64,000 nucleotides of DNA from NCBI GenBank assembly GCA_021811315.1, contig JAJZPF010000008.1, positions 30,294 through 94,293 on the forward strand, given 5' to 3'. The notes beneath the pieces were generated by a model. It saw only the letters and a program-made list of their open reading frames with translations, did no database searches and had not been told where the DNA came from. Source of the DNA: a bacterium (GTDB lineage: Bacteria; Elusimicrobiota; Elusimicrobia; Elusimicrobiales; UBA9959). Both the position numbers and the translations under genes were made by a program. Within the stretch, counting starts at the first letter, position 1, and every line of letters starts with the position of its first letter. Of this stretch, positions 1-64,000 are shown one piece after another.

Positions 1-791
1 AGGGTCTGCGTCCCGCCCGTGGTGAAGAAGATCTTCGCGCCGGCCGCCCGGATGCGGTCCAGGGCCTCTTTATGGGGGTGGCCGTACACATTGTCGACGC
101 CGACGGAAATTATCGCCATCTTGGGCTTTACGCGGGCCAGGAAGCCGTTGGTGGAGGAATAGCGGGAGCCGTGATGCCCCACTTTAAGCGCGTAGGACTC
201 AAGGCCGGACTTGAAGATGCGCATCATCGCGTTCTCTATGGAAGCCTCGGCGTCGCCGGTGAACAGCAGCCCGGTGCCGTTGTAGAAGAACCGCAGCACT
301 ACCGAGCAGTTATTGACGTCGTCGTTGTATTTGAGCTGCACGGGCTCCGAGCAGGTATTGAGGATTTTCACGGTCACGCGGGAGTCCCAGTTCAGGTTGC
401 TGCCGGCTTCCGGGTAATGGGTCTTGCAATTGGGCTCGGCGTCGGCCAGTTCGCGCAGGTTATTGTCGCCTTTGGCCTCGACGTTCTCGGCCCGGGAATC
501 GTAGAAATTTTTCACGTCGACCATGGCGAAAACCTTTTTCAGGCCCCGGTAATGGTCGCTGTGCGGGTGGGTGAGCACGACGTGGTCGATAGTGGTTATC
601 CCCTTGTCCTTCAGGAATTTCCCCACCGCCTCGCCGGAGGGGCCGCCGTCTATCAGGACATTATGTCCGTTAGGCAGCTCGATGTAAGTCGCGTCGCCCT
701 GCCCGACGTTCAGGTAGTAAACGTTGAGCTGGGCCCAGAGGCTGGAGGAAGAAAGCAGCAAGAGGGAAATGAAAGCCGTCAGTTTGCGCAT
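1..791 (-). CDS. ComEC/Rec2-like metallo-beta-lactamase-fold hydrolase, exported (C-terminus cut by window edge)
   Basis: This minus-strand reading frame is missing from the ORF track because it runs off the left edge. The conceptual translation starts MRKLTAFISLLLLSSSSLWAQ, a clear signal peptide, followed by a ComEC-type core: YYLNVGQGDATYIELPNG, the metal motif THPHSDHYRG (HxHxDH), FTGDAE and VGHHGSRYS. These match the stand-alone hydrolase domain of the ComEC/Rec2 family, which binds two metals and usually acts on phosphoesters. The signal peptide puts it in the periplasm or on the surface, so it is more likely a secreted nuclease or phosphodiesterase than a DNA channel. I chose the ATG at 791 because CGGGAG lies ahead of it; an in-frame ATG at 818 sits directly beside a TATAAT box and has no ribosome site. 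The substrate cannot be told from sequence. Confidence 0.88.
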   Translation of the reverse strand, partial: MRKLTAFISLLLLSSSSLWAQLNVYYLNVGQGDATYIELPNGHNVLIDGGPSGEAVGKFLKDKGITTIDHVVLTHPHSDHYRGLKKVFAMVDVKNFYDSRAENVEAKGDNNLRELADAEPNCKTHYPEAGSNLNWDSRVTVKILNTCSEPVQLKYNDDVNNCSVVLRFFYNGTGLLFTGDAEASIENAMMRIFKSGLESYALKVGHHGSRYSSTNGFLARVKPKMAIISVGVDNVYGHPHKEALDRIRAAGAKIFFTTGGTQT

Positions 792-821
792 CGAAGTCTC
801 CCGGGCCTTTATTTTCATGAC

Positions 822-827
822 TATATT
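822..827 (-). promoter_or_regulatory. Probable -10 box for the ComEC-like gene
   Basis: The minus strand reads CCTATAATATAG about 30 bases before the ATG at 791, with TATAAT as the -10. No convincing -35 is present at 17 bases, so the assignment rests on the hexamer alone. Confidence 0.45.
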
Positions 828-863
828 ATAGGGGGCGCCGCTTGACCCTTAAAGTGCCAAAGG

Positions 864-881
864 GCCTATAGGTCTATAGGC
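864..881. repeat. 18-bp near-perfect palindrome (GCCTATAG-GT-CTATAGGC)
   Basis: Two 8-base inverted arms are separated by GT, in the gap between the end of the beta-barrel-type gene and the promoter of the ComEC-like gene. The size and position suit a repressor operator; no T-run follows, so it is not an intrinsic terminator. Confidence 0.4.
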
Positions 882-909
882 AAAGGGGAAGAGAACCCCG
901 GCCGGGGAT

Positions 910-1575
910 TCACTCTTCTTTCTCTTTTTCAGGTTCGCCGTCTTCGTCGTCGCCGCCGAGGATGGCATAGGAAAGGCCCAGGGTCATGCCGGAGACGCGC
1001 CGGCTGCGCCCCGTCAGGTTCCTGCGGTATTCGGCGTTAAGGGTGACGCTGTGGTTGATCTTCAGCTCCACGCCGTAGCCGAGAGTGGGAGAAATAAAGC
1101 GGGAGGAGACATAGCCCCCTTCTTCTTCGGAGTCCGGCTCTTTCAGCCAGGTCAGTTCGACCCCGGCCAGCAGGTAGGGTTTAACGGCCTTGAACTCCCT
1201 CCCGCGCCAGCCGGAAAGAAGTATTTTGGCGAAGTCGACGCCTTCGGACCTGGCATTGGTGGCCGCCCCGTCCGTGACGCTGTGGGAATAGGCGTAGTAG
1301 AGCTGCAGGTTCCAGTCCAGGGCCGACCGGCCCAGCTTCAGCTCGGAAGCGCATTCGAATTCGACGCCGGCGCGCAGCGACTCGCCGTGGGTGGTCCCGT
1401 ACCTCTCGAAATCTCCGTCCAGGGAAAGGGAAATAGACTGCGCCTCGGTCTTCAGCGCAGGCTCCGCGGAAACCGGGCCCGGCAGGCAGGCCAGCGCCGC
1501 CGAGATAAGCAGGGCCGTTTTTATCCGGGAGCCGGCCGGGGAAAATATTTTACCGGCTCCGGCTGAAAAGCTCAT
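910..1575 (-). CDS. Exported outer-membrane-beta-barrel-like protein of unknown function
   Basis: The frame is open from 1686, but the real start is most likely the ATG at 1575, which overlaps the stop of the permease gene as ATGA; this gives 221 residues. The N-terminus has a signal peptide (TALLISAALACLPGPVSA). The rest alternates short amphipathic strands, such as DWNLQLYYAYSH and VTLNAEYRRNLTG, ending in a strand-like segment and an acidic tail (GGDDEDGEPEKEKEE). This pattern suggests a small outer-membrane barrel, but no family is recognised. As the last gene of an ABC-exporter operon it may be a partner of that exporter (inference). The acidic tail after the last strand is unusual, since barrels normally end in an aromatic residue. 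Confidence 0.6.
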   Translation of the reverse strand: MSFSAGAGKIFSPAGSRIKTALLISAALACLPGPVSAEPALKTEAQSISLSLDGDFERYGTTHGESLRAGVEFECASELKLGRSALDWNLQLYYAYSHSVTDGAATNARSEGVDFAKILLSGWRGREFKAVKPYLLAGVELTWLKEPDSEEEGGYVSSRFISPTLGYGVELKINHSVTLNAEYRRNLTGRSRRVSGMTLGLSYAILGGDDEDGEPEKEKEE

Positions 1576-2867
1576 CTTTTCCTGCCGAACTTCAGCCGCA
1601 TCGTAAGCAGGGCCTCGCCCGAAAAAAGCCGGGCCGCGTAAACTACGCAGACGGTAAAGACCGCGGCCTGGTAGGCTATGCCCCACAGCACCTGCGCGGT
1701 GTTCCCCATCATCATGTTCTGCGGCGCCATGAAGGCGTGCGTGAACGGGATGGCGTAGAGCAGGAATTTTATACCCAGGTTGGCGGAGCTCAGGTCTATG
1801 AAGATCGGGAGCAGGTAGGACAGCATCAGCGCCATCATCAGCGGGGTCATCATCGCCTGTATGCTTTTAAGGTCCTCTGAAAGCACGCCGAGGATGAACG
1901 CTATCGAGAGGGCGCAAAGGATGCAGAACAGCACCGAGAGCCCCACGAGGAAATAGCCCTGGGGGGAGATCAGGAGGCCCAGCTTCGCGAGCGCGGGCCC
2001 TGCCGCGGAAACTCCCGCGGCCGCTCCCAGGGTGGTCTCGGCGGTAATGCCGGACATGAAAGACCTCATCCCCAGCATATAGGCCGCCGAAAGCGCGGCG
2101 GCGATAACGGCCGAGGCGGCGAGCTTCGACATGACCAGCAGCCGCCTGTCGATGGGCGAGCTCAGCAGGGTTTCCAGCGTTTTATTCTCTTTTTCCCCCG
2201 CCACGGAGGTCATTATCATCTGGGCCGAAAGAATGACTATGAAGAAAACCGCTACCGGGAAGAAATAGGTCTGGGACTGGATGAAAGCCAGCACCTGCGC
2301 CAGCGGAACTTCCTCCGCGTGCCCGTCCACTACCGCGAACTCGAGAGCCGGGGCGGGATTCCTGAGGAAAGCCGGGGCGACGCCCGGAACCCTGCGCTCC
2401 AGCACATAGTAGCTCAATTCGCCGGAGACCACCGCCGCGGCCTTCCTGGTCCTGGAGGCGGCGAGGACCGGCCCCAGCCCCGAAGCGTTCTTTTTGAACC
2501 TGGAATAGAACTCGACGCGCGACTTTTTCCCGGAATTTATAGTTCTCTCCAGCCCCTCGGGGATCAGGATGAACGAGTTTTCGGCGGCATGCTCCGGGGA
2601 GGCCATGGCGGCTTCGATATTCGCCGCCCGGGAGGGTCTTATCTCGTAACCGGCTTCGGCAAGGGCCGCCGCAAGCCGCCGCGAGACCGCGGACCTGTCC
2701 AGGTCGAGGGTGACCACGCCGTTGTGGGCCGCGGTGGACTTGTTCTGGCTGCCGACCGATTTCCCGATGACCTGGAAAATGAGCAGCATCGCGGCTATCG
2801 AGAGTATGACCTGGAGCGTCAGCAGCTCCTTGATCTCTTTTTTTACCAGGACGAAGAAGATGTTCAT
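1572..2867 (-). CDS. ABC-2 type transporter permease (NatB-like)
   Basis: This 431-residue integral membrane protein has one N-terminal helix (about 17-38), a long extracytoplasmic domain (about 40-200), then about six helices between 205 and 425, including FFPVAVFFIVILSAQMIM and ALMLSYLLPIFIDL. The motif VAGEKENKTLETLLSSPI right after the second helix is the signature of NatB/YhaP-type ABC-2 permeases. It should pair with the ATPase encoded directly upstream, whose stop codon overlaps this start as ATGA. NatAB systems export ions or small molecules; the substrate here is unknown. Confidence 0.9.
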   Translation of the reverse strand: MNIFFVLVKKEIKELLTLQVILSIAAMLLIFQVIGKSVGSQNKSTAAHNGVVTLDLDRSAVSRRLAAALAEAGYEIRPSRAANIEAAMASPEHAAENSFILIPEGLERTINSGKKSRVEFYSRFKKNASGLGPVLAASRTRKAAAVVSGELSYYVLERRVPGVAPAFLRNPAPALEFAVVDGHAEEVPLAQVLAFIQSQTYFFPVAVFFIVILSAQMIMTSVAGEKENKTLETLLSSPIDRRLLVMSKLAASAVIAAALSAAYMLGMRSFMSGITAETTLGAAAGVSAAGPALAKLGLLISPQGYFLVGLSVLFCILCALSIAFILGVLSEDLKSIQAMMTPLMMALMLSYLLPIFIDLSSANLGIKFLLYAIPFTHAFMAPQNMMMGNTAQVLWGIAYQAAVFTVCVVYAARLFSGEALLTMRLKFGRKR

Positions 2868-3583
2868 TGGGTGAGCTTTATAAAAACTTCTTCCAGGTCG
2901 TCGGTCGTGAAGCGGGTCTTTAAGGCGGCGGGGGTGTCGCAGGCGAGCAGTTTCCCCTTGTTTATCACCCCTATCCGCCCGGAAAGGAACTCTATCTCGG
3001 ACATGTTATGGCTCGAGATAAGGAAGGTCATGCCCCCGGCGGCGAGCTGCTTTATGGTTTTCCGGATCTCGTAGCCGTTCACGATATCCAGCCCGCTGGT
3101 GGGCTCGTCCAGGATAGCCAGTTTCGGCTTCACCATCACGGCGCGCGCGAGCAGCAGCTTGCGCGTCATGCCTTTGCTGTAGGTCTTGACCTTGTCCTCC
3201 AGCCGGTCTTTAAGACCGGAAAGTTCGCTTCCGAAAGCCACCGCGGCCGCCGCCTTTTGCTTGTCCCTCAAAAAGACCAGCGCCATGAAATCCAGGTATT
3301 CCCGTCCGGTCAGGTTCTTGTAGGCGCCCGCCTCTTCGGGCAGGTAGCTGATTATTTCCCTGACCCCGTGCGCTTCCCGCGCGGTGTCGAGGCCGAACAC
3401 CGCCACCGAGCCGGAGCTAGGGGAGAGGATGGTGGCTATCGTCTTGAGCGTGGTGGATTTGCCCACGCCGTTAGGGCCCACCAGGGCGAAGATCTCGCCC
3501 TCCCTCACATCAAAGGTCAGGCCCGAGACTGCCTCGAAGTCGGCGTATTTTTTTACAAGGCCGCGTATTTCAACCGCGTTCAT
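2864..3583 (-). CDS. ABC transporter ATP-binding protein (NatA-like)
   Basis: At 239 residues this is a typical stand-alone ATPase. Visible motifs are Walker A GPNGVGKST (about 37-45), a variant signature YSKGMTRKLLLARA, Walker B LAILDEPTSGLD and the switch His in ISSHNM. The signature YSKGM is the form common in ABC-2 exporters. It powers the permease encoded next and heads a three-gene operon (ATPase, permease, barrel-like protein). No Shine-Dalgarno site precedes the ATG; instead TGCTAAAAT ends six bases before it, so the mRNA is probably leaderless. Confidence 0.93.
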   Translation of the reverse strand: MNAVEIRGLVKKYADFEAVSGLTFDVREGEIFALVGPNGVGKSTTLKTIATILSPSSGSVAVFGLDTAREAHGVREIISYLPEEAGAYKNLTGREYLDFMALVFLRDKQKAAAAVAFGSELSGLKDRLEDKVKTYSKGMTRKLLLARAVMVKPKLAILDEPTSGLDIVNGYEIRKTIKQLAAGGMTFLISSHNMSEIEFLSGRIGVINKGKLLACDTPAALKTRFTTDDLEEVFIKLTQ

Positions 3584-3589
3584 CCAGGT

Positions 3590-3598
3590 ATTTTAGCA
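3590..3598 (-). promoter_or_regulatory. Extended -10 promoter, predicted leaderless start of the ABC operon
   Basis: The minus strand reads TGCTAAAAT-ACCTGG-ATG. TGC plus TAAAAT is an extended -10 element, and a six-base gap would place transcription start at the A of the start codon. No -35 box or ribosome site is visible. Confidence 0.6.
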
Positions 3599-3625
3599 TT
3601 TCACCGGAACGCGTTTTTTATGCCG

Positions 3626-3654
3626 AATAAAAACAGCCGGCTGGCTGCCGGCTG
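3626..3654 (-). terminator. Intrinsic terminator of the small membrane protein gene
   Basis: On the minus strand CAGCCGGC-AGCCA-GCCGGCTG forms an 8-bp GC-rich stem followed by TTTTTATT, just downstream of the stop at 3678. Confidence 0.8.
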
Positions 3655-3677
3655 CTCTTATTTGCGCTTCAGCGCGG

Positions 3678-4079
3678 TTATTTGGAGGCTTTCTTCGCGG
3701 GCTCGGGAGCTTTTACGGCTTCGGCCTTCCAGGGCATTTCATTTTCATCGCCGTCGTCCGTCATCATACCCTGGCCGATGGCGCACCTGGGGCCGTTGCA
3801 TGAGATATTCCTCTTGATATGGCTGCCGGCGGCGCACAGGATGCCCAGCAGGCCGATAATAACGAGGATAGACCCGGTCACGGCCCCCATCCTCTTGATG
3901 CAGTTGGCCGTTTCCTTGGCCGCGTGCTGGGCGACCCAGTAGCCGAGGGCCGCTATCAGGGCGCAAATGAGAAAAGGCGCGAAACTGCTGCAGCCGCCGC
4001 GGCCGTAGCCGCCGGACATGCCGCAAGCCTGCGCGGCCGCAGGCAAAGCCACTAAAGCTAATGTAATAAGCATCTTCAT
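3678..4079 (-). CDS. Small exported/membrane protein of unknown function
   Basis: This 133-residue protein starts with a signal peptide ending near AAAQACG. A glycine-rich Cys-containing stretch (CGMSGGYGRGGCSSF) follows, then a hydrophobic segment (FLICALIAALGYWVAQHA) and a second one (GSILVIIGLLGILCA), then a polar Lys/Glu/Ala-rich tail. Six Cys in the mature part could form disulphides or bind a metal. The start is supported by AAGGAGAAA seven bases ahead of the ATG. The gene has its own promoter and terminator, so it is a single-gene unit. I recognise no family. Confidence 0.7.
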   Translation of the reverse strand: MKMLITLALVALPAAAQACGMSGGYGRGGCSSFAPFLICALIAALGYWVAQHAAKETANCIKRMGAVTGSILVIIGLLGILCAAGSHIKRNISCNGPRCAIGQGMMTDDGDENEMPWKAEAVKAPEPAKKASK

Positions 4080-4111
4080 ATTGTTTCTCCTTAAGACTGC
4101 GCTGTACCTCT

Positions 4112-4140
4112 AATCTACGAATTTAAAGCTGCCGTGTCAA
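4112..4140 (-). promoter_or_regulatory. Sigma-70-type promoter for the small membrane protein
   Basis: The minus strand shows TTGACA, a 17-base spacer and TAGATT. It overlaps the end of the upstream RIO-kinase gene and precedes the ATG at 4079 by about 30 bases, leaving a short leader with AAGGAG. Confidence 0.75.
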
Positions 4141-4147
4141 AAGCTGG

Positions 4148-4909
4148 TTACATCAGGTTCAACCGGTACCTGGACCAGATATCGTCGAAGATCCTCTCCG
4201 GGTCGGCGGCCACCGAGCACCTGGCGAAGAAAGCGCAGAGATTGCGCAGGTCACGCAGCAGCAGCGCCTGCGCGTTCGGGTTCCTCCTGGGGTCCGAGGC
4301 CTGCGGGAAGTCTATTATGACCGCCCTGCCCCTGTGATACAGCACATTGTACGGCGACAGGTCCCCGTGCACTATATTGCAGCGCAGGAACAGCTCGACA
4401 TTCCGCATCAGGCGCGCGAGAACGCCGCGCGGATCGTCCAGTTCCCCTCTCGCTTCTATAAGCTTGAGGGCGCGGTCCTCCCCCTCGCCAAGGTATTCCA
4501 TTATGAAGGAATCCTGCCCCGCTTTCACCAGGGCCGGCACGTCCGCCCCGGCGGCGAGCAGCTCCTCCAGGTACGCCGTCTCGCGGTTCTGCCAGACCGC
4601 CTCCTCCACCTCCCGGCCGAAACGCGACTTTTTTCGCACGGCAAGCATGGCCCGCCTTTTATACATATTCTGCGTCACGAAATAATCCGCCCTGTTCTTG
4701 AAACCGCGCTCCTCCCTTTTCTTATAGACCTTGGCGGCGTAATAAGTTTTGCCGCCGCTGCCGCTTTTTGAGACGACATGCACCACCGCCTCCTTGCCCT
4801 CGCTCAGGACGCGCTCGTAGCCGTCTATAGTTCCGTCGTCGAAATACTGCCTCAGGACTTCCGGGCAGGCGCAGGCGCCGCCGGCGTAAGACTCTTCGAT
4901 ATATTTCAT
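4148..4909 (-). CDS. RIO-type serine protein kinase
   Basis: This 253-residue protein matches the RIO1-like kinase fold rather than ordinary Ser/Thr kinases. The nucleotide loop LSEGKEAVVH (about 36-45) corresponds to the RIO STGKEA loop. The catalytic loop is VHGDLSPYNVLY (HGDLSxYN) and the metal-binding motif is IIDFPQA (the IDxxQ motif). There is no activation loop or substrate-binding lobe, as expected for RIO proteins. In archaea and eukaryotes RIO kinases act in small-subunit ribosome maturation; bacterial members are less common and their substrates are mostly unknown. It follows a short leader ORF and a hairpin, so expression may be controlled at that point. Confidence 0.87.
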   Translation of the reverse strand: MKYIEESYAGGACACPEVLRQYFDDGTIDGYERVLSEGKEAVVHVVSKSGSGGKTYYAAKVYKKREERGFKNRADYFVTQNMYKRRAMLAVRKKSRFGREVEEAVWQNRETAYLEELLAAGADVPALVKAGQDSFIMEYLGEGEDRALKLIEARGELDDPRGVLARLMRNVELFLRCNIVHGDLSPYNVLYHRGRAVIIDFPQASDPRRNPNAQALLLRDLRNLCAFFARCSVAADPERIFDDIWSRYRLNLM

Positions 4910-4951
4910 TTAAGCTCCGTTTTAGATAAGCGGGGCCGGCGCGGCAAAGCG

Positions 4952-4977
4952 CGGCGGCCTCCGTGGCGGAGCCGCCG
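4952..4977. repeat. GC-rich hairpin between leader ORF and RIO kinase
   Basis: CGGCGGCCTCCG-TGG-CGGAGCCGCCG can form an 11-bp stem with one bulged base and a three-base loop. No T-tract follows, so it is not a classical terminator. It sits in the untranslated gap between the 22-residue ORF and the kinase start. Confidence 0.55.
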
Positions 4978-4996
4978 GTCCTTCGGTTTAATTCAA

Positions 4997-5065
4997 TTAA
5001 TTAAGGCGTGAAAAGGAGGCGGCTTCCGCGGTGGTTTTAATGATTTGAGTGTTTATATTTTTCAT
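4997..5065 (-). CDS. Putative 22-residue leader peptide ahead of the RIO kinase
   Basis: This ORF is too short for the ORF track. It encodes MKNINTQIIKTTAEAASFSR followed by LN and a TAA. It has one of the strongest ribosome sites in the window, AAGGAGG seven bases before ATG, and an extended -10 (TGCTAGAAT) about 35 bases before the start. The peptide is polar, with no signal peptide or hydrophobic helix. It ends 20 bases before a GC-rich hairpin and about 90 bases before the RIO kinase start. A regulatory leader or a small free protein are both possible; there is no run of one amino acid that would indicate attenuation. Confidence 0.5.
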   Translation of the reverse strand: MKNINTQIIKTTAEAASFSRLN

Positions 5066-5099
5066 ATTTGCGCCTCCTTATGTTTAAAGGAATACCGAT

Positions 5100-5108
5100 A
5101 TTCTAGCA
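5100..5108 (-). promoter_or_regulatory. Extended -10 promoter for leader ORF and RIO kinase
   Basis: The minus strand has TGCTAGAAT, identical to the element before the gene at 45636. The start codon is 34 bases further on, leaving room for a leader with AAGGAGG. No clear -35 is seen. Confidence 0.55.
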
Positions 5109-5121
5109 AAAACCGGTTCTT

Positions 5122-5694
5122 TCAGGCCCGGAATTCAGGCGCCAGTATGGAATATACTTTAAGGCTTTTAAAGCCGCCTTTCTCGTAGACTACGTCGCGC
5201 AGCAGGCCCTCGTACTTCATCCCGTTCTTGAGCATTACTTTTTCGGAACCCGCGTTGGTGGTTATGCACCGGGCTTCCAGCCTGTGCAGCTTCATCTTCC
5301 CGAAAGCGAAAGCGATGACCGCGGCCGCGGCCTCCGTCATAAGGCCCCGCCCCCAGTATTTGCGGGAGAGAGCGTACCCGAACTCGGCCTTGGCGTGCTC
5401 CGGCCTCCACCAGACGAAACCGCAGGTTCCGACCAGCTTCCCGCTCTCTTTCAAGACCAGGCCCCATTCGCTGGTTTCCTTCCTGGCGTATTTTTGGACC
5501 ACGTAATTTAAAAATCCCAGCGAGTCCTCCATGGTCCGGTGCGCCTCCCAGGTAACGTCCCGGGCCACCTCGGGGTCCGAAGCGTATTCGAACATGTCGG
5601 AGGCGTCTTCCGGCTTCAATTTCCTCAGCAGGAGGCGCGGCGTTTCCAGCTCCGGCAGGTCCCCGAACACATCAGCTATCTTCAATATTTCCAT
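5122..5694 (-). CDS. GNAT acetyltransferase, RimJ/RimL type
   Basis: At 190 residues this has the expected length for the RimJ/RimL/SpeG-like branch. It opens with LETPRLLLRKLKPEDA and contains the acetyl-CoA pyrophosphate loop region YWGRGLMTEAA and the family segments LEARCITTNAGSEKVMLKNG and GFVWWRPEH. Such enzymes acetylate N-termini of ribosomal proteins, other proteins or small amines; the target here is unknown. It is the last gene of a four-gene operon starting with a response regulator, ten bases behind the zinc-ribbon gene, with AGGGGA as ribosome site. Confidence 0.9.
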   Translation of the reverse strand: MEILKIADVFGDLPELETPRLLLRKLKPEDASDMFEYASDPEVARDVTWEAHRTMEDSLGFLNYVVQKYARKETSEWGLVLKESGKLVGTCGFVWWRPEHAKAEFGYALSRKYWGRGLMTEAAAAVIAFAFGKMKLHRLEARCITTNAGSEKVMLKNGMKYEGLLRDVVYEKGGFKSLKVYSILAPEFRA

Positions 5695-5704
5695 TGGTAA
5701 TCCC

Positions 5705-6046
5705 CTAATATAGCTGCGCCCCGCCGCCCAGCATGGCCTGGACGGCGTTCCACATGCCGTAAAGCGAGTTTATCACGAACCAGGTGACGAGGATGATCCC
5801 GCCGGTATAGGCTATCTTGGCGTTGCGCGAGATCACCGGGGACCGCCAGACATAGATCAGGCTGAACGGGCCCAGCCCCAGAAGCGTGATGGCTATGACG
5901 CCCCAGTGCTTGTACTGCCAGGGGACGTGGCCGTCCTGCCCCTTGCCGCAGCTCCTGCAATAATTATCGCGGCCCCCGATCACGGCGCCGCAGGACCAGC
6001 AGGGGCGCGGAGCCGGCTCCCCGGGAAGATCAGACCGCGTTTCCAT
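5705..6046 (-). CDS. Zinc-ribbon double-pass membrane protein
   Basis: This 113-residue protein has a cytoplasmic N-terminal zinc ribbon (CWSC at about 16-19 and CRSC at about 30-33). Two hydrophobic helices follow, WGVIAITLLGLGPFSLIYVW and YTGGIILVTWFVINSLYGMW. The helix pattern resembles small zinc-ribbon/TM proteins that have no known biochemical role. The gene overlaps the end of the upstream transglutaminase-like gene by 17 bases, so the two are translationally coupled. Confidence 0.75.
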   Translation of the reverse strand: METRSDLPGEPAPRPCWSCGAVIGGRDNYCRSCGKGQDGHVPWQYKHWGVIAITLLGLGPFSLIYVWRSPVISRNAKIAYTGGIILVTWFVINSLYGMWNAVQAMLGGGAQLY

Positions 6047-6719
6047 GTTTTCCTTTTAACTCGGAATACGGCCGCGGCCGGCGGCGGATCAGCGGCGCGC
6101 GCGAGCCGCCGAGCACTTCCGCTTCGAGCAGCAAAGAATCGGCGCGGCGCAGCTCTTTTTCCGGCAGGCGGCCCAGCAGCCTGTAATGCCGGACGGAGTC
6201 CAGCTTCCTGCTCACGAAAAAAACGTTCTTCTCCGAGCAGAGCCACTCCGGCTTGAGCGCCGGGGTGTCCAGGGGCCCTGAGAATTCGCGCAGCGTTTTC
6301 TCCCCGCCGCCGTTATAATAAAATTCGAAGTAGCTGCGGGCCAGCTCGCCGAAGGATCTATAGACCGGCTCCCGGTAGCGCAGGCCGCAGAAATGCGACT
6401 GGGCGACGGCCCCCCAGCGGCCGTTGACCACGAAAGGCGCTATCACATGATCGTCGTCGCGCGGGTTGGCGCGCAGGTCCAGCAGCATCGAGCGCCGCCC
6501 GTGGAAAAGGAAGGCCGCGGCCGCGAACATAGCCCCCTCTATGCAGTGGGCTTTCTTTTCTTTCAGGACCTTAAGCGGGGAGAAGCAGGTGTTCGGCTTG
6601 TCGTCATTGTAGGAAAGTTCGTAATCCAGGAAATCCTGGACCTTGCGCGGGGTATCGAGACGGCGCAGGATGGACAGGTGCTCCGCGCTGAAACAAGAGA
6701 AGGCCTGGTTTTTTTTCAC
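6030..6719 (-). CDS. Transglutaminase-like (papain-fold) protein of unknown function
   Basis: This 229-residue protein carries a plausible Cys-His-Asp/Asn set: C59 in EKKAHCIEGA, H91 in RDDDHVIAPF and a polar residue in VVNGRWGAV. That order and spacing match small transglutaminase-like proteins conserved as hypotheticals in many bacteria. No signal peptide is present, so it should act in the cytoplasm, perhaps as a peptidase or amidase. It starts with GTG directly after the stop of the response regulator; no good ribosome site is seen, so coupling with the upstream gene is likely. Confidence 0.65.
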   Translation of the reverse strand: MKKNQAFSCFSAEHLSILRRLDTPRKVQDFLDYELSYNDDKPNTCFSPLKVLKEKKAHCIEGAMFAAAAFLFHGRRSMLLDLRANPRDDDHVIAPFVVNGRWGAVAQSHFCGLRYREPVYRSFGELARSYFEFYYNGGGEKTLREFSGPLDTPALKPEWLCSEKNVFFVSRKLDSVRHYRLLGRLPEKELRRADSLLLEAEVLGGSRAPLIRRRPRPYSELKGKHGNAV

Positions 6720-7145
6720 TTACTTGGGTTTTTTTTCAACGTGCCAGGGCTTGTCTTCGGCCTTGGACTCGTTCTTCGTTTTTTCGAGGTCGTTCAGGGT
6801 GTTAAGCACCACGGCGCGCATCCGCTCTATTTCGAACGGTTTCGTAAGGTAGCCGCTGGCGCCGCTTTTAAGCGTAAGGGCCGCGGTCTCGAGGTCCTCG
6901 TTGCCGGTAAGCATCCACACTATAGGCGCCTGGCCCGTGTCCTTTATCAGCTCGAGCACCCTTATCCCGGACAGCCCCGGCATCGAGATATCCAGGAAAA
7001 CCATGGAGGGCTTTTCCTTCTTGATTATTTCAAGGCCGGCCTCCCCGTTCGCCGCGGTCAGGACTTCGCAGTGGCCTACGAAAGCCTGTTTAATGATAAA
7101 GAGCACGTTCTCTTCGTCATCCACGATAAGTATTTTATGCGTCAT
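6720..7145 (-). CDS. Single-domain response regulator (receiver)
   Basis: The receiver fold is complete: acidic pair DD9-10, phospho-acceptor D52 in FLDISMPG, T80 in MLTGNED and K102 in LTKPFE. A Lys/Glu-rich tail of about 20 residues follows, with no output domain. It heads a four-gene operon with a transglutaminase-like protein, a zinc-ribbon membrane protein and a GNAT, but no histidine kinase is adjacent. A TAAAAT box about 30 bases before the start is a possible -10. Confidence 0.93.
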   Translation of the reverse strand: MTHKILIVDDEENVLFIIKQAFVGHCEVLTAANGEAGLEIIKKEKPSMVFLDISMPGLSGIRVLELIKDTGQAPIVWMLTGNEDLETAALTLKSGASGYLTKPFEIERMRAVVLNTLNDLEKTKNESKAEDKPWHVEKKPK

Positions 7146-7170
7146 AATGTTCCAGCTTTCCCCAACCGGT

Positions 7171-7176
7171 ATTTTA
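7171..7176 (-). promoter_or_regulatory. Probable -10 box of the response-regulator operon
   Basis: The minus strand reads TTGTAAAATACC about 30 bases before the ATG at 7145. No -35 stands out. Confidence 0.4.
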
Positions 7177-7203
7177 CAATAAGGGGCGGGCCGAAGCCCC
7201 GTT

Positions 7204-8460
7204 CTACAGCAGCGGGTTGGAAACCACGCCGTCGGCCAGCTTAGGCTCGAACCAGGTGGACTTGGGCGGCATCACCTGGTTGTCGTCAGCCACGGAGATG
7301 AGCTCGTCGAGAGAGGTGGCGAACAGCGCGAAAGCGGCGGCCATCTCTCCCGAGTCGACGCGCTTTTCAAGCTCGCCGAGGCCGCGTATCCCGCCCACGA
7401 AATCCACGCGGTCGGATTTGCGCAGGTCCTTTATGCCCAGGATTTTATCCAGCACCAGGTCGGACAGCACGCTGACATCCAGCGCCTTCACGGGGTCCTC
7501 TTCTTTCGACGGGGTTTTTACCGCGGGCTTCAGCAGGTACCACTTGCCGCCCAGGTAAAGCCCGAATTCGCGGCGCGCGGCGGGCTTGGCCTGGCCCTTC
7601 GTTTCCTTCACTTCGAAGCTTTTCTTCACCGCCGCCAGGAAGGCCTCCGGAGTAAGGCCGTTCAGGTCCTTCACTACGCGGTTATAATCCCAGATCTTCA
7701 TCTCGTTCACCGGGAAGGCCGCGGCCAGGTAGACGTTGTAGGGCTCGGTGCCGGTATGGGCCGCGCCGCGCTGCTCCACCATGAGTTTCTTCACGCGGCT
7801 GGCGGCCGCTGAGCGGTGGTGGCCGTCGGCGATGTAGACGGTCTTCTGTTTTTCGGAAGCGTCCGAGATGGCCTTGATATCGGCGGCCTCGTCTATCAGC
7901 CAGAGCGTGTGGATCACGCCGCCCTGCCCGGTGGCGGAGAACAGCGGGTCTTTCTTCACGTTCTTCCTGATGACGGCGTCTATCTCCGGGACCTGCTTGT
8001 AGGCGATGATGCCGGGGCCGGTCTGGGCTTTCACGTATTTTATCTGGTTGACGCGGTCGTCTTCCTTCACCGGGCGGGTGAATTCGTGCTTGCGGATGCG
8101 GTTGGCGTCGTAGTCGTCGACGCAGGCGCCCACCATCAGGCCGGTCTGGATATGCTTCCCCATCTGCAGGCGGTACGCGTAGAAGCAGGGCTTCTCCGCC
8201 CTCACGAGCGTGCCGTCGGCCAGCATCTTCTGGAAGTTCGCGGCCGCTTTTTGATAGACGGCCTCGGAATGGACGTCGGTGCCGGGCGGGAGGTCTATTT
8301 CGGCCTTAGAGACATGCAGGAAGCTCAGGGGCTTGCCCTTGGCGAATTCGCGGGCCTCCTCGGAATCGAGCACGTCGTAAGGCGGCGCTATCACTTCCTG
8401 GGCCTTCCCCCTGGCGGGGAGGATGCCGTAGATCGGGGTAAACAAGGGGAGCTTTGCCAT
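7204..8460 (-). CDS. DUF1015 family protein
   Basis: This 418-residue protein is a full-length DUF1015 member. It has the N-terminal PPYDVLDSEEAREF motif (about 26-40), the central YIADGHHRSAAA motif (about 210-221) and a conserved MPPKSTWFEPKL close to the end. DUF1015 has no agreed function. It is the third gene of the serine operon, seven bases after serA, and DUF1015 genes lie beside serA/serC in other bacteria too. A role in serine or phosphoserine metabolism, possibly supplying the missing phosphatase or an alternative kinase step, is inference from context. Confidence 0.93.
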   Translation of the reverse strand: MAKLPLFTPIYGILPARGKAQEVIAPPYDVLDSEEAREFAKGKPLSFLHVSKAEIDLPPGTDVHSEAVYQKAAANFQKMLADGTLVRAEKPCFYAYRLQMGKHIQTGLMVGACVDDYDANRIRKHEFTRPVKEDDRVNQIKYVKAQTGPGIIAYKQVPEIDAVIRKNVKKDPLFSATGQGGVIHTLWLIDEAADIKAISDASEKQKTVYIADGHHRSAAASRVKKLMVEQRGAAHTGTEPYNVYLAAAFPVNEMKIWDYNRVVKDLNGLTPEAFLAAVKKSFEVKETKGQAKPAARREFGLYLGGKWYLLKPAVKTPSKEEDPVKALDVSVLSDLVLDKILGIKDLRKSDRVDFVGGIRGLGELEKRVDSGEMAAAFALFATSLDELISVADDNQVMPPKSTWFEPKLADGVVSNPLL

Positions 8461-8467
8461 GATGCGC

Positions 8468-9418
8468 CTATATTTTATCGCCGTTAACGGCGTGGGTGCG
8501 TTTGCCGCTCAGCAGGTAGTCGGCTATCTGCTCAGCCGCCTGCCTGGCCACCGTCACCTGGGCGTCCTTGGTGGAAGCAGCGATATGGGGGGTGCAGATC
8601 ACCTTCTCCATCCCGAAGAAGATGTGGTCAGTGGCGGGTTCCTTGGCGTAGACGTCGCAGGCGAAGCCGGCTATCTGGCCGCTCTCGATGCCCGCCTTGA
8701 TATCCTCTTCCACCATGATGCCGCCGCGGGCGCAGTTTACCAGGCGGACGCCTTTCTTCATCTTCGCGATGGCGTCCTTGTTAAGCATGCCCTTGGTGGC
8801 CGGGTTGATCGTTACGTGGTAGGTGATGAAGTCGGCCTTGGCGTAAAGCTCTTCGAGGGGAACCATCTTCACGCCCAGCTCGCGGGCGCGCTCGGCGGTC
8901 ATCACCGGGTCGAAGACTATCACGTTCATCTTCAGGCCCATGGCGCGGTCCGCCACCACGGCGCCGATATTGCCGCAGCCGATAACACCCAGCGTCTTGC
9001 CGGTTATCTCGACGCCCTCGAATTTCTTTTTCTCCCATTTCCCGGCGTGGGTGGAGGCGTTCGCCTGCGGGATATGGCGGGCCAGGGCCAGCATCATCGC
9101 TATCGCGTGCTCGCCGGTGGAGACGGTATTGCCGAAAGGGGTGTTCATCACCAGAACTTTCTTCTCTATGCAGGCGAGGACGTCGATATTGTCGACGCCG
9201 GAGCCGGCGCGGGCCACGGCCTTAAGGTTTTTGGCGGCCTCGATGATCTCGCGGGTGAGGGTGGTGGCGGAGCGGACGATGATAGCGTCGAACTCGTGCG
9301 CGCAGGCTTTAAGTTCCTCCGGTTTCATCCCGGTCTTCACCACGGCCTCGAGGCCCCTGTCCTTAAGGACTTTCTCGCAGAGAGGATCGGCTTTGTCGGC
9401 TATAAGGACTTTTTTCAT
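8468..9418 (-). CDS. serA: D-3-phosphoglycerate dehydrogenase (short form)
   Basis: It oxidises 3-phosphoglycerate to 3-phosphohydroxypyruvate with NAD, the first step of serine synthesis. The 316-residue protein has the NAD-binding motif [12 protein letters not shown], the catalytic Arg in NCARGGI, an Asp/Glu-containing segment and the catalytic His in CTPHIAAST. It lacks the C-terminal ACT domain of the long form, so serine feedback through ACT is not expected. Its start overlaps the serC stop as ATGA. Confidence 0.95.
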
Positions 9419-10593
9419 TTCACGGCCTCCTTGGAGTATTCTTTGGCGACGGCTTCATAGGCCCAGTCGAGCCAGGGGGTCAGCGCTTCGATATCCGAAG
9501 TCTCCACGGTGGCGCCGCACCAGACGCGGATGCCGGCCGGGGCTTTGCCATAGGAGTTGATATCGTAGGCCACGCCCTCTTTGTCGAGCATGGAGGTGAT
9601 CTTCTTCGCGGCCTTGGTCTTCTCCTCGTCGGCCAGCTTCAGGAACCAGCCGGCCTTTATTTTAAAGCAGACCGAGGTGTTCGAGCGTATCTCTTTGGAC
9701 TCGGCGAGGAAGTCTATCCAGTTAGACTTGGCCACCCATTTCTCGAAAGCGGCAAGGTTGGCGTTGGAGCGCTTAACCAGCGCCGGGCTGCCGCCGATGC
9801 TTTCCGCCCACTTCAGGGCGTCTATAGCGTCCTCGACGCAGAGCATGGAGGGAGTATTGACCGTATTATACTCCAGCTCGCCAGGTTTCAGCTTGCCTTC
9901 GGCGGCCAGGCGGAAGATCTTCGGGACGGGCCAGGTAATTTTAGATTCGTTCTCCTCCATGCGCTTAACTGCCTTGGGGGAGAGAATGATAACGCCGTGC
10001 GCTGCTTCCCCTCCCAGGACTTTCTGCCAGGAGAAAGTGACCACGTCGAGCTTGGCGAAGTCCATTTCCATGGCGAAGACGCCGGAAGTGGCGTCGCAGA
10101 TGACGATGCCCTCATGGTTCGCTGGCAGCCAGTCGAGGTTGGGCACCTTCACGCCGGAAGTAGTCCCGTTCCAGGTGAAGATGATGTCGTTGGCGGGGTT
10201 GGCCTTTTTCAGGTCCGGGAGTTTGCCGTAGTCGGCTTTATACTCGTTCACCTTCGGGAGCTTCAGGTATTTCACGGCGTCCGTGATCCAGCCCTTGCCG
10301 AAAGATTCCCAGCCGAAGATGTCCACGGGCCGGGAGCCGAGCATTGTCCACATCGCGAGCTCCACCGCGCCGGTATCGGAAGCCGCCACCACCCCGATGC
10401 GGTAATCCGCGGGCAGACCGAGCACTTTCTTCATACGGTCGGAGACTTCCTGCAGGCGGGCCTTGCCCTCTTTGGAGCGGTGAGAGCGGCCGACGAGGGC
10501 GTTCTTAAGCGCGTCCACGGTCCAGCCCGGCCTTTTCGCGCAGGGTCCGGAAGAAAAATTAGGGCATTTGGTCTTCACTGTGGGCTTTTCCAT
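9415..10593 (-). CDS. serC: Phosphoserine aminotransferase
   Basis: This PLP-dependent class V aminotransferase of 392 residues makes phosphoserine from phosphohydroxypyruvate and glutamate. The PLP Lys is in [14 protein letters not shown], and the substrate region has [13 protein letters not shown] and [13 protein letters not shown]. This is the variant SerC seen in alphaproteobacteria and methanogens rather than the E. coli form. It is the first gene of serC-serA-DUF1015, with AGGAGA before the ATG and a good promoter upstream. No serB is in the window. Confidence 0.95.
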
Positions 10594-10631
10594 TTTTGCT
10601 CTCCTGAAGCTGAGATTTGTCGTATTTAATT

Positions 10632-10660
10632 ATTATAAGTATCTCGGCGCGCCTTGGCAA
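10632..10660 (-). promoter_or_regulatory. Sigma-70-type promoter of the serine operon
   Basis: The minus strand has TTGCCA, a 17-base spacer and TATAAT, about 40 bases before the serC start. This is one of the cleanest promoters in the window. Confidence 0.8.
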
Positions 10661-10740
10661 CCCATTAATATCAAACCGGAGGAGGTCTAAAATCAGTCCT
10701 TCCGGTTGACCTGGATGCCGCCAGCACACGCGCAAGTTAT

Positions 10741-10832
10741 GGCCGTTTGATGCGCATAGCGCTTGTTACGGCACAAACATAGTTTTGGCCGTTTGATGCG
10801 CATAGCGCTTGTTACGGCACAAACATAGTTTT
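10741..10832. repeat. Two perfect tandem copies of a 46-bp repeat
   Basis: The unit GGCCGTTTGATGCGCATAGC... is present at 10741-10786 and again at 10787-10832 with no mismatch. Each unit contains GCGC-ATA-GCGC, ATGCGCAT and TTGTTACGGCAC. The second copy ends one base before the -10 box of the PEP-synthase-like gene. It could be a duplicated operator or a recent slippage event. Confidence 0.95.
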
Positions 10833-10833
10833 G

Positions 10834-10839
10834 TAAAAT
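10834..10839 (+). promoter_or_regulatory. -10 box with predicted leaderless start of the PPDK-N/receiver gene
   Basis: The sequence TTGTAAAAT-ATTTTT-ATG puts the TAAAAT hexamer six bases from the start codon. No ribosome site is present. A TTGTTA lies about 19 bases upstream inside the 46-bp repeat. Confidence 0.55.
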
Positions 10840-10845
10840 ATTTTT

Positions 10846-13794
10846 ATGAACACTGCTAAACGCCCCGGTGATTACGAAGTGGAATTCGGCGGCTTCGAGA
10901 AGCTGATGCCGTACAGGATCAAGAACGTCCTGCTGGTGGCCTCGCTTTACGACTCCTTCCTGCTGGCCGACGACGACCGCCTGAACGAGGCCCTTTTCGG
11001 CGCGATGCAGAACTACTCCCCCCGCTCCGCCCCCAGGATCACCCGCGTTGCCACGGCCGAGAAAGCCATCGAGAAGCTGGACGGCGGCTCCTACGACCTG
11101 GTGATAGCCATGATCCAGGTGGGCGAAAGCGACATGGCGGAATTCTTCCGCAGCCTTAAGGCCGGGCGCCAGACGCTGCCGGTGGTGCTTCTTTCCTTCA
11201 ATATCCAGGACATCAAGACCATCCCGGAGGACACCCTCGCGCTCGCCGACGGGGTCTACCTCTGGAGCGGCGACACCCGGATCTTCTCGGCCATCATAAA
11301 CGTCATCGAGGACAGGCGCAATTTCGAGCAGGACTCGAAGGTGGGCGTGCAGGCCGTGCTGCTCGTAGAGGACAATATTAAATTCTACTCCTCCTACCTG
11401 CCGGTCATCTACACCGAGCTGCTGAAGCAGACGCAGATAGTCATGACCGAGGAATTGAACCCCGCGAAAAAACTTATGCGCCTGCGCGCCAGGCCCAAGG
11501 TCCTGTTCTGCAGCACTTACGAGGAAGCCTGGGAGATCTACGAAAAGTATAAAGCCAACCTGCTGGGCGTCATCACCGATATCGAGTACCCCATGGGCGA
11601 GGCCTCGGACCAGGAAGCCGGCCTCACCCTTACCCGCAATATAAAGAAAGACAACCCGGACATGCCGGTCCTGCTCCAGTCCTTCAGCGCCAAGTTCGCC
11701 CCCGCGGCCGGCGCGCTGGGCGCCTCCTTCATGCATAAGTCGGCGGCGGACCTCTCCAAGCAGCTGCGCGCCTTCATCCTGCGCTACTTCGGCTTCGGGG
11801 ACTTCGTCTTCGCCGACAAGAACGGCGTGGAGCTGGCCCGCGCGGCCGACCTCAGCACCATGCTCAGGCTGCTGAAGGTGGTGCCCATCGAGTCGGTGCT
11901 GTACCATTCCGGCCGCAACCATTTTTCCAAGTGGCTGTTCGCGCGCACCGAATTCGAGATGGCTTACCACATCAGGCCGTGGAGGATCTCGGAGTTCAAC
12001 AACCCCGAGGAGCTGCGGAAATACCTGATCGAGGCCCTGCACCAGTTCGTCTACAAGACCCAGCTCGGCACCGTGCTGAAGTTCGACCGCAAGCTCTTCG
12101 ACGATTCCACCCCTTTCTCCAAGATCGGCTCCGGCTCCATCGGCGGCAAGGCCAGGGGCCTGGCCTTCGTCGATTTCCTGCTGAGCAAGACGGACCTGGA
12201 GCAGCGCTGGCCCGGCGTCACCGTGGCCGTCCCGAACACCGTGGTGATAGCCTCCGACGTCTTCGATTTTTTCATGGAGCAGAACGGGATGGATTCGCTG
12301 GTAAACGAGAACAACACCAACGAGCAGACCGCCGCTTTCTTCGAGAAAGCCCGCCTGCCAGACTACGTGATGCAGGACCTGGCGGCCCTGCTGGAGAAGC
12401 TCCAGGGGCCGCTGACCGTCCGGTCCTCCTCCCTGCTGGAGGATTCCAAGACGCAGCCTTTCGCCGGGGTCTACAAAACGTACATGCTGGCGAACAACCA
12501 CCCCGACCCCGCCCGCCGCCTGGACGAGCTGGCCCGGGCGGTGAAATTCGTGTACGCCTCGGTGTTCTCGCGCGAGGCGCGCGGCTACCGCAGGCTTAAC
12601 CCGCTTATCATGGACGATGAAAAGATGGCCGTGGTGATCCAGCGCGTGGTGGGCCGGGACTACCAGGGCGGCCGCTATTACCCGGCCTTCGCCGGGGTCG
12701 TGCAGTCCTACAACTATTACCCGGTGCCGCCGCTAAGGGCGGAGGACCCCATCTCCCACATAGCGCTGGGCCTGGGCAAGACCATCGTGGAGGGCTACAA
12801 CGCGCTGCGCTTCTCGCCCAGCCACCCCCATAATCTGCACCAGTTCTGCACCATCCCGGATTTCCTGGCCAACTCCCAGAAAAAGTTCATCGCCCTTAAG
12901 ACGGCGCCCTCGGAGAACACGCTGAGCTACGAGGAAGAGCCCGCGCTCGAAGCCGCGGGAATCGAAGAGGCGGAGCGCGACGGCTCGCTCGAGCTGGTAG
13001 GCTCCACCTACTCCGCCGAGAACGACCGGGTGTCGGACAATATCTCGGAGCCGGGCCGCCGCCTGATCACCTTCGCCCCCGTGCTCAAGAACGAGGCGCT
13101 GCCGCTTTCAGAGATCCTGAACACGCTTTCCGCGCTGGGCAGGGAAGCCATGGGCTGCAACGTGGAAATGGAATTCGCCTGCGATTACGACCCGGTCTCC
13201 GGGGCGGCCGCCTTCAATATCCTGCAGATGCGCCCGATGGTCTCGCGCAGCCAGATAAAGAAAGTCTCGCTGAAGGATCTAAAGCACGAGAGCCTGCTGC
13301 TCCTCAGCGCGCAGGCCCTGGGCAACGGCTCGCACCGCGACATCACGGACCTCGTCTACGTAACCCCGGAAAGCTTCGACGTGATGAAGACCCGCGACAT
13401 CGCCGAGGAGATAGGCGAGCTTAACGCGCAGCTGCGCGCCGAGGGCCGCTCCTATATCATCATCGGGCCGGGCCGCTGGGGCTCGAGCGACCCGCTGCTT
13501 GGGATACCCGTAAAATGGCATCACATCTCCAATTCCAGGATCATAATCGAGGCGTCCTACGGCGACCTGGCCGTGGATCCCTCCTACGGCACCCATTTCT
13601 TCCACAACGTGACCTCGCTCGGCATCGGGTACTTCACCATAAATGAAACCGGCCCCGAGTCGTTCATCAACTGGGACCGGATAAAGGCGCACAAGCCGGA
13701 AAAAGAATTCGCCTACATCCGCCACCTGCGCTTCGACGCGCCGCTGGATATCCGCATAGACGGCTCGGAAGGCAAGGGCGCGGTAGCCTTATAG
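10846..13794 (+). CDS. PEP/pyruvate-binding (PPDK N-terminal) protein with two receiver-like domains
   Basis: This 982-residue protein has three parts. Residues about 25-160 form a degenerate receiver (VLLVASLYDSF, VIAMIQVG). Residues about 168-315 form a second receiver-like domain with VLLVEDN, a candidate phospho-acceptor in VITDIEYPMG and LLQSFSA. Residues about 425-790 match the ATP-grasp PEP/pyruvate-binding domain: GSIGGKARGLAF, LTVRSSSLLEDS, QPFAGVYKTY and ILQMRPM. The C-terminal part has a conserved GPGRWGSSDPLLGIPV segment. The phosphohistidine swivel and the PEP barrel of true PEP synthase are absent, so it cannot run the full reaction. It may transfer phosphate to another partner or act as a signalling enzyme (inference). 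Confidence 0.85.
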   Translation: MNTAKRPGDYEVEFGGFEKLMPYRIKNVLLVASLYDSFLLADDDRLNEALFGAMQNYSPRSAPRITRVATAEKAIEKLDGGSYDLVIAMIQVGESDMAEFFRSLKAGRQTLPVVLLSFNIQDIKTIPEDTLALADGVYLWSGDTRIFSAIINVIEDRRNFEQDSKVGVQAVLLVEDNIKFYSSYLPVIYTELLKQTQIVMTEELNPAKKLMRLRARPKVLFCSTYEEAWEIYEKYKANLLGVITDIEYPMGEASDQEAGLTLTRNIKKDNPDMPVLLQSFSAKFAPAAGALGASFMHKSAADLSKQLRAFILRYFGFGDFVFADKNGVELARAADLSTMLRLLKVVPIESVLYHSGRNHFSKWLFARTEFEMAYHIRPWRISEFNNPEELRKYLIEALHQFVYKTQLGTVLKFDRKLFDDSTPFSKIGSGSIGGKARGLAFVDFLLSKTDLEQRWPGVTVAVPNTVVIASDVFDFFMEQNGMDSLVNENNTNEQTAAFFEKARLPDYVMQDLAALLEKLQGPLTVRSSSLLEDSKTQPFAGVYKTYMLANNHPDPARRLDELARAVKFVYASVFSREARGYRRLNPLIMDDEKMAVVIQRVVGRDYQGGRYYPAFAGVVQSYNYYPVPPLRAEDPISHIALGLGKTIVEGYNALRFSPSHPHNLHQFCTIPDFLANSQKKFIALKTAPSENTLSYEEEPALEAAGIEEAERDGSLELVGSTYSAENDRVSDNISEPGRRLITFAPVLKNEALPLSEILNTLSALGREAMGCNVEMEFACDYDPVSGAAAFNILQMRPMVSRSQIKKVSLKDLKHESLLLLSAQALGNGSHRDITDLVYVTPESFDVMKTRDIAEEIGELNAQLRAEGRSYIIIGPGRWGSSDPLLGIPVKWHHISNSRIIIEASYGDLAVDPSYGTHFFHNVTSLGIGYFTINETGPESFINWDRIKAHKPEKEFAYIRHLRFDAPLDIRIDGSEGKGAVAL

Positions 13795-13817
13795 CAGGGG
13801 GCGGTCCCGGCCGCCGC

Positions 13818-14540
13818 TTAATGGTTGTTGACTGAAGGCTGGGTGCTGATAGTTAATGGCTCCAATATTTTGCCTGCCGGTTTCTTCCCCGGCTCGCTCA
13901 GGTATTCCAGCCCCTCTTTCGCTTCGCTCATCCCCGGCAGCGGCACGCCCCAGACGTCCACGGAAAGAACGTCTTTTACGAACACCCGCCTGTTGGCGTC
14001 GCCCATCCTCTCCCATTCGGGCGAAAGATGCTTAAGGGAGCCGCGCAGCAGGAAATCCCTGAGGCCTTCGTCGAAATTCCTTTTAATGTCGTCCACCAGC
14101 GGCGAGATGGAAAGCCTGACGCGCTTGCGGTACTCCGGCGTTTCGGCGCTTAACACCGGGCTGCCGCCCCCCGCGGCCGCCGGCGCGGCGCCCGCCGCGC
14201 TCTTTTTCTCCCTGGCGATTATAAGCCGCCACGGGTTGGTCTTGAAGCCGTAGTAGTCGAGGCGGGTATTCTCGGTTATATCCCAGTTCGTGAGGGCTTT
14301 TATCCCGGAGTACACCACCCCGAGCCCCGGCTTGAAGGAAGCCAGGTCCGAAAAATCCCACCGCAGGGAATAGTCCACCCCGACCCTGGAGGAATACGCG
14401 TCTTTCGAGAAGGTAAGCATCAGCGGGCTCTGAACGCTGACAGGCGCGGCCGTAGAAGAAGCCGCGCCCTGCGCCCGGCAAAACGGGGCGGCGGCGCAAA
14501 GCGCGGCGAGAAACAGACCGGTGTAGCCGTTTTTATTCAC
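13818..14540 (-). CDS. Exported protein of unknown function
   Basis: This 240-residue protein starts at a GTG preceded by AAGAAGG. A signal peptide ends near CRAQG. The mature part begins with beta-rich segments such as SSRVGVDYSLRWDFSDL and LDYYGFKTNPWRLIIA. A low-complexity Ala/Gly linker follows (AAGAAPAAAGGG), then a helical region (VDDIKRNFDEGLRDFLLRGS) and VSVDVWGVPLPGMS. It is convergent with the PPDK-like gene, and the chemosensory operon ends just upstream of its start. I recognise no family; a periplasmic or outer-membrane location is likely. Confidence 0.65.
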   Translation of the reverse strand: MNKNGYTGLFLAALCAAAPFCRAQGAASSTAAPVSVQSPLMLTFSKDAYSSRVGVDYSLRWDFSDLASFKPGLGVVYSGIKALTNWDITENTRLDYYGFKTNPWRLIIAREKKSAAGAAPAAAGGGSPVLSAETPEYRKRVRLSISPLVDDIKRNFDEGLRDFLLRGSLKHLSPEWERMGDANRRVFVKDVLSVDVWGVPLPGMSEAKEGLEYLSEPGKKPAGKILEPLTISTQPSVNNH

Positions 14541-14602
14541 TAAAACCCTTCTTTATGTCCGGCGCTGGCAATCTCCCGGCTTCCTCAAGTAAACCGGCGG
14601 CG

Positions 14603-14986
14603 TCAATCCTTCGGAAAACATCGGTCGACGACGGCCTTTATCGCCAGAGGATTGAACGGTTTTATCAGGTAATCTTTAACACCTAAGGATACCGCCTTAC
14701 GGCGGTCAGGCTCGTCTTCCTGGCTGGTCAGCATTATTACAGGCACGACGGCCAGCTTCGCGTCGCTCTTGAGGTAGCCAAGGAGTTCAAGGCCGGTCAT
14801 TTCCGGCATTATCATGTCTGTTATTATCAGGTCGAAATCAGAGGTGAGCAGCAGTTTTACGGCCTCCAGGCCGTTTTCAGCTTCGGAGACCTCTAAACCC
14901 CGCACCGTCTCAAGATAGGCGCGCACCACGCGCCTTATTATGGCCTGGTCGTCGACTACAAGGACCTTTTTCCTGTTATTTTCCAT
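14603..14986 (-). CDS. cheY: CheY-type response regulator
   Basis: I chose the ATG at 14986 (127 residues) because GGAGGAGC stands directly before it; the longer frame from 15022 adds only a Pro/Arg-rich stretch. It has the acidic pair, D57 in LIITDMIMPE, T87 in IMLTSQ and K109 in YLIKPF. With no output domain, it should be the diffusible output of the CheA kinase encoded in the same operon. It is the last gene and overlaps the end of cheW by about ten bases. Confidence 0.9.
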   Translation of the reverse strand: MENNRKKVLVVDDQAIIRRVVRAYLETVRGLEVSEAENGLEAVKLLLTSDFDLIITDMIMPEMTGLELLGYLKSDAKLAVVPVIMLTSQEDEPDRRKAVSLGVKDYLIKPFNPLAIKAVVDRCFPKD

Positions 14987-15458
14987 GCTCCTCCGGTTGC
15001 GGCGCGGAGGCGGCCGCGGCAAAAGTGCTGGTTTCCTCTTCGGTAAGTATGGTCGCGGGGTCTATGACCATGAGCAGCTGTTCGCCTTCCCTTACCACGC
15101 GCGAGACGTAACGGTGCAGGTTCATGCACAGTTCTTCCGACGGGTCGATACCCATTTCAGCCTGCTCTATCTGCGCCACTCCCGAGACCTCGTCCACTAT
15201 CAGCCCCGCCGTATGGCCGTGCAGCGAGGTTATAAGTATCCGGTTAGGAAAGGTGTACGCGCCGGGCTCGAAGCCCAGGCGTTTGCGCATGTCTATTACC
15301 GGGATTATATCTCCCCTCAGGTTTATGACTCCTTCCACAAAGGCCGGGGCTTTGGGCAGGGGCGTTATAGCCGCTATCCGCAGCACTTCCCTGACTTCGG
15401 AGATATTGAAGCCGCACAGATGCGGGCCCAGCGAGAACCGCAGCAGCGGCAGGCTCAT
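14976..15458 (-). CDS. cheW: CheW coupling protein
   Basis: This 160-residue CheW-like SH3-fold protein has the family landmarks FNISEVREVLRI, VEGVINLRGDIIPVIDMR and GLIVDEVSGVAQI. It links the receptor to CheA. An extra Ala/Pro/Glu tail follows the domain. The start overlaps the cheB stop as ATGA, so the two are translationally coupled. Confidence 0.95.
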   Translation of the reverse strand: MSLPLLRFSLGPHLCGFNISEVREVLRIAAITPLPKAPAFVEGVINLRGDIIPVIDMRKRLGFEPGAYTFPNRILITSLHGHTAGLIVDEVSGVAQIEQAEMGIDPSEELCMNLHRYVSRVVREGEQLLMVIDPATILTEEETSTFAAAASAPQPEEHGK

Positions 15459-16510
15459 ATCCGCACCTCCGGTTTAAACCTGGACATAATAAATTTCCCT
15501 ATATCCTCCAGGGGCAGCACCTGGGTGGCCGCCCCTGTTTCGGCCGCGGCCTTCGGCATCCCGTAAACCACGCAGCTGGCCTCGTCCTGGGCTATAGTCA
15601 GCGCCCCGCTTTGGCGCATACGAAGCAGGCCTTTCGCCCCGTCCTCGCCCATACCGGTAAGGATGACACCTATGGAACCGGGGCCCGAAACCCTGGCCAC
15701 CGAATCAAAAAGTATATCCGCCGAGGGGCGGCACGAGTTTACCGGCTCGGAACGCTCAAGCCTGATGCGGCCTTCGGCCGTAAGCCGCATGTGCACGTCG
15801 CCCGGTGCCACCAGCACCGCTCCCGGGCTGATGTCGTCGCCGTGAGCCGCGAGCCTGACGGGGAGACCGATGTTCTGCCCCAGCCATTCCGCGAAGCCCT
15901 GCATGAATTCCGCGGCCATATGCTGCACCAGCAGCGTGCAGACAGGGAAGCCGGCCGGCAGGATTTTAAGCACATTTATAAGCGCCGCCGGCCCGCCGGT
16001 AGAGGCCGCGACGGCGAGGACCCTCGGGAAACCGGGCATGGGCAGGGGCGAAGGCAGCCAGGCCGCCTGTTTCGCCGGCGATATGCCGCGCCTGATCGGC
16101 TTTATGGGGGCCAGAAGTTTCAGCAGCTTGCGGAAGCGGTCGGTGGCCGCGTTGGTCTCGTCGTCCGTGATAAGCCTCGGCTTGTGGAAGAGGTCCAGCG
16201 CCCCGGCGGCGAGCGCCTTGAAAAAAACTCCGCGCTTGCTGTCTATCTCGGACGAAGTGAAGATAAGTATGGGGGTAGGCTGCCGGGACATTATCTCCTG
16301 GGTCGCCTCGACCCCGTCCATCACCGGCATATCCATGTCCATCACCACGATGGCCGGGCGCAGGTTCAGCACCAGCTGGACGCATTCTTTCCCGTTGGCG
16401 GCTTCCCCTACGATCTCAAAACCGAGTTCCGGGGTGAGCCACTGGCGCAGCAGGGCCCTGATCGTGCCGGAATCGTCGGCCACTACCACCCGCAGGAGCC
16501 CGTTATTCAT
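15455..16510 (-). CDS. cheB: CheB protein-glutamate methylesterase/deamidase
   Basis: This is a full-length CheB (351 residues). The N-terminal receiver has D58 in VVMDMDMPVMDG and TPILIFTSSE. The C-terminal esterase carries the catalytic Ser in AASTGGPAAL, His in LLVQHMAAEF and Asp in LTGMGEDGAKG. It removes methyl groups from the MCP and gives the adaptation arm together with CheR. It overlaps cheA and cheW by four bases each. Confidence 0.96.
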   Translation of the reverse strand: MNNGLLRVVVADDSGTIRALLRQWLTPELGFEIVGEAANGKECVQLVLNLRPAIVVMDMDMPVMDGVEATQEIMSRQPTPILIFTSSEIDSKRGVFFKALAAGALDLFHKPRLITDDETNAATDRFRKLLKLLAPIKPIRRGISPAKQAAWLPSPLPMPGFPRVLAVAASTGGPAALINVLKILPAGFPVCTLLVQHMAAEFMQGFAEWLGQNIGLPVRLAAHGDDISPGAVLVAPGDVHMRLTAEGRIRLERSEPVNSCRPSADILFDSVARVSGPGSIGVILTGMGEDGAKGLLRMRQSGALTIAQDEASCVVYGMPKAAAETGAATQVLPLEDIGKFIMSRFKPEVRI

Positions 16511-19461
16511 TTAACCAGCTCCCGGATGCGCCCCAGCAGCCCGTTCTGGTCGAAAGCGCCTTTTGTTATATACGCGTCGGCCCCGGCCCGGAGCCCCTTA
16601 AGCCGCTCTTCTTCCTTTGATAAAGCGGTCACGAGCACCAGCGGCAGGCGGGCAAAGCGGCTGTCGGCGCGTATCTTCGCCGTAAGCTCGTAGCCGTCCA
16701 TCTCCGGCATGGAAATATCGCTTACCACCAGGTCGAAGTGCCCGCGGCCGAGCAGGGCCCAGGCCTCGGCGCCGTTGCGCGCCAGGGTCACGCCGTAGCC
16801 GGCGGATTCAATAAGCCCGCGCAGCAGCTCCCTGGTAGTCAAAGAATCGTCTACCACAAGGATAGTTTTCTTTTCCTCGGCTTTTATGGCCCCGGCGCCG
16901 GCCTGCGTCCAGCTTTCACCCGAGCTGAAGGCGGCGGCGGTAAGGCTGGACGTATCCAGTATTACGGAAACGCTTCCGTCGGCCAGTATGGTGCCCCCGG
17001 CCACATGCGGGACCCTGCGGAAAGGCGGGCAGATCTCTTTCAGGACCACGGTCTGCTCAGTTACGGCCGCGTCAACCGCGAAGCCGATGGCGCCCTTTAT
17101 CCCTTTTAAAACCAGGATCACGGGGCGGTCCGACGGGACGCCGCTTTTCAGGCCCAGCAGCCCCGAAAGACGCACCACGGGGACGGTGGCGCCGCGGCGC
17201 CTTATGCAGGCTTTCCCGTCCTCGCTCTGGATCTCCTCCCTCTCCGCGCGGACTATCTCCGCGATAGCCCCGGTCTGGAAGCAGAAGTTCTGCCCGGCCG
17301 AGCTCACTACCACGGCCTGGATGACGGAGATTGAAAGAGGAAGGTGTATCCTGAACGCCGTGCCGAGACCGGTCCTGGTCGCTATTTCAATGCGTCCTTT
17401 CAAATTCTCCACGTTGCTTTTTACCACGTCCATCCCCACGCCGCGGCCGGAGACGCTGGTAACGACGTCCCGCGTGGAGAACCCGGGGTGGAAGATGAAA
17501 GCGTAAGCCTGTTCCGGCAGTATCTTTTCCGCTTCTTCCGCGGAGACAAGCCCTTTCTCCAGCGCCTTGGCCGTCAGCAGGCGCGGGTCAAGGCCGCGCC
17601 CGTCGTCTTTGACCTCTATTATCACCTGGCTGCCGCGGTGCTCGGCGGATAACTCTATCGCTCCGGCCGGGGGCTTGCCCGCTTTTAGCCTTGCCGCGGG
17701 AGGTTCGATGCCGTGGTCTACGGCGTTCCTGAGCAGGTGCATGAGCGGGTCGGCCATCAGCTCCAGCACCCGCTTGTCGAATTCGGTATCGCCGCCGGTA
17801 ATCTTCAGCGTCACTTCTTTTACTTTGTCCGAGGTGAGGTCCCTTATGAGGCGCGGCGCGGAGTCGAAGAGCGTGGAAACCGGAACCATGCGTATCCGCA
17901 TCACGTCGTGCTGGAGCGCCGCGGCGACGTTCTCGGAGTGGCTGGTGGTGGCGCCGAAACGGTTCCGGAGATCTTCAAGGCCCCCGCGCAGCCTGGTAAG
18001 CCGGGCTAAGGCCGCGTCATATTTTCCCATGGACCCGTCATCCGCGTACCTGGCGGCCGACCGCAGGCTTTCCCCCAGGCCCTGCCAGCTGCGCAGGACG
18101 GATTTGGACTCATCGGCCAGCGCTTCAATATCATTCAAGGCCGCGGCCCGGGTGTTCCGGCTTATTATGAGTTCATCAGCGAGATTTACAAGGCGGTCGA
18201 GCTTGCCCAGCCTTACGCGGATGGACTCCGCCGGAGCGGCCGCCGCCCTGACAGGGACTGGGCGGGACGGCTCCGCCGCTGCCTCCCCCGAAAGACAGGT
18301 TTCCAGTTCCTTCAAAACAGGCATGGGCCGGTCGGCGGGAAGGTTGCCGGCGCGGGCTTCGGAGAACAATTCTTTAAACGTGTCCGCCCCTTTAAGCAGG
18401 GCGTTCGTAACACGGGAGGACATTTTCGCGCTTTTATCGCGCAGGGAGCCTATCACCGTTTCCATGTGGTGGGCGAGCTTTGAGACCGCGTTCAGGCCGA
18501 AAGTAGCTCCGGACCCTTTCAGATTATGCGCCGCCCTGAAAAGCTCGTTCACCAGTTCCTGGTCGCCGGGAGTCTTCTCCACGGCCAGTATCAGCCTGAT
18601 CATGTCGTCCAGTTTCTCGTACGCCTCGGCGACATACTGCTGGTAGAGATTCGCCACCTCCCTGGCGAAGGCCTCCTCCGCCGCGGCTTCTTCCGGAGTG
18701 ACGGCAGGCGGCTCGGGGGCGGCGGTGGCCCGCGGGGGCCTGGCCAGGGCCTGGTTCCTGAACTCAAGCGAAAGCCTGCTCCCCGCCTCCAGGACCTTCT
18801 CTTCCGGGAGCCTGGTAACAAGGACAAATATAAAGCGGCTGGCTTTCTCCGGCAAAAGCCGCCGCCCGGAAAGGCTGACCACTTCGCCGATGTTCCTGAG
18901 CTCCGCGCCTAGCGGAGCCAGGCGGGCCGCGACCTCGGCGTCCGGGAGCGACAGTTCCGCCGTCCAGCAGGTTTTCCCGGAGTCGCAGGCGAAAAGGAGG
19001 CGGGATTTCTGGAACTCGGTGAGGACCGGCAGTATGTCCCCGGAGAGCCCGGGCAGAATCCGGGAAAGATTGTCGTCCAGGCCCTGGGCCGAGGCGGCCA
19101 GTGAAAGAAGGCGGGAGATAACTTCCTCGCCGCCCGCTTCCTGGCCGGAGTCAACACCGGCATTGACGGCGTCCAGAGCCTCCAACAGTGTGTCCATCAC
19201 CTTCCGGCCAAGCGCCAGGCGCCCGGCCCTTATTTCGCCCACTATCGTTTCTATAGCGTTCGCCAGGTTCTCTATGGAAACGGCGCCCACCACCCTGGCC
19301 GTCCCTTTAAGGCTGTGCATCCGCCTTAGGATGTCGGCTATCAGGGCCTGGTCCCCCGGGCTTGTCTCCAGGGAGAAAAGAGCCCTGGAAACGGCCTCCG
19401 CGTGTTCCCGGGCTTCCTCCCTGAAATGCTGGAGCAGGTCCAGCCTCCTGGCGTCGTTCAT
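16507..19461 (-). CDS. cheA: CheA hybrid histidine kinase with two Hpt domains and a receiver
   Basis: This 984-residue kinase has, in order: Hpt1 with H49 in RMHSLKGTA; an intermediate region (about 130-240); Hpt2 with H312 in AHNLKGSGA; a dimerisation segment (about 410-520); and a kinase core with N box HLLRNAVDHGIE (N579), DDGRGLD and GRGVGMDVV. A CheW-like domain (about 710-845) and a C-terminal receiver with D915 in VVSDISMPE complete it. Two phosphotransfer histidines plus an attached receiver are typical of chemosensory arrays that control functions other than flagella, such as twitching or development. The internal receiver may act as a phosphate sink. Confidence 0.95.
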   Translation of the reverse strand: MNDARRLDLLQHFREEAREHAEAVSRALFSLETSPGDQALIADILRRMHSLKGTARVVGAVSIENLANAIETIVGEIRAGRLALGRKVMDTLLEALDAVNAGVDSGQEAGGEEVISRLLSLAASAQGLDDNLSRILPGLSGDILPVLTEFQKSRLLFACDSGKTCWTAELSLPDAEVAARLAPLGAELRNIGEVVSLSGRRLLPEKASRFIFVLVTRLPEEKVLEAGSRLSLEFRNQALARPPRATAAPEPPAVTPEEAAAEEAFAREVANLYQQYVAEAYEKLDDMIRLILAVEKTPGDQELVNELFRAAHNLKGSGATFGLNAVSKLAHHMETVIGSLRDKSAKMSSRVTNALLKGADTFKELFSEARAGNLPADRPMPVLKELETCLSGEAAAEPSRPVPVRAAAAPAESIRVRLGKLDRLVNLADELIISRNTRAAALNDIEALADESKSVLRSWQGLGESLRSAARYADDGSMGKYDAALARLTRLRGGLEDLRNRFGATTSHSENVAAALQHDVMRIRMVPVSTLFDSAPRLIRDLTSDKVKEVTLKITGGDTEFDKRVLELMADPLMHLLRNAVDHGIEPPAARLKAGKPPAGAIELSAEHRGSQVIIEVKDDGRGLDPRLLTAKALEKGLVSAEEAEKILPEQAYAFIFHPGFSTRDVVTSVSGRGVGMDVVKSNVENLKGRIEIATRTGLGTAFRIHLPLSISVIQAVVVSSAGQNFCFQTGAIAEIVRAEREEIQSEDGKACIRRRGATVPVVRLSGLLGLKSGVPSDRPVILVLKGIKGAIGFAVDAAVTEQTVVLKEICPPFRRVPHVAGGTILADGSVSVILDTSSLTAAAFSSGESWTQAGAGAIKAEEKKTILVVDDSLTTRELLRGLIESAGYGVTLARNGAEAWALLGRGHFDLVVSDISMPEMDGYELTAKIRADSRFARLPLVLVTALSKEEERLKGLRAGADAYITKGAFDQNGLLGRIRELVK

Positions 19462-19462
19462 T

Positions 19463-20935
19463 TTAGACCATTTCCTCCAGGCGCACCGCCATTTCCTTGA
19501 GTCCGCCGGTGGCGGCCGCGGTCTGTTCCACCGCCGCCACCGTCTGCTTCATGCCTGAATTTATCTGGCTCATCGCGCCGGCTATCTGGCTGGTGGCGCT
19601 GTCCTGCTGCCGGCAGGAAACCTGGATCTGCTTGACCGCGTCCGAAGTGTCGGAGACCAGGCGCGTGATCTCCTCGAAAAGCCTGCCGGCGCCCGCCGAA
19701 AGCTTGTTGCCTTCCTCCACGCTTTCCAGCGTCTTCTCCGTGGCGAGCACGGCGGCGCTGGTGGTGTTCTGCATGTCCTCCACCAGCAGGGCGATGTCTT
19801 CCGCGGATCTGGCCGTCCTTTCGGCCAGCTTGCGCACTTCCCCCGCCACCACCGCGAAGCCTTTTCCCTGCTCTCCGGCGCGCGCGGCCTCGATGGCCGC
19901 GTTCAGCGCAAGCAGGTTTATCTGGTCGGTGATATCTTTGATGGTCCCGACTATCTTTCCCACCTGCTGCGACTTGTCGGAAAGCGCGAGGATCCGCTGC
20001 GAGGTGGACTCGGTCTTCTTCAGTATGTCGTCCAGGCCGCGCAGCGCGCCGGCTATGGAGACCTGGCCGGCCGCGACCGTTTCGGAGGTCTTCAGCCCGA
20101 CGGCGGAGAGGGCGGCGGCGTTCTCCACCACCTGTTTCTGAGAGGCGGAAAGCTCGGCCGCGGTCGCGGTGGTCTCGTTGACGGCCGAAGACTGCTCGGA
20201 AACAGTCCGGCGGTGCTCCTCCGCGGTAGCGGTCAGTTCAGTGGCGGAGCTCTTAAGCGTCTGGGCCGCCGCGCGCAGGGAGCTTTTGATAGCCTCGGCG
20301 TTGTCCCTGAGCGTCTCGGCCACGCTGCGCACCAGATAAGAGCCGAAAGCGCTCAACACTAAAATGCCGACGATGCATAGGGAAACAATGATGAACAGGG
20401 ATCTTTTTGCCAGGGACTCCGAGAGAGCTTTCTCTTTCGCCAGGTTCGCATCCTCAGACTTCTCCATTTTCTCGGAGAATTCAATAACAGCGCGTTCCTT
20501 CTCTCGTCCCGCGCTGATGGCTCTGGCTGCTTCCGCCCCGCCACCCCGGCGCGCGCTGACCACTGCCCTAAGCCGCGAAATTTCTCCCAGCGCAATAGAC
20601 TCTAGCTCCAGGGATAGCTTCTCCTGGTCCGGATCGCCGGCGGTCTGTTTCTTTATTTCTCCTATCCGCTCCTCAATAAGCGAACAGGCATTATTAAAGA
20701 GCTCCGCGTCACGCGCCTGGCCGCTGATAATATAGCCCCGCACGGCATATTGCGCCTCCTGCAGAAAGCTCCCCGTTTCATCCAGGGTACGGATGAGTTT
20801 GGAGGAGTAATCCACGCTTTCCCGAGATTGCTCGAAGCGCACGGTGGTGTAGTATGATATCCCGCCTGTAAGCAGCGTCAGGGCCAGAGCTACGCCCAGG
20901 CCCGCTTTTATCCTGTTCTCTATGGACCAGTTCAT
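19463..20935 (-). CDS. Methyl-accepting chemotaxis protein with CHASE3-like sensor
   Basis: The start is set at the ATG at 20935 because GGGAGGAGAG precedes it (490 residues); the upstream in-frame start has no such site. TM1 lies near residues 11-30. A helical periplasmic domain resembling CHASE3 ([15 protein letters not shown]) covers about 35-180. TM2 ([19 protein letters not shown]) follows, then the long signalling coiled coil with the hairpin tip [20 protein letters not shown]. No clear HAMP domain is seen after TM2. This is the only receptor in the operon; its ligand is unknown. Confidence 0.93.
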
Positions 20936-21053
20936 AAACTCTCCTCCCCTGAACTCCGGCACATTCAAAAGTGCGGTTTATCCGGCGCCGCGCGCCTCAG
21001 CCCCGCAATGCCGGCTTTTTCAGGCCGGGCCGCCTATCCGATAAGTTTAGCAT

Positions 21054-22358
21054 TTAGCGGTTTTTTTCCGCATCCGGCCCTGGATATTTTTTTAGCGCGT
21101 TTCCCGCTATGAGCGCAAGCATTCCGCAGGTTATCCCTTCCTCTGCGTCCAGCAGTTCTCCCGGCGGCCTGGCCGCGGCCAGGTGCCCGAGGTTCCGGTA
21201 CTCCCGCGCGGCGTCGCCGGCCCGGCCGAGCTTTTCGTCGCACTGGGCCAGATGCAGCCGCGCCTGAAGATGGCCGGGGTTAAGATAAACCGCCTTTTTA
21301 AAATGTTCCAGCGCTTTTTCGGGGCGCGCCAGCTCCAGCAGGCCGAGCAGGTAATGAGCCTTCTCCAGGGCGTAGTTCTCCTTTATCAATCTCCTGCAGA
21401 GAGCCGCGGCTTCCGCCGCCCGGCCGGCGTCAGCCAGTCTCTCCGCTTCCAGGAGCAGGGCCCCGGGCGCCTCGGCCGGCGGGGGCGCCGGGGAGATAAT
21501 TCTCTTTTGCGGCTTCGCGGGTTCCACCGGCGGCTGCGCCACGGCCGGCTCTTCTTTCTTTGGACGGTAAAAAAAGGCCTCGCCAGCCGTCTGGACGGAT
21601 AAGGGCCAGTCCTGCGGGAGCATTTCCGAATGGCCCAGGGCCAGCACGCCCCCGTCCCGCAGGCAGTCCGTAAAACGGACTATTATTTCCCGGACCCTGG
21701 CTTTCTCAAAATAGATCAGCACATTCCGGCAGAAGACGGCGTCGAGCCCGGCCGTGCCGTTAAGAAAAGACGGAAAAAACGTCCCACCCAGGTTGAGGTA
21801 TTTGAAATCCACTTTCCGGCGGATATCCTCCCTGAGCCGGAACGACTCTCCTTTTTTGCTGAAATATTTTTCAAGTATCTCCGGTGAAAGTTTCTCCACC
21901 GACCGCCTGGAATAGACGCCTGCCATGGCGGCTTCAAGGTAGCCCTTATGGATATCCGTGGCCAGTATCTCGATGCGGTCCAGGCAGCCGGCTTCCGCGG
22001 CCAGGATGGCCAGGGTATAGGGCTCCTCGCCGGTGCAGCAGCCGGCGCACCAGAGCCTGGCCGGTCTTTTTTCTTCGGCCGCCTCCGCCAGGAAACCGGG
22101 AAGCAAATGCTCCATGAAGGCGTCGAACTGCGCCTCGTGCCGGTAAAAGAACGTTTCTTTCACGGTCAGGCGGTCTACCGCTTCAAGGAACTCGGCCGGG
22201 TCTTCAAGCCGGGCGATGTATTCGGCAGGGTCGGAAATATGCAGAAGAGAAAAACGCGCGCGCAGAAAATCCTCCAGGGCGGAGAGCTGCTCGGGTGAAA
22301 AGACAAGTCCTGTAAGTTTCGCCAGGTAGGCGGCTACCGCTTCAGTTCGTTCGTGCAT
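21054..22358 (-). CDS. cheR: CheR methyltransferase with C-terminal TPR region
   Basis: It methylates glutamates of the MCP using S-adenosylmethionine. I place the start at 22358 (MHERTEAVAAYL, 434 residues), after the stop of the upstream regulator. The N-terminal CheR domain has LTVKETFFYRHEAQF. The SAM motif is CAGCCTGEEPYTLAI (usually GCSTGEEPY), and VFCRNVLIYFE with LALGHSE also fit. After a Pro-rich linker (about 285-320) come TPR-like helices (about 320-410). CheR-TPR fusions are known in non-flagellar chemosensory systems. Confidence 0.94.
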   Translation of the reverse strand: MHERTEAVAAYLAKLTGLVFSPEQLSALEDFLRARFSLLHISDPAEYIARLEDPAEFLEAVDRLTVKETFFYRHEAQFDAFMEHLLPGFLAEAAEEKRPARLWCAGCCTGEEPYTLAILAAEAGCLDRIEILATDIHKGYLEAAMAGVYSRRSVEKLSPEILEKYFSKKGESFRLREDIRRKVDFKYLNLGGTFFPSFLNGTAGLDAVFCRNVLIYFEKARVREIIVRFTDCLRDGGVLALGHSEMLPQDWPLSVQTAGEAFFYRPKKEEPAVAQPPVEPAKPQKRIISPAPPPAEAPGALLLEAERLADAGRAAEAAALCRRLIKENYALEKAHYLLGLLELARPEKALEHFKKAVYLNPGHLQARLHLAQCDEKLGRAGDAAREYRNLGHLAAARPPGELLDAEEGITCGMLALIAGNALKKYPGPDAEKNR

Positions 22359-22386
22359 CTGGAAGTTCCCCGAAAAACAAATCTGG

Positions 22387-22941
22387 CTACTTGTATTTCG
22401 GATAAAGTCTTTCCACGCATTCAGGGCAAAGGCCGTGGGTAAACCTGATAGCCGAATTTTTAGAAATGTAGGTCTCCAGGCTCTCATACGCCTGGTCGTC
22501 GCGCCGGACGCGCCTGCAACCGGAGCAGACCGGGATGAGCGCCTTAAGCGTATTGACTTCCGTGTCCAGGCTGAGTATCCGCTGCGCTACCCGCAACCGG
22601 ACCCGCAAAAGGTCCTTATTAGCCGGTTTTTCCATATAATCGTCTGCCCCGGCGTCCATAGCCTCCATAAAATTCAATTTCCCCAATTTTGTCCCCGTCA
22701 GCACTATGAAATAAACATACGGCCGCTGGGAGGCATCGGCGCGCAAAGCCCTGACGAGGTCCAGCCCCGACAGCCCCGGCATAACCCAGTCGCTGATGAC
22801 CACCTGTATCTTATTGTCATTGATAGCTTTCATCGCCTGGGTGCTGTCCGAAACGGCCACTGGCTCGTGCCCGCAGTGCTCGACTATCAGGCGGTTCATA
22901 TTCAGGCTGTTCTGGTCGTCATCTACAATAAGTATCTTCAT
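22387..22941 (-). CDS. Response regulator with C-terminal Cys-rich domain
   Basis: This 184-residue protein heads the chemosensory operon. The receiver has D51 in VVISDWVMPG, VLTGTK and K in YMEKPAN. The C-terminal 55 residues contain PVCSGCRRVRRDD and THGLCPECVERLYPK, a short CxxC...CxxC module seen at the ends of some signalling proteins and probably metal-binding. It has AGGAGG before the ATG. Its role relative to CheY is unclear; it might bind the array or act as a second output. Confidence 0.88.
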   Translation of the reverse strand: MKILIVDDDQNSLNMNRLIVEHCGHEPVAVSDSTQAMKAINDNKIQVVISDWVMPGLSGLDLVRALRADASQRPYVYFIVLTGTKLGKLNFMEAMDAGADDYMEKPANKDLLRVRLRVAQRILSLDTEVNTLKALIPVCSGCRRVRRDDQAYESLETYISKNSAIRFTHGLCPECVERLYPKYK

Positions 22942-23039
22942 GATTTTCGCATCCTCCTGGATGTCAGGCGTTTAGTCCCGGCCTTACAACTCTCCCGGGA
23001 AGTTTGGGCGCACGGGCTCTATGCCGGGCGGTCAAGGCA

Positions 23040-23069
23040 ATTATCATACTAATTTCCTTGGAGTGTCAA
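23040..23069 (-). promoter_or_regulatory. Sigma-70-type promoter of the chemosensory operon
   Basis: The minus strand has TTGACA, an 18-base spacer and GATAAT (with TATGAT overlapping). It lies about 100 bases before the first start codon at 22941 and can drive the whole 8.3-kb operon. Confidence 0.7.
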
Positions 23070-23085
23070 ATCAGGTTCGTACTTG

Positions 23086-23163
23086 CCGTGCCCGCTATAA
23101 TCCCCGCCTCGGCAGGCGACTTAAACCCTGCGCTTCCGCTGCACCTGTCAGCCACGGGCACGG
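23086..23163. other. 78-nt structured noncoding segment
   Basis: Nine-base arms CCGTGCCCG and CGGGCACGG close a 78-nt segment that contains a second hairpin, CGCCT-CGGC-AGGCG. It lies between the stop of the TPR lipoprotein gene and the chemosensory promoter. No T-tract is present, so a simple intrinsic terminator is unlikely. I could not match it to a known riboswitch or to SRP RNA. Confidence 0.5.
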
Positions 23164-23174
23164 TTGGAAACTTG

Positions 23175-24404
23175 TTAAAACCCCTCTTTCGTATAGCGCT
23201 CGAGCAGCTCCCTGGCCAGGCGGCCCTCCGGGTTCAGCTTTAAAGCCTCGTCGAGGGCGCCCTTAAAATCTGCTTCCAGCCTTGCCGTGTTCTTCAGGCG
23301 CTTGCCCTCCACGGCGCGCAGCGCCGCCAGGTCCGCGGCCTTAAGGGAATAAGTCTCGCCCAGGAACTTGGCCGGCTTGATGAACGGGACCAGGTTCCCG
23401 GTTTTCAGGGCTTCCGCGATCACCGCGGAGGCTCCGCCGTAGGCTTTATACAGCAGCTGCGCCGCCGCCCTGGGGTCCTGGCCGGCCGCGGCCAGCGACG
23501 CGCCCTCCTGGAAATCGGTCTCGGCCAGCTGCCGCCGCGCCTCTACGAGCGCCGGGTAATAGTTAAGCGCGCCCTGGTAGAAAGCGCGCGCCTGCGAATA
23601 TTCTTTTTTTACCAGCGCCGAATTCCCCTGCACGGTCATCTCCACGGCCTTGCGAAAAGCCTTGTCGGCCCCGGCCTTCGCGTTAAAGCCGGCTATGGCC
23701 GCTATAGCCTCCGGATCGCGCAGCGCGTCGGCGGCGGCCACCTCCGAAGCGGAGACGAGCGCGGCCGGGGCGTATTTCTTTACGCCGGGATCGGAGGCCG
23801 CTATTTTTTCCGCTTCGGTCTTCATGACCTGCACCCTGGCCGCGCCCGACTCATAGGCCGCGGCCTTCTCAAAAAGCGCTTCAGCCGACTTATTAAGGCT
23901 GAGGTAAGCCTCGGACTCCAGCCAGGGCAGCGCCGAAGCGCGGGCGGCCAGGCCGGCCAGCAGGGAGCAATAGCGCTGCCCCGCGCCGCCGGAAGTCCCA
24001 AGTTCCTGCGCCTGCGAAGCCATGGCCTCAAGCCCCCCGGTATCTCCCCTCGAGGCGAAATAATCGATAAGCGATTCGCGCGCGCTCCAGTTGAGCGGGC
24101 TGGCCGCCAGAGCTTTTTTAAGCGCGGCGGCCTCCAGCTCCTTTGCCCCGGCGAAACCGTTGTTAGAGGCCGAGTCGGCAAGGCGGCCCAGGAGCTCCAC
24201 GGCCTGCCCCGAATCCGGCGCGTAGGACAGCGCCTTCCCGATATCGGCGAAAGCCGCCTCCACGGCGGCCTGCGGCGGGTTCTGCGCCTCCGCCGTTTTC
24301 CGCGCCCTCCCGAGATAGTACTCGGCCGCTTTCTCCTTCACCATCCCGCAGCCGGAAAAGATCAGCGCCAAGAGGAGCAGGGAAGCCAGCCGTGAAGTTC
24401 TCAT
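23175..24404 (-). CDS. Lipoprotein with TPR-like helical repeats
   Basis: The 409-residue protein has a type II signal peptide with lipobox IFSGCGM, so it should be anchored by Cys20. The mature part is almost all helix, Ala-rich, with TPR-like helix pairs (ADIGKALSYAPDSGQAVELL, AALKKALAASPLNWSARESL, ARAFYQGALNYYPALVEARR). TPR lipoproteins often scaffold envelope complexes. The ATG overlaps the flavin-reductase stop as TGATG. I recognise no specific family. Confidence 0.75.
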   Translation of the reverse strand: MRTSRLASLLLLALIFSGCGMVKEKAAEYYLGRARKTAEAQNPPQAAVEAAFADIGKALSYAPDSGQAVELLGRLADSASNNGFAGAKELEAAALKKALAASPLNWSARESLIDYFASRGDTGGLEAMASQAQELGTSGGAGQRYCSLLAGLAARASALPWLESEAYLSLNKSAEALFEKAAAYESGAARVQVMKTEAEKIAASDPGVKKYAPAALVSASEVAAADALRDPEAIAAIAGFNAKAGADKAFRKAVEMTVQGNSALVKKEYSQARAFYQGALNYYPALVEARRQLAETDFQEGASLAAAGQDPRAAAQLLYKAYGGASAVIAEALKTGNLVPFIKPAKFLGETYSLKAADLAALRAVEGKRLKNTARLEADFKGALDEALKLNPEGRLARELLERYTKEGF

Positions 24405-24901
24405 CAGAATTTCTCCGCCTTCAGTATCTTTCCGAAATAAAGCGTATGGAGGTCCTTGTCGGGATAATATTTTTCAAGGACGGCCGCGGACAGAGTTTCC
24501 GGCTTCAGAGCCGTCTTGCCGCAGATCTCGCACTGATAGACCAGCCCGCAGCCGTCTATATATTTCAGATCACTGGCCGCGCCCTCCTTAAGCTTCAGCC
24601 CGCAGGCGCGCGCCTTGTCGTACTCCCGCCCTGACTTAGTGCCGCAGAAAGCCAGCTCTTTCTTCAGCTCCCCCCGGCGGGGCACGCAGACGCTGAAACG
24701 CGCCGCGTTCTCCATCATCGCATGCGTATGCCGCGAAGGCCGCACAAGAACGGTCATCACCGGCCCGCCCCAGATAAACCCCTCCTGCGCCCACCCGATC
24801 GTCATCACGTTCACCCGCCCCTTCTTATCCTCCACCACCAAAAAAGCCCCCGGCCCCTCCAGCCCCTCGCAAAACTTCTCAAAATTCTCGCTATATTTCA
24901 T
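24404..24901 (-). CDS. Flavin reductase-like FMN-binding protein
   Basis: I set the start at the ATG at 24901 (165 residues); the longer track ORF reads through an inverted-repeat element. The FMN-binding split-barrel domain is shown by NVMTIGWAQEGFIWGGPVM, VLVRPSRHTHAMMENAARF and FSVCVPR, with CGTKSGREYDKA. Such proteins bind FMN and act as flavin or Fe(III) reductases. TTATATAAAATT lies directly before the ATG with no ribosome site, so the message may be leaderless. The TPR lipoprotein gene follows. Confidence 0.87.
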   Translation of the reverse strand: MKYSENFEKFCEGLEGPGAFLVVEDKKGRVNVMTIGWAQEGFIWGGPVMTVLVRPSRHTHAMMENAARFSVCVPRRGELKKELAFCGTKSGREYDKARACGLKLKEGAASDLKYIDGCGLVYQCEICGKTALKPETLSAAVLEKYYPDKDLHTLYFGKILKAEKF

Positions 24902-24912
24902 AATTTTATATA

Positions 24913-25139
24913 AGGAAACTGCGGTTTCGCATCGGAGGGGTGGCAAGGGTATGGGTTCGCAGGGCCTTCTCGGAGGCCGACGCTTGCGTAAGCGCGGAGG
25001 CCGAGAGAGGAGGGCCGAGCACGGTGTGCGCGTGGCCGCATCGGCCAATGCTCCGAGCCCGTGCCCTGCGGGCCCATACCCTTGCCAGGCCCCCGACTAC
25101 GCATCTTTGACGTGAGTTTCCCGCGAAACCGCGTCTCCT
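24913..25139. repeat. 227-bp inverted-repeat element (MITE-like or structured RNA)
   Basis: The two ends are imperfect inverted repeats. GCGGTTTCGC (24921-24930) pairs with GCGAAACCGC (25123-25132), and TGGCAAGGGTATGGG (24941-24955) with CCCATACCCTTGCCA (25073-25087). Further in, CGCAGGGC and CTCGGAG also have partners. The outer ends AGGA/TCCT extend the terminal repeat. It fills the whole gap between the threonine dehydrogenase stop and the flavin-reductase start and has no convincing ORF. The base composition is GC-rich like its surroundings. Confidence 0.75.
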
Positions 25140-25140
25140 C

Positions 25141-26172
25141 TTAAATTCCCGTCCAATCCAAAATTATCTTCCCGGACTTCCCCGACGACATTATCTCAAA
25201 ACCCTCTTTAAAATCCTTAGCCGCGAAGCGGTGCGTGATCACCGGCTTGATGTCCAGGCCGCTCGTCAGCATCGCGCACATCTTGTACCAGGTCTCGAAC
25301 ATCTCCCGGCCATAGATACACTTCAGCGTCAGCGCTTTGAAAATGACGTTGCTCCACGGTATCGTAGTATCCGGCGGCAGTATCCCCAGCAGCCCTATCT
25401 TCGCGCCCATCTTGACCGAAGCTATCATATCGTTGAAAGCCTGCGGATTGCCGCTCATCTCAAGCCCCACGTCGAAGCCCTCCGTCATCCCGAGCTTCTT
25501 CATCACGTCGGGCAGCTTCTCCCTGCGCGAATCCACCACGACCTTCAGCCCCAGTTTGCGGGCCAGGTCCATGCGGTAATCGTTAACGTCCGTGATCACC
25601 GTGTGGCGCGCGCCCACGTGGTTGGCTATCGCGCCGGCCATGATCCCTATCGGGCCCGCGCCCGTGATCAGCACGTCCTCGCCTATCAGGTCGAAAGAGA
25701 GCGCCGTGTGCACCGCGTTGCCCAGCGGGTCCAGGATGGAAGCCTCGTCGTCGGAAACCCCCTCGGGGATCGAAAAAACGTTCTCGGCGGGAATAGCCAG
25801 GTATTCCGCGAAGCAGCCCGGGCGGTTAACGCCCACGCCCTTGGTATTGATGCAGAGATGGCGGTGCCCCGCCTTGCAGTTGCGGCAGTGCCCGCAGACC
25901 AAATGCCCCTCGCCCGAGACCCGCTCCCCGACGAAGTGCCCCTGCACGAACTTGCCGAGCTCGGCTATCTCGCCCACGAACTCGTGGCCCACGTGCATCG
26001 GCACCGGGATGGTCTTCCGCGCCCAGTCGTCCCACTGGTAAATATGGATGTCGGTGCCGCAGATAGCGGTCTTCTTTATTTTTATCAGGACGTCGTTATC
26101 CCCGATAACGGGCTTCGGCACGTCCTGCAGCCACAGGCCTTTCTCCGCTTTAGCTTTGACAAGAGCTTTCAT
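25141..26172 (-). CDS. tdh: L-threonine 3-dehydrogenase
   Basis: It oxidises L-threonine with NAD to 2-amino-3-ketobutyrate. The 343-residue zinc alcohol-dehydrogenase-type protein has catalytic-zinc residues in ICGTDIHIY and HVGHEFVGE, the structural-zinc cluster [18 protein letters not shown] motif [12 protein letters not shown] and family-specific [26 protein letters not shown] precedes the ATG. No kbl (ketobutyrate CoA ligase) is adjacent, so aminoacetone or a distant kbl must take the product. Confidence 0.94.
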
Positions 26173-26222
26173 GGTAGGTCCTCCAGAAATTCAGCGCGGC
26201 CGGCCCGCCCGCCGCTAAAAAG

Positions 26223-26228
26223 ATTATA
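26223..26228 (-). promoter_or_regulatory. Probable -10 box of tdh
   Basis: TTTTATATAATC on the minus strand contains TATAAT about 50 bases before the tdh start. The -35 region is weak. Confidence 0.45.
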
Positions 26229-26292
26229 TAAAACTAAAACGCCGGGAACCGGATTTTAAGCGACAGGGCTTTTACATGATCCAGGATATAAA

Positions 26293-26317
26293 GATAAAAA
26301 AGAGAGAGCCGCCTCTC
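26293..26317 (-). terminator. Intrinsic terminator of the TPR kinase gene
   Basis: The minus strand reads GAGAG-GCGG-CTCTC followed by TCTTTTTTATC, about 45 bases beyond the kinase stop codon. Confidence 0.7.
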
Positions 26318-26361
26318 CTCCTGCCGGTCGCCGGCAAAAAAATCAGCGGCTGCTTATCTTT

Positions 26362-28821
26362 TTACGCTATTTCGTTCAACGCCCGGCGGAAGTCGTCGGC
26401 GCTGTGGAAGCGCTCTTCGGGGATGGGCGAGAGGCAGCGGTCCACCAGCGCGTCCACCCCTTTAGGGAGGCCGGGCATCATATCGGAGAGCCGCTGAAAG
26501 GTTTTATGCGTCTTTTGATGATGGAAATCCGGCCCCGGGAAAGGCAGCACCCCGCTGAGGGCCTCGTAGAAGCACACGCCTAGAGAATAGATGTCGGATT
26601 CGACCGAGGAAACCCCGAGCTCCTGCTCCGGGGCCATATAAGCCGGCGAGCCCACCACTTCGCTCCTGGAAGCGCGGGCCAGGGACTCCTGGGCGCGCCT
26701 GGCCAGGCCGAAGTCCATCACCTTTATGGTCCCCTCCGCCGAAAGCATGATATTGGAAAGCTTCAGGTCCCTGTGCACCACGTTCTTGGAATGGGCGTAG
26801 GCCAGCGCCCCGGCGGTCTCGCCGAACATCGGCAGGGCCCTTTCGAAAGACAGGCGGGCTTCCTTGTTCAGCACCACGTCCAGGGTCTGCCCGTCCACGT
26901 GCTCGAACACGAGGTAGATATTCTCTTCCTCTTCGAAGATGGTATAGATCTCCACGATCCCGGGATGGTGCAGCAGGGCCACGGTGCGGGCCTCGTCGAG
27001 GAAGCGCTGCTTCTCGCGCTCGTTCACCTTTATCTCCTCGCTCATCTTCTTGATGGCCACTTTGCGGCCGAGGGACTGGTCCGTGGCCTCGTAGACCACG
27101 CCCATAGCGCCCTCGCCGAGCTTGCGCTCGATCTTGTACTTCCCGGTGGCCACGCCCTCGTAGAAGACGGACGGAGACAGCACGTCGGGATGCGTGATGC
27201 GGGCGGCGGAGACCTCCCCGTCGTTCCTGTTGGACATTATATGCATGAGGCCGGCCGCCACCAGCCCGCCGCCGGTGAGGGTGAAGAACATCAGTATCAG
27301 GAACCGCTTGACCGGCGCGCGGCCTTCGCCGGGCTGCGCCCCGCCGCCGGCGGAGGCGTCCCGGCGCGCCGCCAGGCCGCCGTTGAAGCCCGGCACGCGC
27401 GGCCCGTACTGCGCCACCGCGTCCTGGTAGCGGGTAGAGTAGGCGCCGCTCAGCGCCGCCGCCTGCTTGAAATCCTCGAGCATGCGCTTGTAGTCGCCCT
27501 GCTTCTCGTAGGACAGGGCCCGGTTGAACCAGGCGTCGGCGTAGCCGGGGCTGAGGCCGATGGCGCGGCTGGCGTCGGCCTCTGCGTCCCTGGCCTGGCC
27601 CTTGCGGTTCAGCGACCAGGCGCGCATGTTCAGGGCCTGCATATTGGAGGGGTCTTTCTCGATCACGTAGCCCGCGTCCCGCACGGCGTCGTCGTAGCGG
27701 CCGAGGAAATTATAGGCGTTGGCCCGCTCCAGGTAAGCCTCGTAATTGGCGGGGTCCTTCTCTATGGCCTGGCCGGCGTAGTGCACTGCGTTCTCATAGT
27801 CCCCGAGCCGGTTCTTCGCGACGGCCGTCTTAAGGTAGGCCTTGGACCTGGCAAAATCGGGGGCGGCCGGCTGCTCGCCCGCAAGAGCTTCCATCCCGCC
27901 GCCGGCCCCGCCCTTTACCGCGTCGGGGGCGTCGTCATAGGCGCCCATGGCGCGCTTTATCTCGTCCACCGAGGAGATCGACTTGAGCGTGGGCACCGCC
28001 TTGCGGCTTTCGAGCAGCGCGGCGAGCACCCGCGCTGATTCGTCCTGCGGGTCGATGCTCATGGCTTTTTTGATATCTTCTATGGCGCCCTTGCGGTCGT
28101 CGAGCGAGGCCCTGGCCAGCGCGCGCGCCTTATAGGCGTCCGGATCTTTTGAATCCAGCGCTATGGCGGTCGTGGCGGTCTTTTCGGCCATGGGGAAATT
28201 GCGGGCCTCGTTGTAATAGGAGGCCGCCGCGGTCTGCACGGAATGGTCCTCGGGATACTCCTGCACGGCCGAATTTACGGCCTGCTCCGCTTTCTTTTTG
28301 TCGCCGGAATCCGAAGCCATCTTGACGTCCACCAGGGCGTCCACCTGGTTGCGCTGAAAGCGCGCGAAGGAGGGGCCGCCGGGGAGATGACCGCCCGTGC
28401 CGTTGGGGTCCCAAGCCTGCACGGTGCGCAACTCGTAAGGGGCCAGGCCGACGGTAATGGCGTGGTACTCGGCCCTGCTTATGGTATTGTCCCGGGCGGC
28501 CTTGTGGAGCGAGAACATCATCTCCGCGATCTTGCCGGAATACTGCGTTCTGAACGCGGCGACTTCTTCTTTTGATTTCGGCTGTAAAACGCGCAGAAGC
28601 GCGGCGGCGGATTCCGTCGGTTTGTCCACCGTATTGAGCCGGAAAATATCCAGGTCGCTCTCCCCCTGGACCGGGACCTCCGCGGGACCGGGCACTACCG
28701 CGGGAATAAGCTCGGCGCCGGTGGAAACGCCGGCTCCGGGGTCCCCTTCGGCCGCCAGGGAAGAAGAAGGCGCGGCCGCCAGGAGGCTCAAGCAAAAAAA
28801 AGCAGAAAGTATCTTCCTCAT
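26362..28821 (-). CDS. Transmembrane Ser/Thr protein kinase with exported TPR domain
   Basis: This 819-residue protein begins with a signal peptide (LSAFFCLSLLAAAPSSSLA). TPR-type repeats follow (about 170-270 and 325-480; for example AVHYAGQAIEKDPANYEAYL and DADASRAIGLSPGYADAWFN). A transmembrane helix (LILMFFTLTGGGLVAAGL, about 505-525) leads to a C-terminal Hanks-type kinase (about 555-819). Kinase motifs are LGEGAMGVVY, VAIKKM, VVHRDLKLSN, DFGLA and MAPE. The order puts TPRs in the periplasm and the kinase in the cytoplasm, opposite to the common layout with the kinase first. It may sense envelope proteins or peptidoglycan state (inference). Confidence 0.9.
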   Translation of the reverse strand: MRKILSAFFCLSLLAAAPSSSLAAEGDPGAGVSTGAELIPAVVPGPAEVPVQGESDLDIFRLNTVDKPTESAAALLRVLQPKSKEEVAAFRTQYSGKIAEMMFSLHKAARDNTISRAEYHAITVGLAPYELRTVQAWDPNGTGGHLPGGPSFARFQRNQVDALVDVKMASDSGDKKKAEQAVNSAVQEYPEDHSVQTAAASYYNEARNFPMAEKTATTAIALDSKDPDAYKARALARASLDDRKGAIEDIKKAMSIDPQDESARVLAALLESRKAVPTLKSISSVDEIKRAMGAYDDAPDAVKGGAGGGMEALAGEQPAAPDFARSKAYLKTAVAKNRLGDYENAVHYAGQAIEKDPANYEAYLERANAYNFLGRYDDAVRDAGYVIEKDPSNMQALNMRAWSLNRKGQARDAEADASRAIGLSPGYADAWFNRALSYEKQGDYKRMLEDFKQAAALSGAYSTRYQDAVAQYGPRVPGFNGGLAARRDASAGGGAQPGEGRAPVKRFLILMFFTLTGGGLVAAGLMHIMSNRNDGEVSAARITHPDVLSPSVFYEGVATGKYKIERKLGEGAMGVVYEATDQSLGRKVAIKKMSEEIKVNEREKQRFLDEARTVALLHHPGIVEIYTIFEEEENIYLVFEHVDGQTLDVVLNKEARLSFERALPMFGETAGALAYAHSKNVVHRDLKLSNIMLSAEGTIKVMDFGLARRAQESLARASRSEVVGSPAYMAPEQELGVSSVESDIYSLGVCFYEALSGVLPFPGPDFHHQKTHKTFQRLSDMMPGLPKGVDALVDRCLSPIPEERFHSADDFRRALNEIA

Positions 28822-28870
28822 AATGCGCTGAACCCTGCTGTTGAAGGATACACTTATCTGTTACCTACAT

Positions 28871-28899
28871 AGGATAAGGGGCAACCATTGATTTGTCAA
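28871..28899 (-). promoter_or_regulatory. Sigma-70-type promoter of the TPR kinase
   Basis: The minus strand has TTGACA, 17 bases, TATCCT, about 50 bases before the ATG at 28821. Confidence 0.65.
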
Positions 28900-29034
28900 G
28901 GGCCATCGGGCCCGTAAATTCGGGATCAGTATCCGCCCTTCCGGCTGGGCCCTTTGTCCCAGGCCGGGCTGGGCCTTACCGCCCTTGTTGTTTTCCCGGG
29001 GCAGGCTAAACTATATACAGCCAACGGAGGAACG

Positions 29035-29859
29035 ATGAAAAACCTTAAATCAACTTTGACCCTCGCCGCGATACTTTCAACAGTCTCCCCCTTTCTTTCA
29101 GCGCAGGATAATAAAGATTATTTCACCGTGGCCAAAGAGGCCGTAACCCTCTCCTCCGTAGAACCCGGGAAGGACGCCGTCCCCCCGGAACCCGCCGGTT
29201 TTTCATCCCTTAAAGAAAACAAAGGCGCCGAGGGCGGCTTAGCCAATGCCGGGCTTGCCGCCTGGAGCGTGATCACCAGCGGGGCGCCCAGCGCCGCCTA
29301 CGCCTCCGCCTATGCCTCCGCCATCCCCGGCTTCTCCTTCAACTGGGGCAATATCACCGGCTGGAAAGGCCCGAAAGAAATGGTTTACGGCTACAAGGTC
29401 ACCAACCTTATGGGCGTGGACGTTATCGACGTAAAATACAAAATATCGTTTTTCTACGGCGGCACCGAGGATTACAGCGGGGATGGGGTCCGGCTGGACG
29501 ACTACGTTTCCCAGGCCACCGGCAACAGCGTGCCCAAGGACAACAAGGTGCATGGCCGCTACATAACCAATTTCACCGTGCAGCCGGTGAGCGTGAACGT
29601 TAAGTGGGGCTGGAAATTCGACCTGGCGGTCAGGATGTCCGACCCTATGAACATAGGGACCAAGCAGGCGCCCGTGGCCGCCCTGCAGGCCTCGCTCAAC
29701 TGGATCCGCTCGACCCCCTTCTCGACGAACGGCGGGACCCTGACCTACAATGTGGACGGCCTCGGGAACTTCAAGGACCTTACCCCGCAGGAGAAAGAGC
29801 TGACCGGCGAGATCCCCCCGGTCCAGCTCTCCGAAACCCCCGCCATCTCCTGGAACTAA
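29035..29859 (+). CDS. Exported protein of unknown function
   Basis: The ATG at 29035 is preceded by ACGGAGGAACG, and TAAACTATAT about 25 bases further up may be the -10. The 274-residue product has a signal peptide ending at FLSAQ. The mature part has a low-complexity Ala/Ser/Tyr stretch (APSAAYASAYASAIPG) and then beta-rich segments such as MVYGYKVTNLMGVDVIDVKY and VSVNVKWGWKFDLAVRM. No family is recognised. It stands alone between the divergent kinase gene and a bidirectional terminator. Confidence 0.7.
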   Translation: MKNLKSTLTLAAILSTVSPFLSAQDNKDYFTVAKEAVTLSSVEPGKDAVPPEPAGFSSLKENKGAEGGLANAGLAAWSVITSGAPSAAYASAYASAIPGFSFNWGNITGWKGPKEMVYGYKVTNLMGVDVIDVKYKISFFYGGTEDYSGDGVRLDDYVSQATGNSVPKDNKVHGRYITNFTVQPVSVNVKWGWKFDLAVRMSDPMNIGTKQAPVAALQASLNWIRSTPFSTNGGTLTYNVDGLGNFKDLTPQEKELTGEIPPVQLSETPAISWN

Positions 29860-29873
29860 AATTACGCAGCCAA

Positions 29874-29905
29874 TAAAAAACCCCGGCCTTCCCGGGGTTT
29901 TTTAT
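29874..29905. terminator. Bidirectional intrinsic terminator
   Basis: AAAAAACCCCGG-CCTTC-CCGGGGTTTTTTAT has a GC stem flanked by A and T runs. It can end both the exported-protein gene (plus) and the SEC-C/ptb operon (minus). Confidence 0.9.
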
Positions 29906-29938
29906 TTCTTGACTCTCGACTCCCGACCCCCGACTCCT

Positions 29939-30424
29939 CTATTTCCCCTGCCCGCAGCACTTCTTGTATTTTTTTCCCGAGCCGCAGGAGCAGGGATCGT
30001 TGCGGCCCACCTTGGGTTCTTCGCGGCGGACGGTCTCCACCTTCACCGCTTCCCCGCCCTGGAGCACCTCGGGATGCTTCTTCATCCACTTCTTTACTTC
30101 CTTGTCGTCGTTGATGTTCACCCCGTCGACGAGCATCTTGCGGTAGATGCCGATGATCAGGGCGCGCATCTGCGGGTCCTTGGCCTGCGCGAGGATCTGC
30201 GGCGACATCTTGTCCAGCTCGGCGGCCAGCTCGGCGTCGGTTTTCTCGGAGGGCGCTTTTTCCTTTACAGGGGCGGCCGGGGCTTTAGCCGCGGGAACCT
30301 TCTTATCCTCGGCCGGCGCCGCCGGCTTCTCCTGCGGGAGATGGTTATGCCTCTGGACCGGTATCACCGGGGCCTTCTCTTCTTCCTTTTTACCTACCAT
30401 CTTCTTTAAAAAATCCCAAGCCAT
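29939..30424 (-). CDS. SEC-C motif protein
   Basis: This 161-residue protein ends with the SEC-C zinc motif [20 protein letters not shown], as at the SecA C-terminus, where it binds zinc and SecB or ribosomes. The N-terminal half is a charged, Ala/Pro/Lys-rich linker; residues about 70-125 are helical ([20 protein letters not shown]). AAGGAGAAA precedes the ATG. It is the last gene of the butyrate-kinase operon; a role in that pathway is doubtful and co-transcription may be incidental. Confidence 0.85.
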
Positions 30425-30456
30425 AGTTTTTCTCCTTAAGTCGTTACTTTATTGAA

Positions 30457-31383
30457 TTATGCCGCTACTTTAGCCGCGTCTTTCAGAAAACAGGCGAGCG
30501 CGATGGAATGCAGCTTGGTCATCGGAGTGTCCGTCCGGGAGGGCAGGATCACCGCCATATTGGAGCCCGCGAGCAGCGTGGCGGACTTCATGCCGGCGCC
30601 GAAAAAAGACAGGCACTTGTAAACGGGGTTTCCGGAATTAAGGTCCGGGAACAGGGCGATGTCGGTCTCGCCGGGCACGAGGCCCTTTATGCCTTTCTCG
30701 GCGGCCAGTTCCTTCGAGAAGGCGATATAGATGTCGTAGGGGCCTTCCACCACGCAGTTCTTCAGGCCGCCGGCCTTGTTCAGCTTCACGAGCGCGTCGG
30801 CGTCCAGGGTGCTGGGGATGCCGGGGTTCACTTTTTCCACCGGGCAGATCACGGCCACCTTGGGCGTCTCCACGCCCAGCATGCGCATCATGTCCACGGC
30901 GTTGCGGGTGATCTTGGCCTTCTGGTCCAGCGTCGGGCTGATCATGATGGCCGCGTCGGTCACCGCGAAAAGCTTGTGGTAGTTGGCCAGCTCGAACAGC
31001 ACGAAGTGGCTGAGCACGGTGCCCTCGGCGACGGCGCCGACTTCCTTGCGCAGGATAGCCTTCATGTAGAACTTGGTGTCCACCAGGCCCTTCACCAGGA
31101 AATCCCCTTTGCCCGCCTTCACCAGGTCCACGGCCTTGTTGCACATCTCGGCGTGGTCGCTCAGGTCTATCTGCTCGAAAATGTCCAGCTTCAGCCCGAC
31201 TTTGGCGGCCATGGCCCTGACCTGGTCTTTCGGGCCGATCAAAATGCCGCCGGAAATTATCCCGTGGTCCACGCCCATCTTGCAGGCGGTGAGGACCTCG
31301 TCGTTATTGGCGCCGGGCACGACTATGCGGTTGGTCTTTCCCTTCACCATGCCTAAAAGCTCGTCGAAGTTCTTGAATTTCAT
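30457..31383 (-). CDS. ptb: Phosphate butyryltransferase (phosphate acyltransferase family)
   Basis: It exchanges CoA for phosphate on butyryl-CoA or a related short or branched acyl-CoA. I set the start at MKFKNFDELL (308 residues) because CTGGAGGAAAAC precedes it. Family landmarks include RIVVPGANNDEVLTACK, EGTVLSHFVLFELANYHKLF, ITRNAVDMMRMLGVETPKVA and DIALFPDLNSGNPVYKCL. Together with the butyrate kinase encoded upstream it yields ATP from an acyl-CoA. The exact acyl group cannot be read from sequence. Confidence 0.93.
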   Translation of the reverse strand: MKFKNFDELLGMVKGKTNRIVVPGANNDEVLTACKMGVDHGIISGGILIGPKDQVRAMAAKVGLKLDIFEQIDLSDHAEMCNKAVDLVKAGKGDFLVKGLVDTKFYMKAILRKEVGAVAEGTVLSHFVLFELANYHKLFAVTDAAIMISPTLDQKAKITRNAVDMMRMLGVETPKVAVICPVEKVNPGIPSTLDADALVKLNKAGGLKNCVVEGPYDIYIAFSKELAAEKGIKGLVPGETDIALFPDLNSGNPVYKCLSFFGAGMKSATLLAGSNMAVILPSRTDTPMTKLHSIALACFLKDAAKVAA

Positions 31384-31416
31384 GTTTTCCTCCAGCACTT
31401 GGAATTTGCAGATCTG

Positions 31417-32565
31417 TTATACGGAGGCCAGCCGCGGGTGGCGCGCAGCGTAGCTCTTCACCTTGACGGGGTGGTCCAGCGCTATTTCCGCCGACCTGCG
31501 CAGCGAAGTCATCTCGTCCCCTCCGGGATAGGACAGGACGGGGGCTATCCAGGAGGTGCGGCGCTTTATCTCCTGCACCACCACCTTGCCATAAGCCAGC
31601 CCGCCGGTGAGCACTATGGCGTCCACTTTGCCTTCCAGCACCGCCGCCAGCGCGCCTATCTCCTTGGAGATCTGGTAAGCCATGGCCAGGACCGCCTCTT
31701 TGGCCTGCTCGCGCGAGACATTGGCCGGGTCCAGGCCGGAGCCGGGGGTCTCCTCGCCGGTAAGGATGTATTTTTCCAGGGCCTTGCAGTCGGAGGTCCC
31801 GGTATAGGCCGCCAGGCCGCCGCGGCCCTTGACCTTCAGTTTTATATCCGATAGCGTATACTTCCCGCTGAAGCACATCTTGACGAGCCCCCCGGTGGGC
31901 ACGCCGCCGGAGCGCTGCGGGGTGAAGGGCCCGTCGCCGTCCAGCCCGTTATTCACGTCTATCACCCGGCCGCCGACGTGCGCCCCTACGGAAATTCCGC
32001 CGCCGCCGTGCATTATTATCAGGCGGCAGTCCTCGTAAGGCTTGCCTACCTGCCGCGCGGCGTGGCGGCCGACGCGCTTCTGGTTGAGGGCGTGGAAAAT
32101 AGAGATGCGCGGGTTTTCCGGCATGCCCGAGTAGCGCGCGATCGGGTCCAGCTCGTCCACCACCACCGGGTCGGCGATGAAAGCTTTAACGCCGTTCAGC
32201 GCGGCGATATCCCTGGCTATTATGCCGCCGAGATTGGAAGAGTGGTCGCCCAGGGCGCCTTCTTTCAGGTCCTCCAGCATGACGTCGTCGACTTCGTAAA
32301 CGCCGCCTTCGATGGGCTTCACCAGGCCGCCGCGGCCGATCACGGCCTGGATCTCTTTCACGTCCACGCCGTGTTCTTTGAGCGCCTCCAGCGCCATGCG
32401 CCTGCGCAGGTCGAACTGGGCGGTGATCTTCTGGCGTTCGTAAGGCTTAAGGTCCTCGGGACTGTAGCGGACGGTCTTGTGAAAGACCTCCGTGACGCCG
32501 CGGAAATAACTGACCTCGTCCGAGGTCGAGCCGGGGTTCAGCACCAGGATATTATAGTCCGCCAT
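31417..32565 (-). CDS. buk: Butyrate kinase (acetokinase family)
   Basis: The real start is the ATG at 32565, preceded by GAAGGAGGAAC; the track ORF extends far upstream by overlapping the DUF4185 gene. The 382-residue product begins NILVLNPGSTSDEVSYF (phosphate 1 motif) and has VIGRGGLVKPIEGGVYEV, LIIMHGGGGISVGAHVGGRVID and IVLTGGLAYGKVVVQEI, all typical of butyrate or branched-chain-fatty-acid kinase. It is slightly longer than the usual roughly 355 residues. It makes butyrate and ATP from butyryl phosphate. Confidence 0.94.
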   Translation of the reverse strand: MADYNILVLNPGSTSDEVSYFRGVTEVFHKTVRYSPEDLKPYERQKITAQFDLRRRMALEALKEHGVDVKEIQAVIGRGGLVKPIEGGVYEVDDVMLEDLKEGALGDHSSNLGGIIARDIAALNGVKAFIADPVVVDELDPIARYSGMPENPRISIFHALNQKRVGRHAARQVGKPYEDCRLIIMHGGGGISVGAHVGGRVIDVNNGLDGDGPFTPQRSGGVPTGGLVKMCFSGKYTLSDIKLKVKGRGGLAAYTGTSDCKALEKYILTGEETPGSGLDPANVSREQAKEAVLAMAYQISKEIGALAAVLEGKVDAIVLTGGLAYGKVVVQEIKRRTSWIAPVLSYPGGDEMTSLRRSAEIALDHPVKVKSYAARHPRLASV

Positions 32566-33688
32566 GAGTTCCTCCTTCGAAGCTGACTTCGTACAGGTAG
32601 GGCGCGTTCTTCTTCTCGAGCATGATGAAAATTTTTCCGCCGCCGCCGGAGGCGAAGCCGGGAAGCTCCTTGGCGCCGTAGCAGTATTCGTCCTTGCGGC
32701 AGGACAAAAGCGCCGAGGGAGCGCCCCACGGCCCCCACGGGTAAGCGGCCTGGCGCGCCATGACCCGGCCGCCCTCGGCCTCGTAATAAACCGCCAGATA
32801 GCTTTTAAGGCGGGCGTTATAGGAAACCGAGAATTCGTCGGGCATGCCTTCCAGCACGATGGAGGCCTCGGAGATATCGTCCGTCCAGGAAGCGGAGGCG
32901 GTTTCAAGGCTGTAGTAGGAATATTTTTCGCGCTGGGCCAGGTCCTGCGGCTTTACGCGGGCCAGCTCCGCGCCGTACTCCCCCGGAACCTGCATCGAGC
33001 GCCCGTAGACGTAAACCCAGCCGTCCTCGTCGGCCCAGACCGCCGAGCCGAAGGCCGGCTCGATGTCTTTCCACAGCGAGTAGCGCTCTCCCAGGCGCGC
33101 CTTGACGTACGGGCCCGCCGGGTTCTCCGCGACCGCCACGCCCTGGCCCACCCTGAAGTAATCGTAGGGTTCGGGCCCGTAATTGTTCATTATAGAGTAG
33201 AAAACGTGGCATTTGCCTCCGGCGCAGAGCCCCGAGCGCGGCCAGAATTTGCGCACCTGGCTGTACTCCTTGAGGTCGCCGGAAAGAAGCGGCAGCGGCC
33301 ACCTGTTCTCGTCGGAAACATAGGCCAGCGCTCCCGCCTGCGCGTAGGGGGAGGTGCTGGGAGAGAAAGCCGCCGCGCCGTCGATTATACCCCAGACCGC
33401 CGCCTGGCCGTCGGCCTTCAGCTCCCCGGCCCAGATATTATTGAGCAGCCAGAGCGTGCGGCCGTCCGGCAGCGGCACGGCGAAGTTCCCGCCCTGGGCC
33501 ACCACCGCCCCCGTGGACGGAGACTGGGCGAGCAGCGGGGTTCCGCTGGAGACGGAGAAGGAAGGAAAAGCGTTTTTCTGCTGGGCGGAGGACGGGAAGG
33601 CCAGGGCGAGGAATACGGAAATAGCCGCGAGACAGCGGATTGCAGGTCTTTCCCTTTTTAAGAGTTTCAGCGCCGCGGTCTTTAGCAT
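32552..33688 (-). CDS. Exported DUF4185-like beta-propeller protein
   Basis: I chose the ATG at 33688 (378 residues), which gives a signal peptide ending at FPSSAQQ. The mature domain has the blades seen in DUF4185/five-bladed propeller proteins related to glycoside hydrolases: DGRTLWLLNNIWAGE, GGKCHVFYSIMNNYGPEPYD, EPAFGSAVWADEDGWVYVYG and ARVKPQDLAQREKYSYYSL. A carbohydrate-binding or hydrolase role is possible. It is the first gene of the operon with buk and ptb and overlaps buk by 14 bases, an odd partner for a cytoplasmic pathway. Confidence 0.75.
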   Translation of the reverse strand: MLKTAALKLLKRERPAIRCLAAISVFLALAFPSSAQQKNAFPSFSVSSGTPLLAQSPSTGAVVAQGGNFAVPLPDGRTLWLLNNIWAGELKADGQAAVWGIIDGAAAFSPSTSPYAQAGALAYVSDENRWPLPLLSGDLKEYSQVRKFWPRSGLCAGGKCHVFYSIMNNYGPEPYDYFRVGQGVAVAENPAGPYVKARLGERYSLWKDIEPAFGSAVWADEDGWVYVYGRSMQVPGEYGAELARVKPQDLAQREKYSYYSLETASASWTDDISEASIVLEGMPDEFSVSYNARLKSYLAVYYEAEGGRVMARQAAYPWGPWGAPSALLSCRKDEYCYGAKELPGFASGGGGKIFIMLEKKNAPYLYEVSFEGGTHGGL

Positions 33689-33784
33689 TTTTAGGCCTCT
33701 TGATTTCCATTTATAATATAATAGAAACCGCGCCCCGTGCAACTTATCAGGGGCCGGCCCCGTTTTCTTGTAACATATTAGTCA

Positions 33785-33812
33785 TTGAATTTTAACCGGA
33801 GTCTGTTAGACT
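33785..33812 (+). promoter_or_regulatory. Extended -10 promoter, predicted leaderless start of the FN3-protein gene
   Basis: TTGAAT, 16 bases, TAGACT with TGT directly ahead (extended -10), then ATAGTT and ATG. The six-base gap would put the first transcribed base at the start codon; there is no ribosome site. Confidence 0.65.
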
Positions 33813-33818
33813 ATAGTT

Positions 33819-36800
33819 ATGTTTTATAAGGCGAAAACGCTTCTCGCGGCCGCCGCCTGCCTTTTGGCAGCGGCTATTTCCGCGCGCGCCACGGACCTCG
33901 CGCCCTATGTTTACCAGGCCAGCACCGGCAGCGTCAACTTCACCTGGGCCAACCCCGGCGGGAATTACACCGCGGTGCTCTCGACTTCGCCTTCGTTTAC
34001 CGCGCAGGTGTCCACCAGCGCCTCCATCGCCGTTTCCACCGCTAATTATGCCTTCCTGGATCCGAACACGACCTATTATTTCAAGGTAAAAATAACCGCC
34101 GAAGCCGACAACCAGTATTCCCAGGCCTCCACCGCCACCTGGGTCGCCGCTCCTGGCGCGATCTATTCCATCTCCCCATATTTCACCGCCGAGTCCTCGT
34201 TCACGGCCGGCGCAAGCATAGGCTGGGACGCCGCCTCCAACCCGGAATGGACCTCGTACGACCTGCAGTATTCCACGAGCGCCGCCTTTACGCTCTCCTC
34301 CACTTCGCTTAACGGGTACCCGCCGGTAATAGTGGGCGGCCTGAACGCCAACACCACCTATTATTTCAAGGTCAGGGCACGCGGACTTTCCGGAACCCTC
34401 ACCCCTTATACCTCGCCGATCTCGACCGCCACCCTGGCCGTAAAACTCTCCGGCCTTTCCGACGCCGTCTATGAGACCAGCGCCACCGTCTCCTGGACGG
34501 CGGTCAACGACGCGACTATACAAGCGCTCCAGTCAAAAGGCTACACTCTGAGCGTGTATAATAACCCGTCCCTTACCTCCCTCGTTTCGGCCTGGAGCAC
34601 GGCGGCGGCGGCGACGTCTTCCACGCCGCTTTCCGGCCTGCTGAGGAACACGACCTACTATTACCGGGCCGGGGCCCTTAACCTGCCCGGCGCGCCAAAC
34701 CTCTCCACGCCGCGCTCTTTTACCACGCTGGCCGCCGTGCCGCAGGGCCTGGCGCGCATTTCCGTGGCCGACTACCAGGCCTCGCTCGGCTGGACGGCCC
34801 TGGCCGCCGGGACGGCCCTGGGCTACAGGCTCGAGGCCTCCACCAGCAACTTCGCCTCCGGCACGGCCGCGCAGTCCTCGACGTCCTACCGGACGGACCT
34901 CAGCACCCTGACGATAAACACGCTCGACCCCAATACGACCTATTATTTCAGGGTCGCCTCGATAAACAACGCCCACGCCGCTAATTACGGGGCCGCGCAA
35001 TCTTCGGTCACGCTGGCCCTGCCGCTTTCCCCGGACCTGGCTTATATAAGCGCGGCCGCCCGCGAAATAACGGTAAGCTTCACGCCGTTCCAGGATTTCT
35101 GGCAGGCCTTCGCCTGCGAAGGCTACAGGCTGGACGCCTCGACCTCCCCCTTCGGCCCCGGGGAGGCGCTGGTCTCCTCCGTCACTTATACTTACCAGAA
35201 CCAGCTGAGGACGCTTGCGCTCGACGGCCTGGCGGCGAACACCACCTATTACCTCCGCCTAGGGACCCTCAACTGGGAAAAGACGCCGAACTATACTATC
35301 CTGCCTTCGACGAAGACCGGCTTCCCCGGCCCGCCGGCGGGGGTTTCGCTGGATAATATCTGGAGCTCGAGCGCGGCTCTAAGCTTCACGCCCGGCATCG
35401 CCGCCGGCGGCCACGTCGCCGAGGCCTCCGTCTACCGGTTTTTCGGCAGCATAGCCAGGAGCTCGGCCACCCCGAATCCCTCCGCCTCGAACCTCTCGAT
35501 AGACGGGCTGGACCCGAACACTACCTACTACTTCAGGGTGGGCGCGCTGTATAACGGGACCACCATCTACAGCAACTCCCTGCCGGAATTCAGGCAGACC
35601 CTGCCCCTGGCTCTCACCGGCCTTAACGTTCCCGGGGTTTTCCAGTCCAGCGTCACGGTCGCCTGGACGCCGCTCGCGAACAGCGCCCAGAGCAGCTCGG
35701 CCGAGAGCTATTTGCTCGAAGCGTCGACCTCGCCGTCCTTCCCCGCCCCGGTGCTGCTCTCCTCGGACACTGCCGCCATCGGCCTGGACCGCCTGACCAT
35801 AAACGGCCTGCAGCCCAATACCAGCTACTACTTCCGGGCCGGGACGCTGAACTATGAAGGCGCCGTCAACTACGTTCTAACCCCGGCCACGGCGACCCTG
35901 GCCAACCAGCCGCCGCAGACCGACTATACCGGGATCACGCCGCTTACCCTGACCCTGAACTGGCTGCCCAATTCCAACCCTGCCGACACGCTGTACCTGG
36001 TGCGGATCTCCTCCAATTCAAACCTCTCGGCTCCGGTATATTCCTCCGCCACGAAGAACGTCTACGCCTCCTTCTCCGGGCTCCTGCCTAATACCACCTA
36101 CTACCCGGAAATGACCCCTTACAACCGCCTTAACCGCCCCGCCTCCGTGATGACCTTCTCTTCGATGGCCACCGGGGCCTACGACCCGGAAGTCCAGGCC
36201 TACTCCGGCCTCGGGGTTTCTTCGGTAACGGTGAACTGGGCCGACTCGGTCTTCCCCTTCAACCCGGTTGGCTCGCAGTACCGCGCGCAGGTTTCGTCCA
36301 GCTCCGATTTCTCCGGCACGGTGCTTTCTTCCGTTACCAAGAGCTTCAGCGCTTATTTCGACGGCCTGGTCTCCAACGCCAGCTACTACCTGCGGGTTTC
36401 GGCGCTCAACCTCTCCGGGGTCCCGGCCGAGCCGGTATCGATGGGCACCGCCCTCACCCTGCCCGCGACCGCCTACATCCTGCCCGGCCAGCAGATTTTT
36501 TCAAACCTGATGACGGACGGCTTCTCGGTCAACTGGGCCGCTAACGGGAACTCCTCTTTCACGGTCTACAATGTGCAGATCTCCACGCTCTCCGATTTTT
36601 CGACGATAAGCTCTTCGCAGTCCGTAAGGGCGGAGACCTGCACTTTTTCTAACCTGCTGATAGACGCCGAGTACTGGGTGCAGGTCCAGGCCAGGGGCCA
36701 GGGCGGCCTGCTTTCGGCGTACGTAAGCGCCGGCTCGACGCGGACCGTGATCTCCTCCAGGATGAACGCCGTGGCTGGACAGGACACCATCGTGGCCCTT

Positions 36801-37457
36801 GAGACTTCTTACGGCCGGATCTCCATACAGCTGCCGCCCGGCTCGATAGGCAGTTCCACGGTCCTCACCCTCAAACCCTCCACCTCCGCTTTCGCGGCGC
36901 CCCTCTCCGCGGTGGCCAGGCTGACGCCTACCGGCATAGGGCTGATCATAACCCATTCCCCGCCTACCCTGGTGCTGAAGCCTTTAACGATAATCATGCC
37001 CTACAGGGTAGCGGACCTCCCGCCGGGTACGGACCGGACCAATCTGGTCCTGGCGCTTTTCGACGAGACCAACGCCCTCTGGATCCCGCTGTCCTCGGTG
37101 TCCGACACCGCCAATAACCGCGTGATCGCCCAGACCTGGCATTTATCCACCTTCCAGCTGATGCAGGCTTCGCCGGAGGCCGGCCTTTCCGACGTCAAGG
37201 TGTATCCCAACCCCTACAGGCCCAACTCCGTCTCGGACGTGATGCATTTCACCAATATGCCCCCTTACGCCAAAGTCAGGATCTACACTTTCCTCGGCGA
37301 GCTGGTGCGCGAGATCAAGGCCGACGTGAACGGCATGGCGCACTGGGACGGGCTTAACCGGGACGGCCGCAATACCGCCAGCGGCGTCTATATCGCTTTC
37401 ATACAGTCGAAGGACAAGAAATCGTCGAAGAGCCTGAAGGTGGCGGTGGAAAGATAG
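33819..37457 (+). CDS. Large secreted fibronectin-III repeat protein with FlgD/type-IX-like C-terminus
   Basis: The 1212-residue protein has a signal peptide (LLAAAACLLAAAISARA) and about ten FN3-like repeats of about 95 residues. Each repeat ends in variants of LDPNTTYYFRVGAL (NTTYYF or NTSYYF); the last ones are diverged. Residues about 985-1110 form a ZU5-like region (ISIQLPPGSIGSSTVLTLKP, LVLALFDETNALWIPL). The C-terminal 85 residues (DVKVYPNPYRPNS, VRIYTFLGELVREI, GVYIAFIQSK) match the FlgD-Ig/type IX sorting-like fold. A PorV-like gene follows eleven bases later. It is probably a surface or adhesin-like protein. Confidence 0.88.
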   Translation: MFYKAKTLLAAAACLLAAAISARATDLAPYVYQASTGSVNFTWANPGGNYTAVLSTSPSFTAQVSTSASIAVSTANYAFLDPNTTYYFKVKITAEADNQYSQASTATWVAAPGAIYSISPYFTAESSFTAGASIGWDAASNPEWTSYDLQYSTSAAFTLSSTSLNGYPPVIVGGLNANTTYYFKVRARGLSGTLTPYTSPISTATLAVKLSGLSDAVYETSATVSWTAVNDATIQALQSKGYTLSVYNNPSLTSLVSAWSTAAAATSSTPLSGLLRNTTYYYRAGALNLPGAPNLSTPRSFTTLAAVPQGLARISVADYQASLGWTALAAGTALGYRLEASTSNFASGTAAQSSTSYRTDLSTLTINTLDPNTTYYFRVASINNAHAANYGAAQSSVTLALPLSPDLAYISAAAREITVSFTPFQDFWQAFACEGYRLDASTSPFGPGEALVSSVTYTYQNQLRTLALDGLAANTTYYLRLGTLNWEKTPNYTILPSTKTGFPGPPAGVSLDNIWSSSAALSFTPGIAAGGHVAEASVYRFFGSIARSSATPNPSASNLSIDGLDPNTTYYFRVGALYNGTTIYSNSLPEFRQTLPLALTGLNVPGVFQSSVTVAWTPLANSAQSSSAESYLLEASTSPSFPAPVLLSSDTAAIGLDRLTINGLQPNTSYYFRAGTLNYEGAVNYVLTPATATLANQPPQTDYTGITPLTLTLNWLPNSNPADTLYLVRISSNSNLSAPVYSSATKNVYASFSGLLPNTTYYPEMTPYNRLNRPASVMTFSSMATGAYDPEVQAYSGLGVSSVTVNWADSVFPFNPVGSQYRAQVSSSSDFSGTVLSSVTKSFSAYFDGLVSNASYYLRVSALNLSGVPAEPVSMGTALTLPATAYILPGQQIFSNLMTDGFSVNWAANGNSSFTVYNVQISTLSDFSTISSSQSVRAETCTFSNLLIDAEYWVQVQARGQGGLLSAYVSAGSTRTVISSRMNAVAGQDTIVALETSYGRISIQLPPGSIGSSTVLTLKPSTSAFAAPLSAVARLTPTGIGLIITHSPPTLVLKPLTIIMPYRVADLPPGTDRTNLVLALFDETNALWIPLSSVSDTANNRVIAQTWHLSTFQLMQASPEAGLSDVKVYPNPYRPNSVSDVMHFTNMPPYAKVRIYTFLGELVREIKADVNGMAHWDGLNRDGRNTASGVYIAFIQSKDKKSSKSLKVAVER

Positions 37458-37467
37458 AAGCGAATTT

Positions 37468-38454
37468 ATGAAGAAGCGGGGCGTGAAAAACAGCGTTTTT
37501 GCCGCGGCTTTACTGCCGGGGCTGCTGCTCTGCGCCCTGTTCCTGCCGGGCCGCGCTTCCGCCGCGGGCTTCAGCTCCGGCTCGGCCGGCACCGCCTCCG
37601 GGCAGTTCCTCAAGATCGCCGCCGGGGCGCGCGGCGCGGGCCTGGGAGAGGCCTATTCCGCCCTGGCCGACGACGCTTTCTCGCTGGACTGGAACCCGGC
37701 GGGGCTCATCTACATAAAGAAAAATTCCATGGCGGTCATGCACGCCCCCTACCTGGCCGGGACCTTCGCGGATTATTTCGCCTACGCCGAGACGGCCGGG
37801 GACATGGGGGCCTGGGGCCTGGCTTTCAAGTACATGAATTACGGCAAGATAAACCGCACCGACTCGAGCGGCCTCGTGCTGGGCAGCTTCACCCCTTACG
37901 ACGTGGCCGTCAGCGTGGGCTTCGCCTGCTACATAACCGGCTTCAACAAGGCGCCCGAGGAGCGCTTCGTGCTGGGCGCCACCGGCAAGTTCATTAAATC
38001 CAAGATCCTTTCGGAGGACAATACCGTTTCCGCCGACATCGGCCTGAACATGCCTTTCATGTTCGACAACCGCTTCCGCATGAGCCTGACGGCCCAGAGC
38101 ATCATGGGCACGCTGCGCTACGACAAGGAACAGGCCAGCCTCCCGCTGATGTTGCGCCTGGGCACCGTCACTAAATTTTCGGATTATTTCAACCTGACCG
38201 GCGACCTGGCGGCGGCGCGCGACAACCTCCCCTACCTGGCCATGGGCGGCGAGGCGCGGCTGCCGGTCCACGAGGACATGGACGCCTTCCTGAGGGCCGG
38301 CTTCAACACGCGCGCGATAAGCGACGTGAGCGGCGCCCGCAACGTTAGCTTCGGCGGCGGGCTGCGCTACAAGACCTACCAGTTCGATTACGCCTTCTCG
38401 CCCTTCGGCGACCTGGGCTCCGTGCACCGCCTCTCCATCCTGATGACCTTCTAG
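37468..38454 (+). CDS. PorV/PorQ-like outer-membrane protein
   Basis: This 328-residue protein has a signal peptide (LLLCALFLPGRASAA) and the family N-terminal block FLKIAAGARGAGLGEAYSAL followed by DAFSLDWNPAGL. The rest is beta-barrel-like (FADYFAYAETAGDMGAWGLA, FGGGLRYKTYQFDYAFSPFG). PorV is the outer-membrane shuttle of the Bacteroidetes type IX secretion system, and related proteins occur in other phyla. Placed next to a protein with a type-IX-like C-terminus, it may help deliver that protein to the surface (inference); the other Por genes are not in this window. Confidence 0.85.
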   Translation: MKKRGVKNSVFAAALLPGLLLCALFLPGRASAAGFSSGSAGTASGQFLKIAAGARGAGLGEAYSALADDAFSLDWNPAGLIYIKKNSMAVMHAPYLAGTFADYFAYAETAGDMGAWGLAFKYMNYGKINRTDSSGLVLGSFTPYDVAVSVGFACYITGFNKAPEERFVLGATGKFIKSKILSEDNTVSADIGLNMPFMFDNRFRMSLTAQSIMGTLRYDKEQASLPLMLRLGTVTKFSDYFNLTGDLAAARDNLPYLAMGGEARLPVHEDMDAFLRAGFNTRAISDVSGARNVSFGGGLRYKTYQFDYAFSPFGDLGSVHRLSILMTF

Positions 38455-38484
38455 ACCGACCGCCTCCGCCGGGGATCAACCACC

Positions 38485-39660
38485 ATGAAAATAGAACTCA
38501 GCGAAAAACTAAAACTGTTCAAACCGTTCCTGTTCGAGGAACTTTACCGCAAAGAGCGCTCCGAGCGGGCGAAAGGCAGGGATATCATCAGCCTGGCCGT
38601 GGGCGACCCCGACATCCCCACGGCGCGCGGCATCGTGGACTGCGCCGTGAACGAAGTGCGCAAAGGCCTGAACCACAGGTACCCCAACACCAAGGGGAAC
38701 GAGAACCTGCGGCGCGAGATCTCCGCCTGGCACAAAAGAAGGCACGGCCTCGAGTTTCATTTCAACGACGAGGTATCGATACTTATCGGCTCGAAGGAAG
38801 GCATAGCGCATTTGCCTTTCGTGGTTATGAACCAGGGCGACTGCTGCCTTATCCCGGACCCGACCTACCCCACCTACCGGACCGGCGTGCTCCTTTCCGG
38901 CGGGCGCATCCACGACGTGCCGCTCGAGGAGAAGAACGCCTTCCTGCCGGACCTCGGCAAAATACCGCGGAAGGTGCTGGCGAGGACGAAGCTGTTCTTC
39001 CTTAACTATCCCAACAATCCCACCGGGGCGGGCGCTACGCTCTATTTCTACAAGGACCTGGTAAAATGGGCCCGGAAGAACGGGATCATTATCGCCCAGG
39101 ACGCGGCTTACTGCGATATCTATTTCGGCAAGCCCGCGCCCAGCATCCTGGAAGTTCCGGGAGCCAGGGACCTGGCCGTGGAATTCTATTCCGCCTCCAA
39201 GACCTACTGCATGGCCGGCTGGCGCATCGGCTGGGTGGTCGGCAACTCGAAGCTGGTCTGCGCCCTCAACCAGCTTAAAGAGAACATCGACTCCGGCCCC
39301 TTCAACGCCGTGCAGAACGCCGTGGCTTTCGCGCTTAAGCACCATGAGACCATAGTTCCGCCGATACGGGAGATCTTTAAAAAAAGGTCCGACGCTTTCT
39401 GCGGCGCCCTCGAGGCCTCCGGCTGGAAGTTTCCCAGGCCCGGGGGCAGCTGCTTCATCTGGGCCAGGCCGCCTGTAAAATGCGGCTCGCTCGACGCCGT
39501 CCTTTTCATGCTGGAAAAAGCCGCGGTGCTCACGGCGCCCGGCTCCGGCTTCGGCAAATTCGGCGAGGGCTATATCAGGTTCTCGCTCACCGAGCCGGAA
39601 GCGAAGCTTAAGGAAGCCCTCCGCAGGATAACCGCTCTGGACTGGAGCGGGCTTAAATAG
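38485..39660 (+). CDS. Class I/II aminotransferase, LL-diaminopimelate aminotransferase-like
   Basis: The 391-residue PLP enzyme has ISLAVGDPDIPTARGIVD, HRYPNTKGNENLRREI, FLNYPNNPTGAGAT and the PLP Lys in YSASKTYCMAGWRIGW. These fit the DapL/AspC-like subgroup, which transfers an amino group to tetrahydrodipicolinate in lysine synthesis. Other aminotransferases of this group share the motifs, so the substrate is not certain. It lies 30 bases after the PorV-like gene and may be co-transcribed, though a functional link is not evident. Confidence 0.82.
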   Translation: MKIELSEKLKLFKPFLFEELYRKERSERAKGRDIISLAVGDPDIPTARGIVDCAVNEVRKGLNHRYPNTKGNENLRREISAWHKRRHGLEFHFNDEVSILIGSKEGIAHLPFVVMNQGDCCLIPDPTYPTYRTGVLLSGGRIHDVPLEEKNAFLPDLGKIPRKVLARTKLFFLNYPNNPTGAGATLYFYKDLVKWARKNGIIIAQDAAYCDIYFGKPAPSILEVPGARDLAVEFYSASKTYCMAGWRIGWVVGNSKLVCALNQLKENIDSGPFNAVQNAVAFALKHHETIVPPIREIFKKRSDAFCGALEASGWKFPRPGGSCFIWARPPVKCGSLDAVLFMLEKAAVLTAPGSGFGKFGEGYIRFSLTEPEAKLKEALRRITALDWSGLK

Positions 39661-39662
39661 AA

Positions 39663-39698
39663 AAACGCGGCCGCCCCTGGTTTGAGGCGGCCGCGTTT
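39663..39698 (+). terminator. Hairpin terminator after the aminotransferase
   Basis: AAACGCGGCCGCC and GGCGGCCGCGTTT form a perfect 13-bp stem just past the stop codon; the T-run is short. Confidence 0.7.
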
Positions 39699-39737
39699 AC
39701 CTGGATCTCCACTGCTTAAAGATATTTTATTCCGGCG

Positions 39738-41003
39738 TCACGCCTGCGTGTCCGCGGGCATGCCGCCGTCGCCGCGTTTCGCCGTGAGCGGGAAGGACAT
39801 CGCCAGCCAGGCGGCCGAGAAAACCGCGCCCAGGGCCGGGTAGAAGCCCGGGACTATCGAGCCCATGGCTTTAAGCCCGGACGCGAAGATCGCCGTGAGG
39901 CCTTTGGCGAAGCGGTAGGTGAAGGCGTCGGCGATCTGCTTGGCGCGGTAGCGGGTGTCGTAGGAGAACGGGATATAAAGGGTTTCCTTGGACGCCCGGA
40001 AGATGGAATAATCCATGCCCTTGAACAGAAGGAAGGCCGTGGAGGCCAGGCCAAGAGTGGGGTTCACGAAGATCAGGAGGCAGGTGACGATGTGCACGGC
40101 CGGGATGACCGTGAGTATGCCGCGCCGCGGGATATAGCGCAGCAGGAAGGGCGTGGCCAGGAACTGCATGGAGAAAGAGAAGACGTTCACGTTCATCCAG
40201 AAGCGCCCGAGATAGGCCGTGCGCGCGTCCTTGAGCGGCACGAAGTCCTGAACGAGCTGGGTGAAACGGAAGTCCAGCGTGGTAGCCACGACCTGCGCGC
40301 AGAAAATTATCAAAGCTATGAACAGCACGGTGCGGTTCTCTTTAAGGATGCTCAGGTGGAGATGGCCTTTTTTGCCGCCCGCCTCGTCCGCCGCCGGCTT
40401 CGGTTCGCCGGCGTTATTGTAGCCGATCCAGAAGAAAGCGGCCGCGGGGAGTATTATGAGAGCGGCGAAAAGAACGAACTGCTCCGTGCCGAGGCCGACG
40501 GCGAAATGCCCGAGCAGCCAGCCGCCGATGAGCGAGCCGAGCGCGCCCAGGCCGGCGACGGGGCCGTTGAAGATCTTGCCTTCTTCGTCCTGGAGCACGC
40601 TGTTGACGAAGGACCAGTACTGCTCGGAGATTATGACCACGTAGGATTCTTTGAAGACGAGGAGGAGGAAGGCGAGCCACTTGCCGACGTGCCCGAGCAG
40701 CGCCCAGGCGAACAGGAAAAAGGCGGCGCTGGAGAGCATGGAAACGGCCATTGCTTTTTTGGCGCCGATGGCGGAAAGCAGGCGGCCGTAGCCGTAGATC
40801 ATGGCGGCCATCATAAGGGGGACGCAGGCTATGGCGTAGGGTTTTGCGCCTGCGCCGAACTGGTCGATGAAGATGGATTCTGCCGGCGAGCGGATGAACT
40901 CGTAGCCGCAGAAGAGGAACATCGCGGAGAGCCCGGCCAGGAAAACTGCGCCGGCGACGTGGCGGCCTCTTTCGGTTTTAAGCGCGGCGAGAAGTGTAGA
41001 CAT
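39738..41003 (-). CDS. Npt1/Npt2 (ATP/ADP translocase)-like MFS membrane protein
   Basis: This 421-residue protein has about 11-12 hydrophobic helices. FRASKETLYIPFSYDTRYRAKQ and the following segment resemble the conserved loop of the bacterial nucleotide-transporter (Npt, AAA) family, whose classical members swap ATP and ADP in obligate intracellular bacteria. The match is partial. Free-living bacteria also carry related MFS proteins of unknown substrate, so energy parasitism should not be inferred from this gene. There is no ribosome site; TGGGATAAT ends seven bases before the ATG. Confidence 0.7.
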   Translation of the reverse strand: MSTLLAALKTERGRHVAGAVFLAGLSAMFLFCGYEFIRSPAESIFIDQFGAGAKPYAIACVPLMMAAMIYGYGRLLSAIGAKKAMAVSMLSSAAFFLFAWALLGHVGKWLAFLLLVFKESYVVIISEQYWSFVNSVLQDEEGKIFNGPVAGLGALGSLIGGWLLGHFAVGLGTEQFVLFAALIILPAAAFFWIGYNNAGEPKPAADEAGGKKGHLHLSILKENRTVLFIALIIFCAQVVATTLDFRFTQLVQDFVPLKDARTAYLGRFWMNVNVFSFSMQFLATPFLLRYIPRRGILTVIPAVHIVTCLLIFVNPTLGLASTAFLLFKGMDYSIFRASKETLYIPFSYDTRYRAKQIADAFTYRFAKGLTAIFASGLKAMGSIVPGFYPALGAVFSAAWLAMSFPLTAKRGDGGMPADTQA

Positions 41004-41010
41004 GGTAGCT

Positions 41011-41019
41011 ATTATCCCA
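41011..41019 (-). promoter_or_regulatory. Extended -10 promoter, predicted near-leaderless start of the MFS gene
   Basis: The minus strand reads TGG-GATAAT-AGCTACC-ATG, a seven-base gap between -10 and start codon. Confidence 0.55.
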
Positions 41020-41064
41020 AATAAGGCGGGGAGCTACAAACGATAGGCTTTCACCGTCCAACGG

Positions 41065-41315
41065 GGCCGCGGGGTGACAGGAACGCAAAACACGTTCGGC
41101 CAGTCACGGATAAACCGCATAGCGGTTTTCCGCGACCCCGCCTCGGCAATTTCGCTTACGTAAGAAATTGCCTGCGGCCTTGCGGACCGGGCGCGAAACA
41201 TAATTATGTTCCGCTCTTCGCCGGTCCTCACCGTGGCCTCACTCGGTATTCGCCTGCCGGGCTATGCAACCGGCAGGCTCAACGACGGTTTTGCTAACCC
41301 TGTCACCCCGCGGCC
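41065..41315. repeat. 251-bp multi-hairpin element with 17-bp terminal inverted repeats
   Basis: This fills most of the 370-base gene-free stretch 41004-41373. The ends GGCCGCGGGGTGACAGG (41065-41081) and CCTGTCACCCCGCGGCC (41299-41315) are perfect inverted repeats, and CGCAAAAC/GTTTTGC extend them inward. Inside are AAACCGC-ATA-GCGGTTT; GGCAATTT...AAATTGCC around the palindrome CTTACGTAAG; GACCGG...CCGGTC around the palindrome AACATAATTATGTT; and GCCTGCCGG...CCGGCAGGC. No protein-coding signal is seen. It could be a non-autonomous mobile element or a structured RNA. Confidence 0.85.
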
Positions 41316-41323
41316 GCGGAGAC

Positions 41324-41354
41324 AAAAAAGGCCTCCCTGTTTGGGAGGCCTTTT
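41324..41354 (-). terminator. Intrinsic terminator of the M29 aminopeptidase gene
   Basis: On the minus strand AAAAGGCCTCCC-AAACA-GGGAGGCCTTTTTTG: a 7-bp GC stem extended by A/T pairs, with a T-run. Confidence 0.9.
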
Positions 41355-41373
41355 CATTGATGACCGAGAAGAC

Positions 41374-42579
41374 TTAGTATTTGAACTGGCCTTTCTCGTA
41401 GATGGTGGCTTTTTTGCCGGTCTTCAGGGTGGCCGTCACTTTTTTGTCTTCGGTGTTGATCAGGTCCCAGTGGACGGCGGAGTCGTTGTAGCCCAGGGCG
41501 GTTTTTTTCGCTTTATCGAGCTTGGCGACGTTGCCGGTGTAGGTGTCGGTGTAGGAGTTGCCGATAGCGACGTGGCAGTTGCCGTGCCTGCCGCCGTGGT
41601 TCTCGTCGAACAGGGTGTCGGCCATGAACTTGTCGATGCGGGAGAAGCGGCGGTCGGTGAGGGAGTATTCGCCGAGCTGGGAGGCGCCTTTGTCGGTGGC
41701 CATTATCTTTTTGACGTACTCTTCGCCTTTTTTGGCGGAGATCCTGACGGCGCGGCCGTCCTTGAATTCGAGGCTGATGTCTTGGACGTAGTTGCCGCCG
41801 CGGAAGGCCGGGAGGTTGGCGAAATAGCGGCCGCGGGTCCCGCGCCAGTCGGGGGAGGTGAAGATCTCGAAGCTGGGGATATTGTGGCCGCTTACGCCAA
41901 GGAACCTGCGCTGCTCGCCCAGCTTTACTTCGAAGTCCATGGATCTGGACTCGGTGCGGATGGTGTCTATCCCCAGGCCGCTGATCCATTTCTTTATCTG
42001 CATCGTATCTTTGTAGATCTGGCCCCATTTCCTGGCGGGGTTCGGCTCGTTCAGGTAGCAGGCCTTGGCTATCTGGGCGGCGTATTCTTTAACTGAAAGT
42101 TTCGCCTGCCTGGCGAGTTCCTCGGTGGGGTAGGTGCAGAGGGTCCAGGAGAACTTGCCTTTTTCCTCGCGCTCGTCGCGGATCCGGAACAGCGGCTTGC
42201 GGGCGATGGCCACCTGGGACTGGCGCCTGGTGTCTATGCCCTTGAGGTGCGTCAGCGAGGCCGGGGCGTGGATGAACACGTAGCCGTTGAGGTTATTATA
42301 GAGCTCTTTATCCCAGGACGGCAGGAAGCCGCGCTGCTGGTCGTCCGAGAACTCGTAGAAGCTCCGCTCCATCACGGGGCTGGGCAGGAAATTGAAGGTC
42401 ACGTTGAATTTGCGCTGCACGAGTTTCCGGTAGACTATCTCGCCCAGCTCGCGGGCTTCGAGGTCGCAGCGGACCAGGATATTGTCGTATTTTTTGAAAG
42501 CCGCGCTGCGGGCGGTGGTAAGCCCCCAGATCAGGGCGTCCGCGTATTTTTCAAGCTGGATTTTCGAGAGCACGCTCAT
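41374..42579 (-). CDS. M29 family (thermophilic-type) metallo-aminopeptidase
   Basis: The start MSVLSKIQLEKYADALIWGL (401 residues) is preceded by CGGAGGATCC; upstream in-frame codons have no ribosome site. Family landmarks are the N-terminal YADALIWGL, DARRQ-like substitution DTRRQSQVAIARKPLF, and the metal region SRIDKFMADTLFDENHGGRH followed by GNCHVAIGNSY. M29 enzymes (AmpS/PepS/AmpT) are cytoplasmic dimers with two metals that remove N-terminal residues. It is a single-gene unit with its own terminator. Confidence 0.9.
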   Translation of the reverse strand: MSVLSKIQLEKYADALIWGLTTARSAAFKKYDNILVRCDLEARELGEIVYRKLVQRKFNVTFNFLPSPVMERSFYEFSDDQQRGFLPSWDKELYNNLNGYVFIHAPASLTHLKGIDTRRQSQVAIARKPLFRIRDEREEKGKFSWTLCTYPTEELARQAKLSVKEYAAQIAKACYLNEPNPARKWGQIYKDTMQIKKWISGLGIDTIRTESRSMDFEVKLGEQRRFLGVSGHNIPSFEIFTSPDWRGTRGRYFANLPAFRGGNYVQDISLEFKDGRAVRISAKKGEEYVKKIMATDKGASQLGEYSLTDRRFSRIDKFMADTLFDENHGGRHGNCHVAIGNSYTDTYTGNVAKLDKAKKTALGYNDSAVHWDLINTEDKKVTATLKTGKKATIYEKGQFKY

Positions 42580-42690
42580 GTTGGATCCTCCGTGGTTCGC
42601 GATGTGGACGACCTTCAAATTATATGTAATTGCCCGCCGCCGCAAAAGATATTTTTTGTATGATGGGAGGGAGAAGAGCAGGGAGGAACT

Positions 42691-43845
42691 ATGGGCGGCT
42701 ACCCGGACAGGAAAAAAGTTTTAAAAGAGATACTCGCGCAGCTCCATAAAGGGCTTACGCTGGAGGAAGCGAAGAAGCGCTTCGAGGCCGAGATAGGCCA
42801 GGTCACCTCCAAGGAGATCTTCGAGCTGGAGCAGTCCCTGCTGGACGACGGCGTGCCGGCCGAGGAGATAAAGAAGTTCTGCAATGTCCACGCCCTGCTC
42901 TTCAGCAGCTCGCTCGAAAAGACAATGCAGGACCCTTCCGACCCTTCCCACCCGGTGGCCCTGTTCAAGGCGGAGAACGCCGAGATAAAGCGCCGCGTCG
43001 AGGCCGCCAAAGCGCTGCTCCCTTCCCTTAAACAGGGGAAAGGCGCTGACTGGGTTAAGAACCTGGTCATAGAGCTGCGCGGGGTGGAAAAGCACTACGA
43101 GCGCAAAGAGCATATGCTCTTCCCCTTCCTTGAGAAAGCCGGCTTTTCAGGCCCCTCCAAGGTAATGTGGGGCAAGCATAACGAGGTGAGGGAGCTTTTC
43201 AAGAAAGCCCTGGCGGCGGGCCCCGCCGAATTTCCCGAAGCCGCCGCCGCGCTGCTCGAAGAAGTGGACGGGATGATCTTCAAAGAGGAGAATATCCTCT
43301 TCCCGGCTTCGCTTGAAAAACTCAAGCCTGCCGACTGGGCGGAGATCTTCCGGCAGAGCGCCAGGGAAGGCTATATCTTCATCGAGCCGCCGGCCGCCTC
43401 GGCCGAAGCGCTGGACATCAGCCTGAACACCGCCGCACCTTCCGGGGCCGCGATAAACCTGCCAAGCGGGAATTTCTCCATCCCGGAACTGACCTCGCTC
43501 CTCAACGCCCTCCCGGTGGACCTGACCTTCGTTGACGCGGACGATACTGTGCGCTATTTCTCGGAGGGTCGGGAAAGGATCTTCCTGCGGGCCCGGGCCA
43601 TCATAGGCCGCAAGGTGCAGAACTGCCACCCGCCGCAGAGCCTGGGCGCGGTGGAGGCCATAATAAAGTCCTTCAGGGACGGCTCGAAGAACTCCGCCGA
43701 GTTCTGGATAAACATGAAAGGCCGGGTGATACACATCCGGTATTTCGCGCTGCGCGGCGAGGGCGGGAAGTACCAGGGCTCGCTGGAAGTGACGCAGGAC
43801 ATAACCGGCATACAGAAGATCAAAGGCGAAAAGAGGCTGGCTTAA
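42691..43845 (+). CDS. DUF438 / hemerythrin / PAS protein
   Basis: The 384-residue protein has DUF438 (about 5-70, LKEILAQLHKGLTLEEAKKR), then a hemerythrin-like four-helix domain (about 85-215) with iron-ligand candidates in EKHYERKEHMLFPFLE, MWGKHNEV and KEENILFPASLE. A C-terminal PAS domain (about 265-375, DLTFVDADDTVRYFS) completes it. This set is the DUF438 family related to ScdA/RIC repair and NO or O2 sensing proteins. GGGAGGAACT precedes the ATG. The DUF1858 gene follows with one base between stop and start. Confidence 0.93.
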   Translation: MGGYPDRKKVLKEILAQLHKGLTLEEAKKRFEAEIGQVTSKEIFELEQSLLDDGVPAEEIKKFCNVHALLFSSSLEKTMQDPSDPSHPVALFKAENAEIKRRVEAAKALLPSLKQGKGADWVKNLVIELRGVEKHYERKEHMLFPFLEKAGFSGPSKVMWGKHNEVRELFKKALAAGPAEFPEAAAALLEEVDGMIFKEENILFPASLEKLKPADWAEIFRQSAREGYIFIEPPAASAEALDISLNTAAPSGAAINLPSGNFSIPELTSLLNALPVDLTFVDADDTVRYFSEGRERIFLRARAIIGRKVQNCHPPQSLGAVEAIIKSFRDGSKNSAEFWINMKGRVIHIRYFALRGEGGKYQGSLEVTQDITGIQKIKGEKRLA

Positions 43846-43846
43846 T

Positions 43847-44074
43847 ATGACAAAAACCGTTGACCTGGACAAGACGCTTTACGACCTGACCACGCAGTAC
43901 CCCGAACTTATAGATGTATTGTTCGATATCGGCTTCATGGGGGTGAAGAGCCCCGTGATGCGCGAAAGCCACGGCAAGCAGATGACCGTCAGGAGCGGCT
44001 GCGGGCACCTCGGCATCGACCTGGCCGAAGTTGCCGCCGCGCTGCGCGCCAAAGGCTTTACGGTCAAGGAATAG
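43847..44074 (+). CDS. DUF1858 domain protein
   Basis: This 75-residue protein is a single DUF1858 domain (DKTLYDLTTQYPELIDVLFD, GFMGVKSPVMRESHGKQMTV). The domain is often fused to, or encoded next to, DUF438/hemerythrin proteins, and in ScdA it is the N-terminal part. Here the two halves are separate genes, one base apart, so they probably work as a complex in redox or nitric-oxide stress. Confidence 0.93.
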   Translation: MTKTVDLDKTLYDLTTQYPELIDVLFDIGFMGVKSPVMRESHGKQMTVRSGCGHLGIDLAEVAAALRAKGFTVKE

Positions 44075-44094
44075 CCCCCGCCGCAGGGCGCCGT

Positions 44095-45564
44095 TCAATT
44101 CCGCTTCAGCAGCCCCGGGTCCATGCTTATCACGTAATAGATCCCGTTGATATCGGCCATGGTATCGCGGATAAATTCCCTCATGGACCGAGCGCTGCGG
44201 CCCTCTTTGCGGAAGTCGTCCACCTCGCGCGCAAGCGCGAGGCGCATCGATTCTTCGGGCGACTTGTAAAGGCTCAGCCCTCCGAACACGTTCCAGTGGC
44301 GGCTCTTGTCCGAGCCGTCTTCTTTATTTCCGGGCAGCAGGAAATTCTCGAGCGCCACCGAAGTGGGCAGCTTCTCGCGCGGGATGGATTTGACCCAGGC
44401 GAAGGGGATTCGCACGGCTTCGTCTATCATCCCCACGGCGGCCAGCTTATTGCCGCCCTTTATGGCCAGGGCCTCGCGGAACAGCAGGACCATCGGCAGG
44501 TTATGGTTTTCGAGCGGCAGGTCTTCGAGCTTGCGGTTCGTCTTCGCCGCAGCCCTCAGGTAGCGCCTGTCGTACTGGGCGAAAAGCAGGAATTTCCGGA
44601 AATCGCGGCGCGTGGCCGAAGATTTATAGTACTGCCACCTGGCGCGCTGCACGTAATTGTTCAAGTCCAGGAAGTTGCGCGCGGGCGGCAGGTTGACGAG
44701 GTCGACCTCGATGGCCAGGTCCTCCTTCGCGTAAACCTGCATCCGGCGCAGGATATCTTCGGCCGGGATCTTCCCGGCGAGATAGCGGGCGTAGTCCGCC
44801 GACTCGAGCAGGTCTTTCAGATGCTCCCTGAAATACAGGACCTTGCCTACGAAGACCGGCTGGCCGGCCATGGTAAGGGTCTCGGCGTCTTCCGTAAGGC
44901 CCATGAGTTCCAGGAGCAGCTCGTATTCCTTCCCGGCGGCCCAGAGGGCGGCGCAGCGGTCGATCTTCCCTTTAGAGTAAGCGGCTTCTTTCGGCGAGAG
45001 GCCGGTTTTTCTTTTCGCGTAAGCCAGGGAGAACCGGATCCCTTCGCTGTAGATCTCATGCCGCAGCCGCCCTTCGTAGCCCGCGGCCGCCCTGGCGCGG
45101 ACCTGGGGCAGGAACTTAAGCGGCGAACCTTCCTCCGCCTTATGCCGGAGGGCCAGGACGGGGCGCTGCACATATTCGCTTTCCGGCACGTACCGGAAAA
45201 ATTCGCGCGGGTAGGGGAAGGGCTTTCCGGCCCGCGTGAACTCTTCGCGCACTTTATAAGGGTCGCCGCCGGTATAAAGGGCTTTAAGGAAAGAAATATC
45301 CTCTTCGTCCAGCAGGCCGTCATGGTTCACGTCGGCTTTATAGGCCGTTTCAGGCGAAGCGGAAAAGGGATCGGCGATAAGCCCGGCCAGGAGTTCTCCG
45401 TCCCGCCCGTCCCACTTATTGTCCGAGTTAAGGTCGCCGAGCATCACCAGCCCCGAGCGCATGTTCACCCTGTTGACCGGCAGGGTAAAATAGACGCCGG
45501 CGGCGAAAGCCGCGCCGGACAGGAGCAGGAGCGCCAGGGTTTTAATTTTGAAAAATCTTTTCAT
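44095..45564 (-). CDS. Exported protein with N-terminal dockerin-like repeats
   Basis: I set the start at the ATG at 45564 (489 residues); the longer ORF uses a TTG. An uncleaved or cleaved signal segment (TLALLLLSGAAFAAGVYF) is followed by a dockerin type I-like pair of calcium loops, GDLNSDNKWDGRDGELLAGL and ADVNHDGLLDEEDISFLKAL. The remaining about 400 residues are helical and unrecognised. Dockerins normally bind cohesins; none is seen in the window. TGATACGAT lies eight bases before the ATG with no ribosome site. Confidence 0.72.
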   Translation of the reverse strand: MKRFFKIKTLALLLLSGAAFAAGVYFTLPVNRVNMRSGLVMLGDLNSDNKWDGRDGELLAGLIADPFSASPETAYKADVNHDGLLDEEDISFLKALYTGGDPYKVREEFTRAGKPFPYPREFFRYVPESEYVQRPVLALRHKAEEGSPLKFLPQVRARAAAGYEGRLRHEIYSEGIRFSLAYAKRKTGLSPKEAAYSKGKIDRCAALWAAGKEYELLLELMGLTEDAETLTMAGQPVFVGKVLYFREHLKDLLESADYARYLAGKIPAEDILRRMQVYAKEDLAIEVDLVNLPPARNFLDLNNYVQRARWQYYKSSATRRDFRKFLLFAQYDRRYLRAAAKTNRKLEDLPLENHNLPMVLLFREALAIKGGNKLAAVGMIDEAVRIPFAWVKSIPREKLPTSVALENFLLPGNKEDGSDKSRHWNVFGGLSLYKSPEESMRLALAREVDDFRKEGRSARSMREFIRDTMADINGIYYVISMDPGLLKRN

Positions 45565-45620
45565 AATATTCAATCGTATCAAATTGCCTTTACCCTTTCT
45601 ATTTATTGCCCCCCGCAGAT

Positions 45621-45629
45621 TGCTAGAAT
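45621..45629 (+). promoter_or_regulatory. Extended -10 promoter, predicted leaderless start
   Basis: TGCTAGAAT-ATAGCT-ATG: an extended -10 six bases from the start codon of the gene at 45636, with no ribosome site. The nine-base element is the same as the one at 5100-5108. Confidence 0.65.
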
Positions 45630-45635
45630 ATAGCT

Positions 45636-46058
45636 ATGAGACTAAAAGAACTTATCAGGGTGATCATAACTGAAGAGATGTTGGACGTTACCGTTTACAC
45701 CGCGGACTCCAAGCTTTACAATTCGGACGAGAAGATAGGCGAGAAACTCTGGGACCTTTATACCAGTATCGCCCACGACAAGAAAACCAGGCTTAAAGCG
45801 CTCAGCAAGATCTCGAAGGAAGGCGTCGGCTTCCGCCAGCGGAAGATCCCGGGCGCCTGTTCCATCCAGGCGTCCCTGCGGATCCACGAGGACCGCGCAA
45901 AAAAAAGGGTGCTGCTCTACCGCGCCCTGCTGAAGCTGCTGGACAATCTGGAATCCAGGGAGCTCATAAAAGAAACTATTACCAAGGAAAAAGGCTACCT
46001 GGCCGCCCTTACCGCGCTCCGCACCGAGCAGAAGGAATCCTCCGAACTGCCGGAATAG
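45636..46058 (+). CDS. Small helical protein of unknown function
   Basis: This 140-residue protein is predicted mostly helical and highly charged, with no signal peptide. Segments are DEKIGEKLWDLYTSIAHDKK, RLKALSKISKEGVGFRQRK and LLYRALLKLLDNLESRELIK. A four-helix-bundle fold is possible but no metal ligands stand out, so ferritin-like is not supported. It is a single gene with its own promoter and terminator, divergent from the dockerin-like gene (71 bases between start codons). Confidence 0.65.
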   Translation: MRLKELIRVIITEEMLDVTVYTADSKLYNSDEKIGEKLWDLYTSIAHDKKTRLKALSKISKEGVGFRQRKIPGACSIQASLRIHEDRAKKRVLLYRALLKLLDNLESRELIKETITKEKGYLAALTALRTEQKESSELPE

Positions 46059-46071
46059 CAGCCGGCAAATT

Positions 46072-46109
46072 AAAAGGCCGTCCGCTTGAAGCGGACGGCC
46101 TTTTTTTTC
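46072..46109 (+). terminator. Strong intrinsic terminator
   Basis: AAAAGGCCGTCCGC-TTGAA-GCGGACGGCCTTTTTTTT: a 10-bp GC stem and eight Ts after the 140-residue protein gene. It may also serve the CheC gene on the other strand. Confidence 0.95.
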
Positions 46110-46131
46110 GCCCCGGGACGCGGAAAACCGG

Positions 46132-46725
46132 TCAGGGCGCCGGGAGGCGCTCGAACTGCAGGGCCAGGTCTTCCGGGATCAGGGCGATAACTTCGCTCCT
46201 GGTCACGCGCTTGTCAGCCTTCAGCCCCAGCGTAGCCCCTATTATACGGAAGCTTTTTTTCACGTCCCCGCCCGGGGCCAGCCCGTTCACAAGGACGCGG
46301 TAATCGCCTTCAAGATAGGCCGGGACGGAAGGCAGGAGGCTCAGCTTCAGGGCGTTCAGCGCGGAATTTATCAGGGAATTGAGAACGATATTGCCCAGTT
46401 CCAGGAGCATGACTTCCTCGGCCTGGGTGGTGGCCGCCCCCCTGGGGTAGGAATAGCCCATGAAGCATTTGGAGATGCACTCCATCTCGCTCGGGTCGAA
46501 GAGCATGATAGTGGTGAACGGGAGCCCGCCGCCGAGATTGAAATAGACGGCCGAGGCGGCCGGGTTCACGAAATCGTGGAGTTTTACGGCGTCCTCTATG
46601 GTCCCCTGCGAAGCGCTGATGCCAAGCAGCTCCCAGGTTCCCGCGGAAACGCCGGAAAGCCGGGCCAGGCACTTCTTAAGGCTCGCCTCGGTCAATCGCA
46701 GCAATGCTCCCGGGTTTTCTGTCAT
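46132..46725 (-). CDS. CheC/CheX-like phosphatase
   Basis: The 197-residue protein has a CheC-type core with the active-site pattern in EEVMLLELGNIVLNSLINSA (Glu, two residues, Asn) and a downstream Pro, but only one such copy is obvious. CheC/CheX proteins dephosphorylate CheY-P. The gene directly follows a single-domain response regulator with a six-base gap, which supports a regulator-phosphatase pair. It is 24 kb away from the chemosensory operon in this window. Confidence 0.75.
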   Translation of the reverse strand: MTENPGALLRLTEASLKKCLARLSGVSAGTWELLGISASQGTIEDAVKLHDFVNPAASAVYFNLGGGLPFTTIMLFDPSEMECISKCFMGYSYPRGAATTQAEEVMLLELGNIVLNSLINSALNALKLSLLPSVPAYLEGDYRVLVNGLAPGGDVKKSFRIIGATLGLKADKRVTRSEVIALIPEDLALQFERLPAP

Positions 46726-46731
46726 AGGGCT

Positions 46732-47085
46732 TCAGGAAACCTGCTTGAGGACCTCTTCAAGCTCCGAGTAGGAGAAGGGCTTATGCAGTATGGCTGTCGC
46801 GCCCTTCTCAAAAAGTTTTTTATTTATCTCGTCCTGCTGGACGGCCGTCACCATGACCACTTTAGCCAGAGGGTTTATTCCCCTGAGTATCTCCAGGACC
46901 TCGAGCCCAGTTTTCCCGGGCATTATCAGGTCCAGCAGCACCAGTTCGGGGTTCAGTTGCTTATAGGCCTCGATAGCCAGGTCGCCGTTCTCGGCCTCGC
47001 CCACCACCTGGTGGGACATGTCCTGCAAAATATCTTTTATCATGTCCCTTGTCAGGGCATTATCGTCCACGATCAGCACTTTCAT
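46732..47085 (-). CDS. CheY-like response regulator paired with CheC-like protein
   Basis: The 117-residue receiver has D52 in LLDLIMPGKTG, T80 in VMVTAVQ and K102 in LHKPFS. AAAGGGAG precedes the ATG. It is followed by a CheC-like gene, so its phosphorylation state is probably controlled by that protein. No cognate kinase is adjacent; the CheA at 16507-19461 is a candidate. Confidence 0.93.
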   Translation of the reverse strand: MKVLIVDDNALTRDMIKDILQDMSHQVVGEAENGDLAIEAYKQLNPELVLLDLIMPGKTGLEVLEILRGINPLAKVVMVTAVQQDEINKKLFEKGATAILHKPFSYSELEEVLKQVS

Positions 47086-47204
47086 AAAGGCTCCCTTTCC
47101 CCCCGCCGGCTATAACGGGCTCCGCAAACACGCGGTTAAGAAGATTATATTATATAAACGGGACTCCGGGTTAGGCGGCGCCCCAATATAATACAATAGG
47201 GATA

Positions 47205-48482
47205 ATGAACGGGAAAACACCTCATTCCGGGAGCGGCGGCGCCGATATCATAATCATCGGCGGCGGGCCCGCGGGGATCATGGCGGCGGGCCGCGCCGGC
47301 GAGCTGGGCGCGCGCGCGGCGCTCCTGGAAAAGAACCCGCGCCTGGGAACGAAGCTGCTGATCACCGGCGGCGGCAGGTGCAATGTTACGAACGGCGCCG
47401 GGCTCAAAGGCTTTATCGAAGCTTTCGGAAAGAACGGCAAATTCCTGTACCGGGCGCTGACCGTATTCTCGAACCGGAGCCTGACAGGCTTTCTGAATTC
47501 TCACGGCGTTCCGACCCGGACGGACCCGGACGGGAAGATATTCCCGGCGGACGACAAGGCGCAAAGCGTCCTGGCCGCGCTGAGCGGCTACCTGAGGCAC
47601 AGTAAAGTCAAGGTGGCCTGCGGCACCGGGGCCGCCGGCGTTCTGCTTAAGGACGGCAGGCGGATAGAAGGCGTCAAACTCGCTGACGGCTCCGTCATGA
47701 GCTGTAAAAAAATAATTATCGCCACTGGCGGCATGTCCTATCCCGGAACGGGCTCGACCGGCGACGGCTACGCCTGGGCTGAAAGCTGCGGCCACACCAT
47801 CGTGCCGCTCAGGCCCGGCCTCACGGCCCTCGAATCCGGCGACCCGTTCATAAAGGACCTTCAGGGCCTGACGCTCCGGGACGTGACGATCTCCGTCCTG
47901 GCGAACGGCAAAAAAGCGGCCGTGGAAAAAGGGGATTTGCTGTTCACCCATTTCGGCGTCTCGGGCCCGAAGCTGCTGATCCTGAGCGGGTTCGCCGTGG
48001 ACGCGCTCCGGGAGCCCGGCGGCAAAGCCGAGCTTTCCATAAACCTGAGACCGGAGCTGGCGCCGGAAGAACTGGCCGCGGCTATGCAGGAATATTTTTC
48101 CGCCAACGGCGCCCGGATGCTTTCAAGCTATCTTAAAGAGTCTTTGCCGCACTCCCTCGCCCCGGTATTCGGGAAGCTCTGCGGGATCGACGGCGCCAGG
48201 CAGTGCGCCACCATCACCGGGCCCGAGAGGAGGAAACTCGCCGAACTGTTCGGCGGCTTCAGGATACGCCTGACCAGGCCGCGCCCGCTCCAGGAAGCCA
48301 CCGTAACGCGCGGCGGCGTGAATTTAACCGAGATAAACCCGCAGACGATGGAATCGAGGCTCGTCCCCGGGCTGTATTTTTGCGGCGAAGTGCTGGACCT
48401 CGACGGGATCACCGGCGGCTACAACCTGCAGGAGGCTTTCTCCACCGGCTACCTGGCCGGCCAGTCGGCGGCCGCCAGGTAA
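47205..48482 (+). CDS. HI0933-family FAD-dependent oxidoreductase
   Basis: The 425-residue flavoprotein starts with the FAD dinucleotide-binding motif IIIIGGGPAGIMAAGRA, then KNPRLGTKLLITGGGRCNVTN (family hallmark), GTGSTGDGYAWAESCGH and a C-terminal ITGGYNLQEAFSTGYLAG. HI0933-like proteins (YhiN/BaiN group) are common and mostly uncharacterised; one branch acts on bile-acid intermediates. TATAAT lies twelve bases before the ATG, leaving a 5-prime leader of only about five bases. Confidence 0.93.
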   Translation: MNGKTPHSGSGGADIIIIGGGPAGIMAAGRAGELGARAALLEKNPRLGTKLLITGGGRCNVTNGAGLKGFIEAFGKNGKFLYRALTVFSNRSLTGFLNSHGVPTRTDPDGKIFPADDKAQSVLAALSGYLRHSKVKVACGTGAAGVLLKDGRRIEGVKLADGSVMSCKKIIIATGGMSYPGTGSTGDGYAWAESCGHTIVPLRPGLTALESGDPFIKDLQGLTLRDVTISVLANGKKAAVEKGDLLFTHFGVSGPKLLILSGFAVDALREPGGKAELSINLRPELAPEELAAAMQEYFSANGARMLSSYLKESLPHSLAPVFGKLCGIDGARQCATITGPERRKLAELFGGFRIRLTRPRPLQEATVTRGGVNLTEINPQTMESRLVPGLYFCGEVLDLDGITGGYNLQEAFSTGYLAGQSAAAR

Positions 48483-48511
48483 GGGCGGCCGGCGCGCGCT
48501 GATCTTATTTT

Positions 48512-49330
48512 TTAGTCCCAAAGGTCTTCCAGCGAGAGCTGGTTGTCGGGAACCTTTACGGCGGCTTTCATCCTGGTGCTCCTGGGCAGGAGCTTGCTGA
48601 GGAACTCGATGGTCCGGGCCTCTTTGGGATGGGCGCAGAGCTCTTTGGCGGGGCCCGCTTCCACGACCTTCCCGGCGTCCATGAAAATTATCCTGTCGGC
48701 GATATCCCTGGCGAAAGAGATCTCGTGGGTGATGACCAGCATGGTCATCCCTTCGAAGGCCAGCTTCCTCATCACGCCAAGCACGTCCTCTTTGACCTCC
48801 GGGTCGAGGGCGCTGGTCGGCTCGTCGAAAAGCATGACCTCCGGCTTCATGGCCAGGGCGCGGGCTATAGCCACGCGCTGCTGCTGGCCGCCGGAGAGCT
48901 GGGACGGGTAGAAGCCGGCTTTCTCGCCGAGGCCCACCTTTTCGAGGAAATCCATCCCCAGCTTTCTCGCGTCGCCCGCGTGCATCCCTTTCACTTTTAT
49001 CGGGGAGAGCGTAATATTCTCGAGCGCCGTCATGTGCGGGAAAAGATTGAAACTCTGGAAGACCATGCCGACGCGCATGCGCAGCTCGTGCCGGCTTTGC
49101 TTCCAGGCTTTCGAAGAATGGTCGGAGGCGGCGTCCAGGGTGACGCCCGCCACGCTGATCTTCCCTGAATTAAAAACCTCCAGCTGGTTGAGGCAGCGCA
49201 GAAGCGTGGTCTTGCCGCAGCCGCTGGGGCCGATGAGTACGACCTTCTCGCCCCTGGCCTGGCCCATGCTGATGCCGTCGAGGACCTTGTGGCTCTTGTA
49301 GCTTTTTACCAGGTTCTTAACGATGATCAT
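48512..49330 (-). CDS. Polar amino acid ABC transporter ATP-binding protein (GlnQ-like)
   Basis: The 272-residue ATPase has Walker [10 protein letters not shown], signature [15 protein letters not shown] and Walker [15 protein letters not shown]. The segment [18 protein letters not shown] is typical of GlnQ/HisP. It extends about 25 residues past the usual end. It overlaps the end of the fused binding-protein/permease gene by 14 bases and completes a one-operon amino acid importer. Confidence 0.95.
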
Positions 49331-50834
49331 ACGAGAGTTTTTTCTCCAGGTGCCGGGCCGCGAGCGAGGCCGGGTAGCTGAGGCCGAAATAGATAGCCGC
49401 CGTCAGCAGGCCAAGTCCCATGTAGTTATAGGTGGCGTTCGCCAGCATGCCGTACATCTTCGTCAGCTCGACCATGGTGATGACGGAGACCAGCGAGGAA
49501 TCCTTGAACAGGGCGATGAAATCGTTGCTGATAGGCGGGATGACTATGCGCATGGCCTGCGGCAGGATCACGTGCCTGACGGCCTGCATCCTTTCCATGC
49601 CGAGGGACATCGCGGCCTCCATCTGGCCGCGCGGTATGGCCTGGATGCCGGCCCGGTAGTTCTCGGCCTCGTAAGCGGCGTAGTTCATGCCCAGGCCGAG
49701 TATCGCCGCCACGAAAGCGCTCAGCTTTATCCCGATATTCGGCAGGCCGTAGTAAAGGATATAAAGCTGGATAAGCAGCGGCGTGCCGCGCACCACTTCC
49801 ACGTAGGCCGTGCTCAGCCAGCGCAGCGGGGCGGCGCCGTACAGCCTGGCCAGAGCGAACATCAGCCCGAGGCCGACGGCGAGCACCATTGAAATGACCG
49901 AGAGCTCCACCGTGATAAGCGCGCTTTTCAGGAGGAGCCACAGATATTTGCCCCACGGCAGGCCGGAGGCCGCGCTCTCCTCCACCAAGGCGTCCTCTTT
50001 GCCGTAGTGCTTCATCTTGGAGCCCATGCTCTCTTCCCACATGCCCCACTTTTTATAAATAGCTTTAAGTTTCCCTTCCGCAAGCAGGGCGTCCAGCGCG
50101 AGGTTTATCTCCGGCAGCAGTTCGGCGTCTTTTTTAGGGACCGCTATCCCGTAATAGCCGTAAGCGAAAGGCTTGCCGGAGAACTTCAGCTCCGCGTAAG
50201 GCCTGGCGTAATAAAGAGCTATCGGGAAATCCATCAGGGAAGCGTCCAGGCGCCCGTTCTTCAGGTCGCGGCAGGGCTCGGAGTTGCCGGCGTAAGAAAC
50301 TATCGTCACCCCGCCCATCTTTTCAAGGAGGCGCTGGGACATGCTGGCGGAAAGGACGCCGACTTTTTTTCCCTTCAGGTCCTCCTGAGTTTTTATATCG
50401 TTCCGGCCCTTCTCCGTCACTATCTGCTGGCTATAGATGTAATAAGGCCTGCTCATCGCCACCTGCTTCAAATGCTCAGGCGTTATCTCCAGCCCGTTCA
50501 TGATGAAGTCGAAGCTGCCGCGGCCCAGCGCCGGGATCAGCCCGTCCCAGTTGTTCTGCACCATCTCGGCCCGCACGCCCCACTTCGCGGCCAGGGCCTG
50601 GGCCAGGTCCACCTCGAAGCCGATAAGTTTGTCCGGGTCTTTCGGGTCCTGGTACACGTAAGGCGCGCCGCCCTCCGCGTCGGCCCCCCAGCGGAACACG
50701 CCGCGCGCTTTGATGTCCGCCAAAGAATTGGCCGCGGCCCAAGCCGGGAACGCGGCCAGGAGCGAAGACAATAATGCCGCCGTTTTAAAATATTTTCTTG
50801 ATTTTGCCGCGCCGCGGACCAGAATAGCTTTCAT
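49317..50834 (-). CDS. Fused amino acid binding protein and permease (GlnH-GlnP type)
   Basis: The 505-residue protein has a signal peptide (SLLAAFPAWAAAN), then a type 3 solute-binding domain (about 40-270; GVFRWGADAEGGAPYVYQ, GFEVDLAQALAAKWG, DFIMNGLEITPEH). The permease domain (about 295-500) has helices and the EAA-type loop EAAMSLGMERMQAVRHVILPQ. Fusion fixes one receptor to each permease. The ligand is probably a polar amino acid, but the specificity residues are not decisive. TATAAT lies eleven bases before the ATG. Confidence 0.93.
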   Translation of the reverse strand: MKAILVRGAAKSRKYFKTAALLSSLLAAFPAWAAANSLADIKARGVFRWGADAEGGAPYVYQDPKDPDKLIGFEVDLAQALAAKWGVRAEMVQNNWDGLIPALGRGSFDFIMNGLEITPEHLKQVAMSRPYYIYSQQIVTEKGRNDIKTQEDLKGKKVGVLSASMSQRLLEKMGGVTIVSYAGNSEPCRDLKNGRLDASLMDFPIALYYARPYAELKFSGKPFAYGYYGIAVPKKDAELLPEINLALDALLAEGKLKAIYKKWGMWEESMGSKMKHYGKEDALVEESAASGLPWGKYLWLLLKSALITVELSVISMVLAVGLGLMFALARLYGAAPLRWLSTAYVEVVRGTPLLIQLYILYYGLPNIGIKLSAFVAAILGLGMNYAAYEAENYRAGIQAIPRGQMEAAMSLGMERMQAVRHVILPQAMRIVIPPISNDFIALFKDSSLVSVITMVELTKMYGMLANATYNYMGLGLLTAAIYFGLSYPASLAARHLEKKLSYDHR

Positions 50835-50901
50835 CTTGATTTGAAATTATACCTATATTTTCGCGGAATCCTAGCCATAAATATCTGGATCTCCGGGATA
50901 T

Positions 50902-50938
50902 AGAAAAGGCCCCGGCGACAGCGGCCAGGGCCTTTTCT
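50902..50938 (-). terminator. Intrinsic terminator of the HEAT/NlpC-P60 gene
   Basis: Minus strand AAAAGGCCCTGGC...GCCGGGGCCTTTTCTA forms a long GC stem with a short T-run just after the stop at 50951. Confidence 0.75.
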
Positions 50939-50950
50939 TCCGCCGGAAGT

Positions 50951-52222
50951 TTATTTAGCCGGCTCCGGTTCTATAATGATGTTCGCTTTGGCAGGCTCCC
51001 CGGCGGCGCCGAACAGGCCTTTTTTCAGCATTTCAGCCGGGACAGCCGGGACTTCGGAGGCCGGGGGAAAAGGAGAAACCACGACCGCCCGGGATTTACC
51101 GGAGACCAGGGAGGAGTACTGCTCCCACGGGGTCAGCGGCCAGCCCAGGCCGGATTCGTAGCTGTTGTCGGTTGGGTTCAGGCCAGCCGACTCGTAAATA
51201 TATTCGGAGTACCCGACGCAGTCGAATTTAACGGGGCCCTTCTGGGAGATATGGGTATAATCGTATTTATAGCCTTTCGTTCCAAGCTCCAGGGATAAGG
51301 CGACGATCTTCGCCCGCTGCTCCGCCGTGGGGGCCGGGCTGGTCGTTTTATTGCCGTAGTAAGGATACTTGAACTGGTGGGTGAAATTCTTCCAGGCTTT
51401 GATATTGCGCACGTCGGGCGGGGTAAAAAAGCCGGGCACGCAGTCGCCGATCAGCACGTAGATCCGCCCGTTCCCGGCCTCGGTGCCGACAAGGATCCCG
51501 GAGTGGCCCACGGGCAGGTCGGGGCTTACCCACTCGTTGATCTCGCCGGTCAGGCCGCCGGAATAAATAATATCGCCGGGAGGGATCCCGATATCGGCCG
51601 AGAGGGCCAGGCCGGGGACAGTCAGTTTTTCCCCCATTTCCTCCAGCATTTCAAAAGCCGCGGCGCGCACGGCGCCGGCCTCTTCAGGAGACAGGGCCAC
51701 GCTCTTTATGAAAGCCGCGGCTGCGGCGTCCCCGTGCTGCTTTCCCATGCCGATCAGATTATTTATTTTAAGGGTGGTATCCGGAGTCCGGTAAAACTCC
51801 CTGAGCTCTAGAGCTATCCCTTTGCTGCCTATCTCGCCGAGGGCCCAGATGGAATTTATAGCGGCCAGCCTGGGGATCACGGATTTTTCCCCGGAACCCG
51901 CGGCCAGGTAGCCTTTGACGTTCTTCAAAAGCAGGTCGACGGCCTGGGGGTTCCTGGTTTCGCCGGCTATTATCGAAGCGCAGCTCTGCACCCCGGCGTC
52001 TGGGTCCATTATGGCTTTGGTCAGTATATAGCGGACCGTTTCGTCCTTGCTGTCGCCCAGCGCCTTCATCGCTTCGCAGCGTGCCCTTGAATCCTTGGTA
52101 TGGTCGGTGGCCGCAAGCAGCAGCTCCCTGGTGGAGCCGGGAGCTGACGCGCCGGTTTGGGCGGAGAGAAGGCCCGCCTGGGCCAGGAAGAGAGAGGTGA
52201 GAAGATAGCTTGTTGTATTCAC
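50951..52222 (-). CDS. Exported HEAT-repeat protein with permuted NlpC/P60-like domain
   Basis: The GTG at 52222 (AAGGAAAAC ahead of it) gives 423 residues with a signal peptide ending at LLSAQTG. HEAT-like repeats cover about 30-200 (SRARCEAMKALGDSKDETVR, RLAAINSIWALGEIGSK). The C-terminal domain (about 215-380) has GDIIYSGG, the His motif VGHSGILVG and then the Cys motif KFDCVGYSEYIYE. His before Cys marks a circularly permuted papain fold (YiiX/YaeF-like group). It may cut peptidoglycan peptides or a lipid/amide substrate. Confidence 0.75.
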   Translation of the reverse strand: MNTTSYLLTSLFLAQAGLLSAQTGASAPGSTRELLLAATDHTKDSRARCEAMKALGDSKDETVRYILTKAIMDPDAGVQSCASIIAGETRNPQAVDLLLKNVKGYLAAGSGEKSVIPRLAAINSIWALGEIGSKGIALELREFYRTPDTTLKINNLIGMGKQHGDAAAAAFIKSVALSPEEAGAVRAAAFEMLEEMGEKLTVPGLALSADIGIPPGDIIYSGGLTGEINEWVSPDLPVGHSGILVGTEAGNGRIYVLIGDCVPGFFTPPDVRNIKAWKNFTHQFKYPYYGNKTTSPAPTAEQRAKIVALSLELGTKGYKYDYTHISQKGPVKFDCVGYSEYIYESAGLNPTDNSYESGLGWPLTPWEQYSSLVSGKSRAVVVSPFPPASEVPAVPAEMLKKGLFGAAGEPAKANIIIEPEPAK

Positions 52223-52351
52223 AGTTTTCCTTGGGTTCCGTAAGGTCTTAGGACGATACGGGAACCTGCTATATAAAGGATAACACGGAGAACTTGGGCG
52301 GGCATGGGTACAAAGACCCAGTGCCGAAATGAAAAAAGACCCGGCGGCTTG

Positions 52352-53614
52352 CTACTGTAAATGGTTTTCGCCGGAGAACAGGTCGTAAAAGCCGACCTCT
52401 CCGGAAGTTCCGCTATCAGGTTTCGGGTCGAAAGAGGCGAAAGAACCGAATTCTATGCCGCCGTCTTCCGTCTCAAGGTCCGCGAGAAGCTTTGCGCCCT
52501 TGTACAGCTTCACTTTGATATTCCCTTTCAAAGCCTCATAATCGTTATACATCTTCCCCTGCGGCGTCATGAACTGCAGCAGGAGGAACTTCTCGCGGGG
52601 GGCATAGGCGGAGATCTCCATCCTCTCGCCCCATTTATTGCGCGCTTTCACTTCCCACTTCCCGAAATTCACGTCCACGGTGACGATATCCCCCATAGTG
52701 GGCCGGAACAGGTATTCCTGCCCCTGGTGGCGGAGGCCGATGGTCACGGTCTGTATAGGCTCGACGCCGGGATAGATCTTCGGCTGCCCGCCGCCGGAGG
52801 CCAGCACCGTGCCGGGAGAGTTCTTGAAATTATTCGAGACCAGCCAGGTCCACCACTTCGGGAAGCTCCGGCCCCAGTTCCGGTCCTGGTAAGCGGGCGC
52901 GCCTTTCAATGAAATGGTCCTGCCGCGGTAGTTTATCGTCCCGCTCATCCGGGCGCTCGCCTGGGCGGGATACCAGTAAATATTTGAGAGCCAGCCCTGG
53001 GACATCGTCCAGGCCATCAGGTTCACGCCCCAGTCCTTCTCCACGGTCAGGTCCCAGGAGATCTCCCCGCCGCCCGGGGCGGTCAGGCGGCCTTTAAGCA
53101 TCCTGTCCGTGGCCTGGTTGCCGCCGACGCGGACTAAAGTTGCCTCCGAGCTGGCTGAAAAATCTCCGGGCTTGAAGGTCCGCTCTGCTGTTTCATTATC
53201 GCCGAAGCTGCCGGCGCTTACATAGGACCGCGAAGCCGGCTTTGTCTGGTTGGCGTCCCAAGGGTTTACCACCCCGTAGCAAAAATAAAAAGCGTCGGCA
53301 GTGCCGGGCACCACGACTTTGTAATACCACCACTCGTACCAGTCGCCCGTAATGGCCGGAGTCCAGATCAGGGCATTATATCCGCCTGCAGGGCCCCGGG
53401 CGGAAGGCTGAGCAACCTCTCCGGGAACCGGGGCCGCAACTTCCGGCGCCGCGGTTTTTTCAGCTGAAAAAACATAAAGTTGTTCGGCCGCTCCCGGGAT
53501 GACCGGGGCCGGCCCGGCCTCTGCTGAACCGGGAATAGACGCAAAATTTACGGTCGCAGCCAACAGGGCCCACACAAGACCGTTTCTTCTCAGGTTCGCT
53601 ATACGCCTTCTCAT
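52352..53614 (-). CDS. Exported tocopherol-cyclase-like protein
   Basis: The 420-residue protein has an N-terminal signal segment (LVWALLAATVNFASIPGSAEA). Its body carries hallmarks of the tocopherol cyclase family: GDWYEWWYYKVV, FYFCYGVVNPW, IYWYPAQASARMSGTINY and APAYQDRNWGRSFPKWWTWL. Plant and cyanobacterial members close the chromanol ring of vitamin E, but distant bacterial members have unknown reactions, so the name marks only the fold. It is the last gene of the Lux-like operon, three bases after the LuxC-PaaK fusion, so it probably acts on a product of that pathway after export (inference). Confidence 0.78.
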   Translation of the reverse strand: MRRRIANLRRNGLVWALLAATVNFASIPGSAEAGPAPVIPGAAEQLYVFSAEKTAAPEVAAPVPGEVAQPSARGPAGGYNALIWTPAITGDWYEWWYYKVVVPGTADAFYFCYGVVNPWDANQTKPASRSYVSAGSFGDNETAERTFKPGDFSASSEATLVRVGGNQATDRMLKGRLTAPGGGEISWDLTVEKDWGVNLMAWTMSQGWLSNIYWYPAQASARMSGTINYRGRTISLKGAPAYQDRNWGRSFPKWWTWLVSNNFKNSPGTVLASGGGQPKIYPGVEPIQTVTIGLRHQGQEYLFRPTMGDIVTVDVNFGKWEVKARNKWGERMEISAYAPREKFLLLQFMTPQGKMYNDYEALKGNIKVKLYKGAKLLADLETEDGGIEFGSFASFDPKPDSGTSGEVGFYDLFSGENHLQ

Positions 53615-53616
53615 CT

Positions 53617-56259
53617 TCAGACCTTAACCCTTTTGTCTATGACCTTGCGGATCTTGCCGGTGCGCTGGATGCGCTCTATGGCGTTCGGCTTCAGCACCTC
53701 GATGACGGGAGCGTCCAGCCATTTCAGGCGCACGCTCTCGTGCAGGTCCTCGCAGTGGCTCTGGATCTGCAGCCAGAGCAGATTCGCCAGCCCGGCGGAG
53801 CGCGGCAGGGAAGCCGCGTCCTTGACCTCGACGCGCACTTTCAGCGTGTCCTTATGGCCCTTCTTGTCGATCACGGCCTGGAAATTAAAGCTGAGCTCCG
53901 GAACTTTCCCCAGCGCGTTCTGGATATCGTTCACGAACAGGTGCGCCCCGCCGACGTGGATGCGGTCGTCGCAGCGGCCCAGGATCTCGAATAGCGGCTC
54001 CTTCCTGCCGCAGGCGCAGGGCTTCATGATCCAGCGCCCGAGGTCCCCCACCCGGTAGCGGATGATGGGCATGCTCTTCTTCGAAAGGCAGGTCACAACA
54101 AGTTCCCCCACTTCGCCTTCCTTCACCGGGGCCATGGTCTCCTGGTCCACGAATTCGATGAACTGGCTGGAAGAGAAAATATGGTGCTGCCCCTTCACGC
54201 AGACGGGGCACTGGAAGCCCACTACGCCGGCGTCGGCGGTGGCATAGCCGGCCGAGCGCACGTCTACGCCGGGGAACACGCCTTTGAAGAACTTGACCAT
54301 TTCCTCGCCTACATATTCGCCGCCGTAAAAGATCTTATTGACGCGGAGCTTGTGCTTCTTCGGGTTCGCCTTCACATATTCCGCCAGCTTCACCAGGAAG
54401 GAGGGCAGGCCTATCACGGCGGTCACGCTGAAGTCCTCCAGGTAGCCCACGATATTCTCGAGAGGCAAATTGCTGCCGACCGGCACCGAGATGGCCTTGG
54501 TATAGGAGATGGCTTTCTCGACCGACAGCCAGCTTGACCAGAGATTCCCGGCTATGAACAGGTTCGCTATCGTATCCCTTTCGCCCAGGCCGGCCGCCTC
54601 TAAAGTGAAAGCGAGCATCCGGCAGGTATGGTCGTACTCTTTCTGGTCGTAAAAAATATACTTCGGCTGGCCCGTGGAGCCGCCGCTGGCGAAATAAATT
54701 CCGCGCTGCACCCTGGAGGTAAGCAGGTCGGAACTGTCCGGCGGGGTATTGTCCAGCACATGGTGCTTTTCGAGGAAAGGAACCTTCGCGAAATCCTCCA
54801 TGCCGGTTATCTTCGGCACGGCCTTGAAATGGCGGCCGTAGAAAACGCTGCGGCTTTTCGCGTGCTCCACCATCTCGCTCAGGCGGTCCAGCTGCGAGGG
54901 CTTCTCCTCGATGGGCAGCCAGTTCACCAGCGACATCATCGGGAAGATCCCGTCATGCGGGGAGCCGTTGGACTCCTCCAGCATCTTGCCCAGCCTTACT
55001 ATGCGGGCTATGCCGGCGGGGCCCAGTACCTCCATCACTTTCTTGCGCTCTATCGAGCCCCCGACGCCCACGGTCTGGATATAGCCGCGCATCGGCAGCA
55101 GCCGGTCCCTGACTTCCTCGATGCTCTCCACGGTCTTCACGTAAAGCACGCGGTTGAGCGGCGAGACGCGGTAGACGGGGTCCTTCTCGTAGATCACCGT
55201 CCAGTCCGTCTTCGGCGCCGAGCTTTCACAAGAGGCGTTCCCCAGCGCGCTGTCCACGCGGGCGAGCTGGCGGGCCTTGTTTATCTCCACCATCTCGTCG
55301 GGCGACAGCTTCCCCGGGGGGAGGTCTTTGGCGAGCTGAGAAAAATGTTTTTTGGCCGCTTTCAGGAAATCGGCGGCGAGGGCCTTGTGTTTTTTGGCCG
55401 GGGCGATAAAGTAAAGAGTGTGAAGAGAGGAACAGGCCGCCTGGTCCCAAAGCGAAGCGTCGGTGGCCGCGCGCTGGGCCACGGCGTCCATGCCCTCGTT
55501 CTCGACGCAGCTTTCAAAGACCACGCCCACGCTGGTCTTGGGGCCGAAGCCCTCCACCCGCACGTCTATCGGGGCTATTTTGCGGTAAGACTGCACCGCT
55601 TCGTAGCCGCCCCAGACGAAAACGGCGTTCACGTTCTTCAGCGCGGCCTCTTCAAGGCCCTGGCTGCCGCCTTTCCAGCTGATTATAGCGGCGGACCTGG
55701 CAAGGATCCCTTCCTCGTCCACCTCTTTCAGCGCGTCCATGAAAATATTTATGAAGTTGGAGCCCGAAGAGGAAAGCTTGACGATGTTCACGTTCTTGGT
55801 CAGGAAGCCTATCACCAGCGAATCCAGGATGCCGAGGAAAACGTTCCCTGCGCCCACATGCAGCACCACGCCTTTCGGCATGGCCCGTATCAGGCCGGAA
55901 TAGCCGCGCCGCTCCACCGTGGTTTCCAGAGCGTAGGGCAGGAAGAGCTCCATGCTCATCCGCTTGTTCATGCCCTGCTTGTCCAGCAGCTCCGGTATCA
56001 CGTCCAGGCTTTTGTCTATCACCGGCTCGGAGAAAGTGATGTGCTCTTTGAGATGCGCCAGCGCGGCCTTGCGGTACTTCCCGCCTTTTCTGAACAGCTT
56101 CCCCGCTTTTACCAGGGTATTGATTATGTATTCGCGGGAAGCGCCGCGCATAGTTTCGCGGGCGGCCTGCGCCTGCAGGCCGATCTTTTCAAGCTCGGCC
56201 GGGGTCCAGGAAGTTTTATCGAGAACTTTGCCGAATAAATAAGTGTTGTGTATCTTCAT
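53617..56259 (-). CDS. Fusion of LuxC-like acyl-CoA reductase and PaaK-like adenylate-forming ligase
   Basis: The 880-residue protein has two enzymes. Residues about 1-455 match LuxC: GVVLHVGAGNVFLGILDSLV, NIVKLSSSGSNFINIF and the catalytic Cys segment DASLWDQAACSSLHTLYF. LuxC reduces an acyl thioester to an aldehyde with NADPH. Residues about 460-880 match PaaK/coenzyme-F390-synthetase-type ligases: YFASGGSTGQPKYIFY, SAGYATADAGVVGFQCP, MPIIRYRVGDLGRW and ILGRCDDRIHVGG. A CPV...CAC cysteine set may bind zinc. The protein could activate a carboxylate and reduce it in one chain. It overlaps the luxE start side as ATGA. Confidence 0.9.
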   Translation of the reverse strand: MKIHNTYLFGKVLDKTSWTPAELEKIGLQAQAARETMRGASREYIINTLVKAGKLFRKGGKYRKAALAHLKEHITFSEPVIDKSLDVIPELLDKQGMNKRMSMELFLPYALETTVERRGYSGLIRAMPKGVVLHVGAGNVFLGILDSLVIGFLTKNVNIVKLSSSGSNFINIFMDALKEVDEEGILARSAAIISWKGGSQGLEEAALKNVNAVFVWGGYEAVQSYRKIAPIDVRVEGFGPKTSVGVVFESCVENEGMDAVAQRAATDASLWDQAACSSLHTLYFIAPAKKHKALAADFLKAAKKHFSQLAKDLPPGKLSPDEMVEINKARQLARVDSALGNASCESSAPKTDWTVIYEKDPVYRVSPLNRVLYVKTVESIEEVRDRLLPMRGYIQTVGVGGSIERKKVMEVLGPAGIARIVRLGKMLEESNGSPHDGIFPMMSLVNWLPIEEKPSQLDRLSEMVEHAKSRSVFYGRHFKAVPKITGMEDFAKVPFLEKHHVLDNTPPDSSDLLTSRVQRGIYFASGGSTGQPKYIFYDQKEYDHTCRMLAFTLEAAGLGERDTIANLFIAGNLWSSWLSVEKAISYTKAISVPVGSNLPLENIVGYLEDFSVTAVIGLPSFLVKLAEYVKANPKKHKLRVNKIFYGGEYVGEEMVKFFKGVFPGVDVRSAGYATADAGVVGFQCPVCVKGQHHIFSSSQFIEFVDQETMAPVKEGEVGELVVTCLSKKSMPIIRYRVGDLGRWIMKPCACGRKEPLFEILGRCDDRIHVGGAHLFVNDIQNALGKVPELSFNFQAVIDKKGHKDTLKVRVEVKDAASLPRSAGLANLLWLQIQSHCEDLHESVRLKWLDAPVIEVLKPNAIERIQRTGKIRKVIDKRVKV

Positions 56260-57425
56260 AGCATCGTAGCGGCGGAGATCGCGCAGCCTTTCAGTTTTGT
56301 AACTCCGGCGCGGCCTTTTATTTCAAGCACCGGGCCGGGCAGGCCGCAAGCGCACTTCGGGCGCAGCAGGCCGAAATCGGAGGAAAGGACGGAAAGCGAA
56401 GGATAGCTGGTGAGATAAGGCGTGATGAACTGAAGGAGGCCGGCCTCGTTATAACCCAGCGGCTCAAGCGTGCCCGGGTGGCGCGCTATAATGCGGCCGT
56501 AATTCGGGACATGGAAATTCCCGAGCCGGCAGTCCACATAGGGCACGCCGTGCTCTACCATGCCGAACAGGTCCCTGACGTTCTCAACCGGCACGCCCAG
56601 GTTGTCCGCCAGGATCCTGCGGTAAACTTTCTTGTCCATGGCCTCGTCGGCCAAAGTCTTCCAGCCGCCGCCGGTCACTACGCTGGACTCAGGGTTGAGT
56701 TTCGGGTAGCGGCCGTAGCGTTTTTTGAATTCCTCGGTCAGTTTAAGCGCGAAAGCGGGGAAGCCGACCAGGCGTACCAGCGAACCGGCTTCCTCGAATT
56801 TCTTCATGGCCAAAACCGCGCCGTCTATGTCGAAATAAAAATCTTTTTTTTCTTTGCTCCAGCGGAAAGTGTAAAAGATCTCCCCCTTCTTCGTGAAGCC
56901 GCTGAGCAGTTTGTCCGTCCAGGCGGTGCCGAGGTCTTTGGCCACCTCCGGGTCGTAGGTGAAGCAGATATAATCGTGGGCGCGCTCAAGGTCGGTCAAG
57001 CCCAGCCCGGCGAAAACCTGCCAGGCCATGCGCCGCACGCGCATAAGCGAGCCTTTATCCAGCTGCATCCGGCTGCGCTGCCCCGAAGTTCCGCTGGATT
57101 TAAGCTCCAGGACTATCTTCGAATAAGGAAGCGTGGTCAGGTCCCGCTCTTTCAGGGCGGCCACGAAGATAAAAGGGATATTCGCGATATCCTTCTCCGT
57201 TCTCACGGAGGCGGGGTCGAACCCTTCCGCTTTATAGAGCGCTTTCAGCACGGGCGCGCGCCCGCCCTGAAAAGCAAGCGCCGCGCGCATAGCGGCGCAG
57301 AAAGCTTTCGAGGTCTCAGGAGAATACTCGAAAGCCGGAGTCTCGAAAAAAACATCCACCGCGGCCCGGCTCTTAAGCGGCTCATAAAAAGGCGGAAGTC
57401 GGTCTTCAACTGAAAGGTCGGCCAC
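56256..57425 (-). CDS. LuxE-like acyl-protein synthetase
   Basis: The 389-residue protein matches the LuxE family: FIFVAALKERDLTT, the AMP-binding loop LKSSGTSGQRSRMQLD, YICFTYDPEVAKDLGTAW, SSVVTGGGWKTL and DLFGMVEHGVPYVDCRLGNF. LuxE activates a fatty acid with ATP and transfers it through a Cys to LuxC. Here it is encoded directly before a LuxC-PaaK fusion, so the operon has two adenylating enzymes. No luxA, luxB or luxD is present. Confidence 0.92.
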   Translation of the reverse strand: MADLSVEDRLPPFYEPLKSRAAVDVFFETPAFEYSPETSKAFCAAMRAALAFQGGRAPVLKALYKAEGFDPASVRTEKDIANIPFIFVAALKERDLTTLPYSKIVLELKSSGTSGQRSRMQLDKGSLMRVRRMAWQVFAGLGLTDLERAHDYICFTYDPEVAKDLGTAWTDKLLSGFTKKGEIFYTFRWSKEKKDFYFDIDGAVLAMKKFEEAGSLVRLVGFPAFALKLTEEFKKRYGRYPKLNPESSVVTGGGWKTLADEAMDKKVYRRILADNLGVPVENVRDLFGMVEHGVPYVDCRLGNFHVPNYGRIIARHPGTLEPLGYNEAGLLQFITPYLTSYPSLSVLSSDFGLLRPKCACGLPGPVLEIKGRAGVTKLKGCAISAATML

Positions 57426-57452
57426 GGTTTGTCTCCTTATAAGGCAGCAACT

Positions 57453-58661
57453 CTATTGTCCCGTATATTTCTGGTCCGTCTTGAAGACCAGCTCGATGTA
57501 GTTCTCGCGCCAGAGCTTGAGGTACTCGCGGAGGAAGTTCTTGTAGAGCGAAATGATCTTGACGTTGCGGAAGTCCAGGACTTCGAAGGTGCGCGAGAAG
57601 ATCACGCAGTCGTAGCGCTTGCCGCCCATCCGCTTCGCGCACGGGAAATAAGCGCTGGGGATGAAGCGCGCGTCCAGCGCGTCCCGCTGGATGGCGGGCG
57701 AGTAAGCGTCGATGATGACCTCGACGTAGGCCATGCCCATTTCGCTGACCTTGCGGGCGATGCTTTCGAGCACCACGGCGAAGCTTTTTTCATTGGTCGT
57801 GCCGGCGACTACCACGCTGTACTTGTCCTTGGCGTTATAGGTCATGTAGACCTCGGTGCCCTGGTCCGGGGTTATCAGAAGGAGGTTCGGGTCGTGGAAC
57901 GGCATCACGGTATGCTCGAAGAAGCTGGTCTGCTTGATCTTCTTGTACCTGTGTTTTATGAACTCGGGGGCGGTAATGACTTCGAAATTGAGCAGCGGGA
58001 TCTTCTGCGTGTGGTCGCTGTACTCCCCTTTTACGTTCTTTATCTGCGGCCTCTCCAGGGCGATCTGCTTGCGGACGATCTCGTAGAAGGGCGCCACTTC
58101 GGGGATGATGCGCGGCTTTTTCCTGCGGCGCTGCAGGGCCTTCTCGGTAATATAAGCGGTCAGGCAGTGAGTCTCGTTGTCCTGCACTTTGTGGGTGTTC
58201 GGGAAAATGCCCAGCTTTATGAAACCAAGGCTCTCGGTCAGTTTCTGCGGGGCGTGGTTCGCGGTGCGGGTGGTGGCGTAGACCAAATCCACCAGGTCCT
58301 TGTTCGTGGTGATGTCGTCGAGGACCAGCTTCATCATCGTATAGGCCAGGTTGTGCTTCCGGAACTCCTGGCTGACCACGGCGCCGAAAGCTTTCGAGTT
58401 CCTGTAGGTGTGGTCCAGCGCGTAGACCAGGCTGCCCACCACGCGGTCCTGGCATTCGGCCACCAGCCAGTAGTAGTCGTTATCCTCTATGGCGTGGCGC
58501 ATCTTCTCTTTGTCGGTGACTATCGGGACGGAATAGCTGCTTCCGTAGATCTCGGCGTAAAGCATCTGGATGCGGCGCATGTCCTGCACCTTGGCCAGCC
58601 TGATGATGATATCCGGCTTGCCCTCGGTCTTTATGATCTTTTCTATCTTTTTAAGCGCCAT
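57453..58661 (-). CDS. GNAT-domain protein heading the Lux-like operon
   Basis: I set the start at MALKKIEKIIKTEG (402 residues) because AGGGGAGCAT precedes it. The N-terminal half has a GNAT fold (IRLAKVQDMRRIQMLYAEIY, AVVSQEFRKHNLAYTMMKLV, NHAPQKLTESLGFIKLGIFP), so it can bind acyl-CoA. The C-terminal about 180 residues (QGTEVYMTYNAKDKYSVV, EVIIDAYSPAIQRDALDARF) look like a second, diverged GNAT-like half. It may transfer an acyl group to or from the pathway substrate; the exact acceptor is unknown. Confidence 0.8.
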   Translation of the reverse strand: MALKKIEKIIKTEGKPDIIIRLAKVQDMRRIQMLYAEIYGSSYSVPIVTDKEKMRHAIEDNDYYWLVAECQDRVVGSLVYALDHTYRNSKAFGAVVSQEFRKHNLAYTMMKLVLDDITTNKDLVDLVYATTRTANHAPQKLTESLGFIKLGIFPNTHKVQDNETHCLTAYITEKALQRRRKKPRIIPEVAPFYEIVRKQIALERPQIKNVKGEYSDHTQKIPLLNFEVITAPEFIKHRYKKIKQTSFFEHTVMPFHDPNLLLITPDQGTEVYMTYNAKDKYSVVVAGTTNEKSFAVVLESIARKVSEMGMAYVEVIIDAYSPAIQRDALDARFIPSAYFPCAKRMGGKRYDCVIFSRTFEVLDFRNVKIISLYKNFLREYLKLWRENYIELVFKTDQKYTGQ

Positions 58662-58756
58662 ATGCTCCCCTGAACCCTCTTGATGAATACAACTGTATAA
58701 TATAGTATATAAAATGACACGGCTTTTCTGAATGACTGATATCAGCAGCACAGCAC

Positions 58757-59692
58757 ATGAAAACAATTAAACTCTTTTTGCTTCTGGCGGCCCTGGCCCC
58801 GTTCTGGGGCTGCGCCTCGTTCAATTCCGGGGATATCCGCGTGGAGCGCGCCACGGCGCGGGCGATGCTCGAGGACAAAGAGATCGTCCCGTTCTCCGAA
58901 ATACAGGTTTACTGGATGAATTTCCCTTACCGCGCCCCGACCGACTCCATTGGAGAGGGCTCTACAAGGCCCAAAAAGATAAAGCCGCTTCCGGTCGAGC
59001 CGGCCGACGCCGCCGCCCTGGGCCGGAAGGCCAGGGAAGTCTTCTCCGAGGCGGGCCTCTACGACAAAGCGCGCGGCCGCGGTACCCTGCGCCTCGAGCT
59101 CACCAGCTTCGGGCGGTGGACTTACGGCGACCTTTTCCGCTCCTACCTGGTGGACACCAGTTTTATCTTCCTTATTCCCTCCTCGCTGCGGGTCAACTAT
59201 TACCTCACCGCCGACTTCGCCGTTTCGACCGGGACCCTGCGCGTCGAGACCGAAGCGCGCCATAAAACGACCTTTCACCTGCTGATGGCGCCGCTTTACC
59301 CTTTCTTTTCACCCGGGGCCCGCGAGAACGGGCTGCTGCGCCAGATGCTCTGGCGCTCCGCCACCGACGTTTACGCGAAGCTGAAAGCGGCCGGCGCGCC
59401 CCCTCGTGACCTCCCGCCTAAAGCCGCGCAGCCGGAAAGTGAAACCCCGGCCATGTCCGGCCCGCCGGTGCAGCCGGACAGGACCTGGCTCCCGGAGGGC
59501 CAGCCGTTGGAAGGAACGCCGGCGTCCTCCGGGCCCGCGCCAGTCCCTGAAAAACCGGACCAGACCTGGGTGGTCCCCGCGGCCGGCCAGCAGCCCCCGG
59601 CCCTGCAGCCGGCTCCCGCCGCGCCGGCGGCGCCCGCCACGCAGGAACCCCCTAAAACCGCTCCCGCGCAGGACGAGCCCCTGGACGATTAA
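58757..59692 (+). CDS. Lipoprotein with Pro-rich repeat tail
   Basis: The 311-residue protein has a lipoprotein signal (LLLAALAPFWGCAS). A beta-rich domain covers about 25-215 (LEDKEIVPFSEIQVYWMNFP, GRGTLRLELTSFGRWTYGDL). The last 90 residues are Pro/Ala-rich and contain a loose repeat (QPDRTWLPEGQ, KPDQTWVVPAAGQ), probably a flexible tail crossing the peptidoglycan. No family is recognised. TATAATATAG and TAGTAT boxes lie in the 95-base gap to the divergent GNAT gene and may serve both directions. Confidence 0.7.
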   Translation: MKTIKLFLLLAALAPFWGCASFNSGDIRVERATARAMLEDKEIVPFSEIQVYWMNFPYRAPTDSIGEGSTRPKKIKPLPVEPADAAALGRKAREVFSEAGLYDKARGRGTLRLELTSFGRWTYGDLFRSYLVDTSFIFLIPSSLRVNYYLTADFAVSTGTLRVETEARHKTTFHLLMAPLYPFFSPGARENGLLRQMLWRSATDVYAKLKAAGAPPRDLPPKAAQPESETPAMSGPPVQPDRTWLPEGQPLEGTPASSGPAPVPEKPDQTWVVPAAGQQPPALQPAPAAPAAPATQEPPKTAPAQDEPLDD

Positions 59693-59710
59693 AGCCGGAA
59701 CCAGGGCAAT

Positions 59711-59739
59711 AAAAAACCCCGCCTGGGCGGGGTTTTTTA
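59711..59739. terminator. Bidirectional intrinsic terminator
   Basis: AAAAAACCCCGCC-TGG-GCGGGGTTTTTTAT lies between convergent genes: stem CCCCGCC/GCGGGG with A and T runs on each side. Confidence 0.93.
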
Positions 59740-59756
59740 TTGCCGCGGACAGGGAA

Positions 59757-60245
59757 TTACTTCCCGGTCTTCGCGTCGGGCTTTTCCTCGGCGGCCGGCT
59801 CCCCGGCGGGAGCTTCGGTCTTGCTTTCCTCGGTTTTCACTTCGGCGGCCGGCAGGTTATCCAGGGCCTCTTTCGCGTCCGGCGCGAAGAAGCTCTCCGG
59901 GTTATCCTTAATGAACTTTTTCAGTGCCGCACGTCCGCCCTCCACGTCTCCTCCGACCACCAGTTCCACGGCGTCGGTCAGCTGCTTCTTCTCGTCGGCC
60001 AGTTTCTTCTGGGCCTTCTCGGAGACGCCGCCCTTCCAGTAAAGAGCGTTGGCGTCCTCGCCCTGTTTCGCGCCGCGCACGGCCGCGACCGCGCTCACGC
60101 GGGTCTTGGACTCGAGCTTCTTCTGCACCTTGGTCTTAAGGCCCTTGAGCATGGTATTATACCAGCCCTTCCAGTCTTTGCCGCTTTCCGCGTGGACCAC
60201 GCCCACCGCGAAGATCAGCGCCAGCGCTATTAATGCTTTTTTCAT
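59757..60245 (-). CDS. Small exported protein of unknown function
   Basis: The ATG at 60245 is preceded by GGGAGGGTATTCTT (162 residues). A signal peptide (ALIALALIFAVGVVHAE) is followed by a helical region (DWKGWYNTMLKGLKTKVQKK, EKAQKKLADEKKQLTDAVEL), a short FIKDNPESFFAPDAKEAL segment and a Glu/Ala/Lys-rich tail. It follows the large NHL/transglutaminase gene by 26 bases, so the two are co-transcribed and may work together in the periplasm. No family recognised. Confidence 0.75.
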   Translation of the reverse strand: MKKALIALALIFAVGVVHAESGKDWKGWYNTMLKGLKTKVQKKLESKTRVSAVAAVRGAKQGEDANALYWKGGVSEKAQKKLADEKKQLTDAVELVVGGDVEGGRAALKKFIKDNPESFFAPDAKEALDNLPAAEVKTEESKTEAPAGEPAAEEKPDAKTGK

Positions 60246-60271
60246 AAGAATACCCTCCCGTTCTATCCGCC

Positions 60272-63200
60272 TCACTTGGACAATTTATCGCCGATGCTCT
60301 TGAGCTCGGGCTCGATCTTCGCCGCCCGCTCGGCGAAGGTCTTTATATCGTCTTTCTTGCCCAGCTTCCCGGAAACCCTGGCGAGGTTGAGCCAGATGTT
60401 CCCGTCGAAAGGGTCGGCCTTGGAGGCTTTGAAATAATAATCCCTGGCCTCGTCGTACTTGCCCGCGGTGAAGCTCAGATTGCCCATGTTATTGAGCGCT
60501 CCGGCGTTAAAAGGCTCCTTTTCGAGGACCTTTCCGAAGCAGCCCGCCGCAGCGTCATAGGCTTTATACTCGGCGTGCACTATGCCCAGGCTGAGGTTAG
60601 CCTCGATATCCCCCGGCATTTCCTGCAGGATGCGGCCGTAATATTTCTTCAGGTAGTCGTAGCGGGCGGCCATAAGCGAAGAGATGGCCTCTTTGATCCG
60701 GTCGGACAGCCCGGCTGAAGCGTATTTATCGGACTCGGTCTCGGGCAGCGTGACGGGCTCGAACTCGTTCCAGGCGGTCCGCACGTCTATGACCTTCACG
60801 TCCTTGTCCATCTTCCTGTAAAGGTCGGCCACGTGCAGGATGGAGTCCTGGAAGCTCTTGCCCACCATGGTGGTCTCAACGCCCACCCACCAGGTATTGT
60901 TATATTTTATCAGGTAGTCCTCGGGCAGGCCCACCGCGTTGGCGTCGGTCTCGCCGGTGTCGAACATCAGCGCGATGTGGCCGGGGAAGTCCAGCAGCGC
61001 GACGTGCAGGCCGGAAGCCTCGAAGATGCTGGCGAACAGCGCGGTCAGGTCGTCGCAGTCGCCGCTCTTCAGCTGCAGCGTATTGCGCGGGAACTGCACC
61101 GTGTCCAGCACCAGGTTCTCCGTGGATTTTATCGTCGCGTAGGGGTTCGCCGGGTCGGCCAGGTAGGAAATGCCGTACTCGCCCAAAGCTTCCCAGGCCA
61201 TAAGAGCGGTCAGGATGCTGTCGTCGAGCAGGTCGGCCTCCGCCTCGAATTTCATCTTTTCGCCGAGGGCGAAAGCCCTGAAGGCCATGATCGGGGTGTC
61301 CTTGATGGTTATGAAGTTGGCCAGCCTGGCCGAATTATCCCACACGATGGCGTTCTTGGAAAGCACCTTGACGGGCTTGTTCAGCGTGGCGGTCTTCTCG
61401 GCCCCGTCCTGGTAATAGGTCAGCGTGAGCTGGCACTGGATAGGCGTGTCCTCGTTGATATTAAGGATCCGGTTATTGAGCGTGGCGGACAGGGCCACGT
61501 CGGTCTGCGAATGAGCCTTCACCTCTTCCACGATCGTGTCGCTCGGGAAGTCCATGAAGTCCTTGAAGAAGAAAGACAGCTTCACGTTGGTGAAATCGCT
61601 GTCGGTGTTGTTCTTCACCGTGATCTTGCCGACCGGGTTCTTCTGGTAATACTTGTAGTTGGCGGAGAAAATATAGCTGAGGTCCGGCGCCAGGATCTCC
61701 ATAGGGGCGACGTTCTTGTTCACGGACGCCTCGGGCGCAGCGGACGCTTCGGGCGCCGCCGCCTTGAGAGCTTCCGGCAGCTTGAAGTCCGCCTCGACGC
61801 GTTCGGAGAACCCGCCCTTCGCGCCGGTGGCGGAGATCCCGGAGACATAGTAGGAATAGACGCCGTCGGCGGTAAGCCCGGTATCTTCGAAAGTTTTATC
61901 TTTGCCGCCGCCGATCTCTACCGGCTCCGCCGCGCCCAGGGCGCGGTAAACCTTGAACCCGCCGGTCCAGGCGTTGGCTTTTGCGTTCCAGGAAAGCTTT
62001 ACGCTCTTCGCCCCGACTTCCGCCTTGACCTCGACGGGAGGAGGAGGGATATAGCTGATGCTGAAGGCCTGGATCCGCGCGTTCTCGGGGTCGGAGACGT
62101 ATATTTTGTCGTTGCGGAAAGCCAGGCCCTGGGGATCCCAGAGCTCGCGCTCGCCTTTCCCCTTGGCGAAAAAGCTGGCCGTGAAATTGCCGTCGGCGTC
62201 GAAGATCTTTACGTTGAAGGCGCCTTTGTCCAGGATGTAGAGGAAGCCCTTGCCGTCATAGGCCAGCGAGACGGGGTCCTGCAGGTTCCCGGAATCGTTC
62301 CAGACGCGCAGGAACTTGCCCATGGAGTCCAGCATTATCACTTTTTTAAGCTCGGAGTCCAGGACGTAGACGTTCTTGTTCTCGTCGCAGGACACCGCGA
62401 CCGGGTTGGCCAGCGTTACGCTGTCCAGCGCCGGGCCCTTGGCAAAAAGGAACATCCCGTCCGCGTTGAAAACCTTTATCATCTTGTTCCTGGTGTCCGC
62501 CACATAGATCATGCCTTTGGGGTTGACGGCCACGGAGGACGGCTGCCTGAACTGGCCCTCGTCGGAGCCGCTCTCGCCGAACATATTTTCATAAGCGCCG
62601 TCCGGCTTGAAGATCTGGATCCTGTCATTGCCGGTGTCGGCCACGTAGATCAGGCCCTTGGGGTCGACGAAAATACCGCGGGGGGCGCGGACTTGCCCCT
62701 GCAGTTTGCCTTCTTTTATGAGCGTCTTCTTGGTGGCCCCGTCAATAAGGGCTATCTCTTTGGCTTCCGGCAGGTACGCGACGATCTTCCCGTCGGGAGT
62801 GACGGCGAACACGTCGGCCTTAAAGGCGACCCTGGGCGCAACGGGACCCTTTACAGTGAACCGGTCGAGTATGGCGGCCATGGGGAGCCCGGCCCTGTCT
62901 TTTGCGTGTTCAAGGCCGATCATGACAACCTTCTTGTTATCGCCGTCGCAGAGGTAGAGCACGCCGTCCTCGTCGATGGCTATGTCGCGCAGGTTCTTAA
63001 ATTCGCTCTTGCCTTTCCCCCTGGTGCCGAAGGTCCCTTTCACCTCGCCGGACTCGGAAACTTCCCTGACCTTGCCTTCCCTGGAATTTATCACGTAAAG
63101 GAGTCCGTATTTGTCGGTGGCCACGCCGTTGTTGGCGATCGCGTATTCCTTGAGCAGCTTGCCGGCCCTGTCGTACCGCTGCAGCATCGCTTTCTCCGAG

Positions 63201-63754
63201 TCGGAGATTATAATGTCGCCGGAACGGCTCAGCACTATTTTTTCAGGGTTGAGCTTCGTGACGCCGTCGGACTTGGCCACGGGGAAACCGTAGAGGTAAA
63301 TGCCGTCGGAGTTAAAGACGGCGATCCTGGAATTCTCGGTGTCGGAAACGTAGAGCCTGTCGTCCGGGCCATAAGCTATGCCGGCGGGTTCCTTCAGCTG
63401 GCCGGGCGCGCTGCCTTCGCTCGAGAAGGCCCAGAGCATCTTTCCTTCCGCGTCGAAAACCACCACGCGGGAGTTGCCGGTGTCGGCTACGTAAAGCTTG
63501 CCGCCGCCGAAGGAGATCGACATCGGTTCCCTCAGGGCGCCCTCTATTTTCTTGAGGAATTTTCCCTCGCCGTCGAAGACGAACACGGCGTTGGCCTTTG
63601 AGTCGGCTACGAAGACCTTGCCTTTAGCCAGCGCCACCGCGCCGGGCTTCAGGAAAGCGGGGGTAAGTATCTGGCCTTTAAATTCTATTTTCTCATAGGC
63701 GTGAGAAACGGACGCCAGCGCGAAAAAGATAAGCGAAAAAATAATGCGGTTCAT
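60272..63754 (-). CDS. Large exported NHL-propeller / FN3 / transglutaminase-like / TPR protein
   Basis: The 1160-residue protein has a signal peptide (IIFSLIFFALASVSHA) and GGGGAGGCA before the ATG. Residues about 25-555 contain at least ten NHL-type repeats (VADTGNSRVVVFDAEGKML, VADTGNDRIQIFKPDGAYEN), enough for two propellers. An FN3 domain (about 558-650), an Ig-like region (about 680-800) and a transglutaminase-like domain (about 860-1010; catalytic Cys in KSGDCDDLTALFASIF, His in DFPGHIALMFD) follow. TPR repeats (about 1040-1150) end it. It is probably a periplasmic or surface protein-processing or scaffolding factor. Confidence 0.88.
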   Translation of the reverse strand: MNRIIFSLIFFALASVSHAYEKIEFKGQILTPAFLKPGAVALAKGKVFVADSKANAVFVFDGEGKFLKKIEGALREPMSISFGGGKLYVADTGNSRVVVFDAEGKMLWAFSSEGSAPGQLKEPAGIAYGPDDRLYVSDTENSRIAVFNSDGIYLYGFPVAKSDGVTKLNPEKIVLSRSGDIIISDSEKAMLQRYDRAGKLLKEYAIANNGVATDKYGLLYVINSREGKVREVSESGEVKGTFGTRGKGKSEFKNLRDIAIDEDGVLYLCDGDNKKVVMIGLEHAKDRAGLPMAAILDRFTVKGPVAPRVAFKADVFAVTPDGKIVAYLPEAKEIALIDGATKKTLIKEGKLQGQVRAPRGIFVDPKGLIYVADTGNDRIQIFKPDGAYENMFGESGSDEGQFRQPSSVAVNPKGMIYVADTRNKMIKVFNADGMFLFAKGPALDSVTLANPVAVSCDENKNVYVLDSELKKVIMLDSMGKFLRVWNDSGNLQDPVSLAYDGKGFLYILDKGAFNVKIFDADGNFTASFFAKGKGERELWDPQGLAFRNDKIYVSDPENARIQAFSISYIPPPPVEVKAEVGAKSVKLSWNAKANAWTGGFKVYRALGAAEPVEIGGGKDKTFEDTGLTADGVYSYYVSGISATGAKGGFSERVEADFKLPEALKAAAPEASAAPEASVNKNVAPMEILAPDLSYIFSANYKYYQKNPVGKITVKNNTDSDFTNVKLSFFFKDFMDFPSDTIVEEVKAHSQTDVALSATLNNRILNINEDTPIQCQLTLTYYQDGAEKTATLNKPVKVLSKNAIVWDNSARLANFITIKDTPIMAFRAFALGEKMKFEAEADLLDDSILTALMAWEALGEYGISYLADPANPYATIKSTENLVLDTVQFPRNTLQLKSGDCDDLTALFASIFEASGLHVALLDFPGHIALMFDTGETDANAVGLPEDYLIKYNNTWWVGVETTMVGKSFQDSILHVADLYRKMDKDVKVIDVRTAWNEFEPVTLPETESDKYASAGLSDRIKEAISSLMAARYDYLKKYYGRILQEMPGDIEANLSLGIVHAEYKAYDAAAGCFGKVLEKEPFNAGALNNMGNLSFTAGKYDEARDYYFKASKADPFDGNIWLNLARVSGKLGKKDDIKTFAERAAKIEPELKSIGDKLSK

Positions 63755-63832
63755 TTTACTGCCTCCCCGTATAATGCTTGTGCCCGCCAGCGCGGTCAGC
63801 GGCCGGCGGCCAGGATTAGTGCTTTGCTGTAT

Positions 63833-63861
63833 ATTATAATATTTTTTTAGAGCGGCTTTTC
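63833..63861 (-). promoter_or_regulatory. Probable promoter of the NHL/transglutaminase operon
   Basis: On the minus strand TTGAAA is followed after 16 bases by TATTAT and overlapping TATAAT, about 80 bases before the ATG at 63754. Confidence 0.5.
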
Positions 63862-63949
63862 AAGCTTTCCATTAACCCAAAAGCTCACGTAACTTCCAGC
63901 AGGCCGATTTGGGAACATGGAAGACACTAAAATTAAAAAATCTCCCGTT

Positions 63950-64000
63950 TTATGACTGTCCCACGGCCAGCCGGGTGGCACGCCGGTAGACTTCTTCATC
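63950..64000 (-). CDS. Possible C-terminal end of a further gene (cut by window edge)
   Basis: The minus strand is open from the right edge and reads DEEVYRRATRLAVGQS followed by TAA. The residue mix looks like a real C-terminus, but 16 residues are too few to name a family or to exclude chance. The gap 63755-63949 otherwise holds only the promoter of the gene at 63754. Confidence 0.35.
   Translation of the reverse strand, partial: DEEVYRRATRLAVGQS

Follow-up and report, generated by a model that had tools for sequence, protein, structure and literature searches.

The window, by which we mean the whole stretch of 64,000 nucleotides analysed here, derives from a metagenome-assembled genome of 2.67 Mb; among named genomes its nearest relatives are Elusimicrobia. 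As this genome is only 63% complete, absences of genes were judged on its relatives. Positions 52352 to 58661 hold four intact and closely packed open reading frames, all on the minus strand, each with Pfam assignments above the curated gathering score (LuxE 115.8 bits, LuxC 230.8, AMP-binding 42.0, AMP-binding_C_2 36.4, Tocopherol_cycl 110.6 and GNAT, as Acetyltransf_1, 30.2). The four linked genes reported in the initial annotation are thus present, with the following features:

57453..58661, minus strand: tandem GNAT, 402 aa, the gene that opens the conserved module (Pfam, AF2 and Foldseek)
56256..57425, minus strand: LuxE-type acyl-protein synthetase, 389 aa (PF04443, 115.8 bits; match to PDB 7xc6_E)
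codon 56283-56285, minus strand: predicted acyl-accepting Cys381 of LuxE (aligned with Cys364 of 7xc6_E)
53617..56259, minus strand: LuxC-PaaK fusion, 880 aa, an acyl reductase joined to a PaaK-type AMP ligase (PF05893 230.8, PF00501 42.0 and PF14535 36.4 bits; matches to PDB 7xc6_A and 4r1l)
54919..56133, minus strand: LuxC domain, residues 43-447 (Pfam boundaries)
codon 55432-55434, minus strand: catalytic Cys276 of LuxC (alignment, 80/80)
53629..54900, minus strand: PaaK-type AMP ligase domain, residues 454-877 (profile match to 4r1l over residues 455-877)
P-loop 525-533, Asp739 and Lys869, minus strand: active-site elements of the PaaK domain (alignment)
52352..53614, minus strand: PF14249 (tocopherol-cyclase family) protein, 420 aa (110.6 bits), which adjoins the module and is judged a non-member

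The stop codon of LuxE overlaps the ATG of LuxC-PaaK (ATGCTATGA), and the PF14249 gene starts 3 nt past the stop codon of the fusion on the same strand (TGAAGATG). Promoter and terminator scans of the locus stayed at chance level. Elsewhere in the window several gene groups were recognized by eye. Positions 15455-22487 hold chemotaxis genes (CheB-, CheA-, MCP- and CheR-like); near-complete members of this lineage lack flagellin, and the genes may act on type IV pili or on a different output. A repeat protein of 1212 aa whose C-terminus resembles a type IX secretion sorting domain is followed by a PorV-like outer-membrane protein (33819-38454). At 49317-50834 the binding protein and permease of an amino-acid ABC transporter are apparently fused (505 aa), with the ATPase at 48512-49330.

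According to the structure models, the first gene of the module encodes two GNAT folds in one chain, in agreement with the two-part GNAT that had been proposed from the sequence. The AF2 model reached a pLDDT of 89.6 for the whole protein and of 87.2 for the C-terminal half modelled alone. Foldseek placed the N-terminal half (from the whole model) with SpeG/ArsN/RimI-type proteins (E 7.6e-11) and the separately modelled C-terminal half with the phosphinothricin-acetyltransferase-type fold (E 4.3e-7), the latter being divergent with a TM by target of about 0.56. Motif A of GNAT proteins usually reads R-x-x-G-x-G/A; here many members have a degenerate form (R-K-H-N-L-A in the window), and only some keep the canonical one.

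The catalytic residues of the other two proteins are nearly invariant, and judging from these alignments the module should be active. Cys381 of LuxE, which pairs with Cys364 of Photobacterium LuxE (PDB 7xc6_E), is kept in all 77 aligned sequences. In the fusion, Cys276 of the LuxC domain is found in 80 of 80 sequences and His435-Asp436 in 79 of 80, while in the ligase Asp739 is invariant (80 of 80), as is Lys869 among the 79 sequences that extend to this position. The P-loop, the Asp, the catalytic Lys and the C-terminal domain of the PaaK-type AMP ligase superfamily are all present. The remoter Bacteriovorax-class members likewise retain Cys276 and the Asp and Lys of the ligase. Consequently, two carboxylate-activating enzymes (LuxE and a PaaK-type ligase) and an intact LuxC cysteine region, as stated in the initial annotation, are borne out by Pfam and by residue conservation. 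Between the window and its sister genome (G111, LuxC-PaaK 98% identical) the three core genes show a dN/dS of 0.04-0.05, pointing to strong purifying selection.

Each of the four proteins was searched against one set of 150 Elusimicrobiota genomes. The full-length LuxC-PaaK fusion is present in 18 of these; GNAT and LuxE both occur in the same 18 and in one additional genome (G083), where the contig breaks off at the module, and three more genomes hold distant matches to LuxE only. Apart from these cases the core genes are all absent together. Across 100 loci from about ten bacterial lineages, all three core genes are found at 89, in 86 cases on one strand and in the order GNAT-LuxE-LuxC/PaaK, with a median of 4 nt from the LuxE stop to the LuxC start. 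Contig ends explain most of the exceptions; GNAT or LuxE is missing from its usual position at three loci (L134, L135 and L152), and in one genome (G085) GNAT lies about 13 kb from the other core genes. Overall, GNAT, LuxE and LuxC-PaaK form one conserved system. The mirror-tree correlation is 0.97; it reflects in part the shared species tree and is not counted as proof.

With the fusion alignment as query, 85,462 species genomes were scanned and gave 80 loci, distributed over Elusimicrobiota, Armatimonadetes, UBP9, UBP17, CPR1, Wallbacteria, Riflebacteria, Muiribacteriota, Eremiobacterota, the Bacteriovorax group and a bin of Chloroflexi. Some of these are represented by single metagenome bins, for which the lineage names may be wrong. 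In the class to which the Bacteriovorax stolpii genome belongs, 71 of 116 genomes gave fusion matches, and all 20 neighbourhoods sampled there show GNAT, LuxE and LuxC/PaaK in that order. Since the flanking genes vary among lineages, the module behaves as a self-contained unit.

Several neighbours of more local distribution were recorded. A divergent lipoprotein-like gene (window 58757-59692), a small secreted protein (59757-60275) and a protein of 1160 aa with beta-propeller, transglutaminase-like and TPR parts (60272-63754) keep their place by the module in many loci of the same family, and not outside it. At three Elusimicrobiota loci (L107, 3228-4696; L108; L112) LuxE and LuxC-PaaK are separated by two inserted genes, one for a DUF1007 protein and one for a membrane protein that by eye looks metal-transport-like. 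A fusion of HATPase_c_2 (RsbW-like) with GNAT accompanies the module in CPR1 (L152, 2611-4005) and in an Elusimicrobiota genome (L048, 6023-7576); the assignment is based on a Pfam match in L152, the L048 protein being of the same HMM family.

The fourth gene of the window behaves differently. Homologues of the PF14249 protein occur in 4 of the 150 genomes, against 18-19 for each core gene, and in two of these four the gene is unlinked, on another contig with unrelated neighbours. It adjoins the module solely in the window species and the sister genome; at the remaining loci scanned it is not found beside the module, close relatives having other genes there (at L077 the flavoprotein gene known from window positions 47205-48482 comes directly after LuxC-PaaK). 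Its dN/dS is 0.27, against 0.04-0.05 for the core. Because it is rare, unlinked in two of its four genomes and under looser selection than the core, we judge the PF14249 gene a chance local neighbour outside the conserved system, though its position directly after the fusion means that it may be co-transcribed in the two species that share the arrangement. The conserved linkage of four genes expected in the initial annotation therefore stands for GNAT, LuxE and LuxC-PaaK (86 of 100 loci) but not for the PF14249 gene, the one of the four whose homologues occur independently. By eye, the N-terminus of the PF14249 protein resembles a signal peptide. On its other side lies a HEAT-repeat gene (PF13646, window 50951-52222), shared with the sister genome only among the loci compared; the C-terminal part of its product is weakly NlpC/P60-like (E-value 0.25, below the cut-off).

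In the phylogeny of the fusion two branches are well supported, and the window belongs to the compact one. The second covers Bacteriovorax-class genomes, two Elusimicrobiota, three Streptomyces plasmids and one Salmonella plasmid, and in most of the members sampled a standalone PaaK gene adjoins the module. In several of its members the P-loop ends in TA or SA and not in PK. The gene order is PaaK-MFS-GNAT-LuxE-LuxC/PaaK on the annotated Streptomyces plasmid and LuxE-LuxC/PaaK-PaaK-GNAT on the Salmonella plasmid; PaaK, GNAT, LuxE and LuxC/PaaK were also found on the two further Streptomyces plasmids. An MFS gene lies in or beside the module in Streptomyces, at four Bacteriovorax-class loci (with overlap seen), in one Elusimicrobiota genome (G045), in Wallbacteria and in CPR1. 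In the compact branch, with the exception of L138, no MFS gene adjoins the module, so export may not apply to the window.

The Salmonella plasmid (CP054717.1, module at 10509-16267 of locus L187) is conjugative, and genes for a Tn3 transposase, for recombinases and for toxin-antitoxin systems lie in the vicinity of the module; CP053580.1 bears a copy with 99.8% identity, and no near match was found in complete E. coli genomes. A phage origin was considered and set aside, as phage records gave partial domain matches only. Unfused LuxE-LuxC pairs were encountered on two other plasmids: one of Streptomyces europaeiscabiei (L190, 3986-12444; NZ_CP109155.1), where the pair lies beside YcaO, DUF692 and MBL-fold genes in a possible peptide-product cluster, and one of a cold-seep Chloroflexota (L191, 7905-14112; CP069395.1), where it lies near a heliorhodopsin gene.

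LuxC and LuxE are textbook enzymes of bioluminescence. The proteins described here match the LuxC-LuxE fatty acid reductase of Photobacterium (PDB 7xc6) in sequence, in the alignment of both cysteines and in the adjacency of the genes, but differ in the fusion of LuxC to a PaaK-type ligase, in the tandem GNAT as third partner and in the lack of a luciferase-family gene. Neither protein reaches the NCBIfam equivalog cut-off (128.8 against 750 bits for LuxC, 86.5 against 550 for LuxE). In line with the initial annotation, which had noted that luxAB is missing, the luciferase family PF00296 is absent from the window genome and from seven near-complete Elusimicrobiota carriers (0 of 8), with a control that was positive in 10 of 14 genomes. 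A search for the LuxD thioesterase (PF02273) gave no match, nor did its control set. Given the absence of PF00296 in all eight carriers and the widely missed equivalog cut-offs, a bioluminescence operon was rejected.

The ligase domain aligns over its whole length (455-877) with phenylacetate-CoA ligase PaaK (4r1l, 2y4o), with the active-site Asp and Lys present, but it sits behind LuxC in a fusion and scores under all curated PaaK cut-offs (TIGR02155: 149.1 against 646.3 bits). Carboxylic acid reductase (CAR) likewise joins a ligase and a reductase in a single protein. CAR, however, is built as adenylation domain, carrier and SDR reductase, whereas in the present fusion the ligase follows an ALDH-like LuxC and Pfam finds no carrier domain. 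The PF14249 protein belongs to the same Pfam family as tocopherol cyclase, yet it is no conserved member of the operon. Anti-phage defence was rejected, PADLOC-DB having no match for the window proteins or the submitted plasmid homologues. No NCBIfam or PADLOC model names a GNAT-LuxE-LuxC/PaaK system, and no description of this operon was found in the literature searched, where most subscription papers were outside reach.

What the three genes make can be outlined from their families. We see about an even chance that the module is a self-contained biosynthetic set in which LuxE and LuxC reduce an acid, the PaaK domain activates an acid and GNAT transfers an acyl group, yielding a small acylated or reduced metabolite or a lipid. 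LuxE would adenylate a carboxylic acid and keep the acyl group as a thioester on Cys381; from there the group would move to Cys276 of LuxC, to be reduced with NADPH to an aldehyde. Such acyl passage and reduction to aldehyde are established for the Photobacterium pair, though LuxC might instead work here in the oxidising direction. The fused PaaK domain would adenylate an acid as well, either to load a second acid on CoA for GNAT or as an alternative supply to LuxC, and the tandem GNAT would move an acyl group from acyl-CoA onto an amine. With no luciferase-family gene in the eight Elusimicrobiota carriers, the aldehyde or its alcohol must enter another product, probably a small metabolite or lipid that is acylated and bears an aldehyde or alcohol. 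In several lineages of the branch with standalone PaaK, an MFS transporter whose gene lies within or next to the operon may export the product.

The recurrent MFS gene and the carriage on plasmids in this second branch point to a small exported metabolite. More tentatively, the module, found in about ten bacterial lineages and on Streptomyces and Salmonella plasmids, might represent a new type of mobile and minimal biosynthetic cluster, independent of NRPS and PKS. Its two adenylating enzymes, together with LuxC and the tandem GNAT, would then assemble a small N-acyl aldehyde or alcohol, and the cell would export this compound as a signal or antagonist.

The product may also be a lipid, since LuxC-PaaK in Bacteriovorax/Halobacteriovorax is directly followed by genes for a PlsC-family acyltransferase and a weakly GNAT-like protein. 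The module could accordingly form a branch of membrane-lipid synthesis: LuxE and LuxC would provide a fatty aldehyde or alcohol and GNAT would N-acylate an amine, giving an unusual aminolipid or ether lipid (compare GNAT and PlsC-type enzymes in ornithine-lipid synthesis). The characterised relatives of LuxC and LuxE use long-chain acids, which favours such a role. Nonetheless, among the loci compared PlsC adjoins the module only at L147, L150 and L151, neither Elusimicrobiota nor the annotated Streptomyces plasmid showing it there, and the family of the PaaK domain consists mostly of ligases for aryl or short-chain acids; we therefore find a membrane-lipid role conceivable but rather unlikely. 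A search for wax-ester synthase gave no match, nor did its control.

Acylation of a surface glycan appears improbable. Its model is the flagellin glycosylation islands of Aeromonas and Enterobacteriaceae, which group luxE, luxC, AMP-dependent synthetase, ACP and FabG genes (PMC7874193, PMC4875605) and for which a comparable role of LuxC/LuxE and an AMP ligase, outside bioluminescence, has been proposed. In those islands the genes are separate and lie among glycan genes with ACP and FabG, whereas the genes described here, GNAT among them, make up a compact operon, and the Elusimicrobiota that carry it lack flagellin: PF00669 is absent from all 15 near-complete Elusimicrobiota carriers, on which ground flagellin glycosylation was rejected for this phylum. 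Flagellins are present in both Bacteriovorax-class genomes tested. Furthermore, inspection of the recurrent neighbours, part of which were annotated, revealed no glycosyltransferase or pseudaminic-acid gene and none for ACP or FabG.

We give as little credence to a catabolic module, in which aromatic or fatty acids from the environment would be activated by PaaK and LuxE, while LuxC would interconvert aldehyde and acyl-CoA for growth. PaaK-type ligases are indeed typical of aromatic-acid catabolism, but ring-cleavage or beta-oxidation genes were not noticed among the recurrent neighbours, the tandem GNAT and the MFS exporter fit poorly, and the ligase falls below every curated PaaK cut-off. 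Finally, the four-gene pathway of the initial annotation, with an exported tocopherol-cyclase-like protein that would act outside the cytoplasm to cyclise a product of reduced-lipid or quinone-like nature, is very improbable: the close spacing and possible co-transcription in two species speak for it, against the rarity, the unlinked copies, the absence at other loci and the looser selection of the PF14249 gene, and with the exclusion of the cyclase from the module the proposed cyclised or quinone-like lipid and its extracytoplasmic modification lose their support as well.

Returning to the biosynthetic set of three genes, LuxC and LuxE relatives are here part of a conserved operon with other partners, in bacteria without a luciferase gene. 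The matches in one class (71 of 116 genomes), together with the carriage on plasmids, indicate that the module is common and mobile, and the set is apparently both widespread and undescribed. Carriers in the Bacteriovorax class and in Streptomyces suit direct tests, as the operon is short, two cysteines can serve as indicators and the product would be detectable by metabolomics.
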